A stretch of 64,000 nt of DNA from Pseudomonas poae (GTDB taxonomy: Bacteria > Pseudomonadota > Gammaproteobacteria > Pseudomonadales > Pseudomonadaceae), in contig CP110972.1 of the NCBI GenBank assembly GCA_028869255.1, forward strand, positions 2,485,001 through 2,549,000, given 5' to 3'. Position 1 is the stretch's first letter. Each line of letters begins with the position of its first letter. The notes under the pieces are model-generated. The model was not told the DNA's origin and searched no databases. It saw nothing but the letters and a program-made list of their open reading frames with translations. Below are positions 1 through 64,000 of the stretch, one piece after another. The position numbers and the translations under genes are program-made.

Positions 1-700
1 AGCGCTCGTTATCCCGGATCAATCGGGTGATCTCCTCCTGCTTGACCATGAGCGTCTGCTGAAGGACGGTTAGCTCCTGCTGCAATTGATAGAGCTGGGA
101 CTCGTGGCGATTCAGATCTTGGTCTCGCTGCTCCTTGATCGAAGCACGGTAGTGTTCCAGGGCCTCCCGGGCATGCATATGCTTTTGCTCCAGAGACTGG
201 ATCTGCACATCCTTCTCTTGAATCCGGACTTCGAGATCACTGTTGCTCTGGGTGAGCCTGGCGTTGCGCGTGATCTCAGTCTGCAGTGTGGACTGAGTGG
301 TCTTAAGCTCTTCAGTTTGAGCAGCCAAGACATCTCCTTGCGCCCTGAAATGGAGCTTGACTTCATCTAGCTCGCTCTCAAGTGCCTCGGCTCGTGAGAC
401 CAATAGCTTACGTTCGTGCTCGAACTCTGCACGTGCCTCAAGAAAAGCCTGGCTGCCCTCTTCCTGGACTTGATCCAACAAGCTTTCGACGACCCCGCGC
501 AGCGCGCCGCTCATGCGTTCACGAGGGTTCGCTTCTGATCCTGGTGATTCCAGCTGCTTTAGATACCGAGCGATCGTGGTCTTTGAGCCCGTATTTCCAA
601 TCTCCACTCGGACTGCATCAATGCTGGGATAAACACCACGCATTAGCAGGCTGTTCCGCGCCTTTTGCACCACCGCTAGGTTAACGCCGCCTCGCGCCAT
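1..700 (-). CDS. KfrA/TnpT-like DNA-binding coiled-coil protein (partial, C-terminus outside window)
   Basis: The reverse-strand frame is open from an ATG at 700 to the window edge (233 codons seen, no stop). The first ~100 residues resemble the KfrA N-terminal DNA-binding domain: a short helical region beginning MARGGVNLAVVQKARNSL, then a segment with GNTGSKTTIARYLKQLE. After that the protein is a long coiled coil rich in Glu, Gln, Leu and Arg. It is divergent from a tyrosine recombinase across about 206 bp. In Tn4651/Tn4652-type transposons the cointegrate resolution protein TnpT and the recombinase TnpS have this same arrangement around the resolution site. The domain is seen in the sequence; the TnpT role is inferred from context. 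A plain KfrA-like regulator is the alternative. Confidence 0.8.
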   Translation of the reverse strand, partial: MARGGVNLAVVQKARNSLLMRGVYPSIDAVRVEIGNTGSKTTIARYLKQLESPGSEANPRERMSGALRGVVESLLDQVQEEGSQAFLEARAEFEHERKLLVSRAEALESELDEVKLHFRAQGDVLAAQTEELKTTQSTLQTEITRNARLTQSNSDLEVRIQEKDVQIQSLEQKHMHAREALEHYRASIKEQRDQDLNRHESQLYQLQQELTVLQQTLMVKQEEITRLIRDNER

Positions 701-718
701 ACCCCCTCCAGACGATTT

Positions 719-754
719 CGTGTTATGTCACATGTCATGCAATTACATAATACG
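719..754. promoter_or_regulatory. Imperfect inverted repeat between the divergent tnpT-like and tnpS-like genes; candidate recombinase core site
   Basis: The arms CGTGTTATGTCA (719-730) and TTACATAATACG (743-754) match at 10 of 12 positions in inverted orientation and are separated by 12 bp. The element sits in the 206-bp gap between the divergent genes, where Tn4651-type transposons carry the rst resolution site. It could be the strand-exchange core of a tyrosine recombinase or the operator of the KfrA-like protein; the sequence alone does not decide. Confidence 0.45.
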
Positions 755-906
755 AAAATGCCAAACCTTGCTGTGAACTTGCCGACAACTGGCAAGATAT
801 AATCGAGGTTTATAGCTTGCCAGGTCTCACAGCGGGGATAAAATGCCCTGAAAGCCGGTACAAATTGTGAAGCCGAGTCACCGAAGGCTAAAAACGGGGA
901 AATGCC

Positions 907-1848
907 GTGGTTGAAGTGGTCAGCAAGGCAGATAGGTACTTGGAGGCGAGCGTTCGTCAGAACACGTCGAAGAGCTATGCGGCCGCCCTCTCCCATTTCG
1001 AAATCACCTGGGGCGGCTTCCTGCCCACCACCACTGAGTCCGTTGTGCGCTACATCGCTGAGTACGCCGACCATCTGGCGCTGAGCACGCTGAAGCAACG
1101 CCTGGCTGCGCTAGCAAACTGGCACCAAAGCAACGGCTTCCCCGACCCCACCAAAGCCCCCAAGGTCAGGCAGTTGTTGAAAGGCATCCGGGCAGTACAT
1201 CCCGTGCAGCAGAAGCAAGCAGCTCCTCTGGCGTTATTGCACCTCGAAAAAGCGGTGGCGCGCCTGGAGGATGAGGTTGTTCAGGCAAGAGCCGTCGGCA
1301 ACATGACGGCTCTTCTCAAGGCGACCCGCGACATCGCTTTGCTCACAATTGGCTTTTGGAGGGGATTCCGCGGGGACGAACTGGCTAGGCTCACGATCGA
1401 GAATACGCATGCAGAGCGATACGTCGGGATCAGATTCTACCTGGGGTCTTCCAAAGGAGACCGGCACAACACCGGCCGTGAGTACAAGACGCCATCGCTG
1501 AACAAGCTCTGCCCAGTGGAGGCGTACCTGAACTGGATCGAAGCTGCAGGTCTAACTCGCGGCGGAGTGTTCCGGGGAATTGATCGCTGGGGAAACATCA
1601 GCCATCGGCCTCTCGCGGCGCACAGCCTGATACCCCTCCTCCGCGACACGCTAGATCGGTGTGGTTTGCCGTCGGAGATCTACAGTGCTCATTCGATCCG
1701 CCGAGGATTTGCCTCCTGGGCGGCAAGCTCAGGTTGGGACATCAAGACGCTAATGGAGTACGTCGGCTGGAGTGACATGAAGTCCGCGCTGCGTTATGTC
1801 GAGCCTGCGCAGCAGTTTGGTGGGCTTATTAGAAAGCTTGAAGGCTGA
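907..1848 (+). CDS. Tyrosine-type site-specific recombinase (TnpS-like)
   Basis: This 313-aa protein has the two-domain layout of phage-integrase-family recombinases: a SAM-like N-terminal core-binding domain (about residues 5-95) and a C-terminal catalytic domain. Expected active-site residues are visible: Arg155 in RGFRGDE, a probable Lys183, His262 and Arg265 in HSIRRGF, Trp288 in GWSD, and the nucleophile Tyr297 in RYVEP. The GTG start at 907 has a GGGGA ribosome site 6 bases upstream; the ATG at 902 is in another frame. The length is close to TnpS of Tn4651. With the divergent KfrA/TnpT-like gene it probably resolves cointegrates or excises the island. The recombinase call is secure; the TnpS assignment is inference. 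Confidence 0.88.
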   Translation: MVEVVSKADRYLEASVRQNTSKSYAAALSHFEITWGGFLPTTTESVVRYIAEYADHLALSTLKQRLAALANWHQSNGFPDPTKAPKVRQLLKGIRAVHPVQQKQAAPLALLHLEKAVARLEDEVVQARAVGNMTALLKATRDIALLTIGFWRGFRGDELARLTIENTHAERYVGIRFYLGSSKGDRHNTGREYKTPSLNKLCPVEAYLNWIEAAGLTRGGVFRGIDRWGNISHRPLAAHSLIPLLRDTLDRCGLPSEIYSAHSIRRGFASWAASSGWDIKTLMEYVGWSDMKSALRYVEPAQQFGGLIRKLEG

Positions 1849-1934
1849 TCACGAGGGAGCAACCACGTGGTCGTGATCGCCCTCACGCCAATAAAAACTT
1901 TTGTGTCGATCTAATGGTTGCCTGAGGAGGTTGC

Positions 1935-2327
1935 ATGGTGAGGCTCGCGCCTGAAAACCGTAAAATCCTTCGTGAATTGTTAAAAGCTTACGATCAAAGG
2001 ATGTGGTTTCTCGTTTCGTATGCTCGAGAAGCTGAGCTACTGAAATATGATCCAGAGTATGCGACCACCAACGAAAGCATTCGGCACCTTGGTGCCACAG
2101 CTCTGAGAGAGCTTCAAACTCAGATACTGGCCAACGATCTTGAGATCCCAGTCTTTGCAAAAGCAATTGAGGCAGGCGAGTCGAATCTCAAAAAGATAAT
2201 CGCCCACCAACCCAGGGGTGATGTCCGGTGGCATCTCAACAACGCCCGCCACGAAGTGCTGAATGAGATGAGGAAGGATTGGGCGAATGTACGTATCACC
2301 ATCCGATACATCCACCCCGATGCATGA
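1935..2327 (+). CDS. Hypothetical protein, 130 aa
   Basis: The family is not recognised. The ATG at 1935 follows a strong AGGAGG ribosome site at 1924-1929, which supports real translation; a GTG directly after it is an alternative start. The protein is mostly helical, charged and soluble, without signal peptide, membrane segment or recognisable catalytic motif. It lies 86 bp downstream of the recombinase in the same orientation, so it may be co-transcribed. An antisense frame overlaps it but lacks a comparable start signal. Confidence 0.65.
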   Translation: MVRLAPENRKILRELLKAYDQRMWFLVSYAREAELLKYDPEYATTNESIRHLGATALRELQTQILANDLEIPVFAKAIEAGESNLKKIIAHQPRGDVRWHLNNARHEVLNEMRKDWANVRITIRYIHPDA

Positions 2328-2483
2328 GCAAGCTTTCGCATGCCGGTATTCGAGATCGTCAGTGATGATCAATCCGCACTTGTCGCACGTGGATGAGCCT
2401 TCGAAACGTCGCCGAGTGAAGGGGGCAGAACTAGGCGTGTACATATAGAGCCCCATCTCTTCGGTTGGAGATGTCGGGGGCAT

Positions 2484-2889
2484 TGGTCATACCCTGTTCT
2501 CGGGTGTGACCACCGAGATGGACGTCCACACCCAGGAAATCTTTGGCCCGGAGTTCGTGGTACTGGAAGCTGAAACCCTGGACGACACCATCGAGCTGGT
2601 GAACGCCAACCCGTTTGGTAACGGTGTAGGCATGCTCACTCAAAGCGGCGCCGTTGCTCGCAAGTCCAGAGCGAGATCGATGTCGGCCAGGCTGGCATCA
2701 ACATCCCAATCTCGGCATCGGTTCCTGCGTTCAGCTTCACCCGCTCGCGCGGCTCCAAGCTGGGTGAACTGGGCCCATACGAGAAGCAAGTTGTGCATTT
2801 CTACACCCAGACCAAAACCGTCACCAGCCGCTTGTTCGACGACAAGACCGTGAATGATGGTGTAAACACCACCATCACCTTGAGGTAAC
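2484..2889 (+). pseudogene. mmsA: 3' remnant of methylmalonate-semialdehyde dehydrogenase
   Basis: Only the C-terminal ~130 residues of a CoA-acylating aldehyde dehydrogenase remain. Recognisable parts are VTTEMDVHTQEIFGPEF, then ETLDDTIELVNANPFGNG, then in the next frame SEIDVGQAGINIPIS and a tail with FYTQTKTVTSRLF ending at the TAA at 2887. A one-base deletion near 2664 separates the two frames. There is no start codon and no catalytic cysteine region, so this is a dead fragment. In Pseudomonas mmsA works in valine and beta-alanine catabolism. The NCS1 permease remnant 2.6 kb away fits a former pyrimidine/beta-alanine degradation locus. Confidence 0.8.
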
Positions 2890-2898
2890 AGCGTAAGG

Positions 2899-2923
2899 CT
2901 GCCCGGGCCGAGACCGGGCAGCA
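2899..2923 (+). terminator. Hairpin after the mmsA remnant
   Basis: GCTGCCCGG and CCGGGCAGC form a perfect 9-bp stem around a 7-base loop, ten bases after the mmsA stop codon. No strong T-run follows, so it may be a weak or eroded terminator left from the original gene. Confidence 0.5.
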
Positions 2924-2977
2924 CTCATTTCAGAGGTTGCGCTAGCGTCAGAAGCACGCCAATTAGGTATATTCCGT

Positions 2978-3670
2978 CTAGACAAATTTCCAACCGTTCT
3001 TGGCATAGTTACCGATAGTTTCAAGCAGCTTCAGGGCCCTGTCTTTGTTAGATTTATTTTCCCTCTCCAAGCATCTTGATGCCAAGTCTTGCAGTCTAGC
3101 AACTTTGTCTAGTAGGGCCACCCGGTCAGCTTCAATAGTTTTTATTTGGTCTAGTTGGCAGTCTACGATCATTGCTCGCGCACGATTCGGCCTCGGAGCT
3201 CCCTTTTTTATAACGTATAGCCAGGCATCCATGATTTCTATGTTATCGAAGTAGTCATCAAAATAAGGGTGTATCCACGAGTATTCACCCGAGGCTGCCG
3301 TCAGCTCCGAAGCCCTTGAAACCACGGCATCCCCCATATCTCGCGTCGATTTTTGCATATTACATGGATGACAAGCCAAGGCTAAATTTACAGCGGTAAA
3401 AGCCCACTTTTTGTACTTGTCTTTAGACTTATCCAAGAAGTGCTCTATATCCTCTGCGGCATTTCTTCGCTCGATCTTTATTTTGCGCCTGCAATAAACA
3501 CATCGTCCATCCTGTTGCAACCTCAGGGACACACGCAGAGATTTTTTAAGATCGTCAAACACTGCATGCTTCCAATCAACTTCACCCGCAGCGAATCTTG
3601 CAATCTCACCAGAATACTTTTTTATGATGTCGTCATGCAGGGGCTTGAGTTGTGAAGGGCCGAGACTCAT
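2978..3670 (-). CDS. ptuB: Septu defence HNH nuclease PtuB
   Basis: This 230-aa protein contains an HNH endonuclease domain in its first half: paired cysteines Cys57 and Cys60 (CVYC), the core DIEHFLDKSK with His77, Asn95, and a second cysteine pair Cys100/Cys103 (CHPCN). The C-terminal ~100 residues are helical and probably bind the partner. It is encoded directly after an AAA/ABC-type ATPase with a 4-bp overlap, the organisation of type I Septu (ptuA then ptuB), in which the ATPase controls the nuclease during phage infection. Low G+C marks it as acquired. Other ATPase-plus-HNH systems exist, but protein sizes and order fit Septu best. Confidence 0.82.
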   Translation of the reverse strand: MSLGPSQLKPLHDDIIKKYSGEIARFAAGEVDWKHAVFDDLKKSLRVSLRLQQDGRCVYCRRKIKIERRNAAEDIEHFLDKSKDKYKKWAFTAVNLALACHPCNMQKSTRDMGDAVVSRASELTAASGEYSWIHPYFDDYFDNIEIMDAWLYVIKKGAPRPNRARAMIVDCQLDQIKTIEADRVALLDKVARLQDLASRCLERENKSNKDRALKLLETIGNYAKNGWKFV

Positions 3671-5076
3671 GCGTACTTCTCCCTCAGAACTCCAATTCGC
3701 TTTATAGTGTCATGAAGCGGGTCTTCAATATCCAGTTTTATATTATGACTGAGCAGGCTATCTGCCGCAGCTAAAAACCTTTCGGGTTCAGTATGGATGT
3801 CTGTCAGTGCCGTTAGGCAATCTTGTATGAGTGCTGCGACGGTAAGCGAGCGCGGGGAAATAAGTCCAAACTGCTCCGACAGAATAGCGTCAGCGTTACG
3901 GCCGTAAAGATCTGATTTTAACCAAGGCTCGACTGATGGGAGATCACGAACATAACTGATATCATTTGGAGCGCTTGAAACAATGAGCGGCGAATGTGTA
4001 GCAATAACAACGGTACATTCGTCAGCCATACTGCGTATTATACTTACCATATCTTTTATGATCTTCGCCTGCCATTGCGGATGCAGGGAGTTCTCGGGCT
4101 CATCGAATAACACCAGCGTGCGCTCTGTAACGCAAAAGCATAGCGCCAACGTACTCAACAAATAGAGCCTCTCACCGGAGCTCAGTGCGGACAGACCTAG
4201 CCGGCGGCTTCCTTTTTCAAAAACGATGTCATGAAGCTGAATTTCATTACCATATAGTTTCGCCAAGATATCTTCAGTCGCAACAGATTGCTGTAGAGTA
4301 TGATTGAACTCTAAAGTGACGCCTGATACCGCAGCGCGTCTATTATTGGCTCCCGAAACGGCCGACTGCTTTGGAGAAAATAATAATCTTACCCGCTGAC
4401 TAAACCCAATCTCATCAAGAATCTTACCTGCCATGCCACCCGCAAGCCCATTGCAACCCTCGCTTAGAATGTACCGGGAGAGTATTCTAAAAGGAGCTTT
4501 TTCGGACAAGATGTTGCTATTTATTCGATTGCCGAAATATAAGTATTCACAAGAATACTTTGATGTCTCGCTTTTCCTAGGAAAGCGATCATACATAGTG
4601 CCGGACAGACAAATTATCCTCTGACAATAATCTTGAACGAACGGGTTGTCTGCTAGAAATCTCAGGTAGCGAGACTTCCCCAAGCCGTTAACACCTGTGA
4701 TGACGTGAAACTTGCCTTTGTGCGGCAGTACGTTATATATCTTTTTCTTTTCTTCTATGTCATAAAAATCAGAAATCAGAAGTTCCTGAGCGGCTTCTTG
4801 GCGTTTGAAGTATTCCATTTTTGCCAGTTTGTCTTGAACCGCAAGGGCATCCCTTTCGCGATCCAACTCCTGGAGGCGTTCATTCTTCAAGGAGAGATTG
4901 AGTGCCTCCTGAGCTTGTTGAAGCCGACCAGATTCTTCATGTACCTTCTTATCTAACTGGTTAACCCTGTATTGCGCCTTGACGACTATTTCGGACAAGG
5001 CTTCCAGCCGCTTCCCTGCCTTAATTGCTACATCACCTGGAGCCTTGAGTCTGCCGCAGAACCTGTGAAAATTCAT
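3667..5076 (-). CDS. ptuA: Septu defence ATPase PtuA (start region disturbed)
   Basis: This is an ABC/SMC-like ATPase of 469 aa from the ATG at 5076. Residues ~20-100 are a coiled coil. Walker A is GVNGLGKS at 128-135; the signature is LSALSSGER; Walker B is LVLFDEPENSLHPQWQ; the H-loop is ATHSPLI. It overlaps ptuB by 4 bp, so translation is coupled. The ATG at 5076 has no good ribosome site, whereas a well-placed ATG at 5182 with an upstream GGA opens a frame that reads as a natural N-terminal extension but ends at 5033 in the other frame. The gene therefore looks as if it has lost or gained one base near its 5' end, and PtuA may be made only from the internal start or be inactive. Confidence 0.8.
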   Translation of the reverse strand: MNFHRFCGRLKAPGDVAIKAGKRLEALSEIVVKAQYRVNQLDKKVHEESGRLQQAQEALNLSLKNERLQELDRERDALAVQDKLAKMEYFKRQEAAQELLISDFYDIEEKKKIYNVLPHKGKFHVITGVNGLGKSRYLRFLADNPFVQDYCQRIICLSGTMYDRFPRKSETSKYSCEYLYFGNRINSNILSEKAPFRILSRYILSEGCNGLAGGMAGKILDEIGFSQRVRLLFSPKQSAVSGANNRRAAVSGVTLEFNHTLQQSVATEDILAKLYGNEIQLHDIVFEKGSRRLGLSALSSGERLYLLSTLALCFCVTERTLVLFDEPENSLHPQWQAKIIKDMVSIIRSMADECTVVIATHSPLIVSSAPNDISYVRDLPSVEPWLKSDLYGRNADAILSEQFGLISPRSLTVAALIQDCLTALTDIHTEPERFLAAADSLLSHNIKLDIEDPLHDTIKRIGVLREKYA

Positions 5077-5182
5077 GCTCGGCTTCAGCTGCCTTGATCA
5101 GAAATTTCTGTCGCTCCAGATGTAATATCGCAATTTTTTGCTGTAGGTTAAGTACGGTAATCCGGTAGGTGTCAATATCCAT
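5033..5182 (-). other. Probable displaced 5' end of ptuA (49-codon frame)
   Basis: From the ATG at 5182, preceded by AGGAAA, a 49-codon frame encodes a helical, coiled-coil-like segment ending in HEFSQVLRQTQGSR. It overlaps the annotated start of ptuA in another frame. Removing one base near 5050 would join LRQ to LKAPGDVAIK of PtuA without a break. This is why the true start of ptuA is suspected here and a frameshift is proposed. It could instead be a small independent leader peptide. Confidence 0.55.
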
Positions 5183-5435
5183 TTATTTTCCTAGCTGATG
5201 CATTTTTATTGCGCACTATTTCCTCGCGGCACGATAACCTTAGTCACCGTAGAGCAGTACCGTCGAGTTAAAATTGGCATGATGGCCACGTGACATCTCA
5301 TGATCGCGTTTGAGCGAGCCTAAAGCAAGCTCATCACAGGATGTGGTGCGCGCGGAGCTGAGATAGGACTTTATTCAATAATGGCTCTCCTCTATCCCGC
5401 CTTGCCTGTCTGGAATCTTGGATGGGGTTGTAGAT

Positions 5436-5458
5436 AAAAAGGACGCTCGTCAGCGCCC
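5436..5458 (-). terminator. Rho-independent terminator of the NCS1 permease remnant
   Basis: On the reverse strand GGGCGCT-GACG-AGCGTCC (one G-U pair) forms a 7-bp stem followed by TTTTT. It starts at the predicted original stop codon of the permease, so it is the terminator of that now broken gene. Confidence 0.6.
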
Positions 5459-6340
5459 GTCTTGTGTGGCGAAATTATTCAGTTTAACTCCACCACGGGC
5501 TTCGACCCCTAGTAGGTGTCGTGAGGTCTCCGACATATGTAGTATGTCAGCGAGGATGATGAATATTCAGGTGTTGATCGGGATGCCGGTGATTGCGAGG
5601 AATGTAACGGTGTACTGGAGGATGTTGCATACGTAGACCACGACGCCCAACACCAGTACCAGCAGCACCCACCACTGACGGCCAGGTCGGAAGTTGAAGG
5701 TCATGTCCATGGTGTTGGACATAGCAATTGACCCGAAGTACAGATTCAGTACGTTGATACGTACCTCGGTGATAATGGTGAAGACGACACCCGTCAGCGC
5801 TATAACTGCAGGGAAGACGAAGCCAGGATCTTTGGCCAAGGCGAAGGCATCACCCGACTCCAGGGTTGGGATCAAGGTATACGCCAGGAAGGCCCCGCAA
5901 AGCATTACAAACCCGATTGGCAGCAGCAGACCAAGCATGATGACCGAGGCACCCTCGTGCGTGATACCTGGCTTGGCGAAACCCCCATAGTCAGTCGACA
6001 ACAACCACTGGAACACAATCTGACCGTTGGCCATCATGACGGCCCAGAAGGCAGCGGAATTCACCTAGCCCTTCGGCTTCCAGTCATTCGGCATCACGAC
6101 ATCGTAGTTGTGGGTCAGCTGGTAGAGATAGAAGCTAAAAAGCACGATGAAGATCGGCACACCCCAGGTCTGCAGGAACTGCATGGACGACATGCCCTTC
6201 CGGACGAACTAGATGGTGACGACGCCGATAGCGGCGATGATCCCAATACCTGCCGGCGAGGCAACCTCAATGCCGGCATAGTGCACGAAATAGAAAATGA
6301 AGTTGACCGCGTAGATGAGGGTTCACACCCAAGGTCAGCG
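5450..6340 (-). pseudogene. NCS1-family nucleobase permease remnant with three in-frame stops
   Basis: Reading the reverse strand from about 6340 to 5450 in one frame gives several hydrophobic helices of a cytosine/purine/uracil/hydantoin (NCS1) transporter, for example NFIFYFVHYAGIEVASPAG, MQFLQTWGVPIFIVLF, GRQWWVLLVLVLG and ILQYTVTFLAITGIPINT. The frame is broken by TAG near 6209, TAG at 6065-6067 and TGA at 5567-5569. All three lie where a Trp codon (TGG) is likely, as expected from G-to-A decay. The N-terminal third is missing, with a frame change near 6330. In Pseudomonas such permeases often stand in reductive pyrimidine degradation clusters. Confidence 0.75.
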
Positions 6341-6385
6341 GGCGCAGCGGTCAGTGGGACTTCATGACTTCGTTGGTCAATCTCG

Positions 6386-6592
6386 GTGGTGGGCGTCACC
6401 CTACTGCCCAAAGTCTTCTGCGATACGCTCGATGCCGACAGTTTCACCGTCGCAGAGATCCGGTCACCGTCGCTTACCTGGAAGATTTCCCCAGCCTGGC
6501 GTCGACAGGGCCAGCTCTCATTTGCCGCCAAAGCATGGCTTGAGCTTGCGCGTAGCCTGTTGGTGGTATCTGGCCCGAAGTCGGAAAAGTGA
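6386..6592 (+). pseudogene. C-terminal remnant of a LysR-type regulator
   Basis: This 68-codon frame reads VGVTLLPKVFCDTLDADSF, later WKISPAWRRQGQLSFAAKAWLEL. That matches the end of LysR effector-binding domains, where GVALLP, a short loop and LSPAARAFLDL are typical. No DNA-binding N-terminus is present upstream; the preceding bases belong to the decayed permease on the other strand. It is most likely a leftover regulator of the same catabolic locus. Confidence 0.5.
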
Positions 6593-6637
6593 TTGGCCTT
6601 GCGCGCGTTCAGCAGTGAAGGCGCGCAAGATTTGAGG

Positions 6638-7585
6638 CTATCGCGAACCTCCCCGAACTGCGTTGCGCTGCAATGTCCTTACCATCTCGTCAGCAACGTC
6701 GATGGCATCCCCAGGGAAGGACAACCATTTCAGGTTGTTCTTCGATGCATACTCAAGCCGCTGCTGATTCCAGCGATCAATTTCTGTCCTGACCTTGGCT
6801 ATCTGGTTGACCACTTGCTGGATCTGCAAATCCCACTTGCTCTGACCCACCCGCTTGCAAGATGAATGCACTTCCCTGCACCCAGCATCCACTCGCGAGA
6901 ACCAATGCGTGAACATGAAGAGATCATATGGGCCTTCGGTCAGAGTCCGGGCAGCCTGAACGGTGTCCATTGCTGCGATCACGAAGAATGCAACGCGAGA
7001 CTCAGAAGATCGCTCACTAGGCACTAGGTTACGTAGGGCTTGGAGTTCAGCCTCTGCATCTGTAAGGGCACTCTCCATCTGTTGTAAATCACCTGGCTCC
7101 AAAGGGCGATTGTTGAAGTTTAAGCATCTGATAGCCTCTGCCAGACGAGCTTTCACAACAGGAAACTTTTCACGGCTCAGCGAAAAGTCACGCAATAAGC
7201 CGTCACCGATCTCGACCTTTTCCACCTGGCATGGCGCGCCGTAAACGTACCGCTCATTTTCTCGCAAAAAACTCAAAGCGAGTGAGTGGTCATGACAGAG
7301 AGGCCGGCATCTTTCCATCTGGTCGTCGATACCAGGCTGCACTGCATTTCTCATGGAGGCCAAGCCATTATAGAGATCGGAAAATTTCTCGACCGCCTCG
7401 GCATAGACCTCATCAAAGTTGATGAGCTTCGGCTTCTGCTTGATCTCAAAGGGGACAGCCCCGGTATCTGCGATGTACTCAATCACACTCGCAAAATACC
7501 CACTCACGGATAAGCCGTGGGCCTTGAGTATCTGCTCAGCCTTTTCTTTATCCTCGTCTGCAACACGAGCATTGATTTGGGCCAT
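6638..7585 (-). CDS. RelB/DinJ-like ribbon-helix-helix domain fused to a large unknown domain (315 aa)
   Basis: Residues 1-50 look like a RelB/DinJ antitoxin N-terminus: MAQINARVADEDKEKAEQI supplies the strand and first helix, followed by HGLSVSGYFASVIEYIADTGAVPFEI. Ordinary RelB/DinJ proteins are about 85-100 aa. Here about 260 residues of unrecognised, mainly helical sequence follow, with no transmembrane segment. The start has an AGGAGG ribosome site 5 bases upstream. Two tandem palindromes precede the gene and are probably its own operators. No separate small toxin gene is adjacent, so the C-terminal domain may be an effector or a ligand sensor; its function is unknown. Confidence 0.75.
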   Translation of the reverse strand: MAQINARVADEDKEKAEQILKAHGLSVSGYFASVIEYIADTGAVPFEIKQKPKLINFDEVYAEAVEKFSDLYNGLASMRNAVQPGIDDQMERCRPLCHDHSLALSFLRENERYVYGAPCQVEKVEIGDGLLRDFSLSREKFPVVKARLAEAIRCLNFNNRPLEPGDLQQMESALTDAEAELQALRNLVPSERSSESRVAFFVIAAMDTVQAARTLTEGPYDLFMFTHWFSRVDAGCREVHSSCKRVGQSKWDLQIQQVVNQIAKVRTEIDRWNQQRLEYASKNNLKWLSFPGDAIDVADEMVRTLQRNAVRGGSR

Positions 7586-7641
7586 GAGGCCTCCTATTCC
7601 GTAGCCAGGTTTCTATTAGGCCATCGTGGCCTGACGAACCT

Positions 7642-7682
7642 AGTAAAGCACATAACTTTACTGTAAAGCAACGCACTTTACT
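7642..7682. promoter_or_regulatory. Tandem palindromic operators upstream of the ribbon-helix-helix gene
   Basis: Two similar palindromes lie side by side: AGTAAAG-N7-CTTTACT (7642-7662) and GTAAAG-N7-CTTTAC (7663-7681). Their centres are 20 bp apart, so the half-sites fall on one face of the helix. They begin 57 bp upstream of the start at 7585. Ribbon-helix-helix repressors commonly bind such paired sites cooperatively, which suggests autoregulation. Confidence 0.65.
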
Positions 7683-8364
7683 AAATAAGCGCAAGACGGA
7701 ATCTCTCTCCTACTACCGGAGGTATCGACTCAGGCTTGGAGGTTGTTCCAGGCCCGCCCTTTCCGCATCCAGACGCTTCTCGATATTTCCCCAAAGCACC
7801 CTCGATCCTCGGTCCAGTCAGCGGATGACTCAGGGACACCTTCGACATCCTGATCAGACAGGATGAAAGGCTCACCCAAAGTTACCTTGGGATTGCACTC
7901 CTCTTCCTTTCGTTTGCCCAGGATGTGAAAAAGGCTATTAGTCGACTGGGATTTCAAGCTACCTCAGATCCCCAATACCCGATGCTTAGTCATCACTTAC
8001 TCACTCAATTCTCAAATGCGGAGCATCCAGTTACCTCAGTAGCCACGGCTCGGCTTCAATGCCGTAACCATGGCAATATTCGTAGAGTGATCGGCATAGG
8101 TTTAGACTGGATGAAATCGCGTTTTTTGTTAGCCCGGAGGGATGTGGTTCAAACGGGCGCAACGCTGGTGGGAGCAATGGAACTCAAAACCAAATGAGAT
8201 CAGATCGCTTAGGTCTCTCCAAGCACAACAACTGTGATGGACATTTGGCACAACAGTCAGCAGGCGCTTTCCTTTTGGAAACTCGAGGTGCGCGTGGAGG
8301 GCCTTAGGCCTCACCGCGGTGCTAAGACCATTCGGAATACAGTTGGTCGTACGCAACGCCAGTC
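7683..8364. other. No convincing gene in 0.68 kb
   Basis: Frames of 64-90 codons occur on both strands but none has a credible ribosome site, family resemblance or consistent codon use. The stretch between the operator pair and the 3' end of the HAD gene is probably intergenic or decayed DNA. Confidence 0.5.
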
Positions 8365-8994
8365 TTAGCATTGCGCGGTAATTAGCCTGGACAATTCAAG
8401 CAGGTCGCGAAACCTCCCCAGCCCGGAACGATCAAGGTGATAGCCAAGAATGCCGGATGCGCGAGGCCCCTGCTCATCACATTTTTTTGAATCCCCAATC
8501 ATCACGACACTCCGTTCGGAATCAGGTAGATCACCAGGCCCTAAACTCAACATCCCGAGAATACTTTGATAGATAGCCTGATCTGGCTTCATCGCTCCGC
8601 AATCAGCACTGAGCGCGTAGCCATCGAGCCCGGGAAGCAGTTCTCTAACGCGGGAGCAATAAGGCCCAGACAGATTCGAGCAGACACCAATTTTGATGCC
8701 ATGGGATCTCAGCAAATTTATCGCTGGCCACGTGTCGTCGAACACTCGAATCGACTGCAACTCCAGCTCCAGAGCAGCTTGGAGACTGGCAAACTGAGCA
8801 GGCGAGATTTTGATTCCAAATGCAGCCGCGGTGTCTTCGAGGCCATGGTGGTGGGTCATGATCCAGCGTATGTCATTGGGTGATGCTGCGCGACCCTGCT
8901 GTGAGCCCAAGCGGAGAAGCCGTCGATAGGGGTTCTGCCGGTTCCGAATCTCGAGAAGCGTACCGAAGGCATCGAAAATCACCCCCTCTACCAT
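8365..8994 (-). CDS. HAD-family hydrolase
   Basis: This 209-aa protein has the haloacid-dehalogenase motifs in order: nucleophile motif FDAFGTLLE at residues 7-15, motif II as VCSNLSG, motif III Lys in GAMKPDQAIY, and motif IV as MIGDSKKCDEQG, where the acidic pair normally holding Mg2+ is reduced to a single Asp plus a later Asp. A helical cap lies between motifs I and II, as in subfamily IA phosphatases. A GAGGAGA ribosome site precedes the ATG. It is soluble; substrate unknown. It stands alone among island genes on the same strand. Confidence 0.8.
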   Translation of the reverse strand: MVEGVIFDAFGTLLEIRNRQNPYRRLLRLGSQQGRAASPNDIRWIMTHHHGLEDTAAAFGIKISPAQFASLQAALELELQSIRVFDDTWPAINLLRSHGIKIGVCSNLSGPYCSRVRELLPGLDGYALSADCGAMKPDQAIYQSILGMLSLGPGDLPDSERSVVMIGDSKKCDEQGPRASGILGYHLDRSGLGRFRDLLELSRLITAQC

Positions 8995-9047
8995 CTGGCT
9001 CTCCTCAATCGAATAACATAGCCTGGGCGCTCACGGGCACTTAGCCG

Positions 9048-9545
9048 TTAGCGAACCACGATACCATGACCTGCCAGTTCGCTTACTAGTGTTTTACGCC
9101 GAAGCATTTTGGGAATTGTGAAAATGCTTCGATATCCGTAGAAAAGACCCACCGGAACAAACAAAAGACCCAGGCCGTATGTGGCGGTTGCGATAATTAG
9201 TCCTGCAGGAACCGCTGCCAGAGTGAATACAATACCTTTCAGCACACTAGACCTGGCGACAAGCTTCAGGTGATCAAGGTCATACTCGACCTTTCCATCT
9301 GCCTTTTGGAACGCAACTAGAACGATGGTTTTCTTGTTCAAATGCTTGTAGTACCACGTACGAGGCTTATCAGTAACGATCGCCCCGTGCCTTTTCAGGT
9401 AGTCCAGTATGCAAACTTCTTTGAAATAGAAGGTTTTCCCTTCACTGTCCTCGCACCGAACTTGGTCATAGAGCGTATCAATGTCAGCTGAGTTTTTAAC
9501 ATTGTAGTTCTTGACGGTAAGCTCAATTCTTTTCAGATCAGGCAT
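9048..9545 (-). CDS. Hypothetical protein with a C-terminal membrane hairpin (165 aa)
   Basis: The family is not recognised. Residues 1-100 are soluble and mixed alpha/beta, with a YFKEVCILDYLKRHGA segment. Residues ~104-145 form two closely spaced hydrophobic helices (GIVFTLAAVPAGLIIATA and LGLLFVPVGLFYGYRSIF), followed by a basic tail. The ATG at 9545 follows AAGGA. The layout suggests a membrane-anchored cytoplasmic domain. It lies among defence and regulatory island genes, so a role in stress or phage response is possible but not shown. Confidence 0.65.
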   Translation of the reverse strand: MPDLKRIELTVKNYNVKNSADIDTLYDQVRCEDSEGKTFYFKEVCILDYLKRHGAIVTDKPRTWYYKHLNKKTIVLVAFQKADGKVEYDLDHLKLVARSSVLKGIVFTLAAVPAGLIIATATYGLGLLFVPVGLFYGYRSIFTIPKMLRRKTLVSELAGHGIVVR

Positions 9546-9719
9546 GCATTTTCCTTAGTGCGTTCAAAAGGCCACGTGAACACGAGCGCGCACGAAGCCG
9601 TCCAGCGGGTTGGTCAGCGGGGTATACAAAGCTTTAAATCCAAGGTGCTCGCCGCGCCTTGCCAAGTACTACAGCTTGAAAGCGGCCTTCAGGCTGGGTG
9701 GGCCAACCTATGGGCAGGC

Positions 9720-10043
9720 TCACCGCGGCTCGCTGAGCTCACTAGCGATAACGTAGTAATCTCTGCCACTTAGACTGCGCATTAGCTTGAACCCCGCCCT
9801 CGTCTCAACCAGCTCTAGCGGAGGGGTCGCCACGGTCATTCCGTTCGTGCTCACGTTTGACTGATCGTTGTAAACGAGCGCGGCGTAATTCTGCCCTGCC
9901 TTTGCAGCGTTGATAAGGTAAGCGTCGACTCTCACCCCCCAGTCTATGCCCTGCGCTTGAAGGACTTCTGAGGGAAGATCCCGTTCAAGTTCAATCGGCT
10001 CGACAGCGTGGTCAAAAAAGTGCTTCATCACCGAAGTGGCCAT
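9720..10043 (-). CDS. Hypothetical protein downstream of the metallophosphoesterase (107 aa)
   Basis: The start ATG overlaps the stop codon of the metallophosphoesterase gene (TAATG), so the two were translationally coupled. The protein is soluble, with no recognised domain. It has an acidic N-terminal half (HAVEPIELERDLPSE) and a C-terminal segment rich in short beta strands. The tight coupling suggests a joint function with the phosphoesterase, now doubtful because that gene is frameshifted. Confidence 0.6.
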   Translation of the reverse strand: MATSVMKHFFDHAVEPIELERDLPSEVLQAQGIDWGVRVDAYLINAAKAGQNYAALVYNDQSNVSTNGMTVATPPLELVETRAGFKLMRSLSGRDYYVIASELSEPR

Positions 10044-10778
10044 TAGATTTGAATCTCGAAATAAGGGTCGAACCCGGTATTTTCGTTGGGATAGCCACGT
10101 GGGTTAGAGATCACCCGGCAGCCTGCGAATTCAACATCTGTAGCTTCATGCGTATGTCCGAACACCCATACGTGGGCCTTCTCGATCAGACGAAGCCAGT
10201 CGTTCGTGTACGCGGCGGTCAAATGCCCTTCATGCTGTTCGCCTATCACCACGGGCGATGGTGAGTGATGGGTCACCACTATCGTCTTGCCGCCAAACGG
10301 TTGAGCCAGCTCTTGGGTGAGCCAGTCCTTTGCGATGTGATTCCGGGTAATCAGGTCACCCGGTCTCAATCTTCTGTAGTTCGATTCTGCCCTGATGTAC
10401 TTGAAGTCGTTCATGCCTTGCCTGGCAGCGTTACTGGCCGCGACCTGGTTCCCTGTTGACGTGAAGTCAGTCCATGCTGTGCTGCCGAGGATTCTGACAT
10501 CCCCCAGAATCAGCGATTCGTTGTCCAGAACATGCACGTGGCTGGCCGCAGCGTCCTTCATCTTCTGCAAGGTGCGATCAAGGTGCCCGTCGTAATATTC
10601 GTGGTTCCCTGTGACGTACACGACCTGGCAGGCGAACGTCTCGTTGGCCCACTGGACTCCCCCTGACCTTTTTGTTGATATCGCCGGCGAGGATTACCAG
10701 GTCAACTCCACCATCAAGGGGCGGCGGGTCGAAACGGTGGAACTCGGCATGGAGATCTGAGTAAATTCTGATTCGCAA
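10043..10778 (-). pseudogene. Calcineurin-like metallophosphoesterase with a one-base frameshift
   Basis: All metallophosphoesterase motifs are present but split over two frames. The first frame (from 10778, TTG start) has SDLHAEF and LAGDIN. The second (to 10043) has VTGNHEYYDGH, VVTHHSP and VFGHTHE. The frames join if one C is removed from the C5 run at 10659-10663, giving a continuous product of about 244 aa. The intact enzyme would hydrolyse a phosphoester using two metal ions. The gene begins about 200 bp from a divergent XRE regulator. The extra base could be a real mutation or a homopolymer reading error. Confidence 0.8.
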
Positions 10779-10929
10779 ACGCTGGCTCTTGAGGATTTAG
10801 CTGTAAATTGAAGCGCACCGGATCTGTCAGCGCGGCGAGCGCGTGGGTATGCCGATGCGAGGGATTGAGGGCTTCCCAGTGCTCCCATAAAAATCCAGAC
10901 ACGGCGCCTTTATATCCACTCCGCGCACT

Positions 10930-10958
10930 ATATTGCATGGAACGGAAGCGCGCAATAT
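10930..10958. promoter_or_regulatory. Inverted repeat upstream of the XRE regulator
   Basis: ATATTGC (10930-10936) and GCAATAT (10952-10958) are perfect 7-bp arms with a 15-bp spacer, about 30 bp before the likely start of the XRE regulator and between it and the divergent phosphoesterase. Placement suits an autoregulatory operator. Confidence 0.4.
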
Positions 10959-10987
10959 GGCTTTATCCTCAGCTTTGGATGCTCCAA

Positions 10988-11461
10988 ATGTCGCTGAGAG
11001 AACCACTCGCCGCCGTCCTGAGGCTGTCGCGCGCAGCCCAGAATCTCTCCCAAGAGGACTTCCATGGTCGAGTAGAGCCTCGCCAGCTCAGCAATATCGA
11101 ACACGGCAAAAGCAGTCCTACCCTTTCCACCCTCGAGGACATATCTGCAATCCTCGACATCAATCTAGTCGCCCTCCTCGCTGCGGCCTCCTCCCATGGT
11201 CGCCGTCAGACACCCAAGGAGTTTTTGAAGGACTTGGCCGGCGAGCTTGCCAAGCTGGAAAAGCTAGGTGTCCTGGACAACCTCGACGGCGAGTTCAGTG
11301 ATGGGAAGCTCCACTCGGTGCATCCCCGTATTCGATCAAAAGAGATCAATCGGGCAGCAGTATTCAAGTGCAAGGCTGAGGGGAAGACGCAGGTGGAGAC
11401 TGCGGCGCTGCTGGGGCTTGGGCAGTCGACGGTTAGCAGGCTTTGGAAGGACGAAGGTTGA
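10988..11461 (+). CDS. XRE-family transcriptional regulator with a second C-terminal helix-turn-helix
   Basis: The upstream part of the open frame has no regulator character, so the start is placed at ATG 10988 (MSLREPLAAVL). Residues 1-65 form an XRE/Cro-type helix-turn-helix: LRLSRAAQNLSQEDFHG, then VEPRQLSNIEHGKSSPTLST. The last ~40 residues contain another helix-turn-helix of resolvase/Hin type, with AEGKTQVETAALLGLGQSTV. Having two DNA-binding units in ~157 aa is unusual. It is divergent from the metallophosphoesterase operon and probably controls it. An ATG at 10979 is an alternative start. Confidence 0.75.
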   Translation: MSLREPLAAVLRLSRAAQNLSQEDFHGRVEPRQLSNIEHGKSSPTLSTLEDISAILDINLVALLAAASSHGRRQTPKEFLKDLAGELAKLEKLGVLDNLDGEFSDGKLHSVHPRIRSKEINRAAVFKCKAEGKTQVETAALLGLGQSTVSRLWKDEG

Positions 11462-11799
11462 AACATCTCCCCGGGTCACCGCGAGCTGAATTTGATGAAG
11501 GTGAGCTGCGGAGTCGACCGACAAGCCGCTTCATTGATCAAGTTTTCAAGAAGTCGATCCAGGTATTCAAGTTTCAAGGCCTAGCGCAGGCACAGACGTC
11601 CCAAATCTTGGGGTGTACAGATGGCTGCCACCCGACAGTGGCGCGGGATTCCACGGCAACGATCATTGGTGACCCTGCGCCTGGTTCAGTCCTCCGTGTA
11701 GTGCGGACTGGCACCCTCTACGGCATGAACGCTTACTATCAACCAGCGCCCTGTCGACTCGGCGCCTTAGGTCATGCTTGCAGCGACCGATTAGTGGCT
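11462..11799. other. No gene recognised
   Basis: Between the convergent XRE and MvaT-like genes. One 131-codon forward frame crosses it but begins inside the XRE gene, lacks a ribosome site and resembles no family. No clear terminator hairpin was seen. Confidence 0.45.
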
Positions 11800-12180
11800 C
11801 TAGCGCGTCCATTTCTCGACAATTGCCGCGCCGTGTAAAGCTTTCCACTGCTTCAATACTTTATGGTTAGCACCGCGAGTCTCTATCACTTCACCCGTGT
11901 GAGGGTTGAGGTAGCTCTTCAGCGGACGGGGCTTTCTTTTTTTAGCAGGTGAATTCAGTTGCCCTGCAGACACCTTAGAAAATTCTTCGGAGCCAAGGCT
12001 AGGATCAAGAAGCACTACTATGTCCTTCGAAGCAAACTGATACTTATCAGCAAGTGAGTCCAGGCGAGTCAGAAAGTTAAAAGCCTTGACTACCTCAGGA
12101 TCATTAACGAGCGGCATGGCAGTAGAGCATTCATTGGCAAGCCGATCATTTACTTCAAGTAGCTCAATCAACTTTTCCAT
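11800..12180 (-). CDS. MvaT-like (H-NS functional homologue) xenogeneic silencer
   Basis: This 126-aa protein matches the MvaT/MvaU family of Pseudomonas nucleoid proteins. The N-terminal ~60 residues are the helical oligomerisation region ending in KDIVVLLDPSL, like the VISLLDPD segment of MvaT. A basic linker KKRKPRPLKSYL follows. The C-terminal DNA-binding domain holds NPHTGEVIETRGANHKVLK (residues 92-110). Such proteins coat AT-rich foreign DNA and silence it; plasmid and island paralogues (Pmr type) modulate the host proteins. It is second in an operon after a truncated MvaT-like gene. Its location between Septu and Gabija suggests control of island expression. Confidence 0.85.
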   Translation of the reverse strand: MEKLIELLEVNDRLANECSTAMPLVNDPEVVKAFNFLTRLDSLADKYQFASKDIVVLLDPSLGSEEFSKVSAGQLNSPAKKRKPRPLKSYLNPHTGEVIETRGANHKVLKQWKALHGAAIVEKWTR

Positions 12181-12210
12181 AGCGCTCTCACCTTATGCAA
12201 ATAAAAGCTA

Positions 12211-12537
12211 TCAGGCATAAGAGCTTTCCCGAGCTCGGGATCGCTCATTTTTTGCGGGTTCTGCACCATCGACGAAATTGTTCTCAGTACTTCCATTTGG
12301 AATAAGATCTAGCAATGGATTCACACCCCGCTTGGTGAATTTTTCGCGCGCGCGGAGCAATTTGACAACTTGAGGCGTGGTATAACCAAACTCGATCATC
12401 AGTGCCTTGAGCTGAGTCTGAAACTCGATGTCCAGCAGATAGTCAGGCTGACCTTTCTTCTTCGACAGAGCGACCAGCATCGTGGCCAGTTGATGCTCAG
12501 CCAGCCGTAACTCGACAAGGGTATGCGACCTGCTCAT
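12211..12537 (-). CDS. MvaT-like N-terminal (oligomerisation) domain protein lacking the DNA-binding domain
   Basis: This 108-aa protein starts at ATG 12537 with GGTGG upstream; a GTG 12 bases earlier is possible. Residues ~5-65 resemble the MvaT dimerisation/oligomerisation region: LVELRLAEHQLATML, then LDIEFQTQLKALMIEFGY and PQVVKLLRAREK. The conserved GEVIET..NHK DNA-binding part is absent, replaced by a polar tail. It lies 30 bp upstream of a complete MvaT-like gene in the same operon. By analogy with truncated H-NS antagonists (H-NST type) it could form mixed oligomers and weaken silencing. The resemblance is seen; the antagonist role is inferred. Confidence 0.6.
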   Translation of the reverse strand: MSRSHTLVELRLAEHQLATMLVALSKKKGQPDYLLDIEFQTQLKALMIEFGYTTPQVVKLLRAREKFTKRGVNPLLDLIPNGSTENNFVDGAEPAKNERSRARESSYA

Positions 12538-12549
12538 ATCATCCACCAA

Positions 12550-13634
12550 TCTGCGCTGAGTGAGCCATGTGCGTTGAGTGTAGCCGATGCATCCCCTTGA
12601 AGAAACCCAGTCTGACGGTTACCCTCCGGCTGGTTAAGGGCCTTTTATAGACGCCTTTAGCGTCAGTATTTTGGCTGCTTGCAGGCGTGTGAGAACCATC
12701 GAGAGCAGGTTGCCTTAAGGAACCAGAACGACTGACGAAATCGAGACGGGATGGATCATTCGTAAAAACCGAACATTCCCCCCAAGTATGATGGCCAGCC
12801 TTTTAGGGCATGCGCTGTACACCCAGATCAATATAGGCCGAAACCGTTTCAGTGATCAATTTAGGTAAAATCCGTCGATGCGAGTAGTAAAGGCTCTAGC
12901 ACGGGGCTTTGCGCCTATAACACCTTCTCGCCTGCCTTTGAAATGAACGAGAATCTGCTAGTTGAGCCGCGGTGGCTTCATATCCCCAAAAGGCGCCCAA
13001 GGCATGTGACTACCCATAAGTACTGGCCGATACTTATCTGGAAATCTGCGTGGTAATGGCCCGGGCGCCGAAAGTGAATCTTATCCAGCCATATGGGATT
13101 TTGGCATTTGCAAATTTGGACGTGATGGTCTACGCGAGCTTGGGCGTGAGCAACGTATCTGAAGAGATGGCGATAGTTATTAGAAACAGGGAGCTTCGCG
13201 TCATATTATTCCTTTGAACTAGTCAGTAATCTTGGATATACCATGACGCGCTTTTCAACATTAATGCAGGGTCACTTTGCAAGCACAATCTCATACTGAG
13301 CCTAGTTAGCTGACGGTCATGGTGCGCATGCAAACAAATAAAGAGCGGCGCGAGCCTTTTTTACAATAGAGGGAGAAATATTATCCCTACTTCCATTTCT
13401 TTAGCCTAACAATAACCATTTCGACTAGCACTGCCTGATAGCGTCAATAGCAACTACATGGTTTAGGAAACTCTGGATACAGGCAGAATTTTTCCAACGG
13501 GCCTTTCTGACACCCAAGCAGGCGCAGTATTCTTCACCGCAGCGCGCAACACACGGACAGGGATAGAGCGAGCCGTATCTAGTAATTCCTGCGTGTTTTC
13601 GGATAGACAGCTTGTCAGATAAGGAAAGCGAGCA
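12550..13634. other. 1.1-kb region without a recognised gene
   Basis: No frame on either strand combines length, ribosome site and family resemblance. The stretch holds a minor hairpin (GACGC-N5-GCGTC around 12650-12664) and short inverted repeats, but no tRNA or array. It separates the divergent MvaT-like operon and Gabija operon, so it should contain both promoters, perhaps with MvaT-binding AT-rich tracts. Some of it may be decayed gene sequence. Confidence 0.5.
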
Positions 13635-15517
13635 ATGAAGCTGTGCAGCCTGCGGATATCCAATTTTCAGTCGTTTGGCCCTGTGCCGACCCCGATCACG
13701 TTCGAAGACATAACGTACCTCCTGGGCCCGAACGGCGCAGGCAAAACCGCAGTCCTCCAGGCTCTTTGCAGGCTATTCGCATTTGAGCCAGGGTTGCGTC
13801 GCGTCCGGCCTTCTGACTTTCACGTCCCAATTGGCCAGAGCAATGCTGAGGGCGGCAGCACGCTGTGGTTGGAGGCCGAGTTTAACTTCCCGGAGACAGC
13901 TGATGATGAGGACAACGATACAGTTGCTCCGCACTTCGATCACATGCGCCTCCAGGCTGCGGGCGATGTGCCGCGAGTTCGTTACCGCCTTACTGCCATG
14001 GTCGACGACGAAGGTGATGTCGAAGAATCGCTCGTCTACGTCACGCAGGCGGATGCCGATGGCAACCCCACCGTTAGCTCCATAGTTCCCAAGCACCAAC
14101 GCAACCAGATCCACCTTCACTACATCCCGGCCCGGCGTGATCCATCCGACCACATCGCGTATGGGGCGACAGCTTTACTCGGACGGCTATTGCGTGCGAC
14201 TCAATGGGGCGGCGATCGCAATACGGTCAAGGAGTTGACCGACCAGATTACTAACTGCCTCGCAGGTAATGCTTCTGTCAAAGCGCTCGGGCAAAGCCTG
14301 AATGCGTCATGGAAATGCCTACACAAAGGAGCGTTCTTCGCCGAGCCCAAGCTCACCTTCGTGAATTCGGACATCGAGATGCTGCTACGCCACATGTCGG
14401 TTTCATTCACACCGGGGCATGGAGTGAGTGAGGTAGATTTTTCTAGGCTGAGTGACGGGCAAAAATCGATGCTCTACCTCTCTCTGGTACTCGCTGCCCA
14501 TTCGATCAACCGTGACGTGAAGTCAGGTAAGAATACGGCTATTGATCCAGCCAAGTTGAAACCACCCGCATTCACCATCTTGGCTATGGAGGAACCCGAG
14601 AACAGCCTGTCACCTCAGTACCTGAGCAGGATTGTTAATGCTCTGAAAGGATCCATAGGTGTTGATGCTCAGGCACTGATCGCAACACACGCGCCCTCGA
14701 TGCTGCGCCGGGTTGATCCTGAGAACATCCGCTACTTGCGACTCGGCTCGAATCGGTGCTCTCTAGTCAGTGGCATCACGCTTCCCGCCAAGGATGATGT
14801 AGCCCATAAATTCGTCCGAGAAGCCGTCCAGTCCTTTCCCGAGATCTATTTCTCCCGGCTTGTAGTCTTGGGTGAAGGTGACAGCGAGGAGATCGTCCTT
14901 CCGAGGATTCTTCAAGCCAAAGGGGCGCCGGTCGACGAATCGGCGGTGACCATCGCGCCCCTGGGTGGCCGTCACGTGAATCACTTCTGGCGTTTGCTTT
15001 CCCAGCTCGGCACGCCGTACATCACCTTGCTTGATCTGGATCTCGCACGGTACCAGGAGGCTGGGGGCGGCTGAAATATGTCAACGACCAATTAGGGCTT
15101 TTTCAACCTTTCAAGGTTTTGCCCTATACGATCCCGGCCTGGGACAGCCATGAATTTAAAGTCAGAATCCACAACGGGGTCTCGTCTACATCACCAGAGA
15201 CCCTATTCGACCTCCTTGAACAGCGCGGCGTGTTTTTCTCGGCACCACTGGATCTAGACTTTGCCATGCTTACCGCCTTCCCTCTAGCATTCAACGCACT
15301 ACCTGCTGTTTCAACTTCAGAAAGCCAGAAGGCGGTTCTCGGAAAAAGCCATCAAGGCGCTGATCAATACAGCCCGCAAGAGCAGGCTTGGTTCGATGCC
15401 TACCACCATCTCTTCAAACTCGGCAGTAAACCCGCAGCTCATCTCACCGCGCTATCCAGCCTCTCTGACGCTGATCTCCTCGCCGGCCTCCCACCTGCAC
15501 TGGATCGACTTCGCTAA
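13635..15517 (+). pseudogene. gajA: Gabija defence nuclease GajA, interrupted by a one-base deletion
   Basis: The N-terminal part is an OLD-family ATPase: MKLCSLRISNFQSFG start, Walker A GPNGAGKT (31-38), signature LSDGQKSML, Walker B LAMEEPENSLSPQ and ATHAPSML. A TOPRIM domain follows with VVLGEGDSEEIVLPRIL and DLDLAR. The frame stops at 15072, but the +2 frame continues at once with GRLKYVNDQLGLFQPF and runs to 15517. Restoring one G near 15064 gives the family sequence EGWGRLKY and a protein of about 627 aa. In Gabija, GajA is the DNA-nicking nuclease. As it stands the product lacks the end of TOPRIM and the C-terminal domain. Confidence 0.85.
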
Positions 15518-15550
15518 CGCGGTGATTGCAGCGCTAGAGGAGTCACCGGA

Positions 15551-17233
15551 GTGATTCACCCTGACCGTTGGACGCCTTCACCTGGGCTGACTCTGGAAAC
15601 GAACGCTTGGCACGCTATCAAGGACACCCAGCATTCGCTTGTCCTTTTGGCGGGGCCAGGCGCAGGCAAGACGGAGATATTAGCCCAGCGCGCGGATTTT
15701 CTCCTGCGCTCTGGCAGTTGCCGGTATCCCAAGCGAATTCTTGCGATTTCCTTCAAGTCCGACTCAAGTCGCAATCTTAAGGAACGTGTAAGCCTGCGAT
15801 GCGGATGGGAGCAAGCAACACGCTTCGACAGCTTCACGTTTCACTCCTTTGCCAACCGAATTGTCAGTCGCTTTCGGGTGTTATTGACCGGCTCAGAGGC
15901 TCTGAACCCTGGTTACTCAATAGGCAAAGAGGCCATTCCTGGCGAGCAGATTACCTTCATGCAGCTGCTTCCCATGGCGCTCAAGATTCTGCGTACAAGC
16001 AAGATCGCCCGAAACACTATCCGTCAGACCTATGCGCACGTATTTCTCGACGAATTCCAGGATTGCACCTCAGATCAGTACCAACTGATCAAGCTCCTGT
16101 TTGAAGGAACGCCGGCGCTCCTGACCGCTGTAGGCGACACCAAGCAAACCATCATGGGTTGGGCCGGCGCGTTAGACGGCATCTTCAAGCTTTACGCCAA
16201 TGACTTCGCCGCCCGACCACTACGGCTCTACCGAAACTTCCGATCCAAGCCGCGCCTGCTGCGCATGCAGAACAGCGTCATTCGGGATATCGACCCTTCG
16301 GCCCTTATGCCCGACGAATTAATCGACGGAGACAACGGTGTAATCCGCGCAGGAAATTTTTCCTCGAGCACCGCTGAGGCCGTTTCTCTGGCAAACCTGA
16401 TCCAGAAATGGATTGAGGTCGAAGAGTTAAGACCAGCCGAGATCGCCGTTCTTTTCCGCGGTGAAATCGATCTGTACGCGGAAGAACTCATGGAGCAGCT
16501 GACGCTTCGTAACATACCCTTCCGCAATGAGAACACCCTTCAGGACTTACTCAAGGAGCCTGCAGCCAGGCTGATGATCGACTACCTGACCTGCCTCTAT
16601 ACGCGAGGCTCCAATAAGGCTTGGTCGCGGCTGATGGATCTCTTCGCGCCGTTTGATGATGAGGGCACCAGCGACAGAACTCACAAATCGTTCGAGCTTT
16701 GCTACAAGCAGCATCAGCAGCAGGTAAAGGCGGCAGCAAAGACAACGACCCCTTACGCCGATTGGTGGAAGCTCGCCAAAGAGTTCTTCGACACCTTGGG
16801 GCATCCCGTGATGACGGCTCTTTCTTCAGACTACGAAACCAAGCGACGCCTGAAGGAGATCATTCGCGATACTCGTAATCACATCACCACCCTCCTGCAG
16901 ACAGAACCCGACTTGCCAAGGGCGCTTGCCCGGTTCTCCGACGACAACGCAGTGAGATTCTTATCCATGCACAAAAGCAAAGGATTGGAGTTTCATTCAG
17001 TGATCATCTCCGGAGTCGAGCAGCAAACCTTCCGCGGTAAAATCGAGGACGAGCGACAGGTCTTCTTCGTCGCAGTCTCTCGAGCAAAGGATCGCCTGAT
17101 CATCACCACGGCGAACCAGAGGCAACGTCCAGCGGGAATATCGGCGGGCAAAAGATGGGATGTCGCGAGACAGCCGCACGTGACCTTCGTCACCTACGTC
17201 ACCGAGCATCTGTCGCCCAAACAGCCGCAATGA
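15551..17233 (+). CDS. gajB: Gabija defence UvrD/Rep-like helicase GajB
   Basis: This 560-aa superfamily 1A helicase has the expected motifs: Walker A LAGPGAGKTE near residue 35, motif Ia AISFKS, DEFQDCTSDQYQ (motif II), VGDTKQTIMGWAGA (motif III), LYRNFRSKPRLL (motif IV), FLSMHKSKGLEFHSVI (motif V) and FVAVSRAKDRLII (motif VI). It begins 33 bp after the end of the restored gajA reading frame. A GajA-like OLD nuclease plus a UvrD-like helicase defines Gabija, where GajB senses DNA ends and activates GajA. The gene appears intact. Confidence 0.88.
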   Translation: MIHPDRWTPSPGLTLETNAWHAIKDTQHSLVLLAGPGAGKTEILAQRADFLLRSGSCRYPKRILAISFKSDSSRNLKERVSLRCGWEQATRFDSFTFHSFANRIVSRFRVLLTGSEALNPGYSIGKEAIPGEQITFMQLLPMALKILRTSKIARNTIRQTYAHVFLDEFQDCTSDQYQLIKLLFEGTPALLTAVGDTKQTIMGWAGALDGIFKLYANDFAARPLRLYRNFRSKPRLLRMQNSVIRDIDPSALMPDELIDGDNGVIRAGNFSSSTAEAVSLANLIQKWIEVEELRPAEIAVLFRGEIDLYAEELMEQLTLRNIPFRNENTLQDLLKEPAARLMIDYLTCLYTRGSNKAWSRLMDLFAPFDDEGTSDRTHKSFELCYKQHQQQVKAAAKTTTPYADWWKLAKEFFDTLGHPVMTALSSDYETKRRLKEIIRDTRNHITTLLQTEPDLPRALARFSDDNAVRFLSMHKSKGLEFHSVIISGVEQQTFRGKIEDERQVFFVAVSRAKDRLIITTANQRQRPAGISAGKRWDVARQPHVTFVTYVTEHLSPKQPQ

Positions 17234-17335
17234 GGTCGGTTAGTGTGGATGACACAGGTTCCTGGGGGCTGAATGTTGCATCCGCGGTCAAGCTGATTAA
17301 CTTGAATGCGCATAGCATAGAAATGCACGAGTTAG

Positions 17336-18415
17336 CTACGGTGCGCCCTTTGACCTGAGCAGCCGAACAAACACCCATGAGATCGCCTGAAATTCTTTGG
17401 GGGTCAGCGATTCGGTCGCTTCCTCCAGCATCCTGGCCAACCCTTCCTCTAGATAGTTTCGGGTGGTAGCCGCCGCCACCTGCAGCCTGGTAGTAGGGAA
17501 CTCGGCACTTTCAGATCGGGTGATCTGGTTTATAAGCTTGCCTTCTTCCGGCGTGATGAGCCCGTACGCGATTCCCAACAACCAATACGCTACCGCAATT
17601 TCCCGCGGGCTCGCGGTGTCAATCGAAACCTGAGGCGATGTGATCCTTTCAGTTATGCCGCTACTGGGGGATCTGAAAGGAACATGAAAATAGGTACGCG
17701 CAATGCCTGGGCTCAACCGATAATAGGTGGATGAGTGTAGCCATAATCCCATCAAAAACTGTAAGCCGCTGCCCACTTGTCCATTCCCGGCTTTTTCGCC
17801 AGCTTTATCGCAGAGGACACGTTGGTACCAGTGCTGAACCCGCTGAGTCAGCAGCAACAGCTTCCGGTTATTCGCGACTACTGAATCAGGCGCTGCCCTT
17901 CGCAGGGCAAAATCAACGTCCAGTCGAGACAATGGGCTATCTAGATACTCCTAGTAGCCCTGCCATCCCCGATCCCGTAGATCCTTTGGCCGCTCAATAA
18001 GCCGGGTAAGGAGGACAGGACGATCGTGAAGTACGCACACAGATGCGCCGCGCATTTTCCATGACTTTCGCCAGATTGGTGTCTGGCAGGCGCTGATGTC
18101 GTTCTGAAAACACAACCGGCAATATTTATTGTCTACTCCGGACGGGACTGTGTGGGATTCAACCATCTCAAACTGAGCAAGGATTTGGGGCCTATGATTG
18201 CACTTGAACAGATCTAGAAATGCAGAAGATTTGTAAATCAGATCTAAATCACCCTTCACTCCGGGGTCTCGGGCCGCCAGGCGTAGGATTTCTGTCTCGA
18301 AAGTCGAATCGACGTAATTTAGATGGAGCATCCGGTTCAACCACGACGACAGTGATTCGTCGTGCAGTGGCTTCAGGAGCCCGTAAAACGCACGCACCGT
18401 CGAGCCCCTACTCAT
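17336..18415 (-). pseudogene. tniQ: TniQ/TnsD-like target-selection protein with an in-frame amber stop
   Basis: The N-terminal 154 codons carry the TniQ signature: KPLHDESLSSWLNRML near the start and a zinc-finger-like region YCRLCFQND...C...CVLHDRPV. A TAG at 17951-17953 interrupts the frame after DRGWQGY. The same frame continues as EYLDSPLSRLDVDFALRR for another ~200 codons to 17336. Without the stop the protein would be about 359 aa, close to known TniQ. TniQ recruits the transposition ATPase to its target site. The gene overlaps the upstream ATPase-like gene by 8 bp. The element is probably no longer able to choose targets normally unless the stop is suppressed. Confidence 0.8.
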
Positions 18416-19247
18416 TGCTTACGGGTGGCCCGTCGCCAGCCCCGTCTTCGAAATCTTCGTCGTGCTCGTTCTCGACAAGCAACTGCTGATAGACCTTGCT
18501 CCGTGAGGCTCGAGCGATGGCGCCACGCTGCAGATACAACCACTGAATAATCCTGACTGTAAGGCCTATCAGTCCATGTGATTCGCGATACAACTGGGAG
18601 ATATCAAGCGACATGAGGAGGTCTGAGCCCAACGAATATGCCTGACAGACTCTTTCCACGAAAGCTTGGTAGTCCTGATCAAGCTTCATCGGTTGCAGCA
18701 CCTTGATCTCGCTAGGAATGCCAGCATCCACGAGTCTTGCATGGTGGAGCTCTACTGCGTCAGTAAGCCCACTAAGTATGAGCAAGGGCGGACGCCGCAG
18801 GCGGGGAATGCTCAAAAGTGTCTCCATGTTAGGACGGACGCCCCGATACTCAACGTCTTTGTATTTCTGCGCATCCTCCATGACTAATACATCGTACTGC
18901 CGCAACTCTAAAATCCCGGCGCACATGTTCGATAGGCCATGGAAGCAGGGTATGGAACTTACCGTACCCACCCCCAGGCAATGGAGCAATTTAGCGTGCA
19001 AGTATTTGTTCCCAGGAAACGGGGTGTCATCCAGCATCAGCACTCGCTTTCCATCCTTACGCGCTCGGGCGGATACTCTTTCCATCAGCATGGACGACCC
19101 GGCCCCCGATAGTCCGGTGATGCAGATGGCCCGGGGCATCGTTCCTTGATGCTCGGCAATCGCAGCCAGACAGTCCCGTAAGACCGAGTCATTGCTAGTA
19201 TTCGCAATCCACGGGGACAAGTCCCCAACAGGTCTGATGGCTCGCAT
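18408..19247 (-). CDS. Second TniB/TnsC-like AAA protein with a defective P-loop
   Basis: This 279-aa protein has an AAA-type core similar to TniB/TnsC. The nucleotide loop reads GLSGAGSS (45-52), lacking the Lys normally found before Ser/Thr. The Walker B region is VLVMEDAQKYKD and sensor 1 is LLILSGL. It lies 3 bp after the canonical TniB gene and overlaps tniQ. The loss of the P-loop lysine suggests weak or no ATP hydrolysis and a structural or adaptor role, perhaps linking TniQ to TniB. Tn5053-type elements normally have only one such ATPase. Confidence 0.7.
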   Translation of the reverse strand: MRAIRPVGDLSPWIANTSNDSVLRDCLAAIAEHQGTMPRAICITGLSGAGSSMLMERVSARARKDGKRVLMLDDTPFPGNKYLHAKLLHCLGVGTVSSIPCFHGLSNMCAGILELRQYDVLVMEDAQKYKDVEYRGVRPNMETLLSIPRLRRPPLLILSGLTDAVELHHARLVDAGIPSEIKVLQPMKLDQDYQAFVERVCQAYSLGSDLLMSLDISQLYRESHGLIGLTVRIIQWLYLQRGAIARASRSKVYQQLLVENEHDEDFEDGAGDGPPVSNE

Positions 19248-19250
19248 TCC

Positions 19251-20237
19251 TCACTCACTCGTTGCCATGGTGATCCGCGCATTCTGGATCAAGAGGGCCT
19301 GAGCATCGGCTTTCCCATGAAGCCTATCTGCTGCAGTTTGGAGGCTCACGACATCGATGTACTCCTCACCCGAAATAACGGCGTGGCGACATGCCTCCTT
19401 CAAAATGTCGATCATGGTTCTCAGTGAGCTGCACTTGCTACGAGCCCGGAATTTTTTACCCTTCTGTGTCTTGGCTCCAACACGCGCAGGCAACGCCAAT
19501 TCGTACAGCTTGTCGCGGAAAAGGGTTGATGACACTCCGGATGGAAGTCGCAGGGGCATGTAGCACATGAAGGACGCAATGAAGGATGCAAGCAGATTGT
19601 CTTTTTCCCATTCAGGCAGCTCAGTCGTGCGATGCCCGTAACGCGACTGAATCTGGTCGTCGAGCTCCAGCATATCCTGGAGCTCGTTGGTACCGCACAG
19701 GATCACATTCAAGCCCCAGTCCTGATTAGAGAAGCCCTTCAATGCCTCGAACATATTGTGGAGCCGCTGGCTCGTCACGCGCCGGTCAAGACCATGGGCT
19801 TCGTCGAAAATGACTGCGCGGATATTGAGCCGTCGGACAGACTGCTGTGCTTCTGCGTAGTCTCTGGGACTGAAAGTGTAAGCCTTACCACGGACAATCA
19901 TCCCCAGTTCCTGCAGGAACCTTTTCTCCAGATCGACACCTTTCTTGCGATTGGACAGATCGATGTACATGACCTTTCCTGCCCAACCTCCCTTGTCGGA
20001 AGAGCTCTCCTCGCTCCACCGCTGAGCGAGCCTGCTTTTTCCGACGCCAGGAGCCCCGATAACGGCCATCCCGGGATTCGCCTTTACCCTCGGCAACGAC
20101 ACCAGAAGCTTGGCGCATTCAGTCAGCGCGGTACCGTAGGGATGGGGTACCCACACATCTCGGTAGCACAAGAGCGCGCGCTCTTCGGGTGGCAGGAGTA
20201 AATACTCGCGGGTCTTCCTGGTGAGGTGATCGTTCAT
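19251..20237 (-). CDS. tniB: TniB/TnsC-like transposition ATPase
   Basis: This 328-aa AAA+ ATPase has Walker A GAPGVGKS at 61-68, Walker B AVIFDEAHGL with DEAH at 145-148, and sensor 1 NVILCGTNELQ. This is the TniB/TnsC regulator family, which binds target DNA as filaments and activates the DDE transposase. The start ATG overlaps the tniA stop by 4 bp, showing translational coupling, and the next ATPase-like gene follows after 3 bp. The gene is intact. Confidence 0.88.
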   Translation of the reverse strand: MNDHLTRKTREYLLLPPEERALLCYRDVWVPHPYGTALTECAKLLVSLPRVKANPGMAVIGAPGVGKSRLAQRWSEESSSDKGGWAGKVMYIDLSNRKKGVDLEKRFLQELGMIVRGKAYTFSPRDYAEAQQSVRRLNIRAVIFDEAHGLDRRVTSQRLHNMFEALKGFSNQDWGLNVILCGTNELQDMLELDDQIQSRYGHRTTELPEWEKDNLLASFIASFMCYMPLRLPSGVSSTLFRDKLYELALPARVGAKTQKGKKFRARSKCSSLRTMIDILKEACRHAVISGEEYIDVVSLQTAADRLHGKADAQALLIQNARITMATSE

Positions 20238-22234
20238 ATGTCCTCATCCAACTCGGCGATGATGATCGGCATAGGCTTAGTTGGCTTCGCATCATCGGGT
20301 TCACTGGGCGCTTGCGTCGGCCCGAAATGCCCCATACGCTCGAGCTGGGCGACATCCTCCTGAGCCTTCTGGATGGCTTTAGCCTCCTTCTTGCCCTTCG
20401 CCTTGATGATGTTGAGTTGCTCCTGAGCATCCAGGCGCTTGTCATCAGCGTCGGTGTCTTCACGCCTTGCCTTCAGGATCATCTTTTGCTCAGCTAAAGT
20501 GAGTGGCTCAGTGTGCGGATTGACCAACCAGAGGGGATGCCAGTGATCTTTATGAAGCCCCCATATCCTGTGAAGATTATTTGGGTCGATCTTAATATAA
20601 ATTTTCTCGCCGACCATCTTGGAGAAAGGCCCGAACTTATAAACCAATTCGCGCGTAACAACACCATTACGTGCTACGGTTACCTCACGCCCTTCTAGAA
20701 TATCAATAACAAATCGGCCTGGGTCGGAGACTGTCGGCGGTGGAATTATCACGCCGTCGTGCAGACCATATTTTCGCTCAAAGCGCTGATTGGGCGACAA
20801 CTGATCTTTGCGACCTTTCTTGTTATTAAACTTACATATCCAGACGATTATGAGCTCGGTCAGTCTCTCTAATGTGTAAACTGCTTTTTTATGAGGCTTA
20901 TAACCAGGCCCCTTCTTAGTGGCAGAGGCTGTGGCACCATCCAAGGTTTGGACGAAGCTCCGGTTTAGTATCCCTAAGCCCCTCTCCACCCCGCCTCCCG
21001 ATTCAGGGCGCAGTCGTGGGATGTGCTTGATATCTTCGTGGTCGCAGGCAACCCTGTAGCTTTCGGCCATTAAATCAGATCCATGATCTACGACATATTG
21101 CACCGGCTTTCCATAGAGTGGCCAATGGAGATGAGAAAGTCCGAACTTAGCCAAAAGCGCCGTTTTGGGACATAAGGCCATATGTACGGCTGCAGATATG
21201 CTAGCGCGTTTTGGAGCGCCGAATAATAGTGCAAACCCCATGATGCCCTGTGTGTCTCGATCACGGACGAGCGTGAGAAAGGCCCTGCCCAAAGGGTCAC
21301 CCGTAGGAGAAAGCGCATGGCAGTCTAATGGCGTGTGGTCAATATCATGAATTCTCCCGGGATAGAACTCTTCCACAGTGGGTGTGGGATAATTACCGAA
21401 CTTCGCTTGCGCTGCTTCAGGCCCATCAGTTGACTTAAGCCGATCTCTCTCCGAAAGTGCATGCCAACGTCTCCACACAGTGGTACGGCTGGGAGGACGC
21501 TTGTTGATATTTTTGCACTGCAGCTGGATCTCATCCAGCGCCTCAGCGTCGTTGGCACCATAGTTAATACGATGACTATCAAACACTGCAGTGATTATCG
21601 CATCCACATCAGGGTCGATGCGTTTTTCACCTGGGCGTCTGCCATCTTTACCCGCTATCTGCGCTCGCCAATCAGGGTTCAGAAGATAGATGCGTTTTAT
21701 TTTGTGGAAGATAGTCGGGCCGACCTTCAATTCCGCCATGGCCTGGCGCTTGGAAATCGGATCGACCTTCGCGCAGTGCTGACGCATTATATCCGTTCGC
21801 CGTTGAGCCTCCGTTTCCGCCTCGCTCTCAGCTTCAGTAACCGGAACTGGCTCATGCTCACCCAGACTTGCTCGAAAGTGCTCGTGGTGCTCGGCCAATG
21901 CTGCGATGGCTGCTTTGTCAAAATGGCCATCCATTGTGACGACGTTCTTCTGAGAGACAGTACGGAAGGTCTCCACGCCGATTATCGTTTTGAGCCTGTA
22001 GGTGTTAGATGTGAGGTCGTAGGTGACCACTTCGTAAACCGAGAACGCCGGACTAGGGATTGATACTTCTTCAGCGGCCATTGGATCGTCGATGCCCGGA
22101 TTGCCCTCAACAGGCGTGGAATCCTGCTCTTCGCTGGGGGCGAACTCGCCTGGCGATCTCGCGACTTTAGCGTCGATGGCTTCACTGACTTCATCAACTG
22201 TAACTAGCTCACCGATACGCACCAGGGCGGTCAT
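20234..22234 (-). CDS. tniA: TniA/TnsB-like DDE transposase
   Basis: This 666-aa protein belongs to the Mu/TnsB/TniA transposase group. Residues ~150-260 hold helix-turn-helix DNA-binding segments (PISKRQAMAELKVGPTIF and RPPSRTTVWRRWHAL). The catalytic rve-type core has Asp299 in IHDIDHTPLD, Asp383 in VVDHGSD and Glu417 in GGGVERGLG; the last spacing of 33 residues fits a D,D-35-E enzyme. The Mu C-terminal beta-barrel follows (VARNGVVTRELVYKFGP), then a charged helical tail rich in Lys, Glu and Gln that may contact TniB. It cuts and joins the element ends. The gene overlaps both neighbours by 4 bp. Confidence 0.9.
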   Translation of the reverse strand: MTALVRIGELVTVDEVSEAIDAKVARSPGEFAPSEEQDSTPVEGNPGIDDPMAAEEVSIPSPAFSVYEVVTYDLTSNTYRLKTIIGVETFRTVSQKNVVTMDGHFDKAAIAALAEHHEHFRASLGEHEPVPVTEAESEAETEAQRRTDIMRQHCAKVDPISKRQAMAELKVGPTIFHKIKRIYLLNPDWRAQIAGKDGRRPGEKRIDPDVDAIITAVFDSHRINYGANDAEALDEIQLQCKNINKRPPSRTTVWRRWHALSERDRLKSTDGPEAAQAKFGNYPTPTVEEFYPGRIHDIDHTPLDCHALSPTGDPLGRAFLTLVRDRDTQGIMGFALLFGAPKRASISAAVHMALCPKTALLAKFGLSHLHWPLYGKPVQYVVDHGSDLMAESYRVACDHEDIKHIPRLRPESGGGVERGLGILNRSFVQTLDGATASATKKGPGYKPHKKAVYTLERLTELIIVWICKFNNKKGRKDQLSPNQRFERKYGLHDGVIIPPPTVSDPGRFVIDILEGREVTVARNGVVTRELVYKFGPFSKMVGEKIYIKIDPNNLHRIWGLHKDHWHPLWLVNPHTEPLTLAEQKMILKARREDTDADDKRLDAQEQLNIIKAKGKKEAKAIQKAQEDVAQLERMGHFGPTQAPSEPDDAKPTKPMPIIIAELDEDI

Positions 22235-22953
22235 GGCTCCATCCCCTTGATGTCAAAGATCAGTCCACGCGGAGTGGCGATCACTGTAGGGTCAGGGTCG
22301 CCCTGTGAGAGGAATGTCGTGATGTCATGGATTCGACGGAGCATGAGGGATTTCGTGGGTGCGCTCACCCCTGCTGTTGCGCAATAGATTTGGATCAGCC
22401 GGCACAGATCGACTTTGGTGCCCAAGACTTCGATTTGACCTGCGTCAGTGAGAACCAAGTTTGATGCCACCATTTCGGTGATGACACCTTCCCTGATGAA
22501 GTCCTCCTCATAAGGAAGGATCCTGGATGACGGTTCTGACTGTACTGGAGGTTTCAGGTGTCTGGTGTGCTGAGCTGGCTGGGGCTTGTGGGACTTCTTC
22601 GCTGCGACGCTTGTGTCTACCCGGCCAGCGCTCAAGCTCGTACGCCTAGCCATCCGCGCAGTGTAAAATGCTGACTCGTGGCTGGAAATGTAGGCGTACG
22701 CGGCTGCCACCAAATCCTCTTTCCCATCTAGGACATCGTGATTTCCTTTCGGGGTCTGTGCCACGATCAAGATGCGTAGACGCTCGACCGCGACCAGCGC
22801 CGGAATCACCAAAACATCCTTCTGCTTGGCAGTCCTGACTTGACCTTTACCCCACTTGAGGATGCGGACGCGAGCACCCGCTGAGACCTTGCCGGTGACG
22901 ATGTAAAGCTCGGGGTCATCTCCGTGCGTGACAAATGCGCCGACATAGGTCAT
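22231..22953 (-). CDS. Unknown first gene of the transposition operon (240 aa)
   Basis: This is the promoter-proximal gene, overlapping tniA by 4 bp, the position TnsA holds in Tn7. The catalytic Glu, Asp and Gln-x-Lys of TnsA are not evident, so it is not called TnsA. Residues ~10-55 look like a small SH3-like barrel (VSAGARVRILKWGKGQVR). A Lys/Pro/Gln-rich linker follows (~115-140), then a predicted helical C-terminal domain (LCRLIQIYCATAGVS). It may be an accessory DNA-binding or regulatory factor for the transposase. No clear homologue was recognised. Confidence 0.65.
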   Translation of the reverse strand: MTYVGAFVTHGDDPELYIVTGKVSAGARVRILKWGKGQVRTAKQKDVLVIPALVAVERLRILIVAQTPKGNHDVLDGKEDLVAAAYAYISSHESAFYTARMARRTSLSAGRVDTSVAAKKSHKPQPAQHTRHLKPPVQSEPSSRILPYEEDFIREGVITEMVASNLVLTDAGQIEVLGTKVDLCRLIQIYCATAGVSAPTKSLMLRRIHDITTFLSQGDPDPTVIATPRGLIFDIKGMEP

Positions 22954-23016
22954 TACAACTTACCTCAAGTGAGTAATATTCTTTAAGGTTTAGCAGCAAT
23001 TAAGGGCGGTGCAACT

Positions 23017-23131
23017 GGAAATTTCGCAAGTTTATAAGCTATTGTTTTATACACAAATATTGATTTTTGTGTTTCGCGAACTTGTGAAATTTGCGTTTTG
23101 AAAAATCGGTGGTTTGTGGAATTTTTGCGGG
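23017..23131. repeat. Related AT-rich repeats upstream of the transposition operon; candidate right transposon end
   Basis: Three similar sites occur: GGAAATTTCGCAAGTTT (23017-23033, the inverse of the others), GAACTTGTGAAATTTGCG (23078-23095) and GTTTGTGGAATTTTTGCGGG (23112-23131, weaker). Between the first two lies a palindrome, ACACAAA-N8-TTTGTGT (23051-23072). Multiple transposase-binding repeats near the gene-proximal end are typical of Tn7-like elements, but they could also be operators. The exact terminal bases and a matching left end were not found. Confidence 0.45.
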
Positions 23132-23224
23132 CAGTCGTAATGGTGGCAAGGGGTTAGGGTGAATGCGGAGGTTATTGGATACAGACACGTCAACACTGAC
23201 GCTTAACCCCATCGCAGCATTCGC

Positions 23225-23833
23225 TCAGTGTGCCCGTTCCATATCCTCAAACACGGACTGCACAGCATCACTCTGATCAGGCGGCGAAAGTTTAAACAGG
23301 CGATTAGCCGCGCTCAGGCTGAAGGTGAGTTTCATTGAGAGCAGCAGGCAGAGAACGGCGGGTAAAAAAGCCAACCAGGCTTCAGGTTGTCCAAGCCCGC
23401 CTAAGTAAAAATGTAGCCCCATGAATGCGGTGTAGACACCCAACCCAATCAAAATTACGTAGAGGGGTAAATTCCCGTAGGTCTTGGCATTGTTACCTTG
23501 TGCCATGCGTTGAAAGCGACGGCCGTCTTCGGATATATGCACAAAATCACGGGCGACGAGGTAGTCCTTGAGCGCTGCATAGGCATGGTCCTGATACCCC
23601 AATGCCAGGCGCAATGCTCGCGCATCAAGATTGATCCGCATATTAAAAGCCTCGCGTACGTCCATCACTAGCACCAGCGGGTGTGCCTTGCACCACTCTC
23701 CGGAATGGACCAGATCACGCAAGCGTTGTGTTCGCTGATGAGAGATGCTGGCCGTGGTGTGGCGCCATGTTACGTATAACGTCGAAGCGGGAATAAGCAA
23801 CGCGAAGACGGCTTGCCATACCTGAAAATCCAT
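23225..23833 (-). CDS. Hypothetical membrane protein (202 aa)
   Basis: One hydrophobic segment lies at the N-terminus (VWQAVFALLIPASTLYVTW) and two more around residues 124-172 (LPLYVILIGLGVYTAFMG and WLAFLPAVLCLLLSM). Between them is a ~95-residue cytoplasmic or periplasmic domain with AFNMRINLDARALRLALGY. The family is not recognised. It begins 14 bp after the thymidylate-kinase-like gene on the same strand, so they are probably co-transcribed. It sits just outside the candidate transposon end. Confidence 0.65.
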   Translation of the reverse strand: MDFQVWQAVFALLIPASTLYVTWRHTTASISHQRTQRLRDLVHSGEWCKAHPLVLVMDVREAFNMRINLDARALRLALGYQDHAYAALKDYLVARDFVHISEDGRRFQRMAQGNNAKTYGNLPLYVILIGLGVYTAFMGLHFYLGGLGQPEAWLAFLPAVLCLLLSMKLTFSLSAANRLFKLSPPDQSDAVQSVFEDMERAH

Positions 23834-23847
23834 TTAAGGCTCCTTGC

Positions 23848-24513
23848 TCAAGATTGACTGAATATAGACTTCATCTCGACGCACTTGATAGTGGTTGCCG
23901 ATCGCTTCAGAACACCATAGATCTCAGAAACCACGTGCATCGTTGCCTCTTCGATTGTTCCTTCATTACGGCATAAAACCCAGCCATGGTCCGCAATCGC
24001 TTGCTCGAATGCGCGGGTACACGCGACATGCTGTTCCTGCGCATGAATCAGCGTACTGCCCAGGCCGCGACGGCGCGCCGCTGCCCTCCTCCATGAAATA
24101 TCAGGCGCGGTGACAACACCGACATGCAGATCTGGCACTTGCACGTTGCGATCCATGTTCAGCTGCAAAATCTCTGCAAACGGGACTATGTGGCGAAACG
24201 CGGCATCCGACGGGTACCAGCGATCAATCAAGATAATGCTGGCTGGTGGCTGTTTAACCAGCACCTGGTGGGAGATCCAGTGACGGCTATCCGCAAAGCG
24301 TTCGCATACTTCCAACTCCAGATCCCGCGTGGGATTCCTCACGAGTTTATTCACCAGGGCCATTGTTTGCGCTCTGTAGGGGTCGCTTTTGCTTTCGCAC
24401 AGTCGGATCACCGTTTGGTTATCTGCCCTCAGTACTTTGGTGACGGCCTCCAACAGTGTGGTTTTACCGACGCCCTTGGGCCCATCTAGAGAAACAAACA
24501 ACGGACGTTTCAT
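23848..24513 (-). CDS. Thymidylate-kinase-like P-loop protein
   Basis: This 221-aa protein has a P-loop GPKGVGKTT at residues 11-19, a Walker B-like segment SIILIDRWYPSDAAF in the position of the DRY/DR motif of dTMP kinases, and a lid-like RRAAARRRGLG. It is slightly longer than a typical Tmk and lies far from usual tmk neighbours, so it is probably not the housekeeping enzyme. It may phosphorylate a nucleoside monophosphate or another small substrate. A co-transcribed membrane protein follows 14 bp later. Confidence 0.7.
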   Translation of the reverse strand: MKRPLFVSLDGPKGVGKTTLLEAVTKVLRADNQTVIRLCESKSDPYRAQTMALVNKLVRNPTRDLELEVCERFADSRHWISHQVLVKQPPASIILIDRWYPSDAAFRHIVPFAEILQLNMDRNVQVPDLHVGVVTAPDISWRRAAARRRGLGSTLIHAQEQHVACTRAFEQAIADHGWVLCRNEGTIEEATMHVVSEIYGVLKRSATTIKCVEMKSIFSQS

Positions 24514-24735
24514 TCTTCACATCATGAACAGAGATAGGTGAGCACTCTAACATGCACTTTCACAGGTAAATTTGCTCCTCCCAGGAGTGACTGCACAAAT
24601 AAAGAGCACGCGTATGTGATTCGCGCATACCCCATTCTCAAACGTCATAATCCCCGGCCCGCCTGCATGGTAATCTCGCGCGACCACGAATAGACATTGA
24701 TCGTCACTTGACGATGACCAGAGCCAGGAAAGAAC

Positions 24736-25605
24736 ATGCCGAAAAAATCTCACTCAGCGCTACGCCGCAATTTCCGTGAATTGCTTGCAACACCCGCCTG
24801 CGTAGAAACCGCTTCCGTATTTGACCCGATGTCAGCGCGTATCGCCGCCGACCTGGGGTTTGAGGTTGGCATTCTGGGTGGCTCCGTCGCCTCGTTGCAG
24901 GTACTGGCCGCGCCCGATTTTGCGTTGATCACGCTGAGTGAGTTTGTTGAACAGGCCACCCGTATCGGCCGTGTCGCCCAACTGCCTTTTATTGCCGACG
25001 CCGACCACGGCTACGGCAATGCGCTCAACGTGATGCGCACCGTCGAAGAGCTTGAGCGCGCCGGTGTTGCCGCCCTGACGATTGAAGACACCCTGCTGCC
25101 CGCGCAATTCGGGCGCAAATCCACCGACCTGATCTCCATCGGCGAAGGCATCGGCAAAGTCCGGGCAGCGCTGGAAGCGCGGGTTGATCCCGAACTGGCG
25201 ATCATTGCCCGCACCAACGCCGGCGTGTTGCCGACCGAAGCGGTGATCGAACGCACCCTGGCCTATCAAAAGGCTGGTGCCGACGGGATTTGCATGGTCG
25301 GTGTGGCGGATTTCGAGCACCTGGAAAAGATCGCGCAGAACCTGACGGTGCCGCTGATGCTGGTGACCTATGGCAACCCTAAACTCAATGACGCCAAGCG
25401 TCTGGCCAGCCTCGGTGTGCGCGTGGTGGTTGCCGGCCACGGTGCTTACTTTGCCGCGATCAAGGCCACCTACGACAGCTTGCGCGCCCAGCGCCAGTTG
25501 ACTCACAGCACCGATAACCTCAGCGCGACCGAGCTGACGCACACCTACACGTTGCCGGAAAGCTACGTGGCCTGGGCGCAAGAGTTCATGGATGTAAAAG
25601 AGTAA
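24736..25605 (+). CDS. Oxaloacetate decarboxylase (isocitrate lyase/PEP mutase superfamily)
   Basis: This 289-aa (alpha/beta)8-barrel protein resembles the P. aeruginosa oxaloacetate decarboxylase PA4872. Mg2+-binding residues lie in the [13 protein letters not shown] region (around 85-97) and in [16 protein letters not shown]. The cysteine loop of true isocitrate lyases is absent. It converts oxaloacetate to pyruvate and CO2 in the cytoplasm. The ATG follows AGGAAAGAAC. Normal high-GC Pseudomonas coding marks the return to core genome. Confidence 0.85.
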
Positions 25606-26083
25606 TCAGCTGAAAAACCGGTTCGCCGGCCGAGGCAGCCCAAGGTTCTCCCGCAAGGTCGAACCTTCATGCTCGCGCCGGAACATCCCCCGCGCTGCCC
25701 TCCTCCTCCAGCCATTCAGGCTTGGATCGAGTCATATAGCCATCGTGTTAAGTATGCATACAGCCTTACTTAACTAAGCACGAAAAAATCCGCCGCAGGG
25801 TGTGCGGCGGCAACCAAAGGCTTTTGTCCAAGCAGAGCGGCCAAGACAGCGCCAACGCTACACCCTCTGCCGGTTAAAAATAGTGAAGTTTAATTAATCA
25901 AGTTTAATCCTGCGCCTGGCTGCGGGCCGCGTGAACTGTGCTTAGAATCAGCTTCGGCAACCACGTCGAACACAATAAAAAACTTAACGCCTGACCTTAA
26001 AAACATCTGCCAAAACAACGGTGTGCGCCATCCAATAAGTGCGATGTTTGTGTGCGCGTTAATTATTCCGGGGAACTAATAAC
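25606..26083. promoter_or_regulatory. 478-bp intergenic region upstream of the porin gene
   Basis: No gene is seen. The region contains a spaced inverted repeat GTTAAGT-N14-ACTTAAC (25747-25774) and a direct repeat AAGTTTAAT twice with a 14-bp period (25886-25894 and 25900-25908) in an AT-rich stretch. These are candidate regulator sites for the downstream OprD-family porin. The 3' part just before 26084 is AT-rich and carries GGGGAACTAATAAC before the start codon. Confidence 0.4.
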
Positions 26084-27407
26084 ATGATCAAACAGTGCAG
26101 CCTGTTAGCGCTGGCGGTGTGCGCCAGTCTCAGCCAAATCGCGTTTGCCGACGCCGTGACCGACCAGGCCGATTCGAAAGGTTTTATCGAAGGCAGCAGC
26201 GTCACCGGGTTGTTGCGTAACTATTATTTCGACCGCAACCGTGAAGGCGGCCGGGCCGATAACCGGGACTGGACCCAGGGCGCGATGCTCAACTACGCCT
26301 CGGGTTTCACTCAGGGCACCCTCGGCTTCGGCGTGGATGCCTACGCCTACGGCGGGTTGAAACTCGACGCCACACACGCGGACGCCGGCACCGGCAACCT
26401 GCCGACCGACCGGCATGGCGACCCCGAAGATGCCTACGGTTCTGTCGGTGCGGCGGTGAAGATAAAAATCTCCAAAACCCAGCTCAAATTCGGCGACATG
26501 CAGCCCACCGCGCCGGTCTTCGCCACCGGCGGTACCCGCCTGCTACCGCAGACCGCCACCGGTTTCGACCTCACCAGCAGCGAAATCGCCGGCCTGGACC
26601 TGGAAGCCGGGCATTTCACCAGCACCAACAGTGGCATGACCAGCAACCATGACCACGATATGTACGCCACCTACGCGAATGTCCCTGCCAACAGTGCGAG
26701 CTTCGTCGGCGGCAAGTACACCTTCACGCCGTCACTGAGCGCGACGCTGTACGCCAGTGAACTGGAAGATATCTGGCGCCAGTACTACACCAATCTCAAC
26801 TACGTGATCCCACTGGGGCACGACCAGTCGCTGGCACTCGACGGCAACCTGTACCGCACCCTCGACACCGGCAGCGCCAAGGCCGGGGCGATCAATAACA
26901 CGACCTACTCGGTGGCGGCGGCGTACTCGTTCCTGCAGGCCCACACCCTGACGCTGTCGTTCCAGAAGGTGCATGGCGACACGCCCTTTGACTATATCGG
27001 CACCGGCAACAATGGCGCCGGTGAAGGCGGCGACTCGGTGTTCCTGGCCAACTCGGTGCAGTGGGGCGACTTCAACGGCCCGGGCGAGCAGTCCTGGGGC
27101 ATTCGTTACGACCTGAATATGGCCAGCTATGGCGTGCCGGGGCTGAGCTTTATGACCCGCTACATCAACGGCTCGGACATCAACGGCACCCACACGCCGG
27201 TCGGCAGCGCCTATGCGGGCGACTACGGGGCCGACGGCGCGCACCACGAAACCGATGTGGAAGCCAAATACGTGGTCCAGAGCGGCCCGGCAAAGAACCC
27301 TGTCGCTGCGCGTGCGCGATGCGATTGTTGCGTCGAACGCCGACCAGCGTGATGGTGACTTGAACGAGCTGCGGTTGATCGTCGACTACCCTTTCACCTT
27401 GCTGTAA
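26084..27407 (+). pseudogene. OprD-family outer-membrane porin with a frameshift near its 3' end
   Basis: The protein begins with a signal peptide (MIKQCSLLALAVCASLSQIAFA) and shows OprD-family features: GFIEGSSVTGLLRNYYFDR near the mature N-terminus, LKFGDMQPTAPVFATGG, and alternating amphipathic strands. It should be an 18-strand substrate-specific channel. The open frame ends at 27350 in a non-porin tail. In the next frame the family ending appears (SLRVRDAIVASNADQ, then ELRLIVDYPFTLL, stop at 27405-27407). Removing one C from the CCC at 27298-27300 restores it. The last beta strand is needed for outer-membrane insertion, so the frameshift would be disabling if real. Confidence 0.85.
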
Positions 27408-27414
27408 AGCGGCC

Positions 27415-27448
27415 CCTGTGGCGAGGGAGCTTGCTCCCTCGCCACAGG
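27415..27448. repeat. REP palindrome / bidirectional hairpin
   Basis: CCTGTGGCGAGGGAGC and CTCCCTCGCCACAGG form an almost perfect stem with a very small loop just after the porin stop and before the convergent chemotaxis gene. This is the common Pseudomonas REP sequence and may also terminate both transcripts. Confidence 0.8.
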
Positions 27449-27456
27449 TTCGGGGG

Positions 27457-28812
27457 TTACCCGACCCAGCCGACGGCGGTTTTAGGGATGACCTCGGATT
27501 CATCTAGCTTCGACGCAAACATGCTGACCGCCTCCACCGCATCACTGGTGCTGGTGCGAATCTGCAAAATCACCGACCCCGCCTGGTCTGCCAGGCTCAC
27601 GCCGCGTTGCGCGCCTTCCTGGGTGGCGTTCATGCTGGTCACCGCATCACGGGTTTCGGAAAGGATCATGCCGATCATCTCGGCGATTTCCGCCGTGGAG
27701 CGGCTGGTACGCCCTGCCAGTTGCCGCACTTCATCGGCCACCACCGCAAAACCTCGGCCCTGATCCCCGGCACGCGCCGCCTCGATGGCCGCATTCAGCG
27801 CCAGCAGGTTGGTCTGGTCGGCGATACCGCGGATGGTATTGACGATGGCGGTAATCTGCTCGGAGCGATCGCCCAATTGCCCAACCAACCGCGCCGACGC
27901 ACCGATGTTGTCGGCGATGCGGCGCATCTCACTGGCGGTCTCCTGGATGACCTGCGTGCCATGCTCGGCAAAGCGCTCGGTCTCGGAGGAAATATGGTAG
28001 GCCCGGGACGCGCCACGGGAATCTTCCTCGAACTTCTCGACGCGCTCGGTGATGTCGCTGGCAAACTTGACGATCTTGATCAACGTGCCGTCGCCGTCGT
28101 AGACCGGGTTGTAGCTGGCCTCCAACCACACGACCCGGCCGTGTTTGCCCAGGCGCTTGAATTGCCCGGTAAAAAACTCGCCGTTGTTCAGGCGGCGCCA
28201 GAAGTCTGCGTATTCATTGCTGTTGACCAGCGCCGGTTCGCAGAACAACTGGTGATGTTTGCCTTTGATTTCCGCCAGCGAATAGCCCATCACATTCAGG
28301 AAGTTCGGGTTGGCGTCCAGCACCTGGCCACGCAAGTCGAACTCGATCACCGCCATTGCGCGGTCCAGCGCGGCCAGCTTGCTGCGGGTGGCCGCCTCTT
28401 GCTCGACCTTGGCGGTAACGTCCAGCGCGTACTTGACCACTTTCAGCACTTGGCCGCGATCGTCCAGCACCGGGTTGTAACTGGCTTCCAGCCAGATGGT
28501 CTTGCCGTTGCCGTCTACCCGTTTGAAGGTGCCCGACACGAACTTGCCAGCCTTTAGCTCGCCCCAGAATTGCGCGTACGCCGGGCTGTTGGTCAGCGCG
28601 GGTAAGCAAAAGTCGCGATGGGACTTGCCGGCCAACTGGTCGCTGCGGTAGCCCAGGGTGTTGAGGAAGTTGTCGTTGGCGCGCAGCACCTTGCCGTTCA
28701 GGTCGAATTCGACCACGGCCATCGAGCGCTCCAGTGCCGCTATCAGTCCTTTGTATTCGGTGACTTCGGCCGTCCTGGCCGCCAGTTCTGTTTTAAGTGC
28801 TGTATTGAACAT
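27457..28812 (-). CDS. Soluble PAS-PAS methyl-accepting chemotaxis protein (BdlA-like)
   Basis: This 451-aa protein has two PAS domains (about residues 25-140 and 147-262). Each contains an EFDL-G-V-L-AN-NFLN stretch, an FC-PAL motif and [10 protein letters not shown] shortened MCP signalling domain follows with the hairpin [20 protein letters not shown] sequence and [19 protein letters not shown]. There is no transmembrane segment. The same architecture occurs in BdlA of P. aeruginosa, which links redox or nutrient signals to biofilm dispersal. It would signal through CheA/CheW in the cytoplasm. Specific BdlA function is inferred from layout. Confidence 0.82.
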
Positions 28813-28936
28813 GACGTACCCTCAGCCGTGCGAAGAACCTTGTTTCATCCTTGGCTATCGGCTGCGAAATACGCGACTTTACGCGGTAAAAATGATTATT
28901 TTCTGACGTCAAATAACGGTGAAAAACAGCAGGCTG

Positions 28937-29425
28937 TCAGCGCTTTGCGTCACCTGAGGCCAGCCGCTCACGCATGCCCTCGCTGGCTGCCGGGCCCGCT
29001 TGCAAAACGCAATGTTCCCAAGCCACCACCTGCCCTTCGGCGCTCGCCATCATTGGCTGCAACGGCCGGCCCGTCTCACGCTCAACCACCTCCACGCTGG
29101 TGCCCTCCTCGGCGTAATGCCGATTGCCCCAGGCCACCAGCGACATCAGCACCATGCGAAAATCCTCGCCCTTGGCCGTTGGCACGTATTCATGGCGCGG
29201 CGGGCGTTCACTGTAGCGGCGACGCTCGAGCATCCCCGCCTCCACCAGCGCATTCAGACGGCGCGTCAACATGTTCGGCGCGATACCCAGGCTGCGGGAA
29301 AATTCATCAAAGCGCCGCAAGCCGTGCAACGCGTCGCGCATGATCAGGATGCTCCACCACTCCCCTACCCGGTCGAGGCTACGGGCGATGGGGCATTCGT
29401 CGCTGGTGAGGGATGTGCGCTGCAT
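28937..29425 (-). CDS. HxlR-family transcriptional regulator
   Basis: From ATG 29425 the product is 162 aa with the HxlR winged helix-turn-helix: CPIARSLDRVGEWWSILIMRD near the start, RRFDEFSRSLGIAPNMLTRRL as the recognition unit, and a wing at ERPPRHEYVPTAKG. A ~50-residue C-terminal extension follows. A longer frame to 29494 exists, but its first 23 codons do not look like HxlR and would run into the promoter region. The gene is divergent from the KAS II gene and is its likely regulator. Confidence 0.8.
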   Translation of the reverse strand: MQRTSLTSDECPIARSLDRVGEWWSILIMRDALHGLRRFDEFSRSLGIAPNMLTRRLNALVEAGMLERRRYSERPPRHEYVPTAKGEDFRMVLMSLVAWGNRHYAEEGTSVEVVERETGRPLQPMMASAEGQVVAWEHCVLQAGPAASEGMRERLASGDAKR

Positions 29426-29526
29426 GCGGGTTCCTGTGTGCGTGTACAAAGTTGTGTGAGGGCATGTTACTTTCATGATGATAGTGACGTCCATAGGGTC
29501 TTCAACACAACCGGAGTCGATTGATC

Positions 29527-30795
29527 ATGAGTAAACGTATAGTCGTGACGGGCATGGGCGCGCTGACGCCGCTGGGTGCTGACGTGGAAGCCACCTGGCA
29601 ACGCCTTTTGGCCGGGCAATCGGGGATTCGTCGGCTGCCGGAAGAACTGATCGGCGACCTCGCCATCAGCATCGGCGGCCAGGTGCAGAGCGTGTTGCAG
29701 GACCCCGAGGCCGGGTTTGATCCTGATCGCCTGTTGGCGGCCAAGGAACAGCGCAAGATGGACCGTTTTATCCTGTTCGCGCTGGCGGCGGCGGATGAGG
29801 CACTGAAGCAAGCCGGCTGGGCCCCGACAACCGCTGAAGCGCAGGAGCGCACCGCCACCATCATCGCCTCGGGCGTGGGCGGCTTTCCGGCGATTGCCGA
29901 TGCGGTTCGCACCACCGACAGCAAAGGCCCGCGGCGTCTGTCGCCCTTCACCATTCCATCGTTTCTGAGCAACATGGCCGCCGGGCATGTGTCGATCACT
30001 TACGGCTTGAAAGGCCCGCTGGGCGCTCCGGTCACCGCCTGTGCGGCAGGCGTGCAGGCCATTGGCGACGCGGCGCGGATGATCCGCGCCGGCGAAGTGG
30101 ATGTGGCCGTTTGTGGCGGTGCCGAAGCCGCTATTCACCGGGTGAGCCTCGCCGGTTTTGCTGCGGCGCGGGCCTTGTCCAGCGATTTCAACGACACGCC
30201 TGAGCGCGCCTCGCGGCCGTTCGACCAGGCACGCGACGGCTTTGTCATGGGCGAAGGCGCCGGCATCCTGGTCATCGAAGAACTCGAACATGCCCTGGCT
30301 CGTGGCGCGCAGCCGATTGCCGAGCTGGTGGGCTACGGCACCAGCGCCGATGCCTACCACATGACGGCCGGGCCTGAAGACGGCGATGGTGCGCGTCGGG
30401 CGATGACGCAGGCGCTGCGCCAGGCCGGGATCGAGGGGGCTGAGGTGCAGTACCTGAATGCCCACGCCACCTCGACGCCGGTGGGTGATAAAGGCGAATT
30501 GGCGGCGATCAAGACGGTATTCGGTGCTACCGGCGGGCTGGCCATCAGCTCGACCAAATCCGCCACCGGCCATTTGCTCGGCGCGGCGGGTGGCATCGAA
30601 GCCATCTTCACCGTGCTCGCGCTGCGCGATCAGGTGGCGCCGATGACGCTGAACCTGGAGCACCCGGACGCCCTCGCCGATGGCCTGGACATGGTGCGTG
30701 GCGCGGCACGCCCAATGGCGATGGAGTACGCGCTGTCCAATGGCTTCGGCTTTGGTGGCGTCAATGCCAGCGTGTTGTTCCGCCGCTGGGTGTAA
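29527..30795 (+). CDS. fabF: Beta-ketoacyl-ACP synthase II
   Basis: From ATG 29527 the product is 422 aa with thiolase fold and the KAS triad: Cys172 in VTACAAGVQAIGDA, His313 in LNAHATSTPVGD and His349 in KSATGHLLGAAGG, plus the glycine-rich GFGGVNAS near the end. It elongates acyl-ACP by condensation with malonyl-ACP. It stands alone next to an HxlR regulator, not in the main fab cluster, so it is probably a second fabF paralogue used under specific conditions. A TTG six bases upstream is a less likely start. Confidence 0.88.
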   Translation: MSKRIVVTGMGALTPLGADVEATWQRLLAGQSGIRRLPEELIGDLAISIGGQVQSVLQDPEAGFDPDRLLAAKEQRKMDRFILFALAAADEALKQAGWAPTTAEAQERTATIIASGVGGFPAIADAVRTTDSKGPRRLSPFTIPSFLSNMAAGHVSITYGLKGPLGAPVTACAAGVQAIGDAARMIRAGEVDVAVCGGAEAAIHRVSLAGFAAARALSSDFNDTPERASRPFDQARDGFVMGEGAGILVIEELEHALARGAQPIAELVGYGTSADAYHMTAGPEDGDGARRAMTQALRQAGIEGAEVQYLNAHATSTPVGDKGELAAIKTVFGATGGLAISSTKSATGHLLGAAGGIEAIFTVLALRDQVAPMTLNLEHPDALADGLDMVRGAARPMAMEYALSNGFGFGGVNASVLFRRWV

Positions 30796-30865
30796 CCGGC
30801 GGTTTGCCCCAGCTCTGATTTTCGGGGACCATGGCGCCTTCTGTTACAGCCAACCAGAGGCGCCC

Positions 30866-31246
30866 ATGGCCAACCACGACCTGTCCTACACCCCCGACCC
30901 GGATGCCGACTCGATTTCTTCCGACGTGATCGGCTTCAACGGCATCCTGGTCTCCACCCAGATCCCGACCCGCGCCGACGGCAGCCTGGAACTGGGCGAT
31001 ATCACCGCGCAAAGCGAATGCACCCTGCAAGCGCTGAAAGTCGCCCTGGAAAAAGCCGGCAGCTCCATGGACCGGGTGATGCATCTGACCATTTATCTGA
31101 CCGATATGGCCGACCGCGCCGCGTTCAACGAGGTCTACAAACGCTTCTTCGCCAAGCCCTGGCCCGTGCGCGCTGCGGTTGGCGTGGCCGCATTGGCGGT
31201 AGACGGCATGCGCGTGGAAGTCACCGCGATGGCCGCTCAAGCCTGA
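30866..31246 (+). CDS. RidA-family (YjgF/YER057c) enamine/imine deaminase
   Basis: This 126-aa trimeric RidA-fold protein has the typical VIGFNGILVSTQIPTRADG start, ECTLQALKVALEKAGSSMD, a YLTDMADRAAFNEVYKRFF segment and PVRAAVGVAALAVDGMRVE, which supplies the active-site Arg. RidA proteins hydrolyse reactive enamines/imines made by PLP enzymes. The ATG at 30866 has AGAGG upstream. A larger open frame extends 5' but overlaps the fabF gene and has no homology. Confidence 0.82.
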   Translation: MANHDLSYTPDPDADSISSDVIGFNGILVSTQIPTRADGSLELGDITAQSECTLQALKVALEKAGSSMDRVMHLTIYLTDMADRAAFNEVYKRFFAKPWPVRAAVGVAALAVDGMRVEVTAMAAQA

Positions 31247-31316
31247 GGTGGTGCCGGTCAGGCATTTCACAGCTACAATGCGCGCCTCAACCGTGACAAG
31301 CCTGACTAAAAAAACT

Positions 31317-33296
31317 ATGTCCTTGCCCAAGCATCACCTGGAATTGCTCAGCCCTGCCCGCGATGTCGCCATCGCACGCGAGGCCATCTTGCATGGCGCC
31401 GACGCCATCTACATCGGCGGCCCAAGCTTCGGCGCCCGCCATAACGCGTGCAATGAGGTGAGCGATATCGCTCAGCTGGTCGAATTCGCCCGCCGTTACC
31501 ACGCCCGCGTGTTCACCACCATCAATACCATCTTGCATGACAACGAGCTGGAACCAGCGCGCAAGCTGATCCATCAGCTTTACGATGCCGGTGTCGACGC
31601 GCTGATCGTGCAAGACCTGGGTGTGATGGAGCTGGATATTCCGCCGATCGAGCTGCACGCCAGCACCCAGACCGATATTCGTACCCTGGGCCGCGCCAAG
31701 TTTCTCGACCAGGCCGGGTTCTCGCAGTTGGTATTGGCCCGTGAGCTGAACCTGCAGGAAATCCGCGCCATCGCCGACGAAACCGATGCCGCCATCGAAT
31801 TCTTTATCCACGGCGCCCTGTGCGTAGCGTTTTCCGGGCAGTGCAATATCTCCCACGCGCAGAACGGCCGCAGCGCCAACCGTGGCGACTGCTCCCAGGC
31901 CTGCCGCCTGCCGTACACCTTGAAAGACGACCAGGGCCGCGTCGTGGCCTTTGAAAAGCACCTGCTGTCGATGAAAGACAACAACCAGAGCGCCAACATC
32001 CGCGCGCTGGTCGAAGCCGGCGTGCGTTCGTTCAAGATCGAAGGCCGCTACAAGGACATGGGCTATGTGAAAAACATCACCGCCTATTACCGCCAGCGCC
32101 TCGACGACGTCCTTGAAGACCGCCCGGACCTGGCTCGCGCTTCCAGCGGCCGCACCGCGCATTTCTTCCTGCCCGACCCGGAAAAAACCTTCCACCGTGG
32201 CAGCACCGACTATTTCGTCACCGACCGCAAGATCGACATCGGCGCCTTCGACACCCCGACGTTTACCGGGCTGCCGGTGGGCGTGGTGGAAAAAGCCGGC
32301 AAGCGTGACTTGCAGGTGGTCACCCATGAGCCGCTGTCCAATGGCGACGGCCTCAATGTGTTGATCAAGCGTGAAGTCGTGGGGTTCCGCGCCAACATCG
32401 CAGAAGCCAAAGGCGAGTTCGAAGAAGATGGCCAGAAGCGCTACCGCTACCGCGTCGAGCCGAATGAAATGCCGGCCGGCCTGCATCAGTTGCGGCCGAA
32501 CCACCCGCTGAACCGCAACCTGGACCATAACTGGCAACAGGCCTTGCTCAAGACCTCCGCTGAGCGCCGAATCGGCCTGGCATGGGTCGCACGCCTGCGT
32601 GAAGACCAACTGCACGTCACGGCCACCAGCGAAGAAGGCATCCGCGCCAGCGTCACCCTGCCCGGCCCGTTTGGCGTGGCCAACAAGCCGGAACAAGCGC
32701 TGGACACCCTGCGCGATCTGCTTGGCCAACTCGGCACTACCGAGTATCACGCCACCCAGATCGAGCTGGACGCGCCGCACGCGTTCTTCATCCCCAACTC
32801 GCAGCTCAAGGCGTTGCGCCGCGAAGTGATCGAAGCGCTGACCGCCGCACGTATCGCCGCGCACCCGCGTGGTGGGCGCAAGGCCGAGACCACCCCGCCG
32901 CCGGTGTACCCGGAAGCGCACCTGTCGTTCCTGGCCAACGTCTACAACCAGAAGGCCCGCGACTTCTACCACCGGCACGGGGTGAAGCTGATCGACGCGG
33001 CCTTTGAAACCCACGAAGAAACCGGCGAAGTACCGGTGATGATCACCAAGCACTGCCTGCGCTTCTCGTTCAACCTGTGCCCGAAACAGGCCAAGGGTGT
33101 GACGGGCGTGAAGACCAAGGTGGCGCCGATGCAACTGATCCACGGCGACGAAGTGCTGACCTTGAAGTTCGACTGCAAGCCGTGCGAGATGCACGTGGTG
33201 GGCAAGATCAAGGGGCATATCCTCGGTCTGCCGCAGCCGGGCAGCGGTGTGGGCCACTTCAATCCGGAAAACATCATCTTTCAGGGCACGCACTAG
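31317..33296 (+). CDS. rlhA: U32-family 23S rRNA C2501 hydroxylase
   Basis: This protein of about 659 aa begins MSLPKHHLELLSPARDV and has the U32 peptidase-like barrel with SFKIEGRYKDMGYVKNITAYY and the cysteine-containing stretch FSGQCNISHAQNG...GDCSQACRLPY, followed later by the C-terminal collagenase-like half. Length and order match E. coli RlhA (YdcP), which hydroxylates C2501 of 23S rRNA using a prephenate-dependent Fe-S mechanism. In-frame ATG 31278 is an alternative start. Its last 23 bp overlap the convergent EamA gene. Confidence 0.85.
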   Translation: MSLPKHHLELLSPARDVAIAREAILHGADAIYIGGPSFGARHNACNEVSDIAQLVEFARRYHARVFTTINTILHDNELEPARKLIHQLYDAGVDALIVQDLGVMELDIPPIELHASTQTDIRTLGRAKFLDQAGFSQLVLARELNLQEIRAIADETDAAIEFFIHGALCVAFSGQCNISHAQNGRSANRGDCSQACRLPYTLKDDQGRVVAFEKHLLSMKDNNQSANIRALVEAGVRSFKIEGRYKDMGYVKNITAYYRQRLDDVLEDRPDLARASSGRTAHFFLPDPEKTFHRGSTDYFVTDRKIDIGAFDTPTFTGLPVGVVEKAGKRDLQVVTHEPLSNGDGLNVLIKREVVGFRANIAEAKGEFEEDGQKRYRYRVEPNEMPAGLHQLRPNHPLNRNLDHNWQQALLKTSAERRIGLAWVARLREDQLHVTATSEEGIRASVTLPGPFGVANKPEQALDTLRDLLGQLGTTEYHATQIELDAPHAFFIPNSQLKALRREVIEALTAARIAAHPRGGRKAETTPPPVYPEAHLSFLANVYNQKARDFYHRHGVKLIDAAFETHEETGEVPVMITKHCLRFSFNLCPKQAKGVTGVKTKVAPMQLIHGDEVLTLKFDCKPCEMHVVGKIKGHILGLPQPGSGVGHFNPENIIFQGTH

Positions 33297-34179
33297 CACT
33301 CGGGGAGCGGGGCCACCACCAGCCCCGCTGCAACCCGGCAGCCGCCAGCAGAATCGCGGCAACCCCCAACCACTGCAGCCAGCCCAGGCGGTGCCCGAAA
33401 GCGATCCAGTCCACAAGGATCGCCGCAATCGGGTAGATAAACGACAGCGCGCCGGTAAGCGCAGTCGGCAGTTTCTGGATCGCCCCGTACAGCAGCACAT
33501 ACATCAACCCGGTATGCACCACGCCGAGTGTGACCAGCGCGGCCCAGGCATGGCTCGATTCCGCCAGGCTATGCCACGGCACCAGCGGCGCCAGTAACAC
33601 CGCACCGGTGGTGACCTGGATCAGGGCCATCAAATGCGGCGGCACCTCCTTCAGGCGCTTGATGATCAGTGCGGCAATCGCATACAGCAACGCCGCGCCC
33701 AGGGCCAGCGCAATCCCCGCCAGATAATCCGCGCCACCGGCCTGTTGCTCGCCATGGGCGGTGACAATCGCCAACATCCCCAGGAATGCCACACTCAACC
33801 ACGCGAGTTTCTGCAGGGTGATTTGCTCCCCGAGAAACACCGCCGCCAGCATCACCAACATAAATGGCTGCACGTTGTACACCGCCGTACTGATGGCGAT
33901 AGAGGCGCGGGAATATGACTCGAACAACAGCAGCCAATTGCCGACGATGGCCACGCCGCTGAGCATCGCCAAGCCGAGCTTGGCCCAACTGAGCAGCTCG
34001 AGGCGCAGGTAGCCCAGCAACGCGCAGACCAGCAACAGCGTCAGCGCGCCGATCACGCAACGCCAGAACACCACTTCGATCACCGACACGCCCGAAACCA
34101 GCACAAACCAGCCGATGGTGCCCGAGATCAGCATGGCGGCGACCATTTCCCACGACCCGCGACGGATAGATGTGTCCAC
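33274..34179 (-). CDS. EamA/DMT-family transporter
   Basis: This 301-aa inner-membrane protein has about ten hydrophobic helices in two EamA repeats (for example AAMLISGTIGWFVLVSGVSV and YAIAALIIKRLKEVPPHL). The family exports amino acids and other metabolites. Divergent from it is an Lrp/AsnC-type regulator 109 bp away, an arrangement common for amino-acid exporters, so the substrate may be an amino acid sensed by that regulator. Its 3' end overlaps rlhA. Confidence 0.85.
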   Translation of the reverse strand: MDTSIRRGSWEMVAAMLISGTIGWFVLVSGVSVIEVVFWRCVIGALTLLLVCALLGYLRLELLSWAKLGLAMLSGVAIVGNWLLLFESYSRASIAISTAVYNVQPFMLVMLAAVFLGEQITLQKLAWLSVAFLGMLAIVTAHGEQQAGGADYLAGIALALGAALLYAIAALIIKRLKEVPPHLMALIQVTTGAVLLAPLVPWHSLAESSHAWAALVTLGVVHTGLMYVLLYGAIQKLPTALTGALSFIYPIAAILVDWIAFGHRLGWLQWLGVAAILLAAAGLQRGWWWPRSPSASACPER

Positions 34180-34288
34180 GATTGATGCTCCTCAAGTGAG
34201 GCTCAATTATGGCAATCTGGCGAACAGCGGCTCCAGCGACAAAAATAGGCAAACATCGACAATCACCTTTTCTTATTAGGCAGACAGC

Positions 34289-34732
34289 ATGATTGACACC
34301 ATCGACCAGCAACTGATCGCCGCCTTGATGGACGACTCGCGGCTGTCACTCAAGGCCCTGGCGGGCATTACCGGGCTGTCCTCGCCCAGTGTTGGTGAGC
34401 GCCTGCGTCGCCTGGAAGAGCGCGGCGTGCTCACCCACTACACCGTCGACATCGACCCCAAACATTTCGGCTACCTGTTGCAAGCCATCGTGCGGATTCG
34501 CCCGTTGCCCGGAAAATTGCAGGAGGTGGAACGCCAGATCCAGGCGATTCCCGAGTTCACCGAGTGCGACAAGGTCACCGGCGATGACTGCTTTATCGCC
34601 CGCCTGCACGTGCGCACCATGGACCACCTGGACACCCTCCTCGACCGGCTCAACGCCTATGCCGAAACCAACACGGCCATTGTCAAGAAAACCCCGGTCA
34701 AACGACGCTTGCCGCCGCTGGCTGATTGCTGA
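34289..34732 (+). CDS. Lrp/AsnC-family transcriptional regulator
   Basis: This 147-aa protein has an N-terminal helix-turn-helix (IDQQLIAALMDDSRLSLKAL then LSSPSVGERLRRLEERGVL) and a RAM ligand-binding domain with ECDKVTGDDCFIARLHVRTM. Such proteins are octamers that respond to amino acids. Divergent from the EamA exporter, which is its probable target. The ATG is preceded by a short spacer after GGCAGACAGC; the ribosome site is weak. Confidence 0.85.
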   Translation: MIDTIDQQLIAALMDDSRLSLKALAGITGLSSPSVGERLRRLEERGVLTHYTVDIDPKHFGYLLQAIVRIRPLPGKLQEVERQIQAIPEFTECDKVTGDDCFIARLHVRTMDHLDTLLDRLNAYAETNTAIVKKTPVKRRLPPLADC

Positions 34733-34752
34733 ATTGTGGCGAGCCTGCTTGT

Positions 34753-34870
34753 TGTGGCGAGCGGGCTTGCCCGCGTTGGGCTGCGCAGCAGCCCCCAAAA
34801 TACCCCCAAAATATTTGCAGTAAATACAGGGCCGCTTCGCGCCCCAACGCGGGCAAGCCCGCTCGCCACA
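34753..34870. repeat. REPIN (inverted pair of REP sequences)
   Basis: Two REP units in opposite orientation, TGTGGCGAGCGGGCTTGCC... and its complement, flank about 65 bp of spacer containing AAAATACCCCCAAAATATTT. The outer ~30 bp are the same as in the REPINs at 46.8 kb and 52.6 kb, but the spacer differs. Confidence 0.85.
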
Positions 34871-34900
34871 GCAAGCCAGCTCGCCACAACCACAACCGCT

Positions 34901-36370
34901 TCAGGCATGCAGCGCCGTGGCGGCCGGCAGCAACCCCTGGAACCTGGCATGGCGCGCCATCAGCCCCGGGTGCTGCGCAGGGTCAGGCAGGTACCGCGTC
35001 TTGACCGGCATCCCCGCCGCCAACAACTCGCCGCCCTGCCCGATCGCCAGCAACCCCAGCTTCGCCGCGCCGATGCAGGCGCTCAATTCGCTGCCGTGCA
35101 AGGTGAAGATTTCCCGCTGCAGGATATTCGCCAGCAACTGCGCCCAGTACGTGCTGCGTGCACCGCCGCCCACCAGGGCACAGGACGTCACGTCGGCACC
35201 GGTCGATTGCACGGCACGTAACGCGTCGAGCAAACCAAAACCCACGCCTTCCATCACCGCATAACCAAGCATGGCCGGGGTGCAGTCATGGCCCAGGCTC
35301 ATAAAACCTGCGCGCAGCAACGGATCGTTATGCGGCGTGCGCTCACCTGCCAAGTACGGCAGAAACAGCGGCGTATCCAACGGCACCGGCTGGCCCATGG
35401 GCAATTGCGCCTGTACCTGATCCAACAGCGTCTGTTCATCCACCGTGCCGGTCAGGCGCGTTACCCAACGCAGGCAACTGGCGCCGGCCAACATGGCACC
35501 CATGGTGTACCAGCGGTTGGGTAGCGCGTGGCAGAAGCTGTGCACCGCACTGGCAGGGTTACCGGCGGCGTGATCGGTAATCGCGACAATCGCCGCACTG
35601 GTGCCCAGGGTGATAAAGCCATCACCGGCGTTGACGGCGCCAATGCCGACGGCCGCCACCGGGTTGTCGCCGCCGCCACCGGCAATCACCACCTCAGATG
35701 ACAAGCCCAGACGTGCCGCAACGTTCGCAGTCAACACCGCACTCGCCGCGCCACCCTCCACCAGCCGGGGCATCTGCCGTAGCTCAAGGCCGGTGGCGTG
35801 CAGCATGGGGCTGAACCATTCACGCTGCGCCACATCCAGCCATAACGTACCGGCAGCATCCGACATTTCGCTGATACGTTCGCCGCTCAAGCACAAACGC
35901 AGGTAGTCCTTGGGCGACAGCACGCAGTCAATCGCCTTGAACACCTCGGGTTCGTGGCGTTGCAGCCACAGCAGTTTCGGCGCGGTCAGCCCGGCCATCG
36001 GCAGACTGCCGGTGACCTCGGCAAATCCCACCCCCAGGGTTTCTGCCTCGGCGATGGCCCGCGAGTCGTCCCACAGCATCGCCGGGTACAACACGCGGTC
36101 GTCATCCCCCAGCACCACCGCGCCGTGCATCTGACCCGACAGGCCAATACACGCCACGCGGGCATAGGCTTCATGGGCACGCAGTTGGTCGAGCGCCTGC
36201 AGGCACGCCTGCCACCAATCCTGCGGCGCCTGTTCGGACCAGCCGCTGTGACGCCGTGACACGCTCAAACGCACGCCGGCATGGGCCAGCACGGCGCCGT
36301 CGGCGTCCATCAGGATCGCCTTGAGTTCTGAAGTGCCGAGGTCTATGCCGAGAGAAACAGGGTTGTTCAT
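34901..36370 (-). CDS. xylB: Xylulokinase
   Basis: From ATG 36370 the product is 489 aa, a FGGY carbohydrate kinase: SLGIDLGTSELKAILMD phosphate-1 motif at the N-terminus, IGLSGQMHGAVV sugar-binding segment, GGGGDNPVAAVGIG, and the C-terminal CALVGGGARSTYWAQLLANI adenosine motif. The SGQMHG sequence is typical of D-xylulokinase. It phosphorylates D-xylulose to xylulose 5-phosphate for the pentose phosphate pathway. It is last in the operon after ABC importer and LacI genes. No isomerase or polyol dehydrogenase is in the window, so the precursor sugar is uncertain. Confidence 0.88.
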   Translation of the reverse strand: MNNPVSLGIDLGTSELKAILMDADGAVLAHAGVRLSVSRRHSGWSEQAPQDWWQACLQALDQLRAHEAYARVACIGLSGQMHGAVVLGDDDRVLYPAMLWDDSRAIAEAETLGVGFAEVTGSLPMAGLTAPKLLWLQRHEPEVFKAIDCVLSPKDYLRLCLSGERISEMSDAAGTLWLDVAQREWFSPMLHATGLELRQMPRLVEGGAASAVLTANVAARLGLSSEVVIAGGGGDNPVAAVGIGAVNAGDGFITLGTSAAIVAITDHAAGNPASAVHSFCHALPNRWYTMGAMLAGASCLRWVTRLTGTVDEQTLLDQVQAQLPMGQPVPLDTPLFLPYLAGERTPHNDPLLRAGFMSLGHDCTPAMLGYAVMEGVGFGLLDALRAVQSTGADVTSCALVGGGARSTYWAQLLANILQREIFTLHGSELSACIGAAKLGLLAIGQGGELLAAGMPVKTRYLPDPAQHPGLMARHARFQGLLPAATALHA

Positions 36371-36377
36371 ACGCGGG

Positions 36378-37379
36378 TCATTCCAATCCAGTACAGCCAC
36401 ATGAATTACGCCGTTGCAGGGTCGGGGCCAGGCGCACGCTTTGGGGCGGTGCATCGGGCGAGGCCATGCGTTGCAACAACATATGCACCGCCCGAGCGCC
36501 CAGTTGCTTGACGGGCTGGGCAATCAAAGTCAGGCGCGGCACAAAAAAATCCGCCCAGTCAAAATCGTCAAAACCCACCAGCGCCATCTGCTGCGGTACC
36601 TCGATATGCGCGTCACGCAGGGCGTGCATGGCGCCGAGGGTCATCAGGTTATTGCCGGCCATGATCGCGGTGGGCGGTTCGCGCAAGGCCAGCAATTGCG
36701 CCGTGGCCTCTCGCGCCGGCGCGGTGTCCGAGCCGCCGTTGACCACCAACTGCGGATCAAACCCCAGCCCTGCCGCTTGCAGCGCCGCCCGGTAGCCGGC
36801 CACTCGCTCGTCCGTGGTACTGAACCCTTCACGCCCGGCGATAAAGCCGATACGCCTGTGCCCATGGGCTATCAAGTGGGCAATCAGCGCCTGCGTGGGC
36901 TGGGCATTGTCCACGCCGACCTGATCAAACTGCTCGCTCATCATTCGGTCCACCAGCACCGCCGGAATCTCGTTGGCCCGCAGATACTCCAGAGCCCTGG
37001 AACCGTTCGACGGCGCCAGCAAAATCCCGTCGACACGCCGGTGATGCAGCGCGGTAACCACCCGCAATTCCTGCTCCGGGTCATCGTGGGTGTCGACAAA
37101 CAGCATCATGTAGCCGTGCTTGGCGCACTCGGTTTCAATCGCGTGCACCGTCTCGCTGAAGTAATGGTTGGACAGCGCCGAAATCGCCACGCCAATCGTG
37201 CTGGTACTGGAGCGGGCCAACGAGCGCGCCAGGGTGTTGGGGATGTAACCCAGTTCCTGGATCGCCCGCTGAACCGCCTGCACCGTGGCCGCGCTGACCT
37301 TGCGCGTACCGTTCAACACGTGAGACACGGTGGACGACGACACACCTGCCCTGCTTGCCACGTCATCCATCGTCACCAC
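36378..37379 (-). CDS. LacI-family transcriptional regulator
   Basis: This 333-aa repressor has the N-terminal helix-turn-helix TMDDVASRAGVSSSTVSHVL and hinge IPNTLARSLARSST, then a periplasmic-binding-like sugar domain. The GTG at 37379 follows GAGGGGA; ATG 37370 is also possible. It is encoded within the importer operon, between binding protein and kinase. The perfect palindrome at 40930-40945 upstream of the operon is its probable operator, so it would repress its own operon until the sugar or its derivative binds. Confidence 0.88.
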   Translation of the reverse strand: MVTMDDVASRAGVSSSTVSHVLNGTRKVSAATVQAVQRAIQELGYIPNTLARSLARSSTSTIGVAISALSNHYFSETVHAIETECAKHGYMMLFVDTHDDPEQELRVVTALHHRRVDGILLAPSNGSRALEYLRANEIPAVLVDRMMSEQFDQVGVDNAQPTQALIAHLIAHGHRRIGFIAGREGFSTTDERVAGYRAALQAAGLGFDPQLVVNGGSDTAPAREATAQLLALREPPTAIMAGNNLMTLGAMHALRDAHIEVPQQMALVGFDDFDWADFFVPRLTLIAQPVKQLGARAVHMLLQRMASPDAPPQSVRLAPTLQRRNSCGCTGLE

Positions 37380-37392
37380 GGCGCGGTTCCCC

Positions 37393-38325
37393 TCAGTGTT
37401 TACTCGACCAGCCGCTGTACGTAGCGACGTTGTCGCGGGTGATCAGTTTTGGCGTGAGCAGGGTCACCGCTTCGGCCGGGGCCTTGTCATTCAGAAGGTC
37501 ATTACCCACATTCACTGCCGTCTGGGCCATGGCCCATGGGTCCTGGCTGGCCGACGCCTGGATCTGCGTGTCGGTCTTCAACGCGTTCTCGATATCCGGC
37601 GCGCCGTCCACCGAGGTAATGATGATGCCACTGCGCTTGAGTTGCTTGGCCGCCAGGTCACTGCCGATGGCTTGCGGGTCGTTGATCGCGAACAGGCCGT
37701 CGATTTTCGGGAAGCGCGTGAGGTAACCCTGCATGGCATTCAAGCCGCCTTCGCGGGAGCCTTTGGCATCCTGGTCATCGGACAACACCTTGATCTCAGG
37801 CGCCGCAGCCAGCGCGGCCTTGCAACCTTTGACGCGGTCGGTCACGGCGGTGACTTGCGGGCCATTCTGGATAATCACATTGCCCTTGCCCGAGAGCTTG
37901 TCCACCAGGTATTGGCAGGCCAGCTTGCCGGCTTCGACGTTGTCGGTCTGCACGGTGGCGTTCACGCCTTTGGCGTCCACATCCACCGCCACCACGACGA
38001 CCCCGGCGTCCCGCGCTTTCTTGATCGCCGACGCCATGGCCGAAGGGTCCACGGCGTTGATCAGGATCAGGTCGACCTTGGACGAGATAAAGTTGTCGAT
38101 CTGCGAAAACTGCTTGCTCAGGTCATAGTCGGCCGACACCGACGTGACTTTGACGTTGGGGTTCAACTCCTTGGCCCGCGCCGTGGCGCCATCGGCCAGG
38201 GTGACGAAATACGGGTTGCCGAGCGAGCCCATGCTGATGCCCAGGGCCTTGAGTTCTCGGGCTTCGACGGCTTGGGACATCAGGGCAGCCAAGGCAACGA
38301 CGGGAAACATGCGTTTGAGGTTCAT
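37393..38325 (-). CDS. Periplasmic sugar-binding protein of a ribose-type ABC importer
   Basis: From ATG 38325 the product is 310 aa with a signal peptide (MNLKRMFPVVALAALMSQAVEA). The mature protein is a family-2 periplasmic sugar-binding protein: LGISMGSLGNPYFVTLADG, LILINAVDPSAMASAI and LFAINDPQAIGSDLAAKQ. It delivers a pentose or sugar alcohol to the adjacent permease. The specific ligand cannot be read from the sequence; xylulokinase downstream favours a xylulose-yielding substrate such as xylitol or arabitol. Confidence 0.85.
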   Translation of the reverse strand: MNLKRMFPVVALAALMSQAVEARELKALGISMGSLGNPYFVTLADGATARAKELNPNVKVTSVSADYDLSKQFSQIDNFISSKVDLILINAVDPSAMASAIKKARDAGVVVVAVDVDAKGVNATVQTDNVEAGKLACQYLVDKLSGKGNVIIQNGPQVTAVTDRVKGCKAALAAAPEIKVLSDDQDAKGSREGGLNAMQGYLTRFPKIDGLFAINDPQAIGSDLAAKQLKRSGIIITSVDGAPDIENALKTDTQIQASASQDPWAMAQTAVNVGNDLLNDKAPAEAVTLLTPKLITRDNVATYSGWSSKH

Positions 38326-38359
38326 GCGGTGCTCTCTTGTGATTGTTATGGGGGTGAAA

Positions 38360-39337
38360 TCAGGTCCGTGCACCGGACTGGCGATAGCGATCCAGCGCAA
38401 CCGCGCCGATGATCACGATGCCCTTGATGATGTATTGCCAGATATCCGACACCCCCAGCAGCACCAGGCCATTGGTGAGTACCGCGATAATCAGTGCGCC
38501 GATCAGCGTGCCGCCGATGGTGCCGACGCCGCCGGTAAAACTGGTGCCGCCCAGGATCACCGCCGCAATCGCATCCAGCTCGTAGGATTGGCCCAGTTGC
38601 AGGCCGTTGGCGGCGAACAGGCGCGAGGCGCTCATCACCGCGCCGAGCCCGGCCAACGCACCGGACATGGCGTAGACGAACAGCAGCACCTTCCACACCT
38701 TGATCCCCGACAAACGCGCCGCTTCCGGGTTGCCGCCCACCGAGTAGATCTGCACGCCCATCACCGTACGGCGCAGGATGAACCACGACAGCGCCACCAC
38801 CGCCACGGCAATCACCACCAGCCAGGGCACGCCGAGAATCGAGTCATTGCCGATAAAGGCAAACGGCAGGTCGGGGTTGAACACGGTTTTGTCATCCGCC
38901 AACAAGCGCGCCAGACCGCGCATGGCCGTCAGCGCACCCAGGGTGACGATAAACGGCGGCAGGCGCATGAATGCGATCAGCCCGCCGTTGACCAGGCCCA
39001 GCAACAGGCCGAAGCCGACACCGGCGGCAATTCCGAACATGCCGAACTGCGGCGACATCGACGCCTGCAGCGCCACCACCGCCGAGGCCGCGAGGATCGC
39101 GCCCACCGACAGGTCGATCCCGGCCGTCAGAATCACAAACGTCATCCCGGCCGCCAGCACCACGTTGACCGAGGCCTGCTGCGTGATGATCGACAGGTTC
39201 TGCATCGTCAGGAAGTTTTCGCTGGCCAGGGCAAAGCCCACCAGCAACAAGACCAGCACCGGCAGCATGCCGACCGTGCGCATCAGTTCGCGAACACGTT
39301 CCGCTTTGCCTGTTGTTGCAATCATTGAATCAGCCAT
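38360..39337 (-). CDS. Permease of a ribose-type sugar ABC importer
   Basis: From ATG 39337 ([10 protein letters not shown]) the product is 325 aa with 8-10 hydrophobic helices of the RbsC/AraH family, including [20 protein letters not shown] and [20 protein letters not shown], the conserved coupling and export regions. It forms the membrane channel with the neighbouring ATPase. The start overlaps the ATPase stop by 8 bp. A longer frame to 39439 lies inside the ATPase gene and is not used. Confidence 0.87.
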
Positions 39338-40862
39338 GGGCAACCACCTGATCGCCACCGGTGGCGAGGTCAATAATACGTTCCTGGGAAATGACGTGGC
39401 CGGAAGCCCCGCCGACTTCGGCCACCAACTGGCCTTCACGCATGATCAGCACCCGGTCGCAGGTGCCGATGATTTCCGGCAATTCGCTGGAGATCACCAC
39501 GATGCCCACTCCGGCCTGGGCCAGTTGATTGATGATGCGGTAGATTTCGGATTTGGAACCGATGTCCACCCCGCGCGTGGGTTCGTCGAGGATCAGCACA
39601 TGTGGCTTGACCTCCAGCAGGCGCGCCAACAAGACCTTCTGCTGGTTGCCACCGGATAACGAGCCCACGCTGACCTTGCCCGAGGCCACGCGAATCGACA
39701 GCGACTTGATCGCGTCATTCGAGCGTTGCGCGCCATGGCTGCGATCCAGCACCCCGCCCGCATGCGCATCCGGCACGCAGGCGCAGACGTTGATGTTGTC
39801 GGCCACGCTCATGTCCAGGAACAGCCCCTGGGCCTTGCGGTCCTCGGTGAGGTACACCACGCCTGCGCGAATCGCATCCGCCGGGTTGCGCAGTTGGGTG
39901 ACGGTCTTGCCCACCACTTCCAGGGTTCCGGAAGTGCGCGGGTCGGCGGCAAAGATCAGTCGCGCAAGTTCCGTGCGCCCTGCCCCCACCAGCCCGGCAA
40001 TGCCCAGCACTTCACCGGCATGCAGTTCGAAACTGCAATGGCGCACGCGCTTGCCGTCGGCCATGTCACGTACACGCATCACCACGTTGCCGGGGTTATA
40101 CGCCGCGTGTTCCTTCTTGTAGAAACCGGACAGGTCGCGGCCCACCATCATTTTCACCAGCACTTCGGCTGACAGTGCGTCGCGGGTCAGCTCGCCGATG
40201 TACTGGCCGTCGCGCAGCACCGACACCCGGTCCGACAGCTCGTAGATCTCGGCCATGCGGTGGCTGATATAGATAATCGCCAGGCCCTGGCTGCGCAGCT
40301 GTTTGATCAGCGCAAACAGGCGGTCGGTCTCGCGGGACGACAATGGCGTGGTGGGTTCGTCCATCACCAGGATCCTGGCGTGGCCATGCAGCGCCCGGGC
40401 GATTTCCACCAACTGGCGCTCGGCAATCGACAGGCTGCTGACGGGCGTGGCCGCTGTGAACTCGGCGCCCAGGCGCTGCAACACCTCGCTGCAGCCGGCC
40501 TGCATGCCCTTGCGGTCGATCGTCCAGCCTCGGCGCAGTTCGCGGCCCAGGTAGATGTTCTCGGCCACGCTCAGGTTCGGGCACAGGCTCAGTTCCTGAT
40601 AGATCACGGCGATGCCGAGGGCTTTGGCGGTGGCAGGCGTGAAGCTGGTGACGGGCTGGCCGGCAATGCGGATTTCGCCACCGGGGTCGGCCTGGTAGGC
40701 GCCGGAGAGGATTTTCATCAAGGTGGATTTGCCGGCGCCGTTCTCCCCCATCAAGGCGTGGATTTCGCCGGGGTAGACCTTCAGGCCAACTGATTTGAGC
40801 ACGCGCAGACCGTTGAAGGTCTTGCTGATGCCCTGCATCTCAAGCAAGGGTTCAAGGCTCAT
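39330..40862 (-). CDS. Duplicated ATPase of a ribose-type sugar ABC importer
   Basis: This 510-aa protein has two ABC domains, as in RbsA/XylG. The first has Walker [10 protein letters not shown] and Walker [13 protein letters not shown]. The second has an altered P-loop ([16 protein letters not shown]), signature [14 protein letters not shown] and Walker [13 protein letters not shown]. Degeneration of the second P-loop is normal for the family. It is the first gene of the operon, with AGGAGC before ATG 40862 and the candidate LacI operator about 70 bp upstream. Confidence 0.88.
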
Positions 40863-40929
40863 GAATGAGCTCCTGCGTTTATTATTTTTGTAGTCGAGTG
40901 CCGCTGACTCTAGTCAGATACATTTGCTT

Positions 40930-40945
40930 ACGCAAGCGCTTGCGT
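40930..40945. promoter_or_regulatory. Perfect 16-bp palindrome, probable LacI-family operator
   Basis: ACGCAAGCGCTTGCGT is a perfect palindrome with a central CpG-containing GCGC core, the form typical of LacI/GalR-family operators. It lies 68-83 bp before the start of the importer ATPase gene, so it probably overlaps the promoter controlled by the LacI-type protein at 36378-37379. Confidence 0.75.
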
Positions 40946-41166
40946 TGGCCATTTATCGTTTGGTGAAACGTTTAATCATGGCGATTTGCCAGAAAACCGC
41001 CTGAACCATTCAATTGAAGGGCAAAGTTCAACGGGTGGTGGTTTTCCACCATCAAAACGCCATAATCTCTGCTATTGTCCAAAGACTTCATCTCCTCCTC
41101 ATCGCCTCCATGGGATCTTCTGTGAGCATGCTCTGCGCCCTCGTCGCTTGACGGTGGCGGGCCTGA

Positions 41167-42537
41167 ATGTCACGGAACGCCCTTGCGATGGATAAAAACC
41201 CAACCCTGAATCCGCCCGAAGCCCAATCGCGCGCCGAAAAAATCGTCGAATTCAAACGCCAGAAAACCCTGCTCAAGACCGGCGCCCTGCAAGACGCGAT
41301 TTTCAACAGCGCCTACTTCTCCAGCATCGCCACCGACGAAAAAGGCGTGATCCAGATCTTCAATGTCGGCGCTGAACGCATGCTCGGGTATGCCGCCGAC
41401 GATGTACTGAACCGTATTACCCCCGCCGATATTTCCGACCCCGCCGAACTCATCACCCGCGCCGCCGCCCTCAGCCTGGAACTCGACACGCCGATCAACC
41501 CGGGGTTCGAAGCCCTGGTGTTCAAGGCTTCGCGTGGCATCGAGGATATTTACGAGCTGACCTATATCCGCAAGGACGGCAGCCGCCTCTCGGCCATGGT
41601 CTCGGTGACCGCCCTGCGCAACCGCCACGACACCATCATCGGCTACCTGCTGATCGGCACCGACAACACCGCCCGCAAACAGGAAGAAGCCGAGCGCAAA
41701 GGCTTTGAGCGCGCACTGGAAGAAAAGAATCTGGAGCTGGAACACGCCAGCCACATGAAGTCCGAATTCCTCGCCACCATGTCCCACGAACTGCGCACCC
41801 CGCTGAATGCGGTGATCGGCTTCTCGGAAGCCTTGAAAGACGGCCTGGTTGGCGACATGAGTGAGGTGCAGCGCGAGTACATCGGCGATATCTTCACCAG
41901 CGGCCAGCACTTGCTGTCGCTGATCAATGACATCCTCGACCTGTCCAAGGTCGAGGCCGGGATGATGGACCTGGAGCTGGAGGCCGTAGAGCTGGCGGGC
42001 CTGTTGGCCAACAGCCTGTTGATCGTGCGCGAAAAAGCCGCGTTGCAACGCATCCAATTGAAGCTGGAAAGCCAGGACGATTTCGGCGTCCTCGAACTGG
42101 ACCTCCGCAAGACCAAGCAGATCATCTACAACCTGCTGGCCAACGCGGTGAAGTTCAGCGAACACGGCGCCTCCGTGACCCTGGCGGTGCGTCGCGTGCC
42201 TCGCGAGCAGGTCGGGCAGATCCCCGGCGACTGGCCGCAGCACAGCTTTGCACTGCAGCCGAGTGCCCATCGGCAGTTTCTTGAACTGAGTGTGAGCGAC
42301 AGCGGCATCGGGATCGCCGAGGACGACATGGGCAAACTGTTCAAGGCGTTCAGCCAGATCGACAGCAGCCTGGCGCGCAAATTCGAAGGCACCGGCCTGG
42401 GGCTGGCGATGGTCAAGCAACTGACCGATCTGCATGGTGGCAGCGTCGCCGTAGCCAGTCGCGAAGGCTTGGGTGCGCGCTTTGTGGTGTGGCTGCCGTT
42501 GCATCTCGCGCCGGAGGGCACATGGCCGAAATCCTGA
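41167..42537 (+). CDS. Cytoplasmic PAS-domain sensor histidine kinase
   Basis: This 456-aa kinase has a PAS domain (~residues 40-170, with VGAERMLGYAADDVL), a short coiled coil, then the HisKA box FLATMSHELRTPLNAVIGF with the phospho-accepting His, N box IYNLLANAVKFSE, G1 VSDSGIGIAED and G2 GTGLGLAMVKQL. No transmembrane segment is visible. ATG 41188 is an alternative start. It overlaps the following receiver gene, and a receiver-EAL protein comes next, so the three probably form one phosphorelay affecting cyclic-di-GMP. Confidence 0.85.
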   Translation: MSRNALAMDKNPTLNPPEAQSRAEKIVEFKRQKTLLKTGALQDAIFNSAYFSSIATDEKGVIQIFNVGAERMLGYAADDVLNRITPADISDPAELITRAAALSLELDTPINPGFEALVFKASRGIEDIYELTYIRKDGSRLSAMVSVTALRNRHDTIIGYLLIGTDNTARKQEEAERKGFERALEEKNLELEHASHMKSEFLATMSHELRTPLNAVIGFSEALKDGLVGDMSEVQREYIGDIFTSGQHLLSLINDILDLSKVEAGMMDLELEAVELAGLLANSLLIVREKAALQRIQLKLESQDDFGVLELDLRKTKQIIYNLLANAVKFSEHGASVTLAVRRVPREQVGQIPGDWPQHSFALQPSAHRQFLELSVSDSGIGIAEDDMGKLFKAFSQIDSSLARKFEGTGLGLAMVKQLTDLHGGSVAVASREGLGARFVVWLPLHLAPEGTWPKS

Positions 42538-42905
42538 TTGTCGAAGACAACGAAGCCAATATGCGCCTGGCGCGCTTACTGCTGATGAACGCCGGGCATA
42601 CCGTGGTGTGGGCCGCCGATGCCGAGAGTGGCCTGACCCTGGCCCGGGAAAAACAGCCGGCGCTGATCCTGATGGATATCCAACTGCCCGGCATGGACGG
42701 CCTGGCCGCCACCTCGCTGCTCAAGCAAGACCCGCATACCGCGCATATCCCGGTCATTGCCTTGACCGCGATGGCCATGAAGGAAGACCGGGAAAAAACC
42801 CGGCTGGCCGGCTGCGATGCCTACGTCATCAAGCCGCTGCGCTACAAGGAGCTGTACCAGGTGATCGACAGCTTGCTGCAACAGAACATCAGCCCCCTCA
42901 TATGA
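42522..42905 (+). CDS. Single-domain response regulator
   Basis: This 127-aa stand-alone receiver domain has acidic pocket VEDNEAN, phospho-Asp in LILMDIQLPGMDG, Thr in IALTAMAM and Lys in YVIKPL. There is no output domain. The sequence is like the DivK/CheY class that shuttles phosphoryl groups between proteins. It starts inside the kinase gene with a 16-bp overlap and precedes the receiver-EAL gene by 9 bp. Confidence 0.87.
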   Translation: MAEILIVEDNEANMRLARLLLMNAGHTVVWAADAESGLTLAREKQPALILMDIQLPGMDGLAATSLLKQDPHTAHIPVIALTAMAMKEDREKTRLAGCDAYVIKPLRYKELYQVIDSLLQQNISPLI

Positions 42906-42914
42906 GTCCTCTCC

Positions 42915-44174
42915 ATGGCCAGCCAACCCGCAACATTGTTGATCGTTGACGACGAACCGCAGGTTCGCAAACTGTTGGAAACCCTGCTGCAACACGAGGG
43001 TTACCAGACCCTGACAGCGGGCAGCGGCGAGGAAGCCCTGCGGCTGGTGGCGCAACAGCCGCCGGACCTGATTCTGCTGGATATCATGATGCCGGGCATG
43101 GACGGCTACGAAGTGGCCAGCCAATTGAAGGGCAACGAAACCACGGCGGACATCCCGATCATCATGCTCTCGGCCCTCAGTGAGGCGAGTGCACGTGTCA
43201 GCGGGCTGGAAACCGGCGCCGAGGAATTCATCAGCAAGCCGGTGGAACGCGTGGAATTGTGGTTGCGCGTGCGCAACCTGCTGCGCCTCAAGGCTCGCGG
43301 CGATCAGCTGAAAAACCATAGCGTGATGCTGGAGCACCAACTGCAGCAGCAAACCACCGCGATGTCCGGCATGAGCGTGCATGACCTGGCGCGACAAGCC
43401 TTGGAAGATGACCTGCGCCGGGCGGTTGAGCGCGAAGAGTTTACCGTGCATTACCAACCCAAGGTCGAACTGGCCGGCGGCCAGGTTTGTGCGCTGGAAG
43501 CCTTGCTGCGCTGGGACCGCCCCGGCTACGGCGCGGTATCGCCGGCGGTGTTTGTGCCGATCCTGGAAAGCCTGGGGTTGATCGTCCCCGTGGGGCGCTG
43601 GGTGATCAATAACGTGTGCCAACAGATTGCCGCGTGGCAGCGCAGCGATATCGGTGCGGTTGAGGTGTCGGTGAACGTGTCGGGCCATCAATTGATCGAG
43701 GGTGATCTAATTGCCGATATCGGGCGCATCCTCACCCGCACCGGGGTCGCGCCCCACTGGCTGGAGGTCGAGCTGACCGAGGGTTCACTGATGGAAAACA
43801 CCCAGCACACCATCGCCAGCCTGCAACGGCTGCGGGCGATGGGGGTGAAGATCTCGATTGATGATTTTGGCACCGGCTACTCAAGCCTGGCCTACCTGCG
43901 GCGCTTCCCCATCGACACGTTGAAGATCGACATCGCGTTTATCCGCGAAGTCACCAGTAACCCCCAGGATGCCGCAATCACCCGCACCATTATCGAACTG
44001 GCCCACAGCCTGCAACTGCGGGTAGTGGCCGAAGGTGTAGAGACCCAGGCGCAATTGGCCTTCTTGAAGGACGCCGGCTGCGATCAGATCCAGGGCTACC
44101 TGTTCAGCCGACCGCTGCCGATGGCTGAGCTTGAGCGCCTGCTGCTGGAAAAGCGCGGGTTAGTGGGTGCGTGA
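42915..44174 (+). CDS. Receiver-EAL cyclic-di-GMP phosphodiesterase
   Basis: The 419-aa protein has an N-terminal receiver (VDDEPQVR, phospho-Asp in [13 protein letters not shown], Lys in FISKPVE) and a C-terminal EAL domain (~175-415). EAL residues for catalysis are present: [41 protein letters not shown] and [10 protein letters not shown]. It should hydrolyse c-di-GMP under control of phosphorylation. The gene follows its presumed kinase and stand-alone receiver. Activity is inferred from intact motifs. Confidence 0.88.
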
Positions 44175-44312
44175 AATTTGCTTGCGCAGGCACTCGATCA
44201 AGCCGCGCTCAAGAGGCTTCAAACCCTCGGCTCACAGTTGATCGAATCACATTGAACCGGCACCCGGCCGCCATCCTCCAACCTGGATAGACCACGGCCC
44301 GGAACACACTCG

Positions 44313-45665
44313 ATGACTTTTATCCTATGGTTGGCCGTACTGGGCGCGGTATTGCTTACCCTTGCCCTCACCTCCTCCTACCTGCGCTGGATGCCGGTGA
44401 CCACCTCGGCGGTGTGCCTGTTGCTGGGCGTGGGCATTGGCCCGCTGGGCGTAGACCTGCTGCACCTGGACATCAAGGACTCGGCGCGCTGGATGGAGCA
44501 TCTCACCGAAGTCGCGGTGCTGTTTTCGCTGTTCGTCAGCGGGCTCAAGCTGCGTTTGCCGCTCAAGCACCGCACCTGGCGTATCGCGTTCGGCATGGCC
44601 GGGCCGGTGATGCTGCTGACGATCCTCGGCACCTGCCTGGCGCTGCACTACCTGTTTGAATTGTCGTGGGGCGTGTCGCTGCTGGTCGGCGCGATTCTGG
44701 CCCCGACCGACCCGGTGTTGGCTGGCCTGGTGCAGGTCAACAACGCCCAGGACTACGACGCGCTGCGCTTCGGGCTGTCGGGTGAGGCGGGCTTGAACGA
44801 TGGTACGGCTTTCCCGTTTGTGATTTTTGCGCTGCTGTTTATGCAGCACGGCGGGTTTGACGGCGACTGGCTGGGAGGCTGGGCGCTGAAAAATTTGCTG
44901 TGGGCGGTGCCAACCGGGCTGTTGGTCGGCTACTGGATGGGCCGGGGGATCGGCCGCATGACCCTATGGATGCGCATCACCAATGCTGACAGCACCTTAT
45001 CCCCCAACGATTACCTGACCCTGGCGCTGATCGCCCTGGCCTACGTCGTGGCGGAGGCGATGGGCGGCTATGGCTTTTTGTCGGTGTTCGCCGCCGGGCT
45101 GGGCTTGCGCCAGGCGGAGTTCCGGTCCACGGGGAATGCGCAGACCCCGTCGGAGCATTTGGCCTTGCCGGTGGTGGGCCATCTGGAGGTGGAGCCTGAG
45201 CGCGCGCTGCAAGGCGATGTCAGCGAACTGGCGGACACGCAGATCGCCGCCGGCGTGATGATGGGCGACATGTTGTCGTTCGGCAGCCTGGTGGAGCGTT
45301 CGATGGAGGTGTTTCTGGTGACGCTGCTGGGGATCGTGCTGATCAGCCATTGGGATTGGCGCGCCCTGCCGTTGGCGGCGCTGCTGTTCTGTGTGATTCG
45401 CCCGCTCAGCGTCTGTGCGATGCCTTGGGGCAGCCTGGTCGATCGCCAGCAACGCGGCTTGATGGGCTGGTTCGGGATTCGCGGGATCGGCAGTATTTAC
45501 TACCTGTTCTACGCGCTCAACCACGGGTTGAGCGGCACCAGCAGCGCGGTGGCGGTGAACCTGACCTTGTCGGTGATCGCCTTGAGCATCGTCGTTCATG
45601 GCCTCAGTACCCAGCCGATGCTGGCGTGGTATGAACGACGTGCCAAGGTGAAAGCTCAGTCCTGA
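44313..45665 (+). CDS. Cation:proton antiporter (CPA1/NhaP type)
   Basis: This 450-aa protein has about 12 membrane helices of the sodium/hydrogen exchanger family. LVGAILAPTDPVLAGLVQV contains the TD motif of the unwound helix, and FGLSGEAGLNDGTAFPFVIF contains the conserved carboxylates of the ion site. The C-terminal repeat includes GWFGIRGIGSIYYL. It exports Na+ or K+ in exchange for protons across the inner membrane. It has its own promoter region after a 138-bp gap. Its last 10 bp overlap a small gene on the other strand. Confidence 0.87.
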   Translation: MTFILWLAVLGAVLLTLALTSSYLRWMPVTTSAVCLLLGVGIGPLGVDLLHLDIKDSARWMEHLTEVAVLFSLFVSGLKLRLPLKHRTWRIAFGMAGPVMLLTILGTCLALHYLFELSWGVSLLVGAILAPTDPVLAGLVQVNNAQDYDALRFGLSGEAGLNDGTAFPFVIFALLFMQHGGFDGDWLGGWALKNLLWAVPTGLLVGYWMGRGIGRMTLWMRITNADSTLSPNDYLTLALIALAYVVAEAMGGYGFLSVFAAGLGLRQAEFRSTGNAQTPSEHLALPVVGHLEVEPERALQGDVSELADTQIAAGVMMGDMLSFGSLVERSMEVFLVTLLGIVLISHWDWRALPLAALLFCVIRPLSVCAMPWGSLVDRQQRGLMGWFGIRGIGSIYYLFYALNHGLSGTSSAVAVNLTLSVIALSIVVHGLSTQPMLAWYERRAKVKAQS

Positions 45666-45790
45666 TCTTCGCTATTGCCAACATCCGCCGCTTCATCCAG
45701 ATCATTGAGCGGCACCTCTGCATCATCCATCAGCGAACCCGGGTCTTCATTGCCTGGGTCGTTGAGTTCTTCATCGAGTTCTTTTGACAT
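45656..45790 (-). CDS. Small very acidic protein (44 aa)
   Basis: The ATG at 45790 follows AGGAGA. The 44-residue product begins MSKELDEELNDPGNEDPG and ends EAADVGNSEDQD; about a third of residues are Asp or Glu. It is probably disordered, with no recognised family. The good ribosome site, biased composition and position just downstream (11 bp) of another small acidic gene support it being real. Its 3' end overlaps the antiporter gene. Confidence 0.6.
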   Translation of the reverse strand: MSKELDEELNDPGNEDPGSLMDDAEVPLNDLDEAADVGNSEDQD

Positions 45791-45801
45791 GACCGTCTCC
45801 T

Positions 45802-46014
45802 CTAACCGCCTTGGGTGTCGATATCAGCATCGGTTTCAGGCTTGGCCTCAGGCTCAGGCTTGAAGTCTGGACTGTAGTCGTTTTCCTTGGCCTTGGGGTC
45901 ACTCGCCGGTTTCGGATCTTTCGGCGCGTCGGCGGCAGTGCCGGGTGCCGGCTCGCCGCCGTCGATGGTCGGGTCGTTTCGGTTGCTGACTTGGGGATCG
46001 TTGTCTGTGCTCAT
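45802..46014 (-). CDS. Small disordered Pro/Asp/Lys-rich protein (70 aa)
   Basis: From ATG 46014 with GAGGTG upstream. The sequence is low-complexity and hydrophilic (APKDPKPASDPKAKEND) without hydrophobic core. No known family. It is probably co-transcribed with the 44-aa acidic gene that follows and perhaps the membrane protein gene before it. Such proteins are often stress-induced in Pseudomonas, but no function can be assigned here. Confidence 0.65.
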   Translation of the reverse strand: MSTDNDPQVSNRNDPTIDGGEPAPGTAADAPKDPKPASDPKAKENDYSPDFKPEPEAKPETDADIDTQGG

Positions 46015-46086
46015 GGGTCACCTCGGTTGAAAAACGCAGACTGCGTAAAGGTAAGGTCATGCGCGCACGGGCGAAGTTCCAATTGC

Positions 46087-46632
46087 TTAGGAACCCGGAT
46101 TGTCCACCTGGATATAAAACGCGTAGGCGCCCAGCAACACCCAGAACACCATGAACAGCCAGGGCGCGCGCATCGAGAACAGCAGCGACTTGCGATAGCC
46201 CTTGTGGGACGACTCCATCTCGGCAAACAGCGGCGATTCATCGTAGGCCATGCCCATCACCGGCTCGCTGCGCAGCAGTTCGCTTTGCTTGTAATGCCAG
46301 TGGTCGATGATTTCGTAGGCGGCACGAATGCCCGGCCAGGCGTTCAGGGAGCTGAGAATGCCAAGAAACGCCAGAAACACCGGCACCACCAGCGTGAACA
46401 GCTTGCCCCACTCCGGATTAAGGTTGCCCATGCCCGAAACAAACGCGATCACCAGGAATGACTGCGCCGTGAGGTAGGCGTCGGTGCGGTTGGCCAGAAT
46501 CGAGGTCTCATATTGGATCTCGCGGCGGTAGAAGTCCAAGCGGTCCTTGGGCGAGCCGAAGATCTTGGCGTTGTGTTCGCTGTGATCGGTCAGGTTCGCT
46601 TCCGGGGTGTCGGGTGAAATGATTCTGGGCAC
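46087..46632 (-). CDS. Hypothetical inner-membrane protein (181 aa)
   Basis: From GTG 46632 with GGAG 7 bases upstream. The protein has an N-terminal soluble helix (DRLDFYRREIQYETSILANR), a hydrophobic pair in the middle (YLTAQSFLVIAFVSGMG and LFTLVVPVFLAFLGILSSL), a loop, and a last membrane segment (PWLFMVFWVLLGAYAFYI). The family is not recognised by name; the layout resembles small SLATT-like or RipA-type membrane proteins. A longer frame upstream runs into the REPIN and is not translated. Confidence 0.65.
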   Translation of the reverse strand: MPRIISPDTPEANLTDHSEHNAKIFGSPKDRLDFYRREIQYETSILANRTDAYLTAQSFLVIAFVSGMGNLNPEWGKLFTLVVPVFLAFLGILSSLNAWPGIRAAYEIIDHWHYKQSELLRSEPVMGMAYDESPLFAEMESSHKGYRKSLLFSMRAPWLFMVFWVLLGAYAFYIQVDNPGS

Positions 46633-46754
46633 ATCCGTGCTCCGTGCTGGGCTGAGACCCTTTAGAAGAATCGCGGCACTGCGAAGTTCAGTTTGTTCGC
46701 GCACCAATTTAGAGCAGCTGTTGCCCACGTGATGAGCAGGCAGTGGGTGACAAG

Positions 46755-46849
46755 TGTGGCGAGCGGGCTTGCCCGCGTTGGGCTGCGTAGCGGCCCCAAA
46801 AAAAGCGGGAGCGCTGCGCACTCCAACGCGGGCAAGCCCGCTCGCCACA
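46755..46849. repeat. REPIN, inverted twin of the copy at 52.6 kb
   Basis: Inverted REP units flank a 40-50 bp spacer containing GGCTGCGTAGCGGCCCC followed by seven A residues and AGCGGGAGCGC. The whole element is the reverse complement of 52617-52709 except for one A in the A-run. Confidence 0.88.
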
Positions 46850-47085
46850 AATGCTCGCTCGCCACCGAGTAATCAGTGCCAACTGCCCATTCCGGCACAA
46901 GCATTGCTTTATCCATTCATCTGCCCGGATACAGGAGCATTCGTTACCCCCCGACCCAGAGCCGACCCCATAAGAAAGTAAGGACCAGGTCTGTTGGCAC
47001 CATCAGCCACGGGCTCATAAAAAAATGCGTTTTTTAAAGCGGCAGTGCCACCCCACGCACCCCTCGGCACTGACAAGGTACTGGA

Positions 47086-48495
47086 ATGGCTCGATCTTTC
47101 TTTGATGAAATGAATGATGCAAACGGCGAGTGCCGTGCGCACTATCAGGATTTCTCCCGCTGGCTGGCCAACACGCCGCCGGAACTGCTGGCCCAGCGTC
47201 GTCGCGAAGCCGATTTACTGTTCCATCGTGCGGGGATCACCTTCACCCTCTATGGCGACGAACAAGACACCGAGCGCCTGATCCCCTTCGACATCATCCC
47301 CCGCAGCATCCCCGCCAGTGAATGGAGCGTGATCGAACGCGGCTGCATCCAGCGGGTCAACGCGCTGAACATGTTCCTCGCCGATATCTACCACGACCAG
47401 CGCATCATCAAGGCCGGGATCATTCCAGCGGACCAGGTGCTGGGCAACGAGGGTTATCAGAAGGCCATGGTCGGCCTGGACCTGCACCGCGATATCTATT
47501 CGCACATCTCCGGGGTCGACCTGGTGCGCGATGGCGACGGCACCTATTACGTGCTCGAAGACAACCTGCGCACTCCCAGCGGCGTGAGCTACATGCTTGA
47601 AGACCGCAAGATGATGATGCGCCTGTTCCCCGAAGTGTTCGCCAAGCAGCGCATCGCACCGGTGGACCACTACCCCAACCTGCTGCTCAAAACCCTGAAA
47701 AGTTCCAGCCGCCTGGACAACCCCAATGTGGTGGTGCTGACCCCGGGCCGCTTTAACAGCGCGTTTTTCGAGCATGCGTTCCTGGCCCGGGAAATGGGCG
47801 TGGAACTGGTGGAAGGCGCCGACCTGTTCGTGCACGACCTCAAGGTATTCATGCGCACCACCGACGGGCCGAAGCCGGTGGACGTGATTTATCGGCGTAT
47901 CGACGACGCCTTCCTCGACCCGAAAGCCTTCAACCCCGACTCCATGCTTGGCGTGCCCGGCCTGGTGGCCGCCTACTGCGCCGGCAATGTGGTGCTGGCC
48001 AATGCCATCGGCACCGGCGTGGCTGATGACAAATCGATCTACCCCTACGTGCCGGCGATGATCAAGTTCTACCTGGATGAAGCGCCGATCCTGCAAAACG
48101 TGCCGACCTTCCAATGCCGCAAACCCGACGAGCTGTCCCATGTGCTGGCCAACCTGGCAGAGCTGGTGGTCAAGGAAACCCAAGGCTCCGGCGGCTACGG
48201 CATGCTGGTCGGCCCGGCCTCCACGGCCGCCGAAATCGAGGACTTCCGCCAACGCATCAAGGCACGCCCGCATGCGTACATCGCCCAACCGACCCTGAGC
48301 CTGTCCACCTGCCCCACCTTTGTCGAAAACGGCATCGCGCCCCGGCACATCGACCTGCGGCCCTTCGTGCTCTCGGGCAAGGAAACCCGCCTGGTCCCCG
48401 GCGGCCTCACACGGGTTGCCCTGCGTGAAGGTTCGTTGATCGTCAACTCGTCGCAAGGCGGCGGAACCAAGGACACCTGGGTGGTGGAGGGCTGA
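47086..48495 (+). CDS. Circularly permuted type-2 ATP-grasp protein
   Basis: This 469-aa protein belongs to the family of conserved proteins (DUF404/DUF407) with a circularly permuted ATP-grasp fold. Visible signatures include RGCIQRVNALNMFLADIYHD, YVLEDNLRTPSGVSYMLEDR and VVKETQGSGGYGMLVGP. These enzymes probably ligate amino acids or peptides in an ATP-dependent step; the substrate is unknown. It is followed 2 bp later by an alpha-E protein gene, its usual partner. Confidence 0.87.
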   Translation: MARSFFDEMNDANGECRAHYQDFSRWLANTPPELLAQRRREADLLFHRAGITFTLYGDEQDTERLIPFDIIPRSIPASEWSVIERGCIQRVNALNMFLADIYHDQRIIKAGIIPADQVLGNEGYQKAMVGLDLHRDIYSHISGVDLVRDGDGTYYVLEDNLRTPSGVSYMLEDRKMMMRLFPEVFAKQRIAPVDHYPNLLLKTLKSSSRLDNPNVVVLTPGRFNSAFFEHAFLAREMGVELVEGADLFVHDLKVFMRTTDGPKPVDVIYRRIDDAFLDPKAFNPDSMLGVPGLVAAYCAGNVVLANAIGTGVADDKSIYPYVPAMIKFYLDEAPILQNVPTFQCRKPDELSHVLANLAELVVKETQGSGGYGMLVGPASTAAEIEDFRQRIKARPHAYIAQPTLSLSTCPTFVENGIAPRHIDLRPFVLSGKETRLVPGGLTRVALREGSLIVNSSQGGGTKDTWVVEG

Positions 48496-48497
48496 GT

Positions 48498-49448
48498 ATG
48501 TTGAGTAGAACCGCCGCAGATCTGTATTGGATGTCCCGTTACCTGGAACGCGCCGAGAACCTGGCGCGCATGCTTGAAGTCAGTTATTCATTGTCCTTGA
48601 TGCCCCAGGCCGGGCGCAGCGATGGCCTGGACGAACTGGCGATGTCGTTGCTCAGCAGCGGCACCCTGGACAGTTACCTGGAACGCCACCAGACGCTGGA
48701 TGCCGAGCGCATGCTGCATTTCTTTGCCCTTGACGAAGAAAACCCCGCCAGCATCTACAACTGCCTGCGCGCCGCCCGCGGCAATGCCCACGCGGTGCGC
48801 GGGCGTATCACTGCCGACATGTGGGAAAACCTCAACGCCACCTGGCTGGAAATGCGCAGCATCGCCGCCGGCGGCCTGGCGCGGCATGGCATCAGCCACT
48901 TCTGTGATTGGGTCAAGCAGCGTTCGCACCTGTTTCGTGGCGCCACTTCCGGCACCATCATGCGCAATGACGCCTATCGGTTTATCCGCCTGGGCACCTT
49001 TGTCGAACGCGCAGACAACACCTTGCGCCTGCTGGATGCGCGCTATGAGATGTTTGGCGAGGAATCGGAAGAGGTCAGCGACCTGTCCGCCCGCGGCTAC
49101 TACCAGTGGAGCGCCCTGCTCCGTGCACTGTCATCGTTCGAGGCCTACACCGAGCTGTACCCGAATGCACTGAATGCGCGCTCGGTGTCGGAGCTGCTGC
49201 TGTTGCGCAGCGATGTGCCGCGTTCGTTGCATGCGTGCATCGAGGAGTTGAGCCATATCCTCGCAGACCTGCCCGGTAGCTATGGGCGTGAGGCGCAGCG
49301 CCTGGCCGCAGAGTTTGAAGCGCGGCTGAGGTACACGGGCATCGATGAGATTCTCGAAGACGGTCTGCACAGCCGTCTGACGGAATTCATCGACACCGTG
49401 CGGGAACTGGCGCGGGCGATACACAGCTCCTACCTGGAAGTGGTCTGA
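48498..49448 (+). CDS. Alpha-E domain protein (DUF403)
   Basis: This 316-aa all-helical protein starts MLSRTAADLYWMSRYLERAE and has the alpha-E features NARAARGNAHAVRGRITADMW-like and FVERADNTLRLLDARYEM. It is nearly always encoded with an ATP-grasp ligase and often a transglutaminase, implying a peptide-tagging or peptide-forming pathway. Here no transglutaminase follows; the next gene is convergent msrA. Confidence 0.85.
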   Translation: MLSRTAADLYWMSRYLERAENLARMLEVSYSLSLMPQAGRSDGLDELAMSLLSSGTLDSYLERHQTLDAERMLHFFALDEENPASIYNCLRAARGNAHAVRGRITADMWENLNATWLEMRSIAAGGLARHGISHFCDWVKQRSHLFRGATSGTIMRNDAYRFIRLGTFVERADNTLRLLDARYEMFGEESEEVSDLSARGYYQWSALLRALSSFEAYTELYPNALNARSVSELLLLRSDVPRSLHACIEELSHILADLPGSYGREAQRLAAEFEARLRYTGIDEILEDGLHSRLTEFIDTVRELARAIHSSYLEVV

Positions 49449-49474
49449 GACAGCCACATTGGGAGGTGTGGTGT

Positions 49475-50170
49475 TTATTGGTTTTTGACCAGCACGGGCT
49501 CTGCGCGGTACTGGTCGGGGAACAGCTTTTTCAGCTGCGCTACTTTGGGTAAATCATTGATCACGATATACGGGTAAGACGGGTTCTCGGTAAGGAAGTC
49601 CTGATGGTAGGACTCCGCCGGGTAAAACGCCTTGCCCACCTCGACCTTGGTCACAATCGGCTTGTCGAAGGTTTTTGCCGCGTCCAACTGGACGATATAG
49701 GCCTGGGCGACTTTTTGCTGCTCGGCATTCTGCGCGAAGATTTCCGAACGGTACTGGGTGCCGGTGTCCGGGCCCTGGCGGTTGAGTTCAGTGGGGTCGT
49801 GGGCCACCGAGAAGTAGATCTGCAACAGCTTGCCGTAGCTGACTTTGCTGGGGTCGTAGGTGATAGACACCGACTCGGCGTGGCCGGTGGTGCCTTCGCT
49901 CACAGCCTCGTACTGGGCGGTATTGGCCGCGCCGCCGCCGTAGCCGGAGACGGCGTTTTTAACCCCCTGCACATGCTGGAACACCCCTTGCACGCCCCAG
50001 AAGCAGCCACCGGCGAACACGGCGGTTTGCAGGTTGCCGGGCTCGGCGGGCAGGTCTAACGCGGGCGGCGCGATCGTCACGGCGTCGTCGGCGGCGCCGA
50101 ACGTGAAGGCTGGGCTTTGGCCGATGAACGCGGCAAAAGCCAGAGCGGGTAAGATCTTGAGCAGTTTCAT
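49475..50170 (-). CDS. msrA: Exported peptide-methionine (S)-S-oxide reductase MsrA
   Basis: From ATG 50170 the product is 231 aa with a signal peptide (MKLLKILPALAFAAFIGQSPA), unlike cytoplasmic MsrA. The catalytic Cys56 is in AGGCFWGVQG; other family parts are GYGGG, EAVSEGTTGHAE and YHQDFL. It reduces methionine-S-sulfoxide in periplasmic proteins. Electrons would come from the thiol-transfer protein DipZ encoded upstream, and MsrB handles the other diastereomer. Confidence 0.88.
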   Translation of the reverse strand: MKLLKILPALAFAAFIGQSPAFTFGAADDAVTIAPPALDLPAEPGNLQTAVFAGGCFWGVQGVFQHVQGVKNAVSGYGGGAANTAQYEAVSEGTTGHAESVSITYDPSKVSYGKLLQIYFSVAHDPTELNRQGPDTGTQYRSEIFAQNAEQQKVAQAYIVQLDAAKTFDKPIVTKVEVGKAFYPAESYHQDFLTENPSYPYIVINDLPKVAQLKKLFPDQYRAEPVLVKNQ

Positions 50171-50196
50171 TGCAGTCACTCCAGAACGCGGTCGAA

Positions 50197-50286
50197 TGTG
50201 GGAGCGGGCTTGCTCGCGAAAGCGGTGTTTCAGCTAATGCATTGGGTGACTGATTCACCGCATTCGCGAGCAAGCCCGCTCCCACA
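50197..50286. repeat. REP pair between msrA and dipZ
   Basis: TGTGGGAGCGGGCTTGCTCGCGAA and its inverted copy TTCGCGAGCAAGCCCGCTCCCACA flank about 40 bp. This is a second REP class, different at the core from the GCGAGCGGGCTTGCCCGCG class. It may act as an attenuator within the operon. Confidence 0.85.
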
Positions 50287-50315
50287 TTGATTGGGTTTTC
50301 AAGCCATAAAATCAG

Positions 50316-52058
50316 TTAGCCAAAGGTGAAGGCATAGGCCGACACGTGCGGGTCGAGAAATTCGATGCTGAACGTGCGGTCCTTCACTGCACCTGGCTGA
50401 CGCACCAGCTGGTACAGGCGTTGCTCGGTAACGGTGCCGCTGCCATCCGGGGCCACGTCGGTGCCGTGGGCATCGCCGGGGGCCTGGCCATCAATCGTCA
50501 CCTTGAAACGCACCGGCTTGCCATCCGCGCCGGGGCCCAGCACCAGGTGCAGGTCGCGGGCATGAAAGCGGTAGACGACGCGCCCGCCGGCCTGATCGAG
50601 GGTGGCTTGCTGGCCGCCGACGTTCCAGTGGCCTTCCAGCGTCCAGTTGTTCAAGGCCAGGTTGCCGGCTGCCGGGTAGTTCGCGACTGTGTCGGTGGCC
50701 AGGGTGGCAGTGGTGACGAAGTTTTCGGCACGCTGGAAGCCCAGGTAGGTTTCCGGCGATTGCACTTCATGAGTGTCCGGCGCCTGCTGTACGCCTGTGG
50801 CGTCGGCTTCAATCAGGCCACCTGCGACGTTCTTTGCGCCAGCTTCACGTAACAGCTGCTGGATTACCCGCTCCGACTCGGCATAGTCGCCCTCGCCAAA
50901 GTGGTGATAGCGAATCTGGCCCTTGGCATCGGCAAAGTAATGCGCCGGCCAGTACTGGTTGTTGAAGGCGCGCCAGACCTTGTAGTTGTTGTCGATGGCC
51001 ACCGGGTAAGTAATACCCAGGTCTTTCATCGCCTGGGTGACGTTGCTTACGTCGCGTTCAAAGGCGAACTCCGGCGCGTGCACGCCAATCACCACCAAAC
51101 CCTGGTCGTGGTACTTCTGGGCCCAGGCTTTTACATACGGCAAGCTGCGCAGGCAGTTGATGCAGGAGTAGGTCCAGAAATCCACCAGCACCACCTTGCC
51201 CTTGAGCGCTTCGGCGGTCAGCGGCGGGCTGTTGAGCCATTGCACGGCGCCGTCCAGCGATGGCAACGCACCTTCGACCGGCAGCGCGTCGCTGTGGCTG
51301 ACGGCGGCCATCATCGCCCCGCCCTTTGGCTGCGGTTTGGCGTTGAGCTTATCCACCAGGCTTTGTTCCAGGCCACCAGTGGACGCGGTCGACAGCCGCG
51401 CCAGCACGCCAGTATCCAGGCCCAGGGCGATTGCCGCGACGCCGGCCAGCATCAATGCGCCCAGGCCACGGCGCAGCCATTCTCCGGCGCCGAGGGAACG
51501 CTTCATCAAACCGAAGACTTTACCGCCGACCAGCAACGCCAGCGCGAGGGAGGTGGCAGCACCGGCGGCGTAGGCCAGCAACAGCAAGGTAGTACCGATG
51601 CTGGCGCCCTGCAGCGCGGCGCCGGTCAGCACCAACCCGAGAATGGGCCCGGCGCAGGGAGCCCAAAGCAGCCCTGTGGCCACGCCGATCAGAAACGAGG
51701 CGCCCGGCCGTGGCCTGGCGTCGGCCCCGGCGGCTTCCGACAGGCGACTGCCGGCAGCCACCAACGGGCGCGTCAGGCGCTCGGACAACTGCGGCAACAG
51801 GAGCGTGAGTCCGAACAGGGCCACGCACAGCAACGCGAGCCAACGCCCGTATTGATTGACTTGCACCACCCAGCCGCCGCCCACCGCCGCCAGCGAGGCG
51901 ACCAGGGCAAATGTCACCGCCATGCCCGCTAACAGCGGCAAGCCACTGCGCAAAAACGGCTGCCCGGTGCGAGCGAAGACAAAAGGCAGAACAGGCAGGA
52001 TGCACGGACTGACGATTGTCAGCACGCCGCCCAGGTACGCGAGAACCAGAAGCCACAT
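50316..52058 (-). CDS. dipZ: DipZ-type thiol-disulfide transfer protein (CcdA-thioredoxin fusion)
   Basis: From ATG 52058 (GGAAGA upstream) the product is 580 aa. Residues 1-240 are a CcdA-like membrane domain with VLTIVSPCILPVLPFVFAR and GLLWAPCAGPILG, each with the electron-carrying Cys. Then comes a thioredoxin-like domain with the CxxC in FWTYSCINCLRSLPYVK, and a C-terminal beta-rich DipZ domain. It carries electrons from cytoplasmic thioredoxin to the periplasm. Between msrB and msrA, it is the obvious reductant supplier for both. Confidence 0.88.
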   Translation of the reverse strand: MWLLVLAYLGGVLTIVSPCILPVLPFVFARTGQPFLRSGLPLLAGMAVTFALVASLAAVGGGWVVQVNQYGRWLALLCVALFGLTLLLPQLSERLTRPLVAAGSRLSEAAGADARPRPGASFLIGVATGLLWAPCAGPILGLVLTGAALQGASIGTTLLLLAYAAGAATSLALALLVGGKVFGLMKRSLGAGEWLRRGLGALMLAGVAAIALGLDTGVLARLSTASTGGLEQSLVDKLNAKPQPKGGAMMAAVSHSDALPVEGALPSLDGAVQWLNSPPLTAEALKGKVVLVDFWTYSCINCLRSLPYVKAWAQKYHDQGLVVIGVHAPEFAFERDVSNVTQAMKDLGITYPVAIDNNYKVWRAFNNQYWPAHYFADAKGQIRYHHFGEGDYAESERVIQQLLREAGAKNVAGGLIEADATGVQQAPDTHEVQSPETYLGFQRAENFVTTATLATDTVANYPAAGNLALNNWTLEGHWNVGGQQATLDQAGGRVVYRFHARDLHLVLGPGADGKPVRFKVTIDGQAPGDAHGTDVAPDGSGTVTEQRLYQLVRQPGAVKDRTFSIEFLDPHVSAYAFTFG

Positions 52059-52093
52059 GGGATCTTCCCTTATACAAATAGATAGGCATCGGC

Positions 52094-52594
52094 TTAAGCC
52101 GCGGTAAACGTCATGGCTGCGCCATTCATGCAATAGCGCAGGCCGGTGGGTGCAGGGCCGTCATCGAACACGTGCCCTTGGTGGCCGCCACAGCGACGGC
52201 AGTGGATTTCTTTGCGCACCACGCCATAGGAGGTGTCGGTACGGCTGGACACCGCGTGGTCCAGCGGCTGCCAGAAACTCGGCCAGCCGGTGTGGCTGTC
52301 AAACTTGGTAGCCGAGGAGAACAGCGCCAGCGCGCAGCCGGCGCACGCAAAGGTGCCGGCGCGGTGTTCGTCGTTAAGGGCGCTGGTGTAGGGGCGCTCG
52401 GTCCCCTCCTCGCGCAGGATGCTGTACTGCTCGGCGCTCAGCAGGCTGCGCCATTGGGCGTCGGTGTGGCTGACCTCGAAGGCCTCGGCGGCCTCCGCCT
52501 CGGTGATCACGTTGGGCTGCTTCAACAGGCCGCCAGCCAGGACGGCGACACCCAGGCCGCCGCCGGCCAGCAGTATTTGTCGACGTGAGTACAT
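52094..52594 (-). CDS. msrB: Tat-exported peptide-methionine (R)-S-oxide reductase MsrB
   Basis: From ATG 52594 (GAGGAG upstream) the product is 166 aa. It begins MYSRRQILLAGGGLGVAVLA, a twin-arginine signal. The MsrB fold follows with Zn-binding CAGC and CRRC pairs, GWPSFWQPLD, and catalytic Cys in LRYCMNGAAM. It reduces methionine-R-sulfoxide. First gene of the msrB-dipZ-msrA group; a REPIN lies directly upstream. Confidence 0.9.
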   Translation of the reverse strand: MYSRRQILLAGGGLGVAVLAGGLLKQPNVITEAEAAEAFEVSHTDAQWRSLLSAEQYSILREEGTERPYTSALNDEHRAGTFACAGCALALFSSATKFDSHTGWPSFWQPLDHAVSSRTDTSYGVVRKEIHCRRCGGHQGHVFDDGPAPTGLRYCMNGAAMTFTAA

Positions 52595-52616
52595 GGGGTT
52601 CTCCTCATTTGATCCC

Positions 52617-52709
52617 GTGGCGAGCGGGCTTGCCCGCGTTGGAGTGCGCAGCGCTCCCGCTTTTTTGGGGCCGCTACGCAGCCCAACGCGGGCAAGCCCG
52701 CTCGCCACA
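52617..52709. repeat. REPIN, inverted twin of the copy at 46.8 kb
   Basis: REP units in opposite orientation flank a spacer with GCGCTCCCGC, six T residues and GGGGCCGCTACGC. Near-perfect reverse complement of 46755-46849. It separates msrB from a divergent two-component operon. Confidence 0.88.
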
Positions 52710-52867
52710 AGCTCCGCTTGCCACAGGGGCCGTGCTCGGTTTGGTAATGGGGTTATCGTGCGCGTTGGGCGGTCGCGGAATCCTCACGCAGAGTTAAACA
52801 ATTCGTGATAACTACACTGTGGCAAAAGCCGCACAATGCGCGCACTACAAGCGAAGGTTTCTCTTAC

Positions 52868-53578
52868 ATGGATCAGCCCAAACGTGTCCTGGTGGTCGAG
52901 GACGATGCGCATATTGCCGACCTGATTTGCCTGCACCTGCGTGACGAGCAGTTTGAGGTGGTGCACAGCGCCGACGGCAACGAAGGGCTGCGCCTGCTGG
53001 AACAAGGCGGCTGGGATGCGCTGATCCTCGACCTGATGCTGCCCGGCGTCGACGGCCTGGAAATTTGCCGCCGCGCCCGCGCCATGACGCGCTACACGCC
53101 GATCATTATCACCAGTGCGCGCTCCAGCGAATTGCACCGCATCCTGGGCCTGGAGCTGGGCGCGGACGACTACCTGGCCAAACCGTTTTCGATGCCGGAG
53201 CTGGTGGCGCGGGTCAAGGCCCTGCTACGCCGGGTCGATGCCATGGCGCGCAATTTGAAGATGGACGCCGGCAGCCTGGACCTTGGCCAGTTGTTCATCA
53301 ACCCGCTGACCCGCGACGCGACCCTGCAAGGTCAGCGGCTGGACCTCACACCACGGGAATTCGACCTGCTGTACTTCTTCGCCCGCCAACCCGGCAAGGT
53401 GTTCTCGCGCATGGACTTGCTCAACGCCGTGTGGGGCTACAGCCATGAAGGCTATGAACACACGGTCAATACCCATATCAACCGCCTGCGCGCCAAAGTT
53501 GAAAGCGACCCGGCCAACCCGGCGCGCATCCTTACGGTATGGGGCCGGGGATATAAATTTGCCGAGGGCCCAGCATGA
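52868..53578 (+). CDS. OmpR-family response regulator
   Basis: From ATG 52868 the product is 236 aa: a receiver domain (VVEDDAHIAD, phospho-Asp in LILDLMLPGVDG, Lys in YLAKPFSMPEL) and a winged helix-turn-helix (LTPREFDLLYFFARQPGKVF...NTHINRLRAKVE). It overlaps the sensor kinase gene by 4 bp. It is divergent from msrB, so control of envelope methionine repair is possible but not demonstrated. Confidence 0.88.
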   Translation: MDQPKRVLVVEDDAHIADLICLHLRDEQFEVVHSADGNEGLRLLEQGGWDALILDLMLPGVDGLEICRRARAMTRYTPIIITSARSSELHRILGLELGADDYLAKPFSMPELVARVKALLRRVDAMARNLKMDAGSLDLGQLFINPLTRDATLQGQRLDLTPREFDLLYFFARQPGKVFSRMDLLNAVWGYSHEGYEHTVNTHINRLRAKVESDPANPARILTVWGRGYKFAEGPA

Positions 53579-55041
53579 GGCTGACCCTGACCCAGCGCCT
53601 GTCGGTGGTATTTGCCGTGTTACTGGTGATCTGCAGCGGCACCTCGGCGTGGCTGCAAGTACGCTCCAACCGCATGCATGAACTGGAGGTGGTGCAAGGT
53701 CTATCCCGTGACCTGGCGGCGCATATCGCCCGCGACACCCAACTGATGGACGCCGATGGCCTCAAGCCCGATGCCGTGCGCACCCTGTTCAGCCAATTGA
53801 TGCTGGTCAACCCGAGCGTCGAGGTGTACCTGCTGGATATAAACGGCCGGGTGGTCGGCAATGCGGCGCCCCGCGGGCACCTGCTCCGGGATCAGGTCGA
53901 TCTGGCCCCGATCCGCCGCTTCCTGAGCGGCGCCATGCTGCCGATCCTCGGCGACGACCCGCGCAGCGTTAACGGGCGCAAGGTATTCAGCGCCGCGCCA
54001 CTCAACGCCAACGGCCGGCAAACCGGCTTCCTGTACGTGGTGCTGCTGGGCGAAGCCCATGATGTGTACGACGCCAAGGACGCCACCGGCATGGCGTTGA
54101 AGATCGCGTTGTGGTCCATCGGCCTGGTAGCCCTGCTGTGTCTGCTGGCGGGGTTGATCGCGTTTGCCTGGATCACCCGGCCCTTGCGCCAGCTCACCGA
54201 CAAGGTCGGCCAGTTCGATATCAATGGCGCGCCCAAAACCCAACAGCCCGCCACTGCGCAACTTGACAGCAGCGACGAGATCGCCGTACTCGACCATGCC
54301 TTTGTGCAGATGGAAAACCGCCTTGGTGAACAATGGCGCGCCCTCACCCATCAGGATCAGGAACGCCGCGAAATGGTGGCCAATATCTCCCATGACCTGC
54401 GCACGCCGCTCGCGTCCCTGCATGGCTACCTGGAAACCCTGTCGCTGAAGGACGCCAGCCTCAGCGTCGAAGAACGGCGCCGCTACCTCGGCATCGCCCT
54501 GGACCAGAGCCGCAAGGTCGGCGGCCTGGCCCAGTCGTTGCTGGAACTGGTACGCCTGGAACATGGCTTTGTGCAGCCGGTGATCGAAGGTTTTTCGCTG
54601 CCGGATCTGGTGCAGGACATCTTCCAGAAGTTCGAACTGACCGCCGAAGCACGTGCCATTACCCTCACCGCCACCCTGCCACCCCAGGTGCCCACGGTGC
54701 TGGCCGACCTGGGACTGATCGAACGGGTGCTAACCAATTTGCTGGACAACGCCCTGCGCCATACGCCGGTGAATGGCGAAGTCGAAGTGATCCTGGCGAC
54801 TGTGGCCGATGGCGTCGCCGTGACCGTCAGCGACAGTGGCCCAGGCATTGATGCCGAATTGCGCGAAGGCTTGTTCCTGCGCGCCTTTACCATCGGCGGC
54901 GCACGCCGCGATGGCGGCCTGGGGCTGCGCATCGTGCACCGTATCCTGCAACTGCACGGGCGCAGCATTCGCCTGGTGGACCGGCCCGGTCGCGGCGCGA
55001 CCTTTACCTTTTGCCTAGAAACGCGAGCATCAACGTGTTAA
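53575..55041 (+). CDS. Membrane sensor histidine kinase
   Basis: The 488-aa kinase has TM1 at residues ~8-27 (LSVVFAVLLVICSGTSAWL), a ~150-residue periplasmic domain, TM2 (IGLVALLCLLAGLIAFAW), HAMP (ITRPLRQLTDKVGQF), HisKA with MVANISHDLRTPLASLHGYL, N box LTNLLDNALRHTP, and G boxes SDSGPGIDAEL and DGGLGLRIVHR. It pairs with the upstream regulator. The 3' end overlaps the convergent hydrolase gene by 38 bp. The stimulus is unknown. Confidence 0.87.
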   Translation: MRLTLTQRLSVVFAVLLVICSGTSAWLQVRSNRMHELEVVQGLSRDLAAHIARDTQLMDADGLKPDAVRTLFSQLMLVNPSVEVYLLDINGRVVGNAAPRGHLLRDQVDLAPIRRFLSGAMLPILGDDPRSVNGRKVFSAAPLNANGRQTGFLYVVLLGEAHDVYDAKDATGMALKIALWSIGLVALLCLLAGLIAFAWITRPLRQLTDKVGQFDINGAPKTQQPATAQLDSSDEIAVLDHAFVQMENRLGEQWRALTHQDQERREMVANISHDLRTPLASLHGYLETLSLKDASLSVEERRRYLGIALDQSRKVGGLAQSLLELVRLEHGFVQPVIEGFSLPDLVQDIFQKFELTAEARAITLTATLPPQVPTVLADLGLIERVLTNLLDNALRHTPVNGEVEVILATVADGVAVTVSDSGPGIDAELREGLFLRAFTIGGARRDGGLGLRIVHRILQLHGRSIRLVDRPGRGATFTFCLETRASTC

Positions 55042-55945
55042 CCCGCTGGCCTTGCTCGTTCTGGATCCAGTGGCCGCAATTGGCCAGGACCTGCTGCTCG
55101 AGGTCAGGCACCACGTCCGGCATGCGCTTGAGGGTATGCGCTTCAAATACGCCGACCGGATCGCGATCGCCGATCAGGAACAGTGTGGGTTGCAGCACCT
55201 GCCGCCCGGCCAGGAACTCGGTGCGCTGCCAGTTGCGCTCGAAATTGCGGTACCAGTTCAGCGGGCCGCGAAACCCATGCTCGGCGAAGGTCTGCACATA
55301 GACCTCCAAGTCCTCGCGTGAACACCATGCAGGCAAGGCGCCCGGGGTTGGCGCGCCCTCAAGCAAGCGGGCATTCGCCGGTTTCTTCTGCAAGAACACA
55401 TCCTGATCCTGCATGAACAGGCGCAGCGTGCGCTCGATATCCGCGTTCAACTCCTGCTCGGCCACTCCGGGCGTCTGGAAATACACGATGTAATTGAAGC
55501 GGTCGGCGTACAGCTCGCGCAGGATCTCGATCACCGGCCTGCGTGCCCGCCCGGCAAACGGCACCGACATCGTGATCAGGTGCGTGATGCGCTCAGGCTC
55601 CAGCAACGCCAGGTGCCAGGCCACCACGGCGCCCCAGTCATGGCCGACCATCACCACCTGTGTGTGGCCGAAGTGAGCCATGGCCTGCTGGATATCGGCG
55701 CACAGCGTCAACAGGTCGTAGTCGGCGACCTCAGCCGGCGCACTTGATTGCCCATAACCACGCATCTGCGGGGCGAACACTCGATAACCTGCGCCAACCA
55801 ATGCGGGGATCTGCTCGCGCCAGGAGTGCCAGCACTCCGGGAAACCGTGGAGCAGCCAGATCGGCGGGCCCTGTTCAGGGCCCGCGACATGCACACTCAA
55901 ATCAATACCGTTGACCTGAATCCTGTATTGCTCGATAGCGTTCAT
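55004..55945 (-). CDS. Alpha/beta hydrolase, epoxide-hydrolase-like
   Basis: From ATG 55945 with AGGAGG six bases upstream, 313 aa. Epoxide-hydrolase features: oxyanion motif LLHGFPECWHSW, nucleophile Asp in VGHDWGAVVAWH, probable acid Asp in GDRDPVGVF and His in NCGHWIQNEQ. The cap domain includes YIVYFQTPGVAEQEL with a Tyr that could protonate an epoxide; haloalkane dehalogenase activity is an alternative. Its start lies inside the 3' end of the AraC gene (44-bp overlap), so the two are co-expressed. Confidence 0.84.
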   Translation of the reverse strand: MNAIEQYRIQVNGIDLSVHVAGPEQGPPIWLLHGFPECWHSWREQIPALVGAGYRVFAPQMRGYGQSSAPAEVADYDLLTLCADIQQAMAHFGHTQVVMVGHDWGAVVAWHLALLEPERITHLITMSVPFAGRARRPVIEILRELYADRFNYIVYFQTPGVAEQELNADIERTLRLFMQDQDVFLQKKPANARLLEGAPTPGALPAWCSREDLEVYVQTFAEHGFRGPLNWYRNFERNWQRTEFLAGRQVLQPTLFLIGDRDPVGVFEAHTLKRMPDVVPDLEQQVLANCGHWIQNEQGQRVNTLMLAFLGKR

Positions 55946-56864
55946 CACTGGCCTCCTTGGGTAGGTTTCGCTCGCGGTATTCCCGTGGGGAGCAATTCAT
56001 CAGGCGCTTGAAGGCGCTACTGAATGCACTGTCCGACTGATAACCCAGCGCCTGACCGATGCTCGACACACTGCTGCCGGAGCTGTTCAAGGCCCGTACC
56101 GCCAGGTGCATACGCCAGCGGGTCAGATATGCCTGGGGTGCCATGCCGACCCGTTGTTTAAAATGCAAGGCAAACGTGGAGCGCGACTGATTGGCCGTGC
56201 TGGCCATTTCACTCAGGGTCCAGCGCCGTGCCGGTGCTGCGTGAACTTGCGCCAACACCGGCGCCAACTTTGGATCCGTCAACGCGGCCAGCCAGCCGGT
56301 GGTACTGGCGCCCAGGGAAGATTGATAGAGCCGCAGGATCTGCACCAGCATCATTTGCGCCAAATGCTCGGTCATCAACGCCGCGCCCAGCTTTGGGCTC
56401 GCGTACTCCCAGGACAGACGCTCCAGACACCAGCGCAGCACGCTGGCCTGATCGGATCGCGCGCTGATGCGCACCACAGGCGGCAAACCGTCCAGTAACA
56501 AACGGGCTTCGTCACCGTAGGTAAACAGGCCGCCAATCAGAAACAGTTCAACCGTGGCGCCCACGCTGGCAATACCGCCTACGGCCTCGCTGTAGACCTC
56601 ACGTGCATCCCTGCCCTTCAGCGACAGATGACTGGACAACTTCCACGGTCGGTTTTGCGTCAATAAAAAACAATCGCCTTCGTACAAGCGGATGGGCGCC
56701 AGCATCCCCTCCACTTCCAGCCAGCACTCCCCCTCCACCACCGCATTGAACTTGATTCCCCCCGGCGCTGGAAAATCCAGCGCCCAGTCACCGCCGGCCT
56801 TCAGGCCCGCAAAATATGCACGGTGGCTGCGCAACAGCGCCACCACATCGGACAGGGTATCCAT
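55902..56864 (-). CDS. AraC-family regulator (cupin type)
   Basis: The 320-aa regulator has an N-terminal cupin-like domain (GGIKFNAVVEGECWLEVEG) and a C-terminal AraC double helix-turn-helix: LSEMASTANQSRSTFALHFK and VSSIGQALGYQSDSAFSSAFK, ending in NCSPREYRE. The cupin_6 subgroup often controls nearby reductases or hydrolases responding to aldehydes. Divergent from the short-chain dehydrogenase and overlapping the hydrolase, both of which are probable targets. Confidence 0.87.
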   Translation of the reverse strand: MDTLSDVVALLRSHRAYFAGLKAGGDWALDFPAPGGIKFNAVVEGECWLEVEGMLAPIRLYEGDCFLLTQNRPWKLSSHLSLKGRDAREVYSEAVGGIASVGATVELFLIGGLFTYGDEARLLLDGLPPVVRISARSDQASVLRWCLERLSWEYASPKLGAALMTEHLAQMMLVQILRLYQSSLGASTTGWLAALTDPKLAPVLAQVHAAPARRWTLSEMASTANQSRSTFALHFKQRVGMAPQAYLTRWRMHLAVRALNSSGSSVSSIGQALGYQSDSAFSSAFKRLMNCSPREYRERNLPKEASDERYRAIQDSGQRY

Positions 56865-56966
56865 AATTCAAAAGCTCCGGACGATCGCGACAGAATTACA
56901 GACTTTAGGCTATTCCGCGTCCGACCTCTAAAAAACACTATAGAGCTCCCTGAGTGGAGTGCCTTT

Positions 56967-57926
56967 ATGAACAGCAAGCAAACCCCAATTAACAGTGGAT
57001 TCGACGGCGCAACGACAGCGACACAAGCGTTGGCGAATAAAGATTTACGCGGTATGTCCGCCATCGTGACCGGCGGCTATTCCGGCATTGGGCTGGAAGC
57101 AGTGCGGACGTTGGCCGGCGCGGGTGCACAGGTGATCGTGCCCGCACGCGACTTGATCAAGGCCGAGCGCAATTTACGTGGCATTCAGGGCGTTGAACTG
57201 GCGAGCCTGGATTTACTCGATCCGCTGTCCATAGACCGTTTCGCGCAAAATTTCCTGGCGTCCGGCCGGGCTTTGCCTCTGTTGGTCAACAGCGCAGGGA
57301 TCATGGCGACCCCGCTGCAGCGCAATGCCAATGGCGTAGAAGCGCAGTTCGCCACCAACCATCTGGGCCATTTCCAACTGACCGCCAGGCTGTGGCCGGC
57401 CCTGTGCAAAGCTGACGGCGCACGCGTGGTGGCGGTCTCGTCACTCGGTCATCGCCTGAGCCCGCTGCATTTCGAAGACCCGCAGTTTGATCAGCGCACC
57501 TATGACAAGTGGCTCGCCTATGGCCAGTCAAAAACCGCCAACGCGCTGTTTGCCGTGGCGCTGGATCAGCGAGGCGAATCCAACGGCGTGCGCGCGTTTT
57601 CCGTACATCCTGGCGAAATCCTTACCGATCTGGTTCGCTACCTGGACAAGGACGACCTGGCATTTGTCGGCGCATTGGATGAACAAGGCAATATTCGTTC
57701 GGCCAGTCATTACAAGAGCGCCGAACAAGGTGCTGCGACGATGGTGTGGTGTGGCGTCAGCCCTCAACTCGATGGGCTGGGTGGCCTGTATTGTGAAGAC
57801 TGTGATGTGGCGGCCCTCGCTCAGGATGAAACCAAGCGCAGCGGCGTCTACCCCTGGGCCATGGATCCGGAGCAGGCCCAGCGGTTGTGGGTGTTGAGCG
57901 AGCAACTGAGCGGCGTCACGTTTTAG
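56967..57926 (+). CDS. Short-chain dehydrogenase/reductase
   Basis: From ATG 56967 the product is 319 aa with Rossmann motif VTGGYSGIGLEAVRTL near residue 35, NSAGIMATPL, catalytic Ser in VVAVSSLGH and Tyr-x3-Lys in LAYGQSKTANALF. The length and NNAG-like motif are those of extended retinol-dehydrogenase-like SDRs. It likely oxidises or reduces a carbonyl/alcohol with NAD(P). The open frame extends 144 bp upstream across the divergent promoter and is not used. Its 3' end overlaps the helicase by 11 bp. Confidence 0.85.
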   Translation: MNSKQTPINSGFDGATTATQALANKDLRGMSAIVTGGYSGIGLEAVRTLAGAGAQVIVPARDLIKAERNLRGIQGVELASLDLLDPLSIDRFAQNFLASGRALPLLVNSAGIMATPLQRNANGVEAQFATNHLGHFQLTARLWPALCKADGARVVAVSSLGHRLSPLHFEDPQFDQRTYDKWLAYGQSKTANALFAVALDQRGESNGVRAFSVHPGEILTDLVRYLDKDDLAFVGALDEQGNIRSASHYKSAEQGAATMVWCGVSPQLDGLGGLYCEDCDVAALAQDETKRSGVYPWAMDPEQAQRLWVLSEQLSGVTF

Positions 57927-60180
57927 TCACCGGCGCCCACCACCGCGGCAACAACTGGCGCACCCGTGCCTCGCCGAAGCGATCGTCGATCAACATCACT
58001 ACGCCCCTGTCCTGCTGGCTACGAATCACCCTCCCCGCCGCCTGCACGACTTTTTGGATGCCAGGATACAAATACGTGTAGTCATAACCGGCACCGAAGA
58101 TCGCGCCCATGCGCGCCTTCATTTGCTCGTTGATCGGGTTCAATTGCGGCAACCCCAGGGTGGCGATAAAGGCGCCGATCAGGCGTGCGCCGGGCAGGTC
58201 GATACCTTCGCCGAACGCGCCGCCCAGCACGGCAAAGCCGATGCCCTGGCTGTGTTCGGTGAAGGCATCGAGAAACGCCTGGCGCTCAGCCTCGGCCATG
58301 CCGCGTGATTGCGCCCACAGGGCTATCTGCGGGTGCCTCTGGGCCATCAGCTGCGCCACCTGTTGCAGGTAGTCAAAGCTTGAGAAAAACGCCAGATAGT
58401 TGCCCGGTTGCGTGGCGAACTGGTGGGCGATCAAGTCGACGATCGGTTCCAGCGATGCCTGGCGGTGCACAAAGCGCGTGGAAATTTCATCGACGATGCG
58501 CACCCGCAATTGCTCGGCCTTGAACGGCGATTCCACATCAACCCACGCGGTATCTGCGGGCAAGCCCAGCAAGTCGGCGTAATAGTGGCGCGGGCTCAGG
58601 GTGGCAGAAAACAGCACGCTGCTGCGGGCCGCCGTCAATCGAGGGCGAATGAACTCGGCGGGTACCACATTGCGCAGGCACAGGGTTGAACTGCTGCGCT
58701 TGCCACTGAACTCGCGCTTGCTGATATCAAAGATGAAGTGCTCGTTGAACAGCTCCGCGACCTTGGCAAATTGCAGGGCCTCAAAGTAGAAGGCTTGCAG
58801 GTCCCCCGCCAGCGCCTCGGGATGGTCATTGAAGTAGTCGCCCATGGCGCTGGCGCACGAACTCAGGGCCAGCAGCAGTTTTTCCGGCCGTGCGGCATAG
58901 GCTTGATAAGGTGCGAGCTGGTCCTTGTGCAGCGCATTCCATTCGCGGTTCAGGCGCTGCAGGGGTTTCTTCAATGGTGCGGGGGCTGTGTCGCGCAGGG
59001 TCTTGAGGCTGTACTGGTCGAGGCTGGCGCTGTACATCGAACGGGCGCGTTCCACCAGGTTGTGGGCCTCGTCCACCAGCACTGCCGCACGCCACTGGTT
59101 GAGCTGGGCCAGGCCGAAGAGCATGGCGCCAAAATCGAAATAGTAGTTGTAGTCGGCGACCACCAGGTCGGCCCAGCGCGCCATTTCCTGGCTCAGGTAA
59201 TAGGGGCACACCTCGTGGGCCAAGGCCACGTCGCGCAGGTTGCGCTGGTCCAGCAGGCGCACCTTGGAGGCGGCGATGCGCGCAGCCGGCAAGCGATCGT
59301 AGAAACCCTTGGCCAACGGGCAGGAATCGCCGTGACAGGCTTTGTCCAGGTGTTCGCAGGCTTTGTCCCTCGCCACCAACTCCAGAACGCGCAGTTGCAA
59401 CTCGGGGCTGCTGCTGAACAGCACCTGCGACGCATCGAGGGCGAGCTTGCGCCCAGGGGTCTTGGCGGTCAGAAAGAACACCTTGTCCAGTTGCTGCGGC
59501 GCCAGGGCTTTGAGCAGCGGGAAGATCGTGCCGATGGTTTTGCCGATCCCGGTAGGTGCCTGGGCCATCAGGCAGCGGCCGGTGGTGACGGCCTTGTACA
59601 CCGATTCGGCGAGGGCGCGCTGACCGGGGCGAAAGTCGGGATGGGGAAAGCCCAAGGCTTTGGCGGCGCTGTTACGGGCTTCGCGGTGCTGCATTTCCTG
59701 CTCGGCCCAGCCGAGGAACAAGGCACATTGCTGGTTGAAGAACACCTCCAGTTCGGCGGCCTGAGCGCGCTGGTTGAGCACGGTCTCGCCTTCACCGACG
59801 ATGTCGAAGTACACCAACGCCAGGTCAATGTCCGTGAGGCCGAGCTTTTGGCACATCAGCCAGCCGTACACCTTGACCTGGGCCCAATGCAGCTGTCGGT
59901 GGTTGGCAGGTTGGGCGTCGAGGTCGCCGCGATAGGTCTTGACCTCTTCGAGGCGATTGGCATCCGGGTCATAGCCGTCGGCCCTGCCCCGCACCTTGAG
60001 CTGCTGGTATTCGCCGTCCAGCGCCACTTCGTTCTGGTAGTGGGCGCTACGCCGCGAGGCGACGGTGCGATGCCCGGCAATGCCTTCCTGCGCGCTGGGC
60101 GACGGCGTAAAGCGCAGGTCCAGGTCGCCGACCTTGGCCGTGAACTCGCACAGCGCCCGCACGGCTACGGTGTAGCTCAA
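57916..60180 (-). CDS. XPD/DinG-like Fe-S helicase with an N-terminal PD-(D/E)XK-like nuclease domain
   Basis: Start taken at TTG 60180, which overlaps the FAN1 stop (TTGA) and gives SYTVAVRALCEF; about 754 aa. Residues ~60-130 contain GRADGYDPDANRLEEVKTYR, a PD-(D/E)XK-type nuclease signature. The helicase follows: Walker A APTGIGKT, four cysteines (ACEHLDKACHGDSCPL and EVCPYY) for a 4Fe-4S cluster, DEAH box VDEAHNLVERA, and motif VI VIQAAGRVIRSQQDRG-like VVQAAGRVIRS. It should unwind and perhaps cut branched DNA. Coupling with FAN1 implies a joint role in crosslink or replication-fork repair. Confidence 0.85.
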   Translation of the reverse strand: MSYTVAVRALCEFTAKVGDLDLRFTPSPSAQEGIAGHRTVASRRSAHYQNEVALDGEYQQLKVRGRADGYDPDANRLEEVKTYRGDLDAQPANHRQLHWAQVKVYGWLMCQKLGLTDIDLALVYFDIVGEGETVLNQRAQAAELEVFFNQQCALFLGWAEQEMQHREARNSAAKALGFPHPDFRPGQRALAESVYKAVTTGRCLMAQAPTGIGKTIGTIFPLLKALAPQQLDKVFFLTAKTPGRKLALDASQVLFSSSPELQLRVLELVARDKACEHLDKACHGDSCPLAKGFYDRLPAARIAASKVRLLDQRNLRDVALAHEVCPYYLSQEMARWADLVVADYNYYFDFGAMLFGLAQLNQWRAAVLVDEAHNLVERARSMYSASLDQYSLKTLRDTAPAPLKKPLQRLNREWNALHKDQLAPYQAYAARPEKLLLALSSCASAMGDYFNDHPEALAGDLQAFYFEALQFAKVAELFNEHFIFDISKREFSGKRSSSTLCLRNVVPAEFIRPRLTAARSSVLFSATLSPRHYYADLLGLPADTAWVDVESPFKAEQLRVRIVDEISTRFVHRQASLEPIVDLIAHQFATQPGNYLAFFSSFDYLQQVAQLMAQRHPQIALWAQSRGMAEAERQAFLDAFTEHSQGIGFAVLGGAFGEGIDLPGARLIGAFIATLGLPQLNPINEQMKARMGAIFGAGYDYTYLYPGIQKVVQAAGRVIRSQQDRGVVMLIDDRFGEARVRQLLPRWWAPVTKT

Positions 60181-61826
60181 GCCGGTTGCTCCGCCCAGCG
60201 CACATAACAAACGGTGACCGGCATCTGGTATTCACCGCAGAACTCCAGCCAACGCAACTGGTTGTCTTGCAGGCGATCGCCGGGGCCCTTGACCTCGATC
60301 ATCCGGTAGGTCTTTTGCGCCGGCCAGAACTGGATCAGGTCCGGCATGCCGGCGCGGTTGGCACGGATATCCAGCAACAGCCGCTCGAACCAATAGCGCA
60401 GATGCTCGGCGGGCAGGCATTCCAGGGCTTGTTCCAGCAGCTCTTCACTCAACAGGTTCCAGAACACGAAGGGCGATTGAATGCCCCACTTGTCGCGGTA
60501 GCGCTGGCGCAAGGTGGTCTTGTAGCGCTCATCCTGCAGTTGCTCGAAACACGCGGCAAACAACGCTGCACGGCGCTGGTGGAAGTCTTCGCTGTGCAGG
60601 TCCGCCGGCCCGCGCTGGAAGGGGTGGAAAAACGCACCCGGCAGCGGCGCGAAAATCGCCTCCCAGCACAGCAGGCCGAACAGCGAATTGATCAGGCCGT
60701 TTTCCACATAATGCACCGGCGCATCAGGCTCGCTGAGGTGCGCCTGCACGCAGTACTCCACCGACATCAGCGGGTCTGCAGGCATGAGGGCCAGGTCCAG
60801 ACGCGTGACCTGCCGGGGCTTGGCCTTGGGCAAGGCCGGCTCGCCCAGCTTGCGGCGCAGGCGTGGTAACACCCGCAACAGGTGTTGCTGTTCGGCGGGG
60901 CTTTCCGGCGCCTCTTGCGCGACATTTGCCAGGGCCATGGCCTGGGCGAAATCCTCCTGGCGTTCCAGCACGCGGATCAGCCGTGCGCGGGCGCCGGGGT
61001 AAGTACAGGCGCGGTAGATCTGCTGCGCCAGGCCCAGTTCGGCGCTGCGCTCGCAGTATTGGCCGATCTGAAACAACAGCTTGGCCCGACGTTTTTCCAG
61101 CCAGGGGTTGTCGGTGCTCAGCGTCGCGACCTGCGCCAGCACCGCCTCCAGCGCCTCGCCGGCTTCAAATGCTTGCTGGCACTGGTGCAGGAACAGAAAC
61201 CCGAGCACGTCATCGCGGGTGCGCAAGCCACGGGATTCGGCGCAGAACTCGACCTTTTCATAGGTGTAGATGCCCAGGTCCGCCAGCACGAATTCGGACC
61301 AGTCCTGGTGCAGGTTGCCGAAGAACATCAAGCGCAGGCGGTCGCACAACGGCATCACGGTGAGGCTGTACAGGCTATCGGCCAGATCGGGACACCACTG
61401 CGCAAAACTGCGCGGCTCGCTGAATTGCGCCGCCAAACCCTCCAGCCAATCGGTTTTCCTGGCTTTGGGCTGGTCGATCCAGGGTTTGAAGGCTCCGAGG
61501 ATTTCGCCCTTTTGCAGCAATCCGAACAGCTCTTCAAAGGCCAGCAGGCCGTGCGCGTCAACCCAGCCGAGTTCCAGCAATGGCCTGGCAGCGACGTGGG
61601 GGCAACCGATCTCCAGGTAATTGAGCTTGCCCGCACGAAAATGCACACCCTTGCGCATCACCATGCGCACCAATAGCGCCTGGGACGGTTGCGCCAACCT
61701 GTCAAATTGCTGAATGAAATGCTGTTCGTCAGGGTCGAGCAGATCTGCATAGCGTTGCCCCAGCCAATGCAGGACCTGGCGGAAGTTATGCAGGTAATAG
61801 AGCGGATTTTCGAGGGGGTTGGCCAT
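60177..61826 (-). CDS. FAN1-type structure-specific nuclease (VRR-NUC domain)
   Basis: From ATG 61826 (MANPLENPLYYL) about 549 aa; an ATG at 61835 is also in frame. The N-terminal ~400 residues are helical SAP- and TPR-like regions. The C-terminal VRR-NUC nuclease carries GMPDLIQFW and MIEVKGPGDRLQDNQ, with catalytic Asp, Glu and Lys. Length and layout match the P. aeruginosa FAN1 homologue, which resolves DNA interstrand crosslinks by cutting 5' flaps. It is upstream of and overlapping a Fe-S helicase gene. Confidence 0.88.
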   Translation of the reverse strand: MANPLENPLYYLHNFRQVLHWLGQRYADLLDPDEQHFIQQFDRLAQPSQALLVRMVMRKGVHFRAGKLNYLEIGCPHVAARPLLELGWVDAHGLLAFEELFGLLQKGEILGAFKPWIDQPKARKTDWLEGLAAQFSEPRSFAQWCPDLADSLYSLTVMPLCDRLRLMFFGNLHQDWSEFVLADLGIYTYEKVEFCAESRGLRTRDDVLGFLFLHQCQQAFEAGEALEAVLAQVATLSTDNPWLEKRRAKLLFQIGQYCERSAELGLAQQIYRACTYPGARARLIRVLERQEDFAQAMALANVAQEAPESPAEQQHLLRVLPRLRRKLGEPALPKAKPRQVTRLDLALMPADPLMSVEYCVQAHLSEPDAPVHYVENGLINSLFGLLCWEAIFAPLPGAFFHPFQRGPADLHSEDFHQRRAALFAACFEQLQDERYKTTLRQRYRDKWGIQSPFVFWNLLSEELLEQALECLPAEHLRYWFERLLLDIRANRAGMPDLIQFWPAQKTYRMIEVKGPGDRLQDNQLRWLEFCGEYQMPVTVCYVRWAEQPA

Positions 61827-62011
61827 GGTACGCATTGATCAAATACTGGTTATGCATACAGAGTGCCGCCGCAAACGCCTGGTTGCAATGGCTAATGGAT
61901 AAATGGCGCACGCAACTTTCTGCATAAAAGTGATCAGATGGGGAGTCGATGGCGTAACATTTGTCGCCCGCGCCCCTGGCGTGGGACTTTTCAAGGTCAA
62001 AGGTAAGGGTA

Positions 62012-62236
62012 ATGAACATGAAGAATTTGGGTCTGCCACTGGTTGCACTCACTTTTCTGGCATTGGCCGGTTGCGCGACGCAAACCGTAGTGACGCTGCA
62101 AAATGGTACTCAGTATTTGACCAGGGACACCCCAAAAACCAAGACCGCCGACGGTTTCTACGAGTTCACCGACATCGCCGGCAAGCGCATTCGGGTGAAG
62201 GCCGATGACGTGGCCACGGTCCGCAAGGAAGACTAA
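62012..62236 (+). CDS. Small YgdI/YgdR-type lipoprotein
   Basis: The 74-aa product has a lipoprotein signal with lipobox LALAGC and a short mature domain (TVVTLQNGTQYLTRDTPK) of the YgdI/YgdR family, a small SH3-like fold attached to a membrane. Function is unknown. Start chosen at ATG 62012; ATG 62018 is equally possible. Standing alone, divergent from FAN1. Confidence 0.8.
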   Translation: MNMKNLGLPLVALTFLALAGCATQTVVTLQNGTQYLTRDTPKTKTADGFYEFTDIAGKRIRVKADDVATVRKED

Positions 62237-62251
62237 ACAACGCCGATCAAA

Positions 62252-62338
62252 TGTGGGAGCTGGCTTGCCTGCGATGGCATCAACTCGTTCCTCCTGCCAA
62301 ACCGAGTCGTGCGCATCGCAGGCAAGCCAGCTCCCACC
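62252..62338. repeat. REPIN between the lipoprotein and lipase genes
   Basis: TGTGGGAGCTGGCTTGCCTGCGATG and its inverted complement flank about 35 bp. A third REP variant, differing from those at 50.2 kb in the core. It may protect or terminate the convergent transcripts. Confidence 0.85.
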
Positions 62339-62364
62339 TTGATCGGGTTATCACCTCACATCAG

Positions 62365-63774
62365 CTAACGACCACCCCCCTCCCCCGACCAACCATTGAC
62401 CCCCACCAACGTCACCGAATCCCCGCCCACACTGATCAGCGTATCCGCGCCGTGCTCACGGTAATCCACACGGCCCTCGACGTCCTGGAACACCAACTTG
62501 TCCGTCGGTTGGTAGCCAATGATCCGATCCTGACCAAAGTGCCCGCTGAACAGAAAGGTGTTATGCCCGCTGTTGTCGCGAATCGTGTCATTGCCCTTGC
62601 CGCCCTCGATAAAGTCCGCGCCCTTGCCCCCCTGGATCAGGTCATTGCCGTCACTGCCGATGATGAAGGTATTGCCCTTGTGCGGCTCGGCATTGCGGTT
62701 GAGGTCCTGTACCCAGGTGTTGGCCCGTGCCGGGTCCGACAGGTTGGCGACGATAATCGTCGAGTCACGGGTCATCTGTTCGTAGAAGCCGGACTCTAGG
62801 ATGCGCGTCATGCCATCGCCATACCCGGTGGGCAAATGCGAGACCCAGGTGGGCAGGTTGGTGATGGAAAACGGCAGCACATTCCACAGCGTCGAGGCGT
62901 AGTGGTCATTGAAGCTGACGATGTTGTCGGTGGTCGATTCATGGGGCTTGTCGTGAACGCCCAGGGACGACCAGTTGACGGAGGAGCCGTCCAGCGCACG
63001 GAATACCGGGTCATTCTCATAACCAACGTTGAGCACCTTGTCCCCCGCGCTCTGGGTCGGCGACGCGTAGGCCACGTAATTGGCATCCTTGTAGAACCCC
63101 GACCATTGGCTGTTGCTCAGGTCCGCCAGGCTGTTGACCGCCAGCCCGCCGAGGCTGTGGCCGCTGACCACTACGTCGTGGCCGCTCAGGCCGTGCGCGC
63201 CGGCAAACTCGGCCACGGTTTTGAGCAAGCCGCCAAACGCTTCGCCAGCGTAGTTCTTCGCGTAGTCCTTGGGGCCCAGCGCCGCCAGCAAGTCGCTGAC
63301 CAGATCACCGATGGAATCGCTGATCAAGCTCTCCCGCGGGCCGGAGGTGCCGCGAAAACCGATGCCGATTTCCAGCAGCTTGCCGGCGTCATCGTACTTG
63401 CCCAGGACTTCGACCTGCGCCGTGGTGTAGCCGGCCTTTTCGCCAAAGAACGTGCCCCGCGCATCGACCTTGCCGCCGTAGCCCAGGGCGCTGGCGCTGA
63501 TGGGGGTCCAGCCGACTTCATGGAGCGCGTCAAGGGCGGCTTTTTCCGAGTCGGGGTTCCACGGGATACCGGGGATCACCCCTTGGGAATCGGTGCTGCC
63601 AAGCACTGCTCCGACCAGTGTGGCCGGCAGGCCTAGCCCCAAGCCATTGTGCTGGTAGCCCACGGCAAAGCCGTTATCCAGGTTGTGGTAGGTATACAGG
63701 GTGATCGCCATGGCATCGGCGAACAATGCTTTGGAGCCCTCGACCCCGAGGTTTTTATAGTCAAACACACCCAT
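62365..63774 (-). CDS. tliA: Secreted family I.3 lipase (TliA/polyurethanase type)
   Basis: From ATG 63774, 469 aa and no N-terminal signal peptide. The lipase domain has nucleophile Ser207 in VVSGHSLGGLAV and begins MGVFDYKNLGVEGSKALFAD as in TliA/LipA of P. fluorescens. RTX repeats (IIGSDGNDLIQGGKGADF and following GGKGNDTI) bind Ca2+ near residues 370-400, and a C-terminal beta-rich signal follows for type I export. It hydrolyses triglycerides and often polyester polyurethanes. It directly follows the AprF-type exporter gene. Confidence 0.9.
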   Translation of the reverse strand: MGVFDYKNLGVEGSKALFADAMAITLYTYHNLDNGFAVGYQHNGLGLGLPATLVGAVLGSTDSQGVIPGIPWNPDSEKAALDALHEVGWTPISASALGYGGKVDARGTFFGEKAGYTTAQVEVLGKYDDAGKLLEIGIGFRGTSGPRESLISDSIGDLVSDLLAALGPKDYAKNYAGEAFGGLLKTVAEFAGAHGLSGHDVVVSGHSLGGLAVNSLADLSNSQWSGFYKDANYVAYASPTQSAGDKVLNVGYENDPVFRALDGSSVNWSSLGVHDKPHESTTDNIVSFNDHYASTLWNVLPFSITNLPTWVSHLPTGYGDGMTRILESGFYEQMTRDSTIIVANLSDPARANTWVQDLNRNAEPHKGNTFIIGSDGNDLIQGGKGADFIEGGKGNDTIRDNSGHNTFLFSGHFGQDRIIGYQPTDKLVFQDVEGRVDYREHGADTLISVGGDSVTLVGVNGWSGEGGGR

Positions 63775-63808
63775 GTTAGTGCCTCTCTTGTTGTTGGAAT
63801 CGGGAATG

Positions 63809-64000
63809 TCACCTTGAAATGCTTTTTGGCTCAGCGGGGCCAAATGCTTCGTCGACCTTGGCCAGGTCGGTATCGCGCAAATTACCCGCGTAGTAATGCA
63901 ATTTGGTCCAGGCCATCAAATAGTCGTAGCGCGCCTGGGCCAGGTCGCGGCGCGTGCTGTAGAGCTGCTGCTCGGCGTTCAACGCATCAAGGTTGACCCG
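63809..64000 (-). CDS. aprF: TolC-family outer-membrane protein AprF (C-terminal part)
   Basis: The last 63 codons of an outer-membrane channel are visible, running off the window edge: VNLDALNAEQQLYSTRRDL and ARYDYLMAWTKLHYYAG are typical of the final TolC-like helical repeat. It ends 34 bp before the lipase start. In the P. fluorescens group aprDEF encodes the type I exporter for alkaline protease and lipase, so AprF is the outer-membrane part that exports the lipase downstream. Confidence 0.82.
   Translation of the reverse strand, partial: RVNLDALNAEQQLYSTRRDLAQARYDYLMAWTKLHYYAGNLRDTDLAKVDEAFGPAEPKSISR

What the first reader, a model, noticed from the sequence alone, without database searches (positions are those of the whole stretch)
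17336..23131. Five-gene Tn7/Tn5053-like transposition operon with two non-standard components
The coupled order is unknown 240-aa protein, TniA-like DDE transposase, TniB-like ATPase, a second ATPase-like protein whose P-loop lacks the Lys (GLSGAGSS), then TniQ. Tn5053-type elements have one TniB and no gene before tniA; Tn7 has TnsA there, but TnsA catalytic residues are not visible in the 240-aa protein. The first protein and the pseudo-ATPase may form a distinct target-selection or regulation branch. This is the best candidate for an undescribed system here.
Basis: partly seen in the sequence, partly recalled or inferred. Interest (0 to 1): 0.75.

Follow-up and report, generated by a model that had tools for sequence, protein, structure and literature searches.

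The report
Transposon family that homes to dif
The five genes are one end of a 58-kilobase bacterial jumping element whose relatives repeatedly landed the same short distance from the chromosome's single "dif" site, where chromosome dimers are resolved, and which pairs its working motor protein with a copy that has lost the motor's active site.

Summary
Confirmed and extended. The five-gene order (X, TniA, TniB, pseudo-ATPase, TniQ) is real and recurs in other Pseudomonas, but TniQ in the window is cut by an in-frame TAG. The element is 57,900 bp: left terminus at 23187, right terminus 34.7 kb left of the window, ends matching at 16/18, exact 5-bp duplication. Its right end lies 30 bp from dif. 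Of 12 pseudo-ATPase elements, the 10 resolved with exact duplications all sit 26-32 bp from dif on its XerD side; six of 11 tested relatives without the pseudo-ATPase sit 32-63 bp away on the XerC side.

The 279-aa protein is a TnsC/TniB-like AAA+ fold; its Walker-A lysine is missing in all 12 loci, and in 8 it is fused to TniQ. The 240-aa protein is not a recognisable TnsA; its wider family resembles the N-terminal part of TniA. A conserved gene at the dif-proximal end belongs to a family with one XerC-like member. A TnpS/TnpT-like pair fits replicative transposition.

Best reading: a Tn7-like, dif-seeking transposon with a catalytically dead TnsC linked to TniQ. Which protein reads dif is not shown. 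I found no report of it in the papers searched.

The parts
23188..23192 (.). [quoted passage not shown] TGACG in element orientation); the right copy lies outside the window
   Evidence: Exact copy abuts the right terminus at window coordinate -34712
23170..23187 (-). Left terminal inverted repeat, 5'-TGTCTGTATCCAATAACC
   Evidence: 16 of 18 match to the right terminus TGTCTGTCTCCACTAACC
23104..23121 (-). Left-end repeat, TnsB-binding-like (TTCCACAAACCACCGATT); close copy in the right end (TTCCACAAACCCCCGTAA)
   Evidence: Site scan; the matrix was built by eye from left ends, so only the right-end copy is independent
23072..23089 (-). Left-end repeat (TTTCACAAGTTCGCGAAA)
   Evidence: Used to build the matrix
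23022..23039 (+). Left-end repeat, opposite orientation (TTTCGCAAGTTTATAAGC)
   Evidence: Used to build the matrix
22231..22953 (-). X, 240 aa: predicted N-terminal Tudor/SH3-like barrel and C-terminal helical part; its wider family resembles the N-terminal region of TniA without the catalytic domain; no TnsA match
20234..22234 (-). TniA/TnsB, DDE transposase, 666 aa
   Evidence: Pfam Mu-transpos_C; PDB TnsB 2.2e-23
19251..20237 (-). TniB/TnsC, AAA+ ATPase with intact P-loop GAPGVGKS, 328 aa
   Evidence: Pfam TniB 7.6e-19; motif listing
18408..19247 (-). Pseudo-TnsC, 279 aa: AAA+ fold without the Walker-A lysine (GLSGAGSS) and without the Walker-B DE pair
17336..18415 (-). TniQ, interrupted by one in-frame TAG at 17951-17953 (154-aa and 198-aa pieces)
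13635..17233 (+). Cargo: Gabija-like pair, GajA (in two pieces, 13635-15074 and 15119-15517, different frames) and GajB (15551-17233)
   Evidence: PADLOC GajA 1.6e-247 and 9.9e-40; GajB E = 0
12211..12549 (-). Small conserved gene, 112 aa, next to the MvaT-like gene; matches in G053 and G056 elements over 64 aa, and in L004 by eye and DNA match
   Evidence: No Pfam hit; comparisons
11800..12180 (-). MvaT-like xenogeneic silencer, 126 aa
   Evidence: Pfam MvaT_DBD 8.2e-19
10043..10621 (-). Conserved metallophosphoesterase (72% and 59% identity in G056 and G053 elements)
   Evidence: Pfam Metallophos 4.8e-06
2978..5076 (-). Cargo: Septu-like PtuA (3667-5076) and PtuB (2978-3670)
   Evidence: PADLOC PtuA 1.4e-45, PtuB 1.2e-32
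907..1848 (+). TnpS-like tyrosine recombinase, 313 aa, candidate cointegrate resolvase; R, K, HxxR, W and Y identified by eye
   Evidence: Pfam Phage_integrase 8.9e-09; 61% and 63% identity in G053 and G056 elements; alignment
1..700 (-). TnpT-like coiled-coil partner with a KfrA-like N-terminus, 329 aa (continues left of the window); divergent from the TnpS-like gene
   Evidence: Pfam KfrA_N 9.5e-11
701..906 (.). Intergenic stretch between the divergent TnpS/TnpT-like genes, where a resolution site (rst) would be expected
   Evidence: Position only; no site identified

Best explanation
The finding is the left end of a 57.9-kb Tn7-like transposon of the TnsA-less, Tn5053-like kind that inserts beside the chromosome's dif site.

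SHOWN BY SEQUENCE: terminal inverted repeats beginning TGT (G024's right end begins TGC), an exact 5-bp duplication, and a right end 26-32 bp from the XerD arm of dif in the 10 of 12 pseudo-ATPase elements in which both ends and an exact duplication were found. dif occurs once per genome searched with a match. In related genomes without the element, conserved flanking DNA lies next to dif.

INFERRED: TniA cuts and joins the 3' ends; with no TnsA, transposition is replicative, and a TnpS/TnpT-like pair resolves the cointegrate. TniB is the working TnsC. The pseudo-TnsC, fused to TniQ in 8 of 12 loci, is a non-hydrolysing AAA+ subunit that couples TniQ to the TniB assembly. TniQ/pseudo-TnsC, perhaps helped by the Xer-related protein at the dif-proximal end, recognises dif or XerCD-bound dif and sets the spacing and side of insertion, as Tn5053 senses resolvase-bound res sites. 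X binds the ends as an accessory or repressor.

The window's own copy is probably not self-mobile, because TniQ is interrupted. Confidence by step: dif-targeted Tn7-like element 0.95; dead TnsC paralogue working with TniQ 0.8; replicative with TnpS/T resolution 0.75; Xer-related protein helps read dif 0.45; pseudo-TnsC/TniQ sets the side 0.4; X binds the ends 0.45 (lowered from 0.5 after the control).
Confidence: 0.72

Rival explanations
1. The dif-adjacent position is a result of selection or of recombination at the terminus, not of target recognition: insertions near dif are merely tolerated, or XerCD brought the elements in.
For: The terminus region is a known soft spot for mobile DNA (recalled); G022 and G011 have a further end-like sequence on the other side of dif.
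Against: Exact but different 5-bp duplications, one fixed orientation, a spread of only 26-32 bp over 10 elements, and dif intact outside the element. XerCD integration would be expected to place dif sequence at the junction (recalled).
Confidence: 0.08
2. The pseudo-TnsC is a negative regulator: it joins TniB rings or filaments as a dead subunit and limits or ends assembly, without a part in target choice.
For: Loss of Walker A in 12 of 12 loci and homology to TniB fit a poison subunit; a separate gene in 4 of 12 loci.
Against: Fusion to TniQ in 8 of 12 loci ties it to the target-selector side.
Confidence: 0.25
3. The XerCD proteins of the host mark the site and TniQ alone reads them; the Xer-related end protein and the pseudo-TnsC do other things.
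For: Elements with plain TniQ and no pseudo-TnsC also sit by dif; Tn5053 senses resolvase-bound res sites (title of a reference seen).
Against: The end protein is conserved at the dif-proximal end across divergent elements and has a Xer-related member.
Confidence: 0.3
4. X is a degenerate TnsA.
For: Position before tniA, as for tnsA.
Against: No Pfam match for X, while the gene at that place in L045 hits Tn7_TnsA-like_N at 2.8e-19; no alignment to it and three genes in the same position elsewhere (0.1%); colinear match of the wider X family to TniA N-part.
Confidence: 0.04

Closest known systems
Tn5053/Tn402-family transposons (tniABQ plus resolvase)
   Same: TnsA-less tniA-tniB-tniQ core; targets a site-specific recombination site (Tn5053 family: res sites; PMC11406308 passages and a cited title)
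   Different: Here the target is the chromosomal dif site; extra X and pseudo-TnsC; tyrosine TnpS/TnpT-like pair; 58-146 kb in the four measured elements
Tn7-like transposons with tyrosine resolvases, clades 2 and 3 of Benler 2021 (PMC8649781)
   Same: Branches without tnsA, tyrosine recombinase, predicted replicative pathway, defence-system cargo (passages)
   Different: A text find gave no 'dif site' and no 'Xer'; no dead second TnsC in the passages read
Tn6022/TnsF (PMC10293859)
   Same: Small TniQ plus a separate selector related to tyrosine recombinases (sections 8, 10, 11 read)
   Different: Tn6022 has TnsA and targets comM; its TnsF stands beside tniQ, whereas the Xer-related protein here stands at the far end
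Type V-K CAST TnsC without canonical Walker motifs (PMC11406308 passages)
   Same: AAA+ TnsC lacking ATPase motifs
   Different: There described for the element's TnsC itself; here a second one beside an intact TniB, fused to TniQ in 8 of 12 loci
TnpS/TnpT of Tn4651-type Tn3 transposons (PMC7157771 passages)
   Same: Divergent tyrosine recombinase and helper protein
   Different: Carried by a Tn7-like element; identity to Tn4651 proteins not measured

Membership tests
Tn7-like transposon | DDE transposase of the TnsB/Mu type | tested here: met
Tn7-like transposon | TnsC-type AAA+ ATPase | tested here: met
   Pfam TniB, intact P-loop
Tn7-like transposon | TnsA and/or TniQ | tested here: met
   TniQ present, broken by TAG in the window copy, open in L004
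Tn7-like transposon | TGT/ACA ends, repeated transposase sites, 5-bp duplication | tested here: met
   Ends and duplication; repeats by eye and by a matrix built from left ends
Tn5053/Tn402 family | No TnsA | tested here: met
   No TnsA match in the five operon genes; the rest of the 58 kb was not searched for one
Tn5053/Tn402 family | Targets res sites of Tn3-type resolvases | tested here: not met
   Target is dif in the 10 resolved pseudo-TnsC elements
Tn5053/Tn402 family | Serine resolvase TniR with the tni operon | tested here: inconclusive
   None seen beside the operon in the ORF list (by eye); tyrosine recombinase instead; the full 58 kb not searched for it
TnsA (for the 240-aa protein) | Recognisable TnsA domain in the sequence | tested here: not met
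   No Pfam match for X while the TnsA of L045 matches at 2.8e-19; no alignment to TnsA-position proteins
TnsC/TniB (for the 279-aa protein) | AAA+ fold of the TnsC type | tested here: met
TnsC/TniB (for the 279-aa protein) | Walker-A lysine and Walker-B DE pair | tested here: not met
   12 of 12 loci lack the lysine and the DE pair
TnsF (for the dif-proximal protein) | Inactivated tyrosine recombinase fold acting as target selector | tested here: inconclusive
   One family member matches XerC/XerD; ten members from pseudo-TnsC elements link to it only through a profile match; function untested
TnpS/TnpT resolution system | Tyrosine recombinase with divergent helper | tested here: met
TnpS/TnpT resolution system | rst site between the two genes and resolution activity | not tested
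   No search for the site was made

The most novel reading that the evidence does not exclude
A family of Tn7-like transposons uses the XerCD/dif chromosome-dimer resolution site as its attachment site. It reads it with a TniQ joined to a catalytically dead TnsC, helped by a self-encoded Xer relative at the dif-proximal end. Gain of the dead TnsC went with a switch of insertion from the XerC to the XerD side of dif, so a dead TnsC paralogue has become part of a target selector.
Probability: 0.4. Interest if true: 0.9.

Novelty: new variant of a known kind. Interest (0 to 1): 0.82.

Why it matters
dif is a short site, present in nearly all circular bacterial chromosomes (recalled) and found once in each genome here with a match, so it is a very general safe attachment site. 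A transposon that reads it would tie transposition to chromosome segregation and explain large islands with defence genes (58-146 kb in the four measured elements) at the terminus of Pseudomonas chromosomes. It extends the Tn5053 idea of transposons that hunt recombinase sites to the host's own site, and shows a dead TnsC kept beside a live one and fused to TniQ. The two insertion sides give a natural experiment on what sets the direction and distance of Tn7-like insertion, useful for programmable insertion.

Tried and rejected
Rejected: X as TnsA. Right end within the window or within the first 35-58 kb fetched per element: not found; the first searches used too short a stretch. Tn6022/AbaR membership (tniC-A-B-D-E): there tniE is TnsF and the element has TnsA. 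P. syringae Pbo island (PMC8473136, passages): in the part of its table seen, the first gene is annotated as Tn7-like protein A and no second ATPase is listed, so not taken as the same. End protein as a relative of the element's own TnpS-like recombinase: no alignment. PDB sequence search with three end proteins gave only a ribosomal protein at 0.8, with the G202 member 5odo 'Isomerase' at 0.005. Structural matches of X cover only the barrel (1-53) and are weak; the absence of a TnsA-like match there shows nothing, and the helical part was barely tested. Near relatives: none of the operon in phages by DNA, none of X in plasmids by protein; TniA hits in plasmids are 26-30% identical.

Results against and rows left out: 5 of 11 tested elements without pseudo-TnsC gave no accepted match at dif (G202, G101, G085, G063, G311). 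G101 carries a TnsA (Pfam); G085 and G311 have a gene of 222 aa in the same place, not family-tested. Of 16 genomes without pseudo-TnsC, five were not tested for ends (G272, with no dif found; G270, G288, G395; and G229, whose dif flank was fetched). G100 matched only when a longer upstream stretch was used (none, found). G163 is ambiguous (see the Against line). In one search the strict test (TGT, within 100 bp) passes 12 of 19 pairs. Beyond the genus, none of 368 other genomes of the class sample and none of 298 others of the phylum sample (one query, which includes some of the genus) matched; this is limited by the tool's first look. One search listed 23 of 398 genomes; 11 of them hold both parts by my reading of its rows. 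The TniA tree has 26 rows, without G370 and G293; the split has support 90/99 and L040 is a long branch. Shuffle and profile E-values are for single comparisons.

Literature: ten paper searches. Searches paired dif/Xer with TniQ, Tn7-like or Tn5053 terms; I saw only their listings (6 of 6 and 20 of 48 papers) and no title or abstract start on a dif-targeting Tn7-like transposon. Text finds: no 'dif site' in PMC8649781 or PMC10293859, no 'Xer' in the first, no XerC or XerD in the second, which compares TnsF with XerH; no XerC in PMC11406308, whose 'dif' hits, as far as shown (12 of 45 places), are words such as 'different'. Subscription papers are not held. Not followed: the end sequences on the other side of dif in G022 and G011, and the remaining cargo.
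Full report
OBSERVATION. The five genes are there, in the order and orientation described: X 22231-22953, TniA 20234-22234, TniB 19251-20237, the pseudo-ATPase 18408-19247, TniQ 17336-18415, all on the minus strand. Family matches agree for TniA, TniB and TniQ. One correction: TniQ is interrupted by a single in-frame TAG at 17951-17953; both pieces are in one frame. The window lies in a 6.8-Mb chromosome, G000. The genus is Pseudomonas by inference, from close relatives of X with names.

RECURRENCE. The order X-TniA-TniB-pseudo-ATPase-TniQ recurs in L004 (Pseudomonas sp. ANT_J12), G024 and G370 (TniA split in two frames). In eight other genomes the pseudo-ATPase and TniQ are one protein of 627-887 aa (G053, G135, G056, G278, G049, G318, G250; G293). 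A profile search of 398 genomes of the genus listed 23, of which 11 hold both parts by my reading of the rows; with L004's genome, G411, that makes 12 elements. X or an X-like protein precedes TniA in nine of the 12; in G278, G049 and G318 none was recognised. In a TniA tree of 26 rows the 16 without the pseudo-ATPase are one side of a branch (90/99), consistent with a single origin of the module.

ENDS. Comparison of G135 and G056 fixed the left terminus at TGTCC. In the window the left terminus is 23187. The right terminus is 34.7 kb beyond the window's left edge (window coordinate -34712), with 16 of 18 bases matching and an exact 5-bp duplication, TGACG. The element is 57,900 bp. G056 (78,129 bp), G053 (119,997 bp) and G024 (about 146 kb, right end beginning TGC) likewise; chance expectations are. 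Repeats resembling transposase sites stand at both ends.

TARGET. The right flanks of three elements shared ATTTAACATA, which I recognised as part of dif. In the four long elements dif begins 30, 29, 28 and 32 bp outside the right terminus, always with its XerD arm toward the element (arms named from recall). Searching outward from dif gave six more pseudo-ATPase elements with an exact duplication, at 29, 26, 30, 27, 26 and 29 bp. L004's right end was found this way, on another contig. So 10 of 12 are resolved, all on the XerD side, mean 28.6 bp. G278 has a right end at 26 bp but no matching duplication; G370 has no matched left end. In G017 the conserved left-flank gene and the right flank of the window element are 28 bp apart beside dif, but the 0.7 kb next to the left terminus is not in G017, so the exact empty junction could not be read. 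Six of 11 tested elements without the pseudo-ATPase also sit by dif, on the XerC side, at 33, 63, 42, 32, 36 and 35 bp (the 36 of G163 rests on 9/18). The side difference (10 to 0 against 0 to 6) has a Fisher p of 0.00012, but it follows the tree and is likely one event. As a control, own-genome pairs of left end and dif gave a match in 12 of 19, mismatched pairs in 7 of 342.

OTHER CONSERVED PARTS. A gene at the dif-proximal end stands in the three long elements compared (window, G053, G056) and in 10 of 14 dif loci searched (misses G051, G100, G395, G101; three hits, G202, G288 and G278, are weak). The members of ten pseudo-ATPase elements align with those of G202, G288 and G278 (the last also a pseudo-ATPase genome) at 98.8% over 322 columns. 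The G202 member matches XerC at 2.5e-10 and XerD at 1.8e-6, far below the curated cut-offs, so it is related to them, not one of them; Pfam gave nothing convincing for the nine members tested or for the window's. A tyrosine recombinase (907-1848) and a divergent KfrA-like coiled-coil protein are conserved in the window, G053 and G056 elements and look like TnpS/TnpT. Cargo includes Gabija-like and Septu-like genes and an MvaT-like silencer.

MECHANISM. Most likely: TniQ with the dead TnsC, possibly with the Xer-related end protein, recognises dif or XerCD on dif; TniB assembles beside it; TniA joins the ends 26-32 bp away with the right end toward dif; without TnsA the product is a cointegrate, resolved by the TnpS/TnpT-like pair. 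The insertion leaves dif intact, so the host should keep dimer resolution. Position, ends and duplications are shown by sequence; every protein role is inferred.

KNOWN OR NEW. It meets the features of a Tn7-like transposon tested here. TnsA-less elements with tyrosine resolvases (PMC8649781, passages) and TnsC without Walker motifs (PMC11406308, passages) are described, and Tn5053-type elements hunt res sites (PMC11406308, passages). I did not find in print a Tn7-like element targeting dif, nor a dead TnsC beside a live one fused to TniQ (search listings; text finds). New variant of a known kind, with a target that would surprise a specialist.

Noticed in passing
L176 (G022) and L177 (G011), XerD flank of dif: End-like sequences resembling the pseudo-ATPase type (TGTCTGTTTCCACTAACC; TGTCACCAGCCCCCGAAA) on the XerD side in genomes whose other element lies on the XerC side: dif may be hit from both sides.
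   Followed up: no
window 2506-2853: Stretch (about 2491-2888) 80% identical to another place in this genome (G000:C1:19866-20249) and 68-80% to relatives; by eye an aldehyde dehydrogenase fragment inside the element.
   Followed up: no
window 13635-15517: GajA is split in two pieces in different frames, so two genes of this copy, TniQ and GajA, are interrupted.
   Followed up: partly
left of the window, L093 and L094: Further defence-like cargo: a second ATPase plus UvrD-like helicase pair and a nucleotidyltransferase-like gene, by eye from the ORF list.
   Followed up: no
window 23225-24513: A thymidylate-kinase-like gene (Pfam 5.4e-07) and a 202-aa gene stand between the prpB-like gene at 24736 (by eye) and the element; the kinase-like gene is beside dif in G017 and G005 too, and was not matched there in G004.
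   Followed up: partly
L152 (G293) 14424-14783: A second short TniA-like piece (119 aa, 5.5e-08) between the X-like gene and TniA.
   Followed up: no
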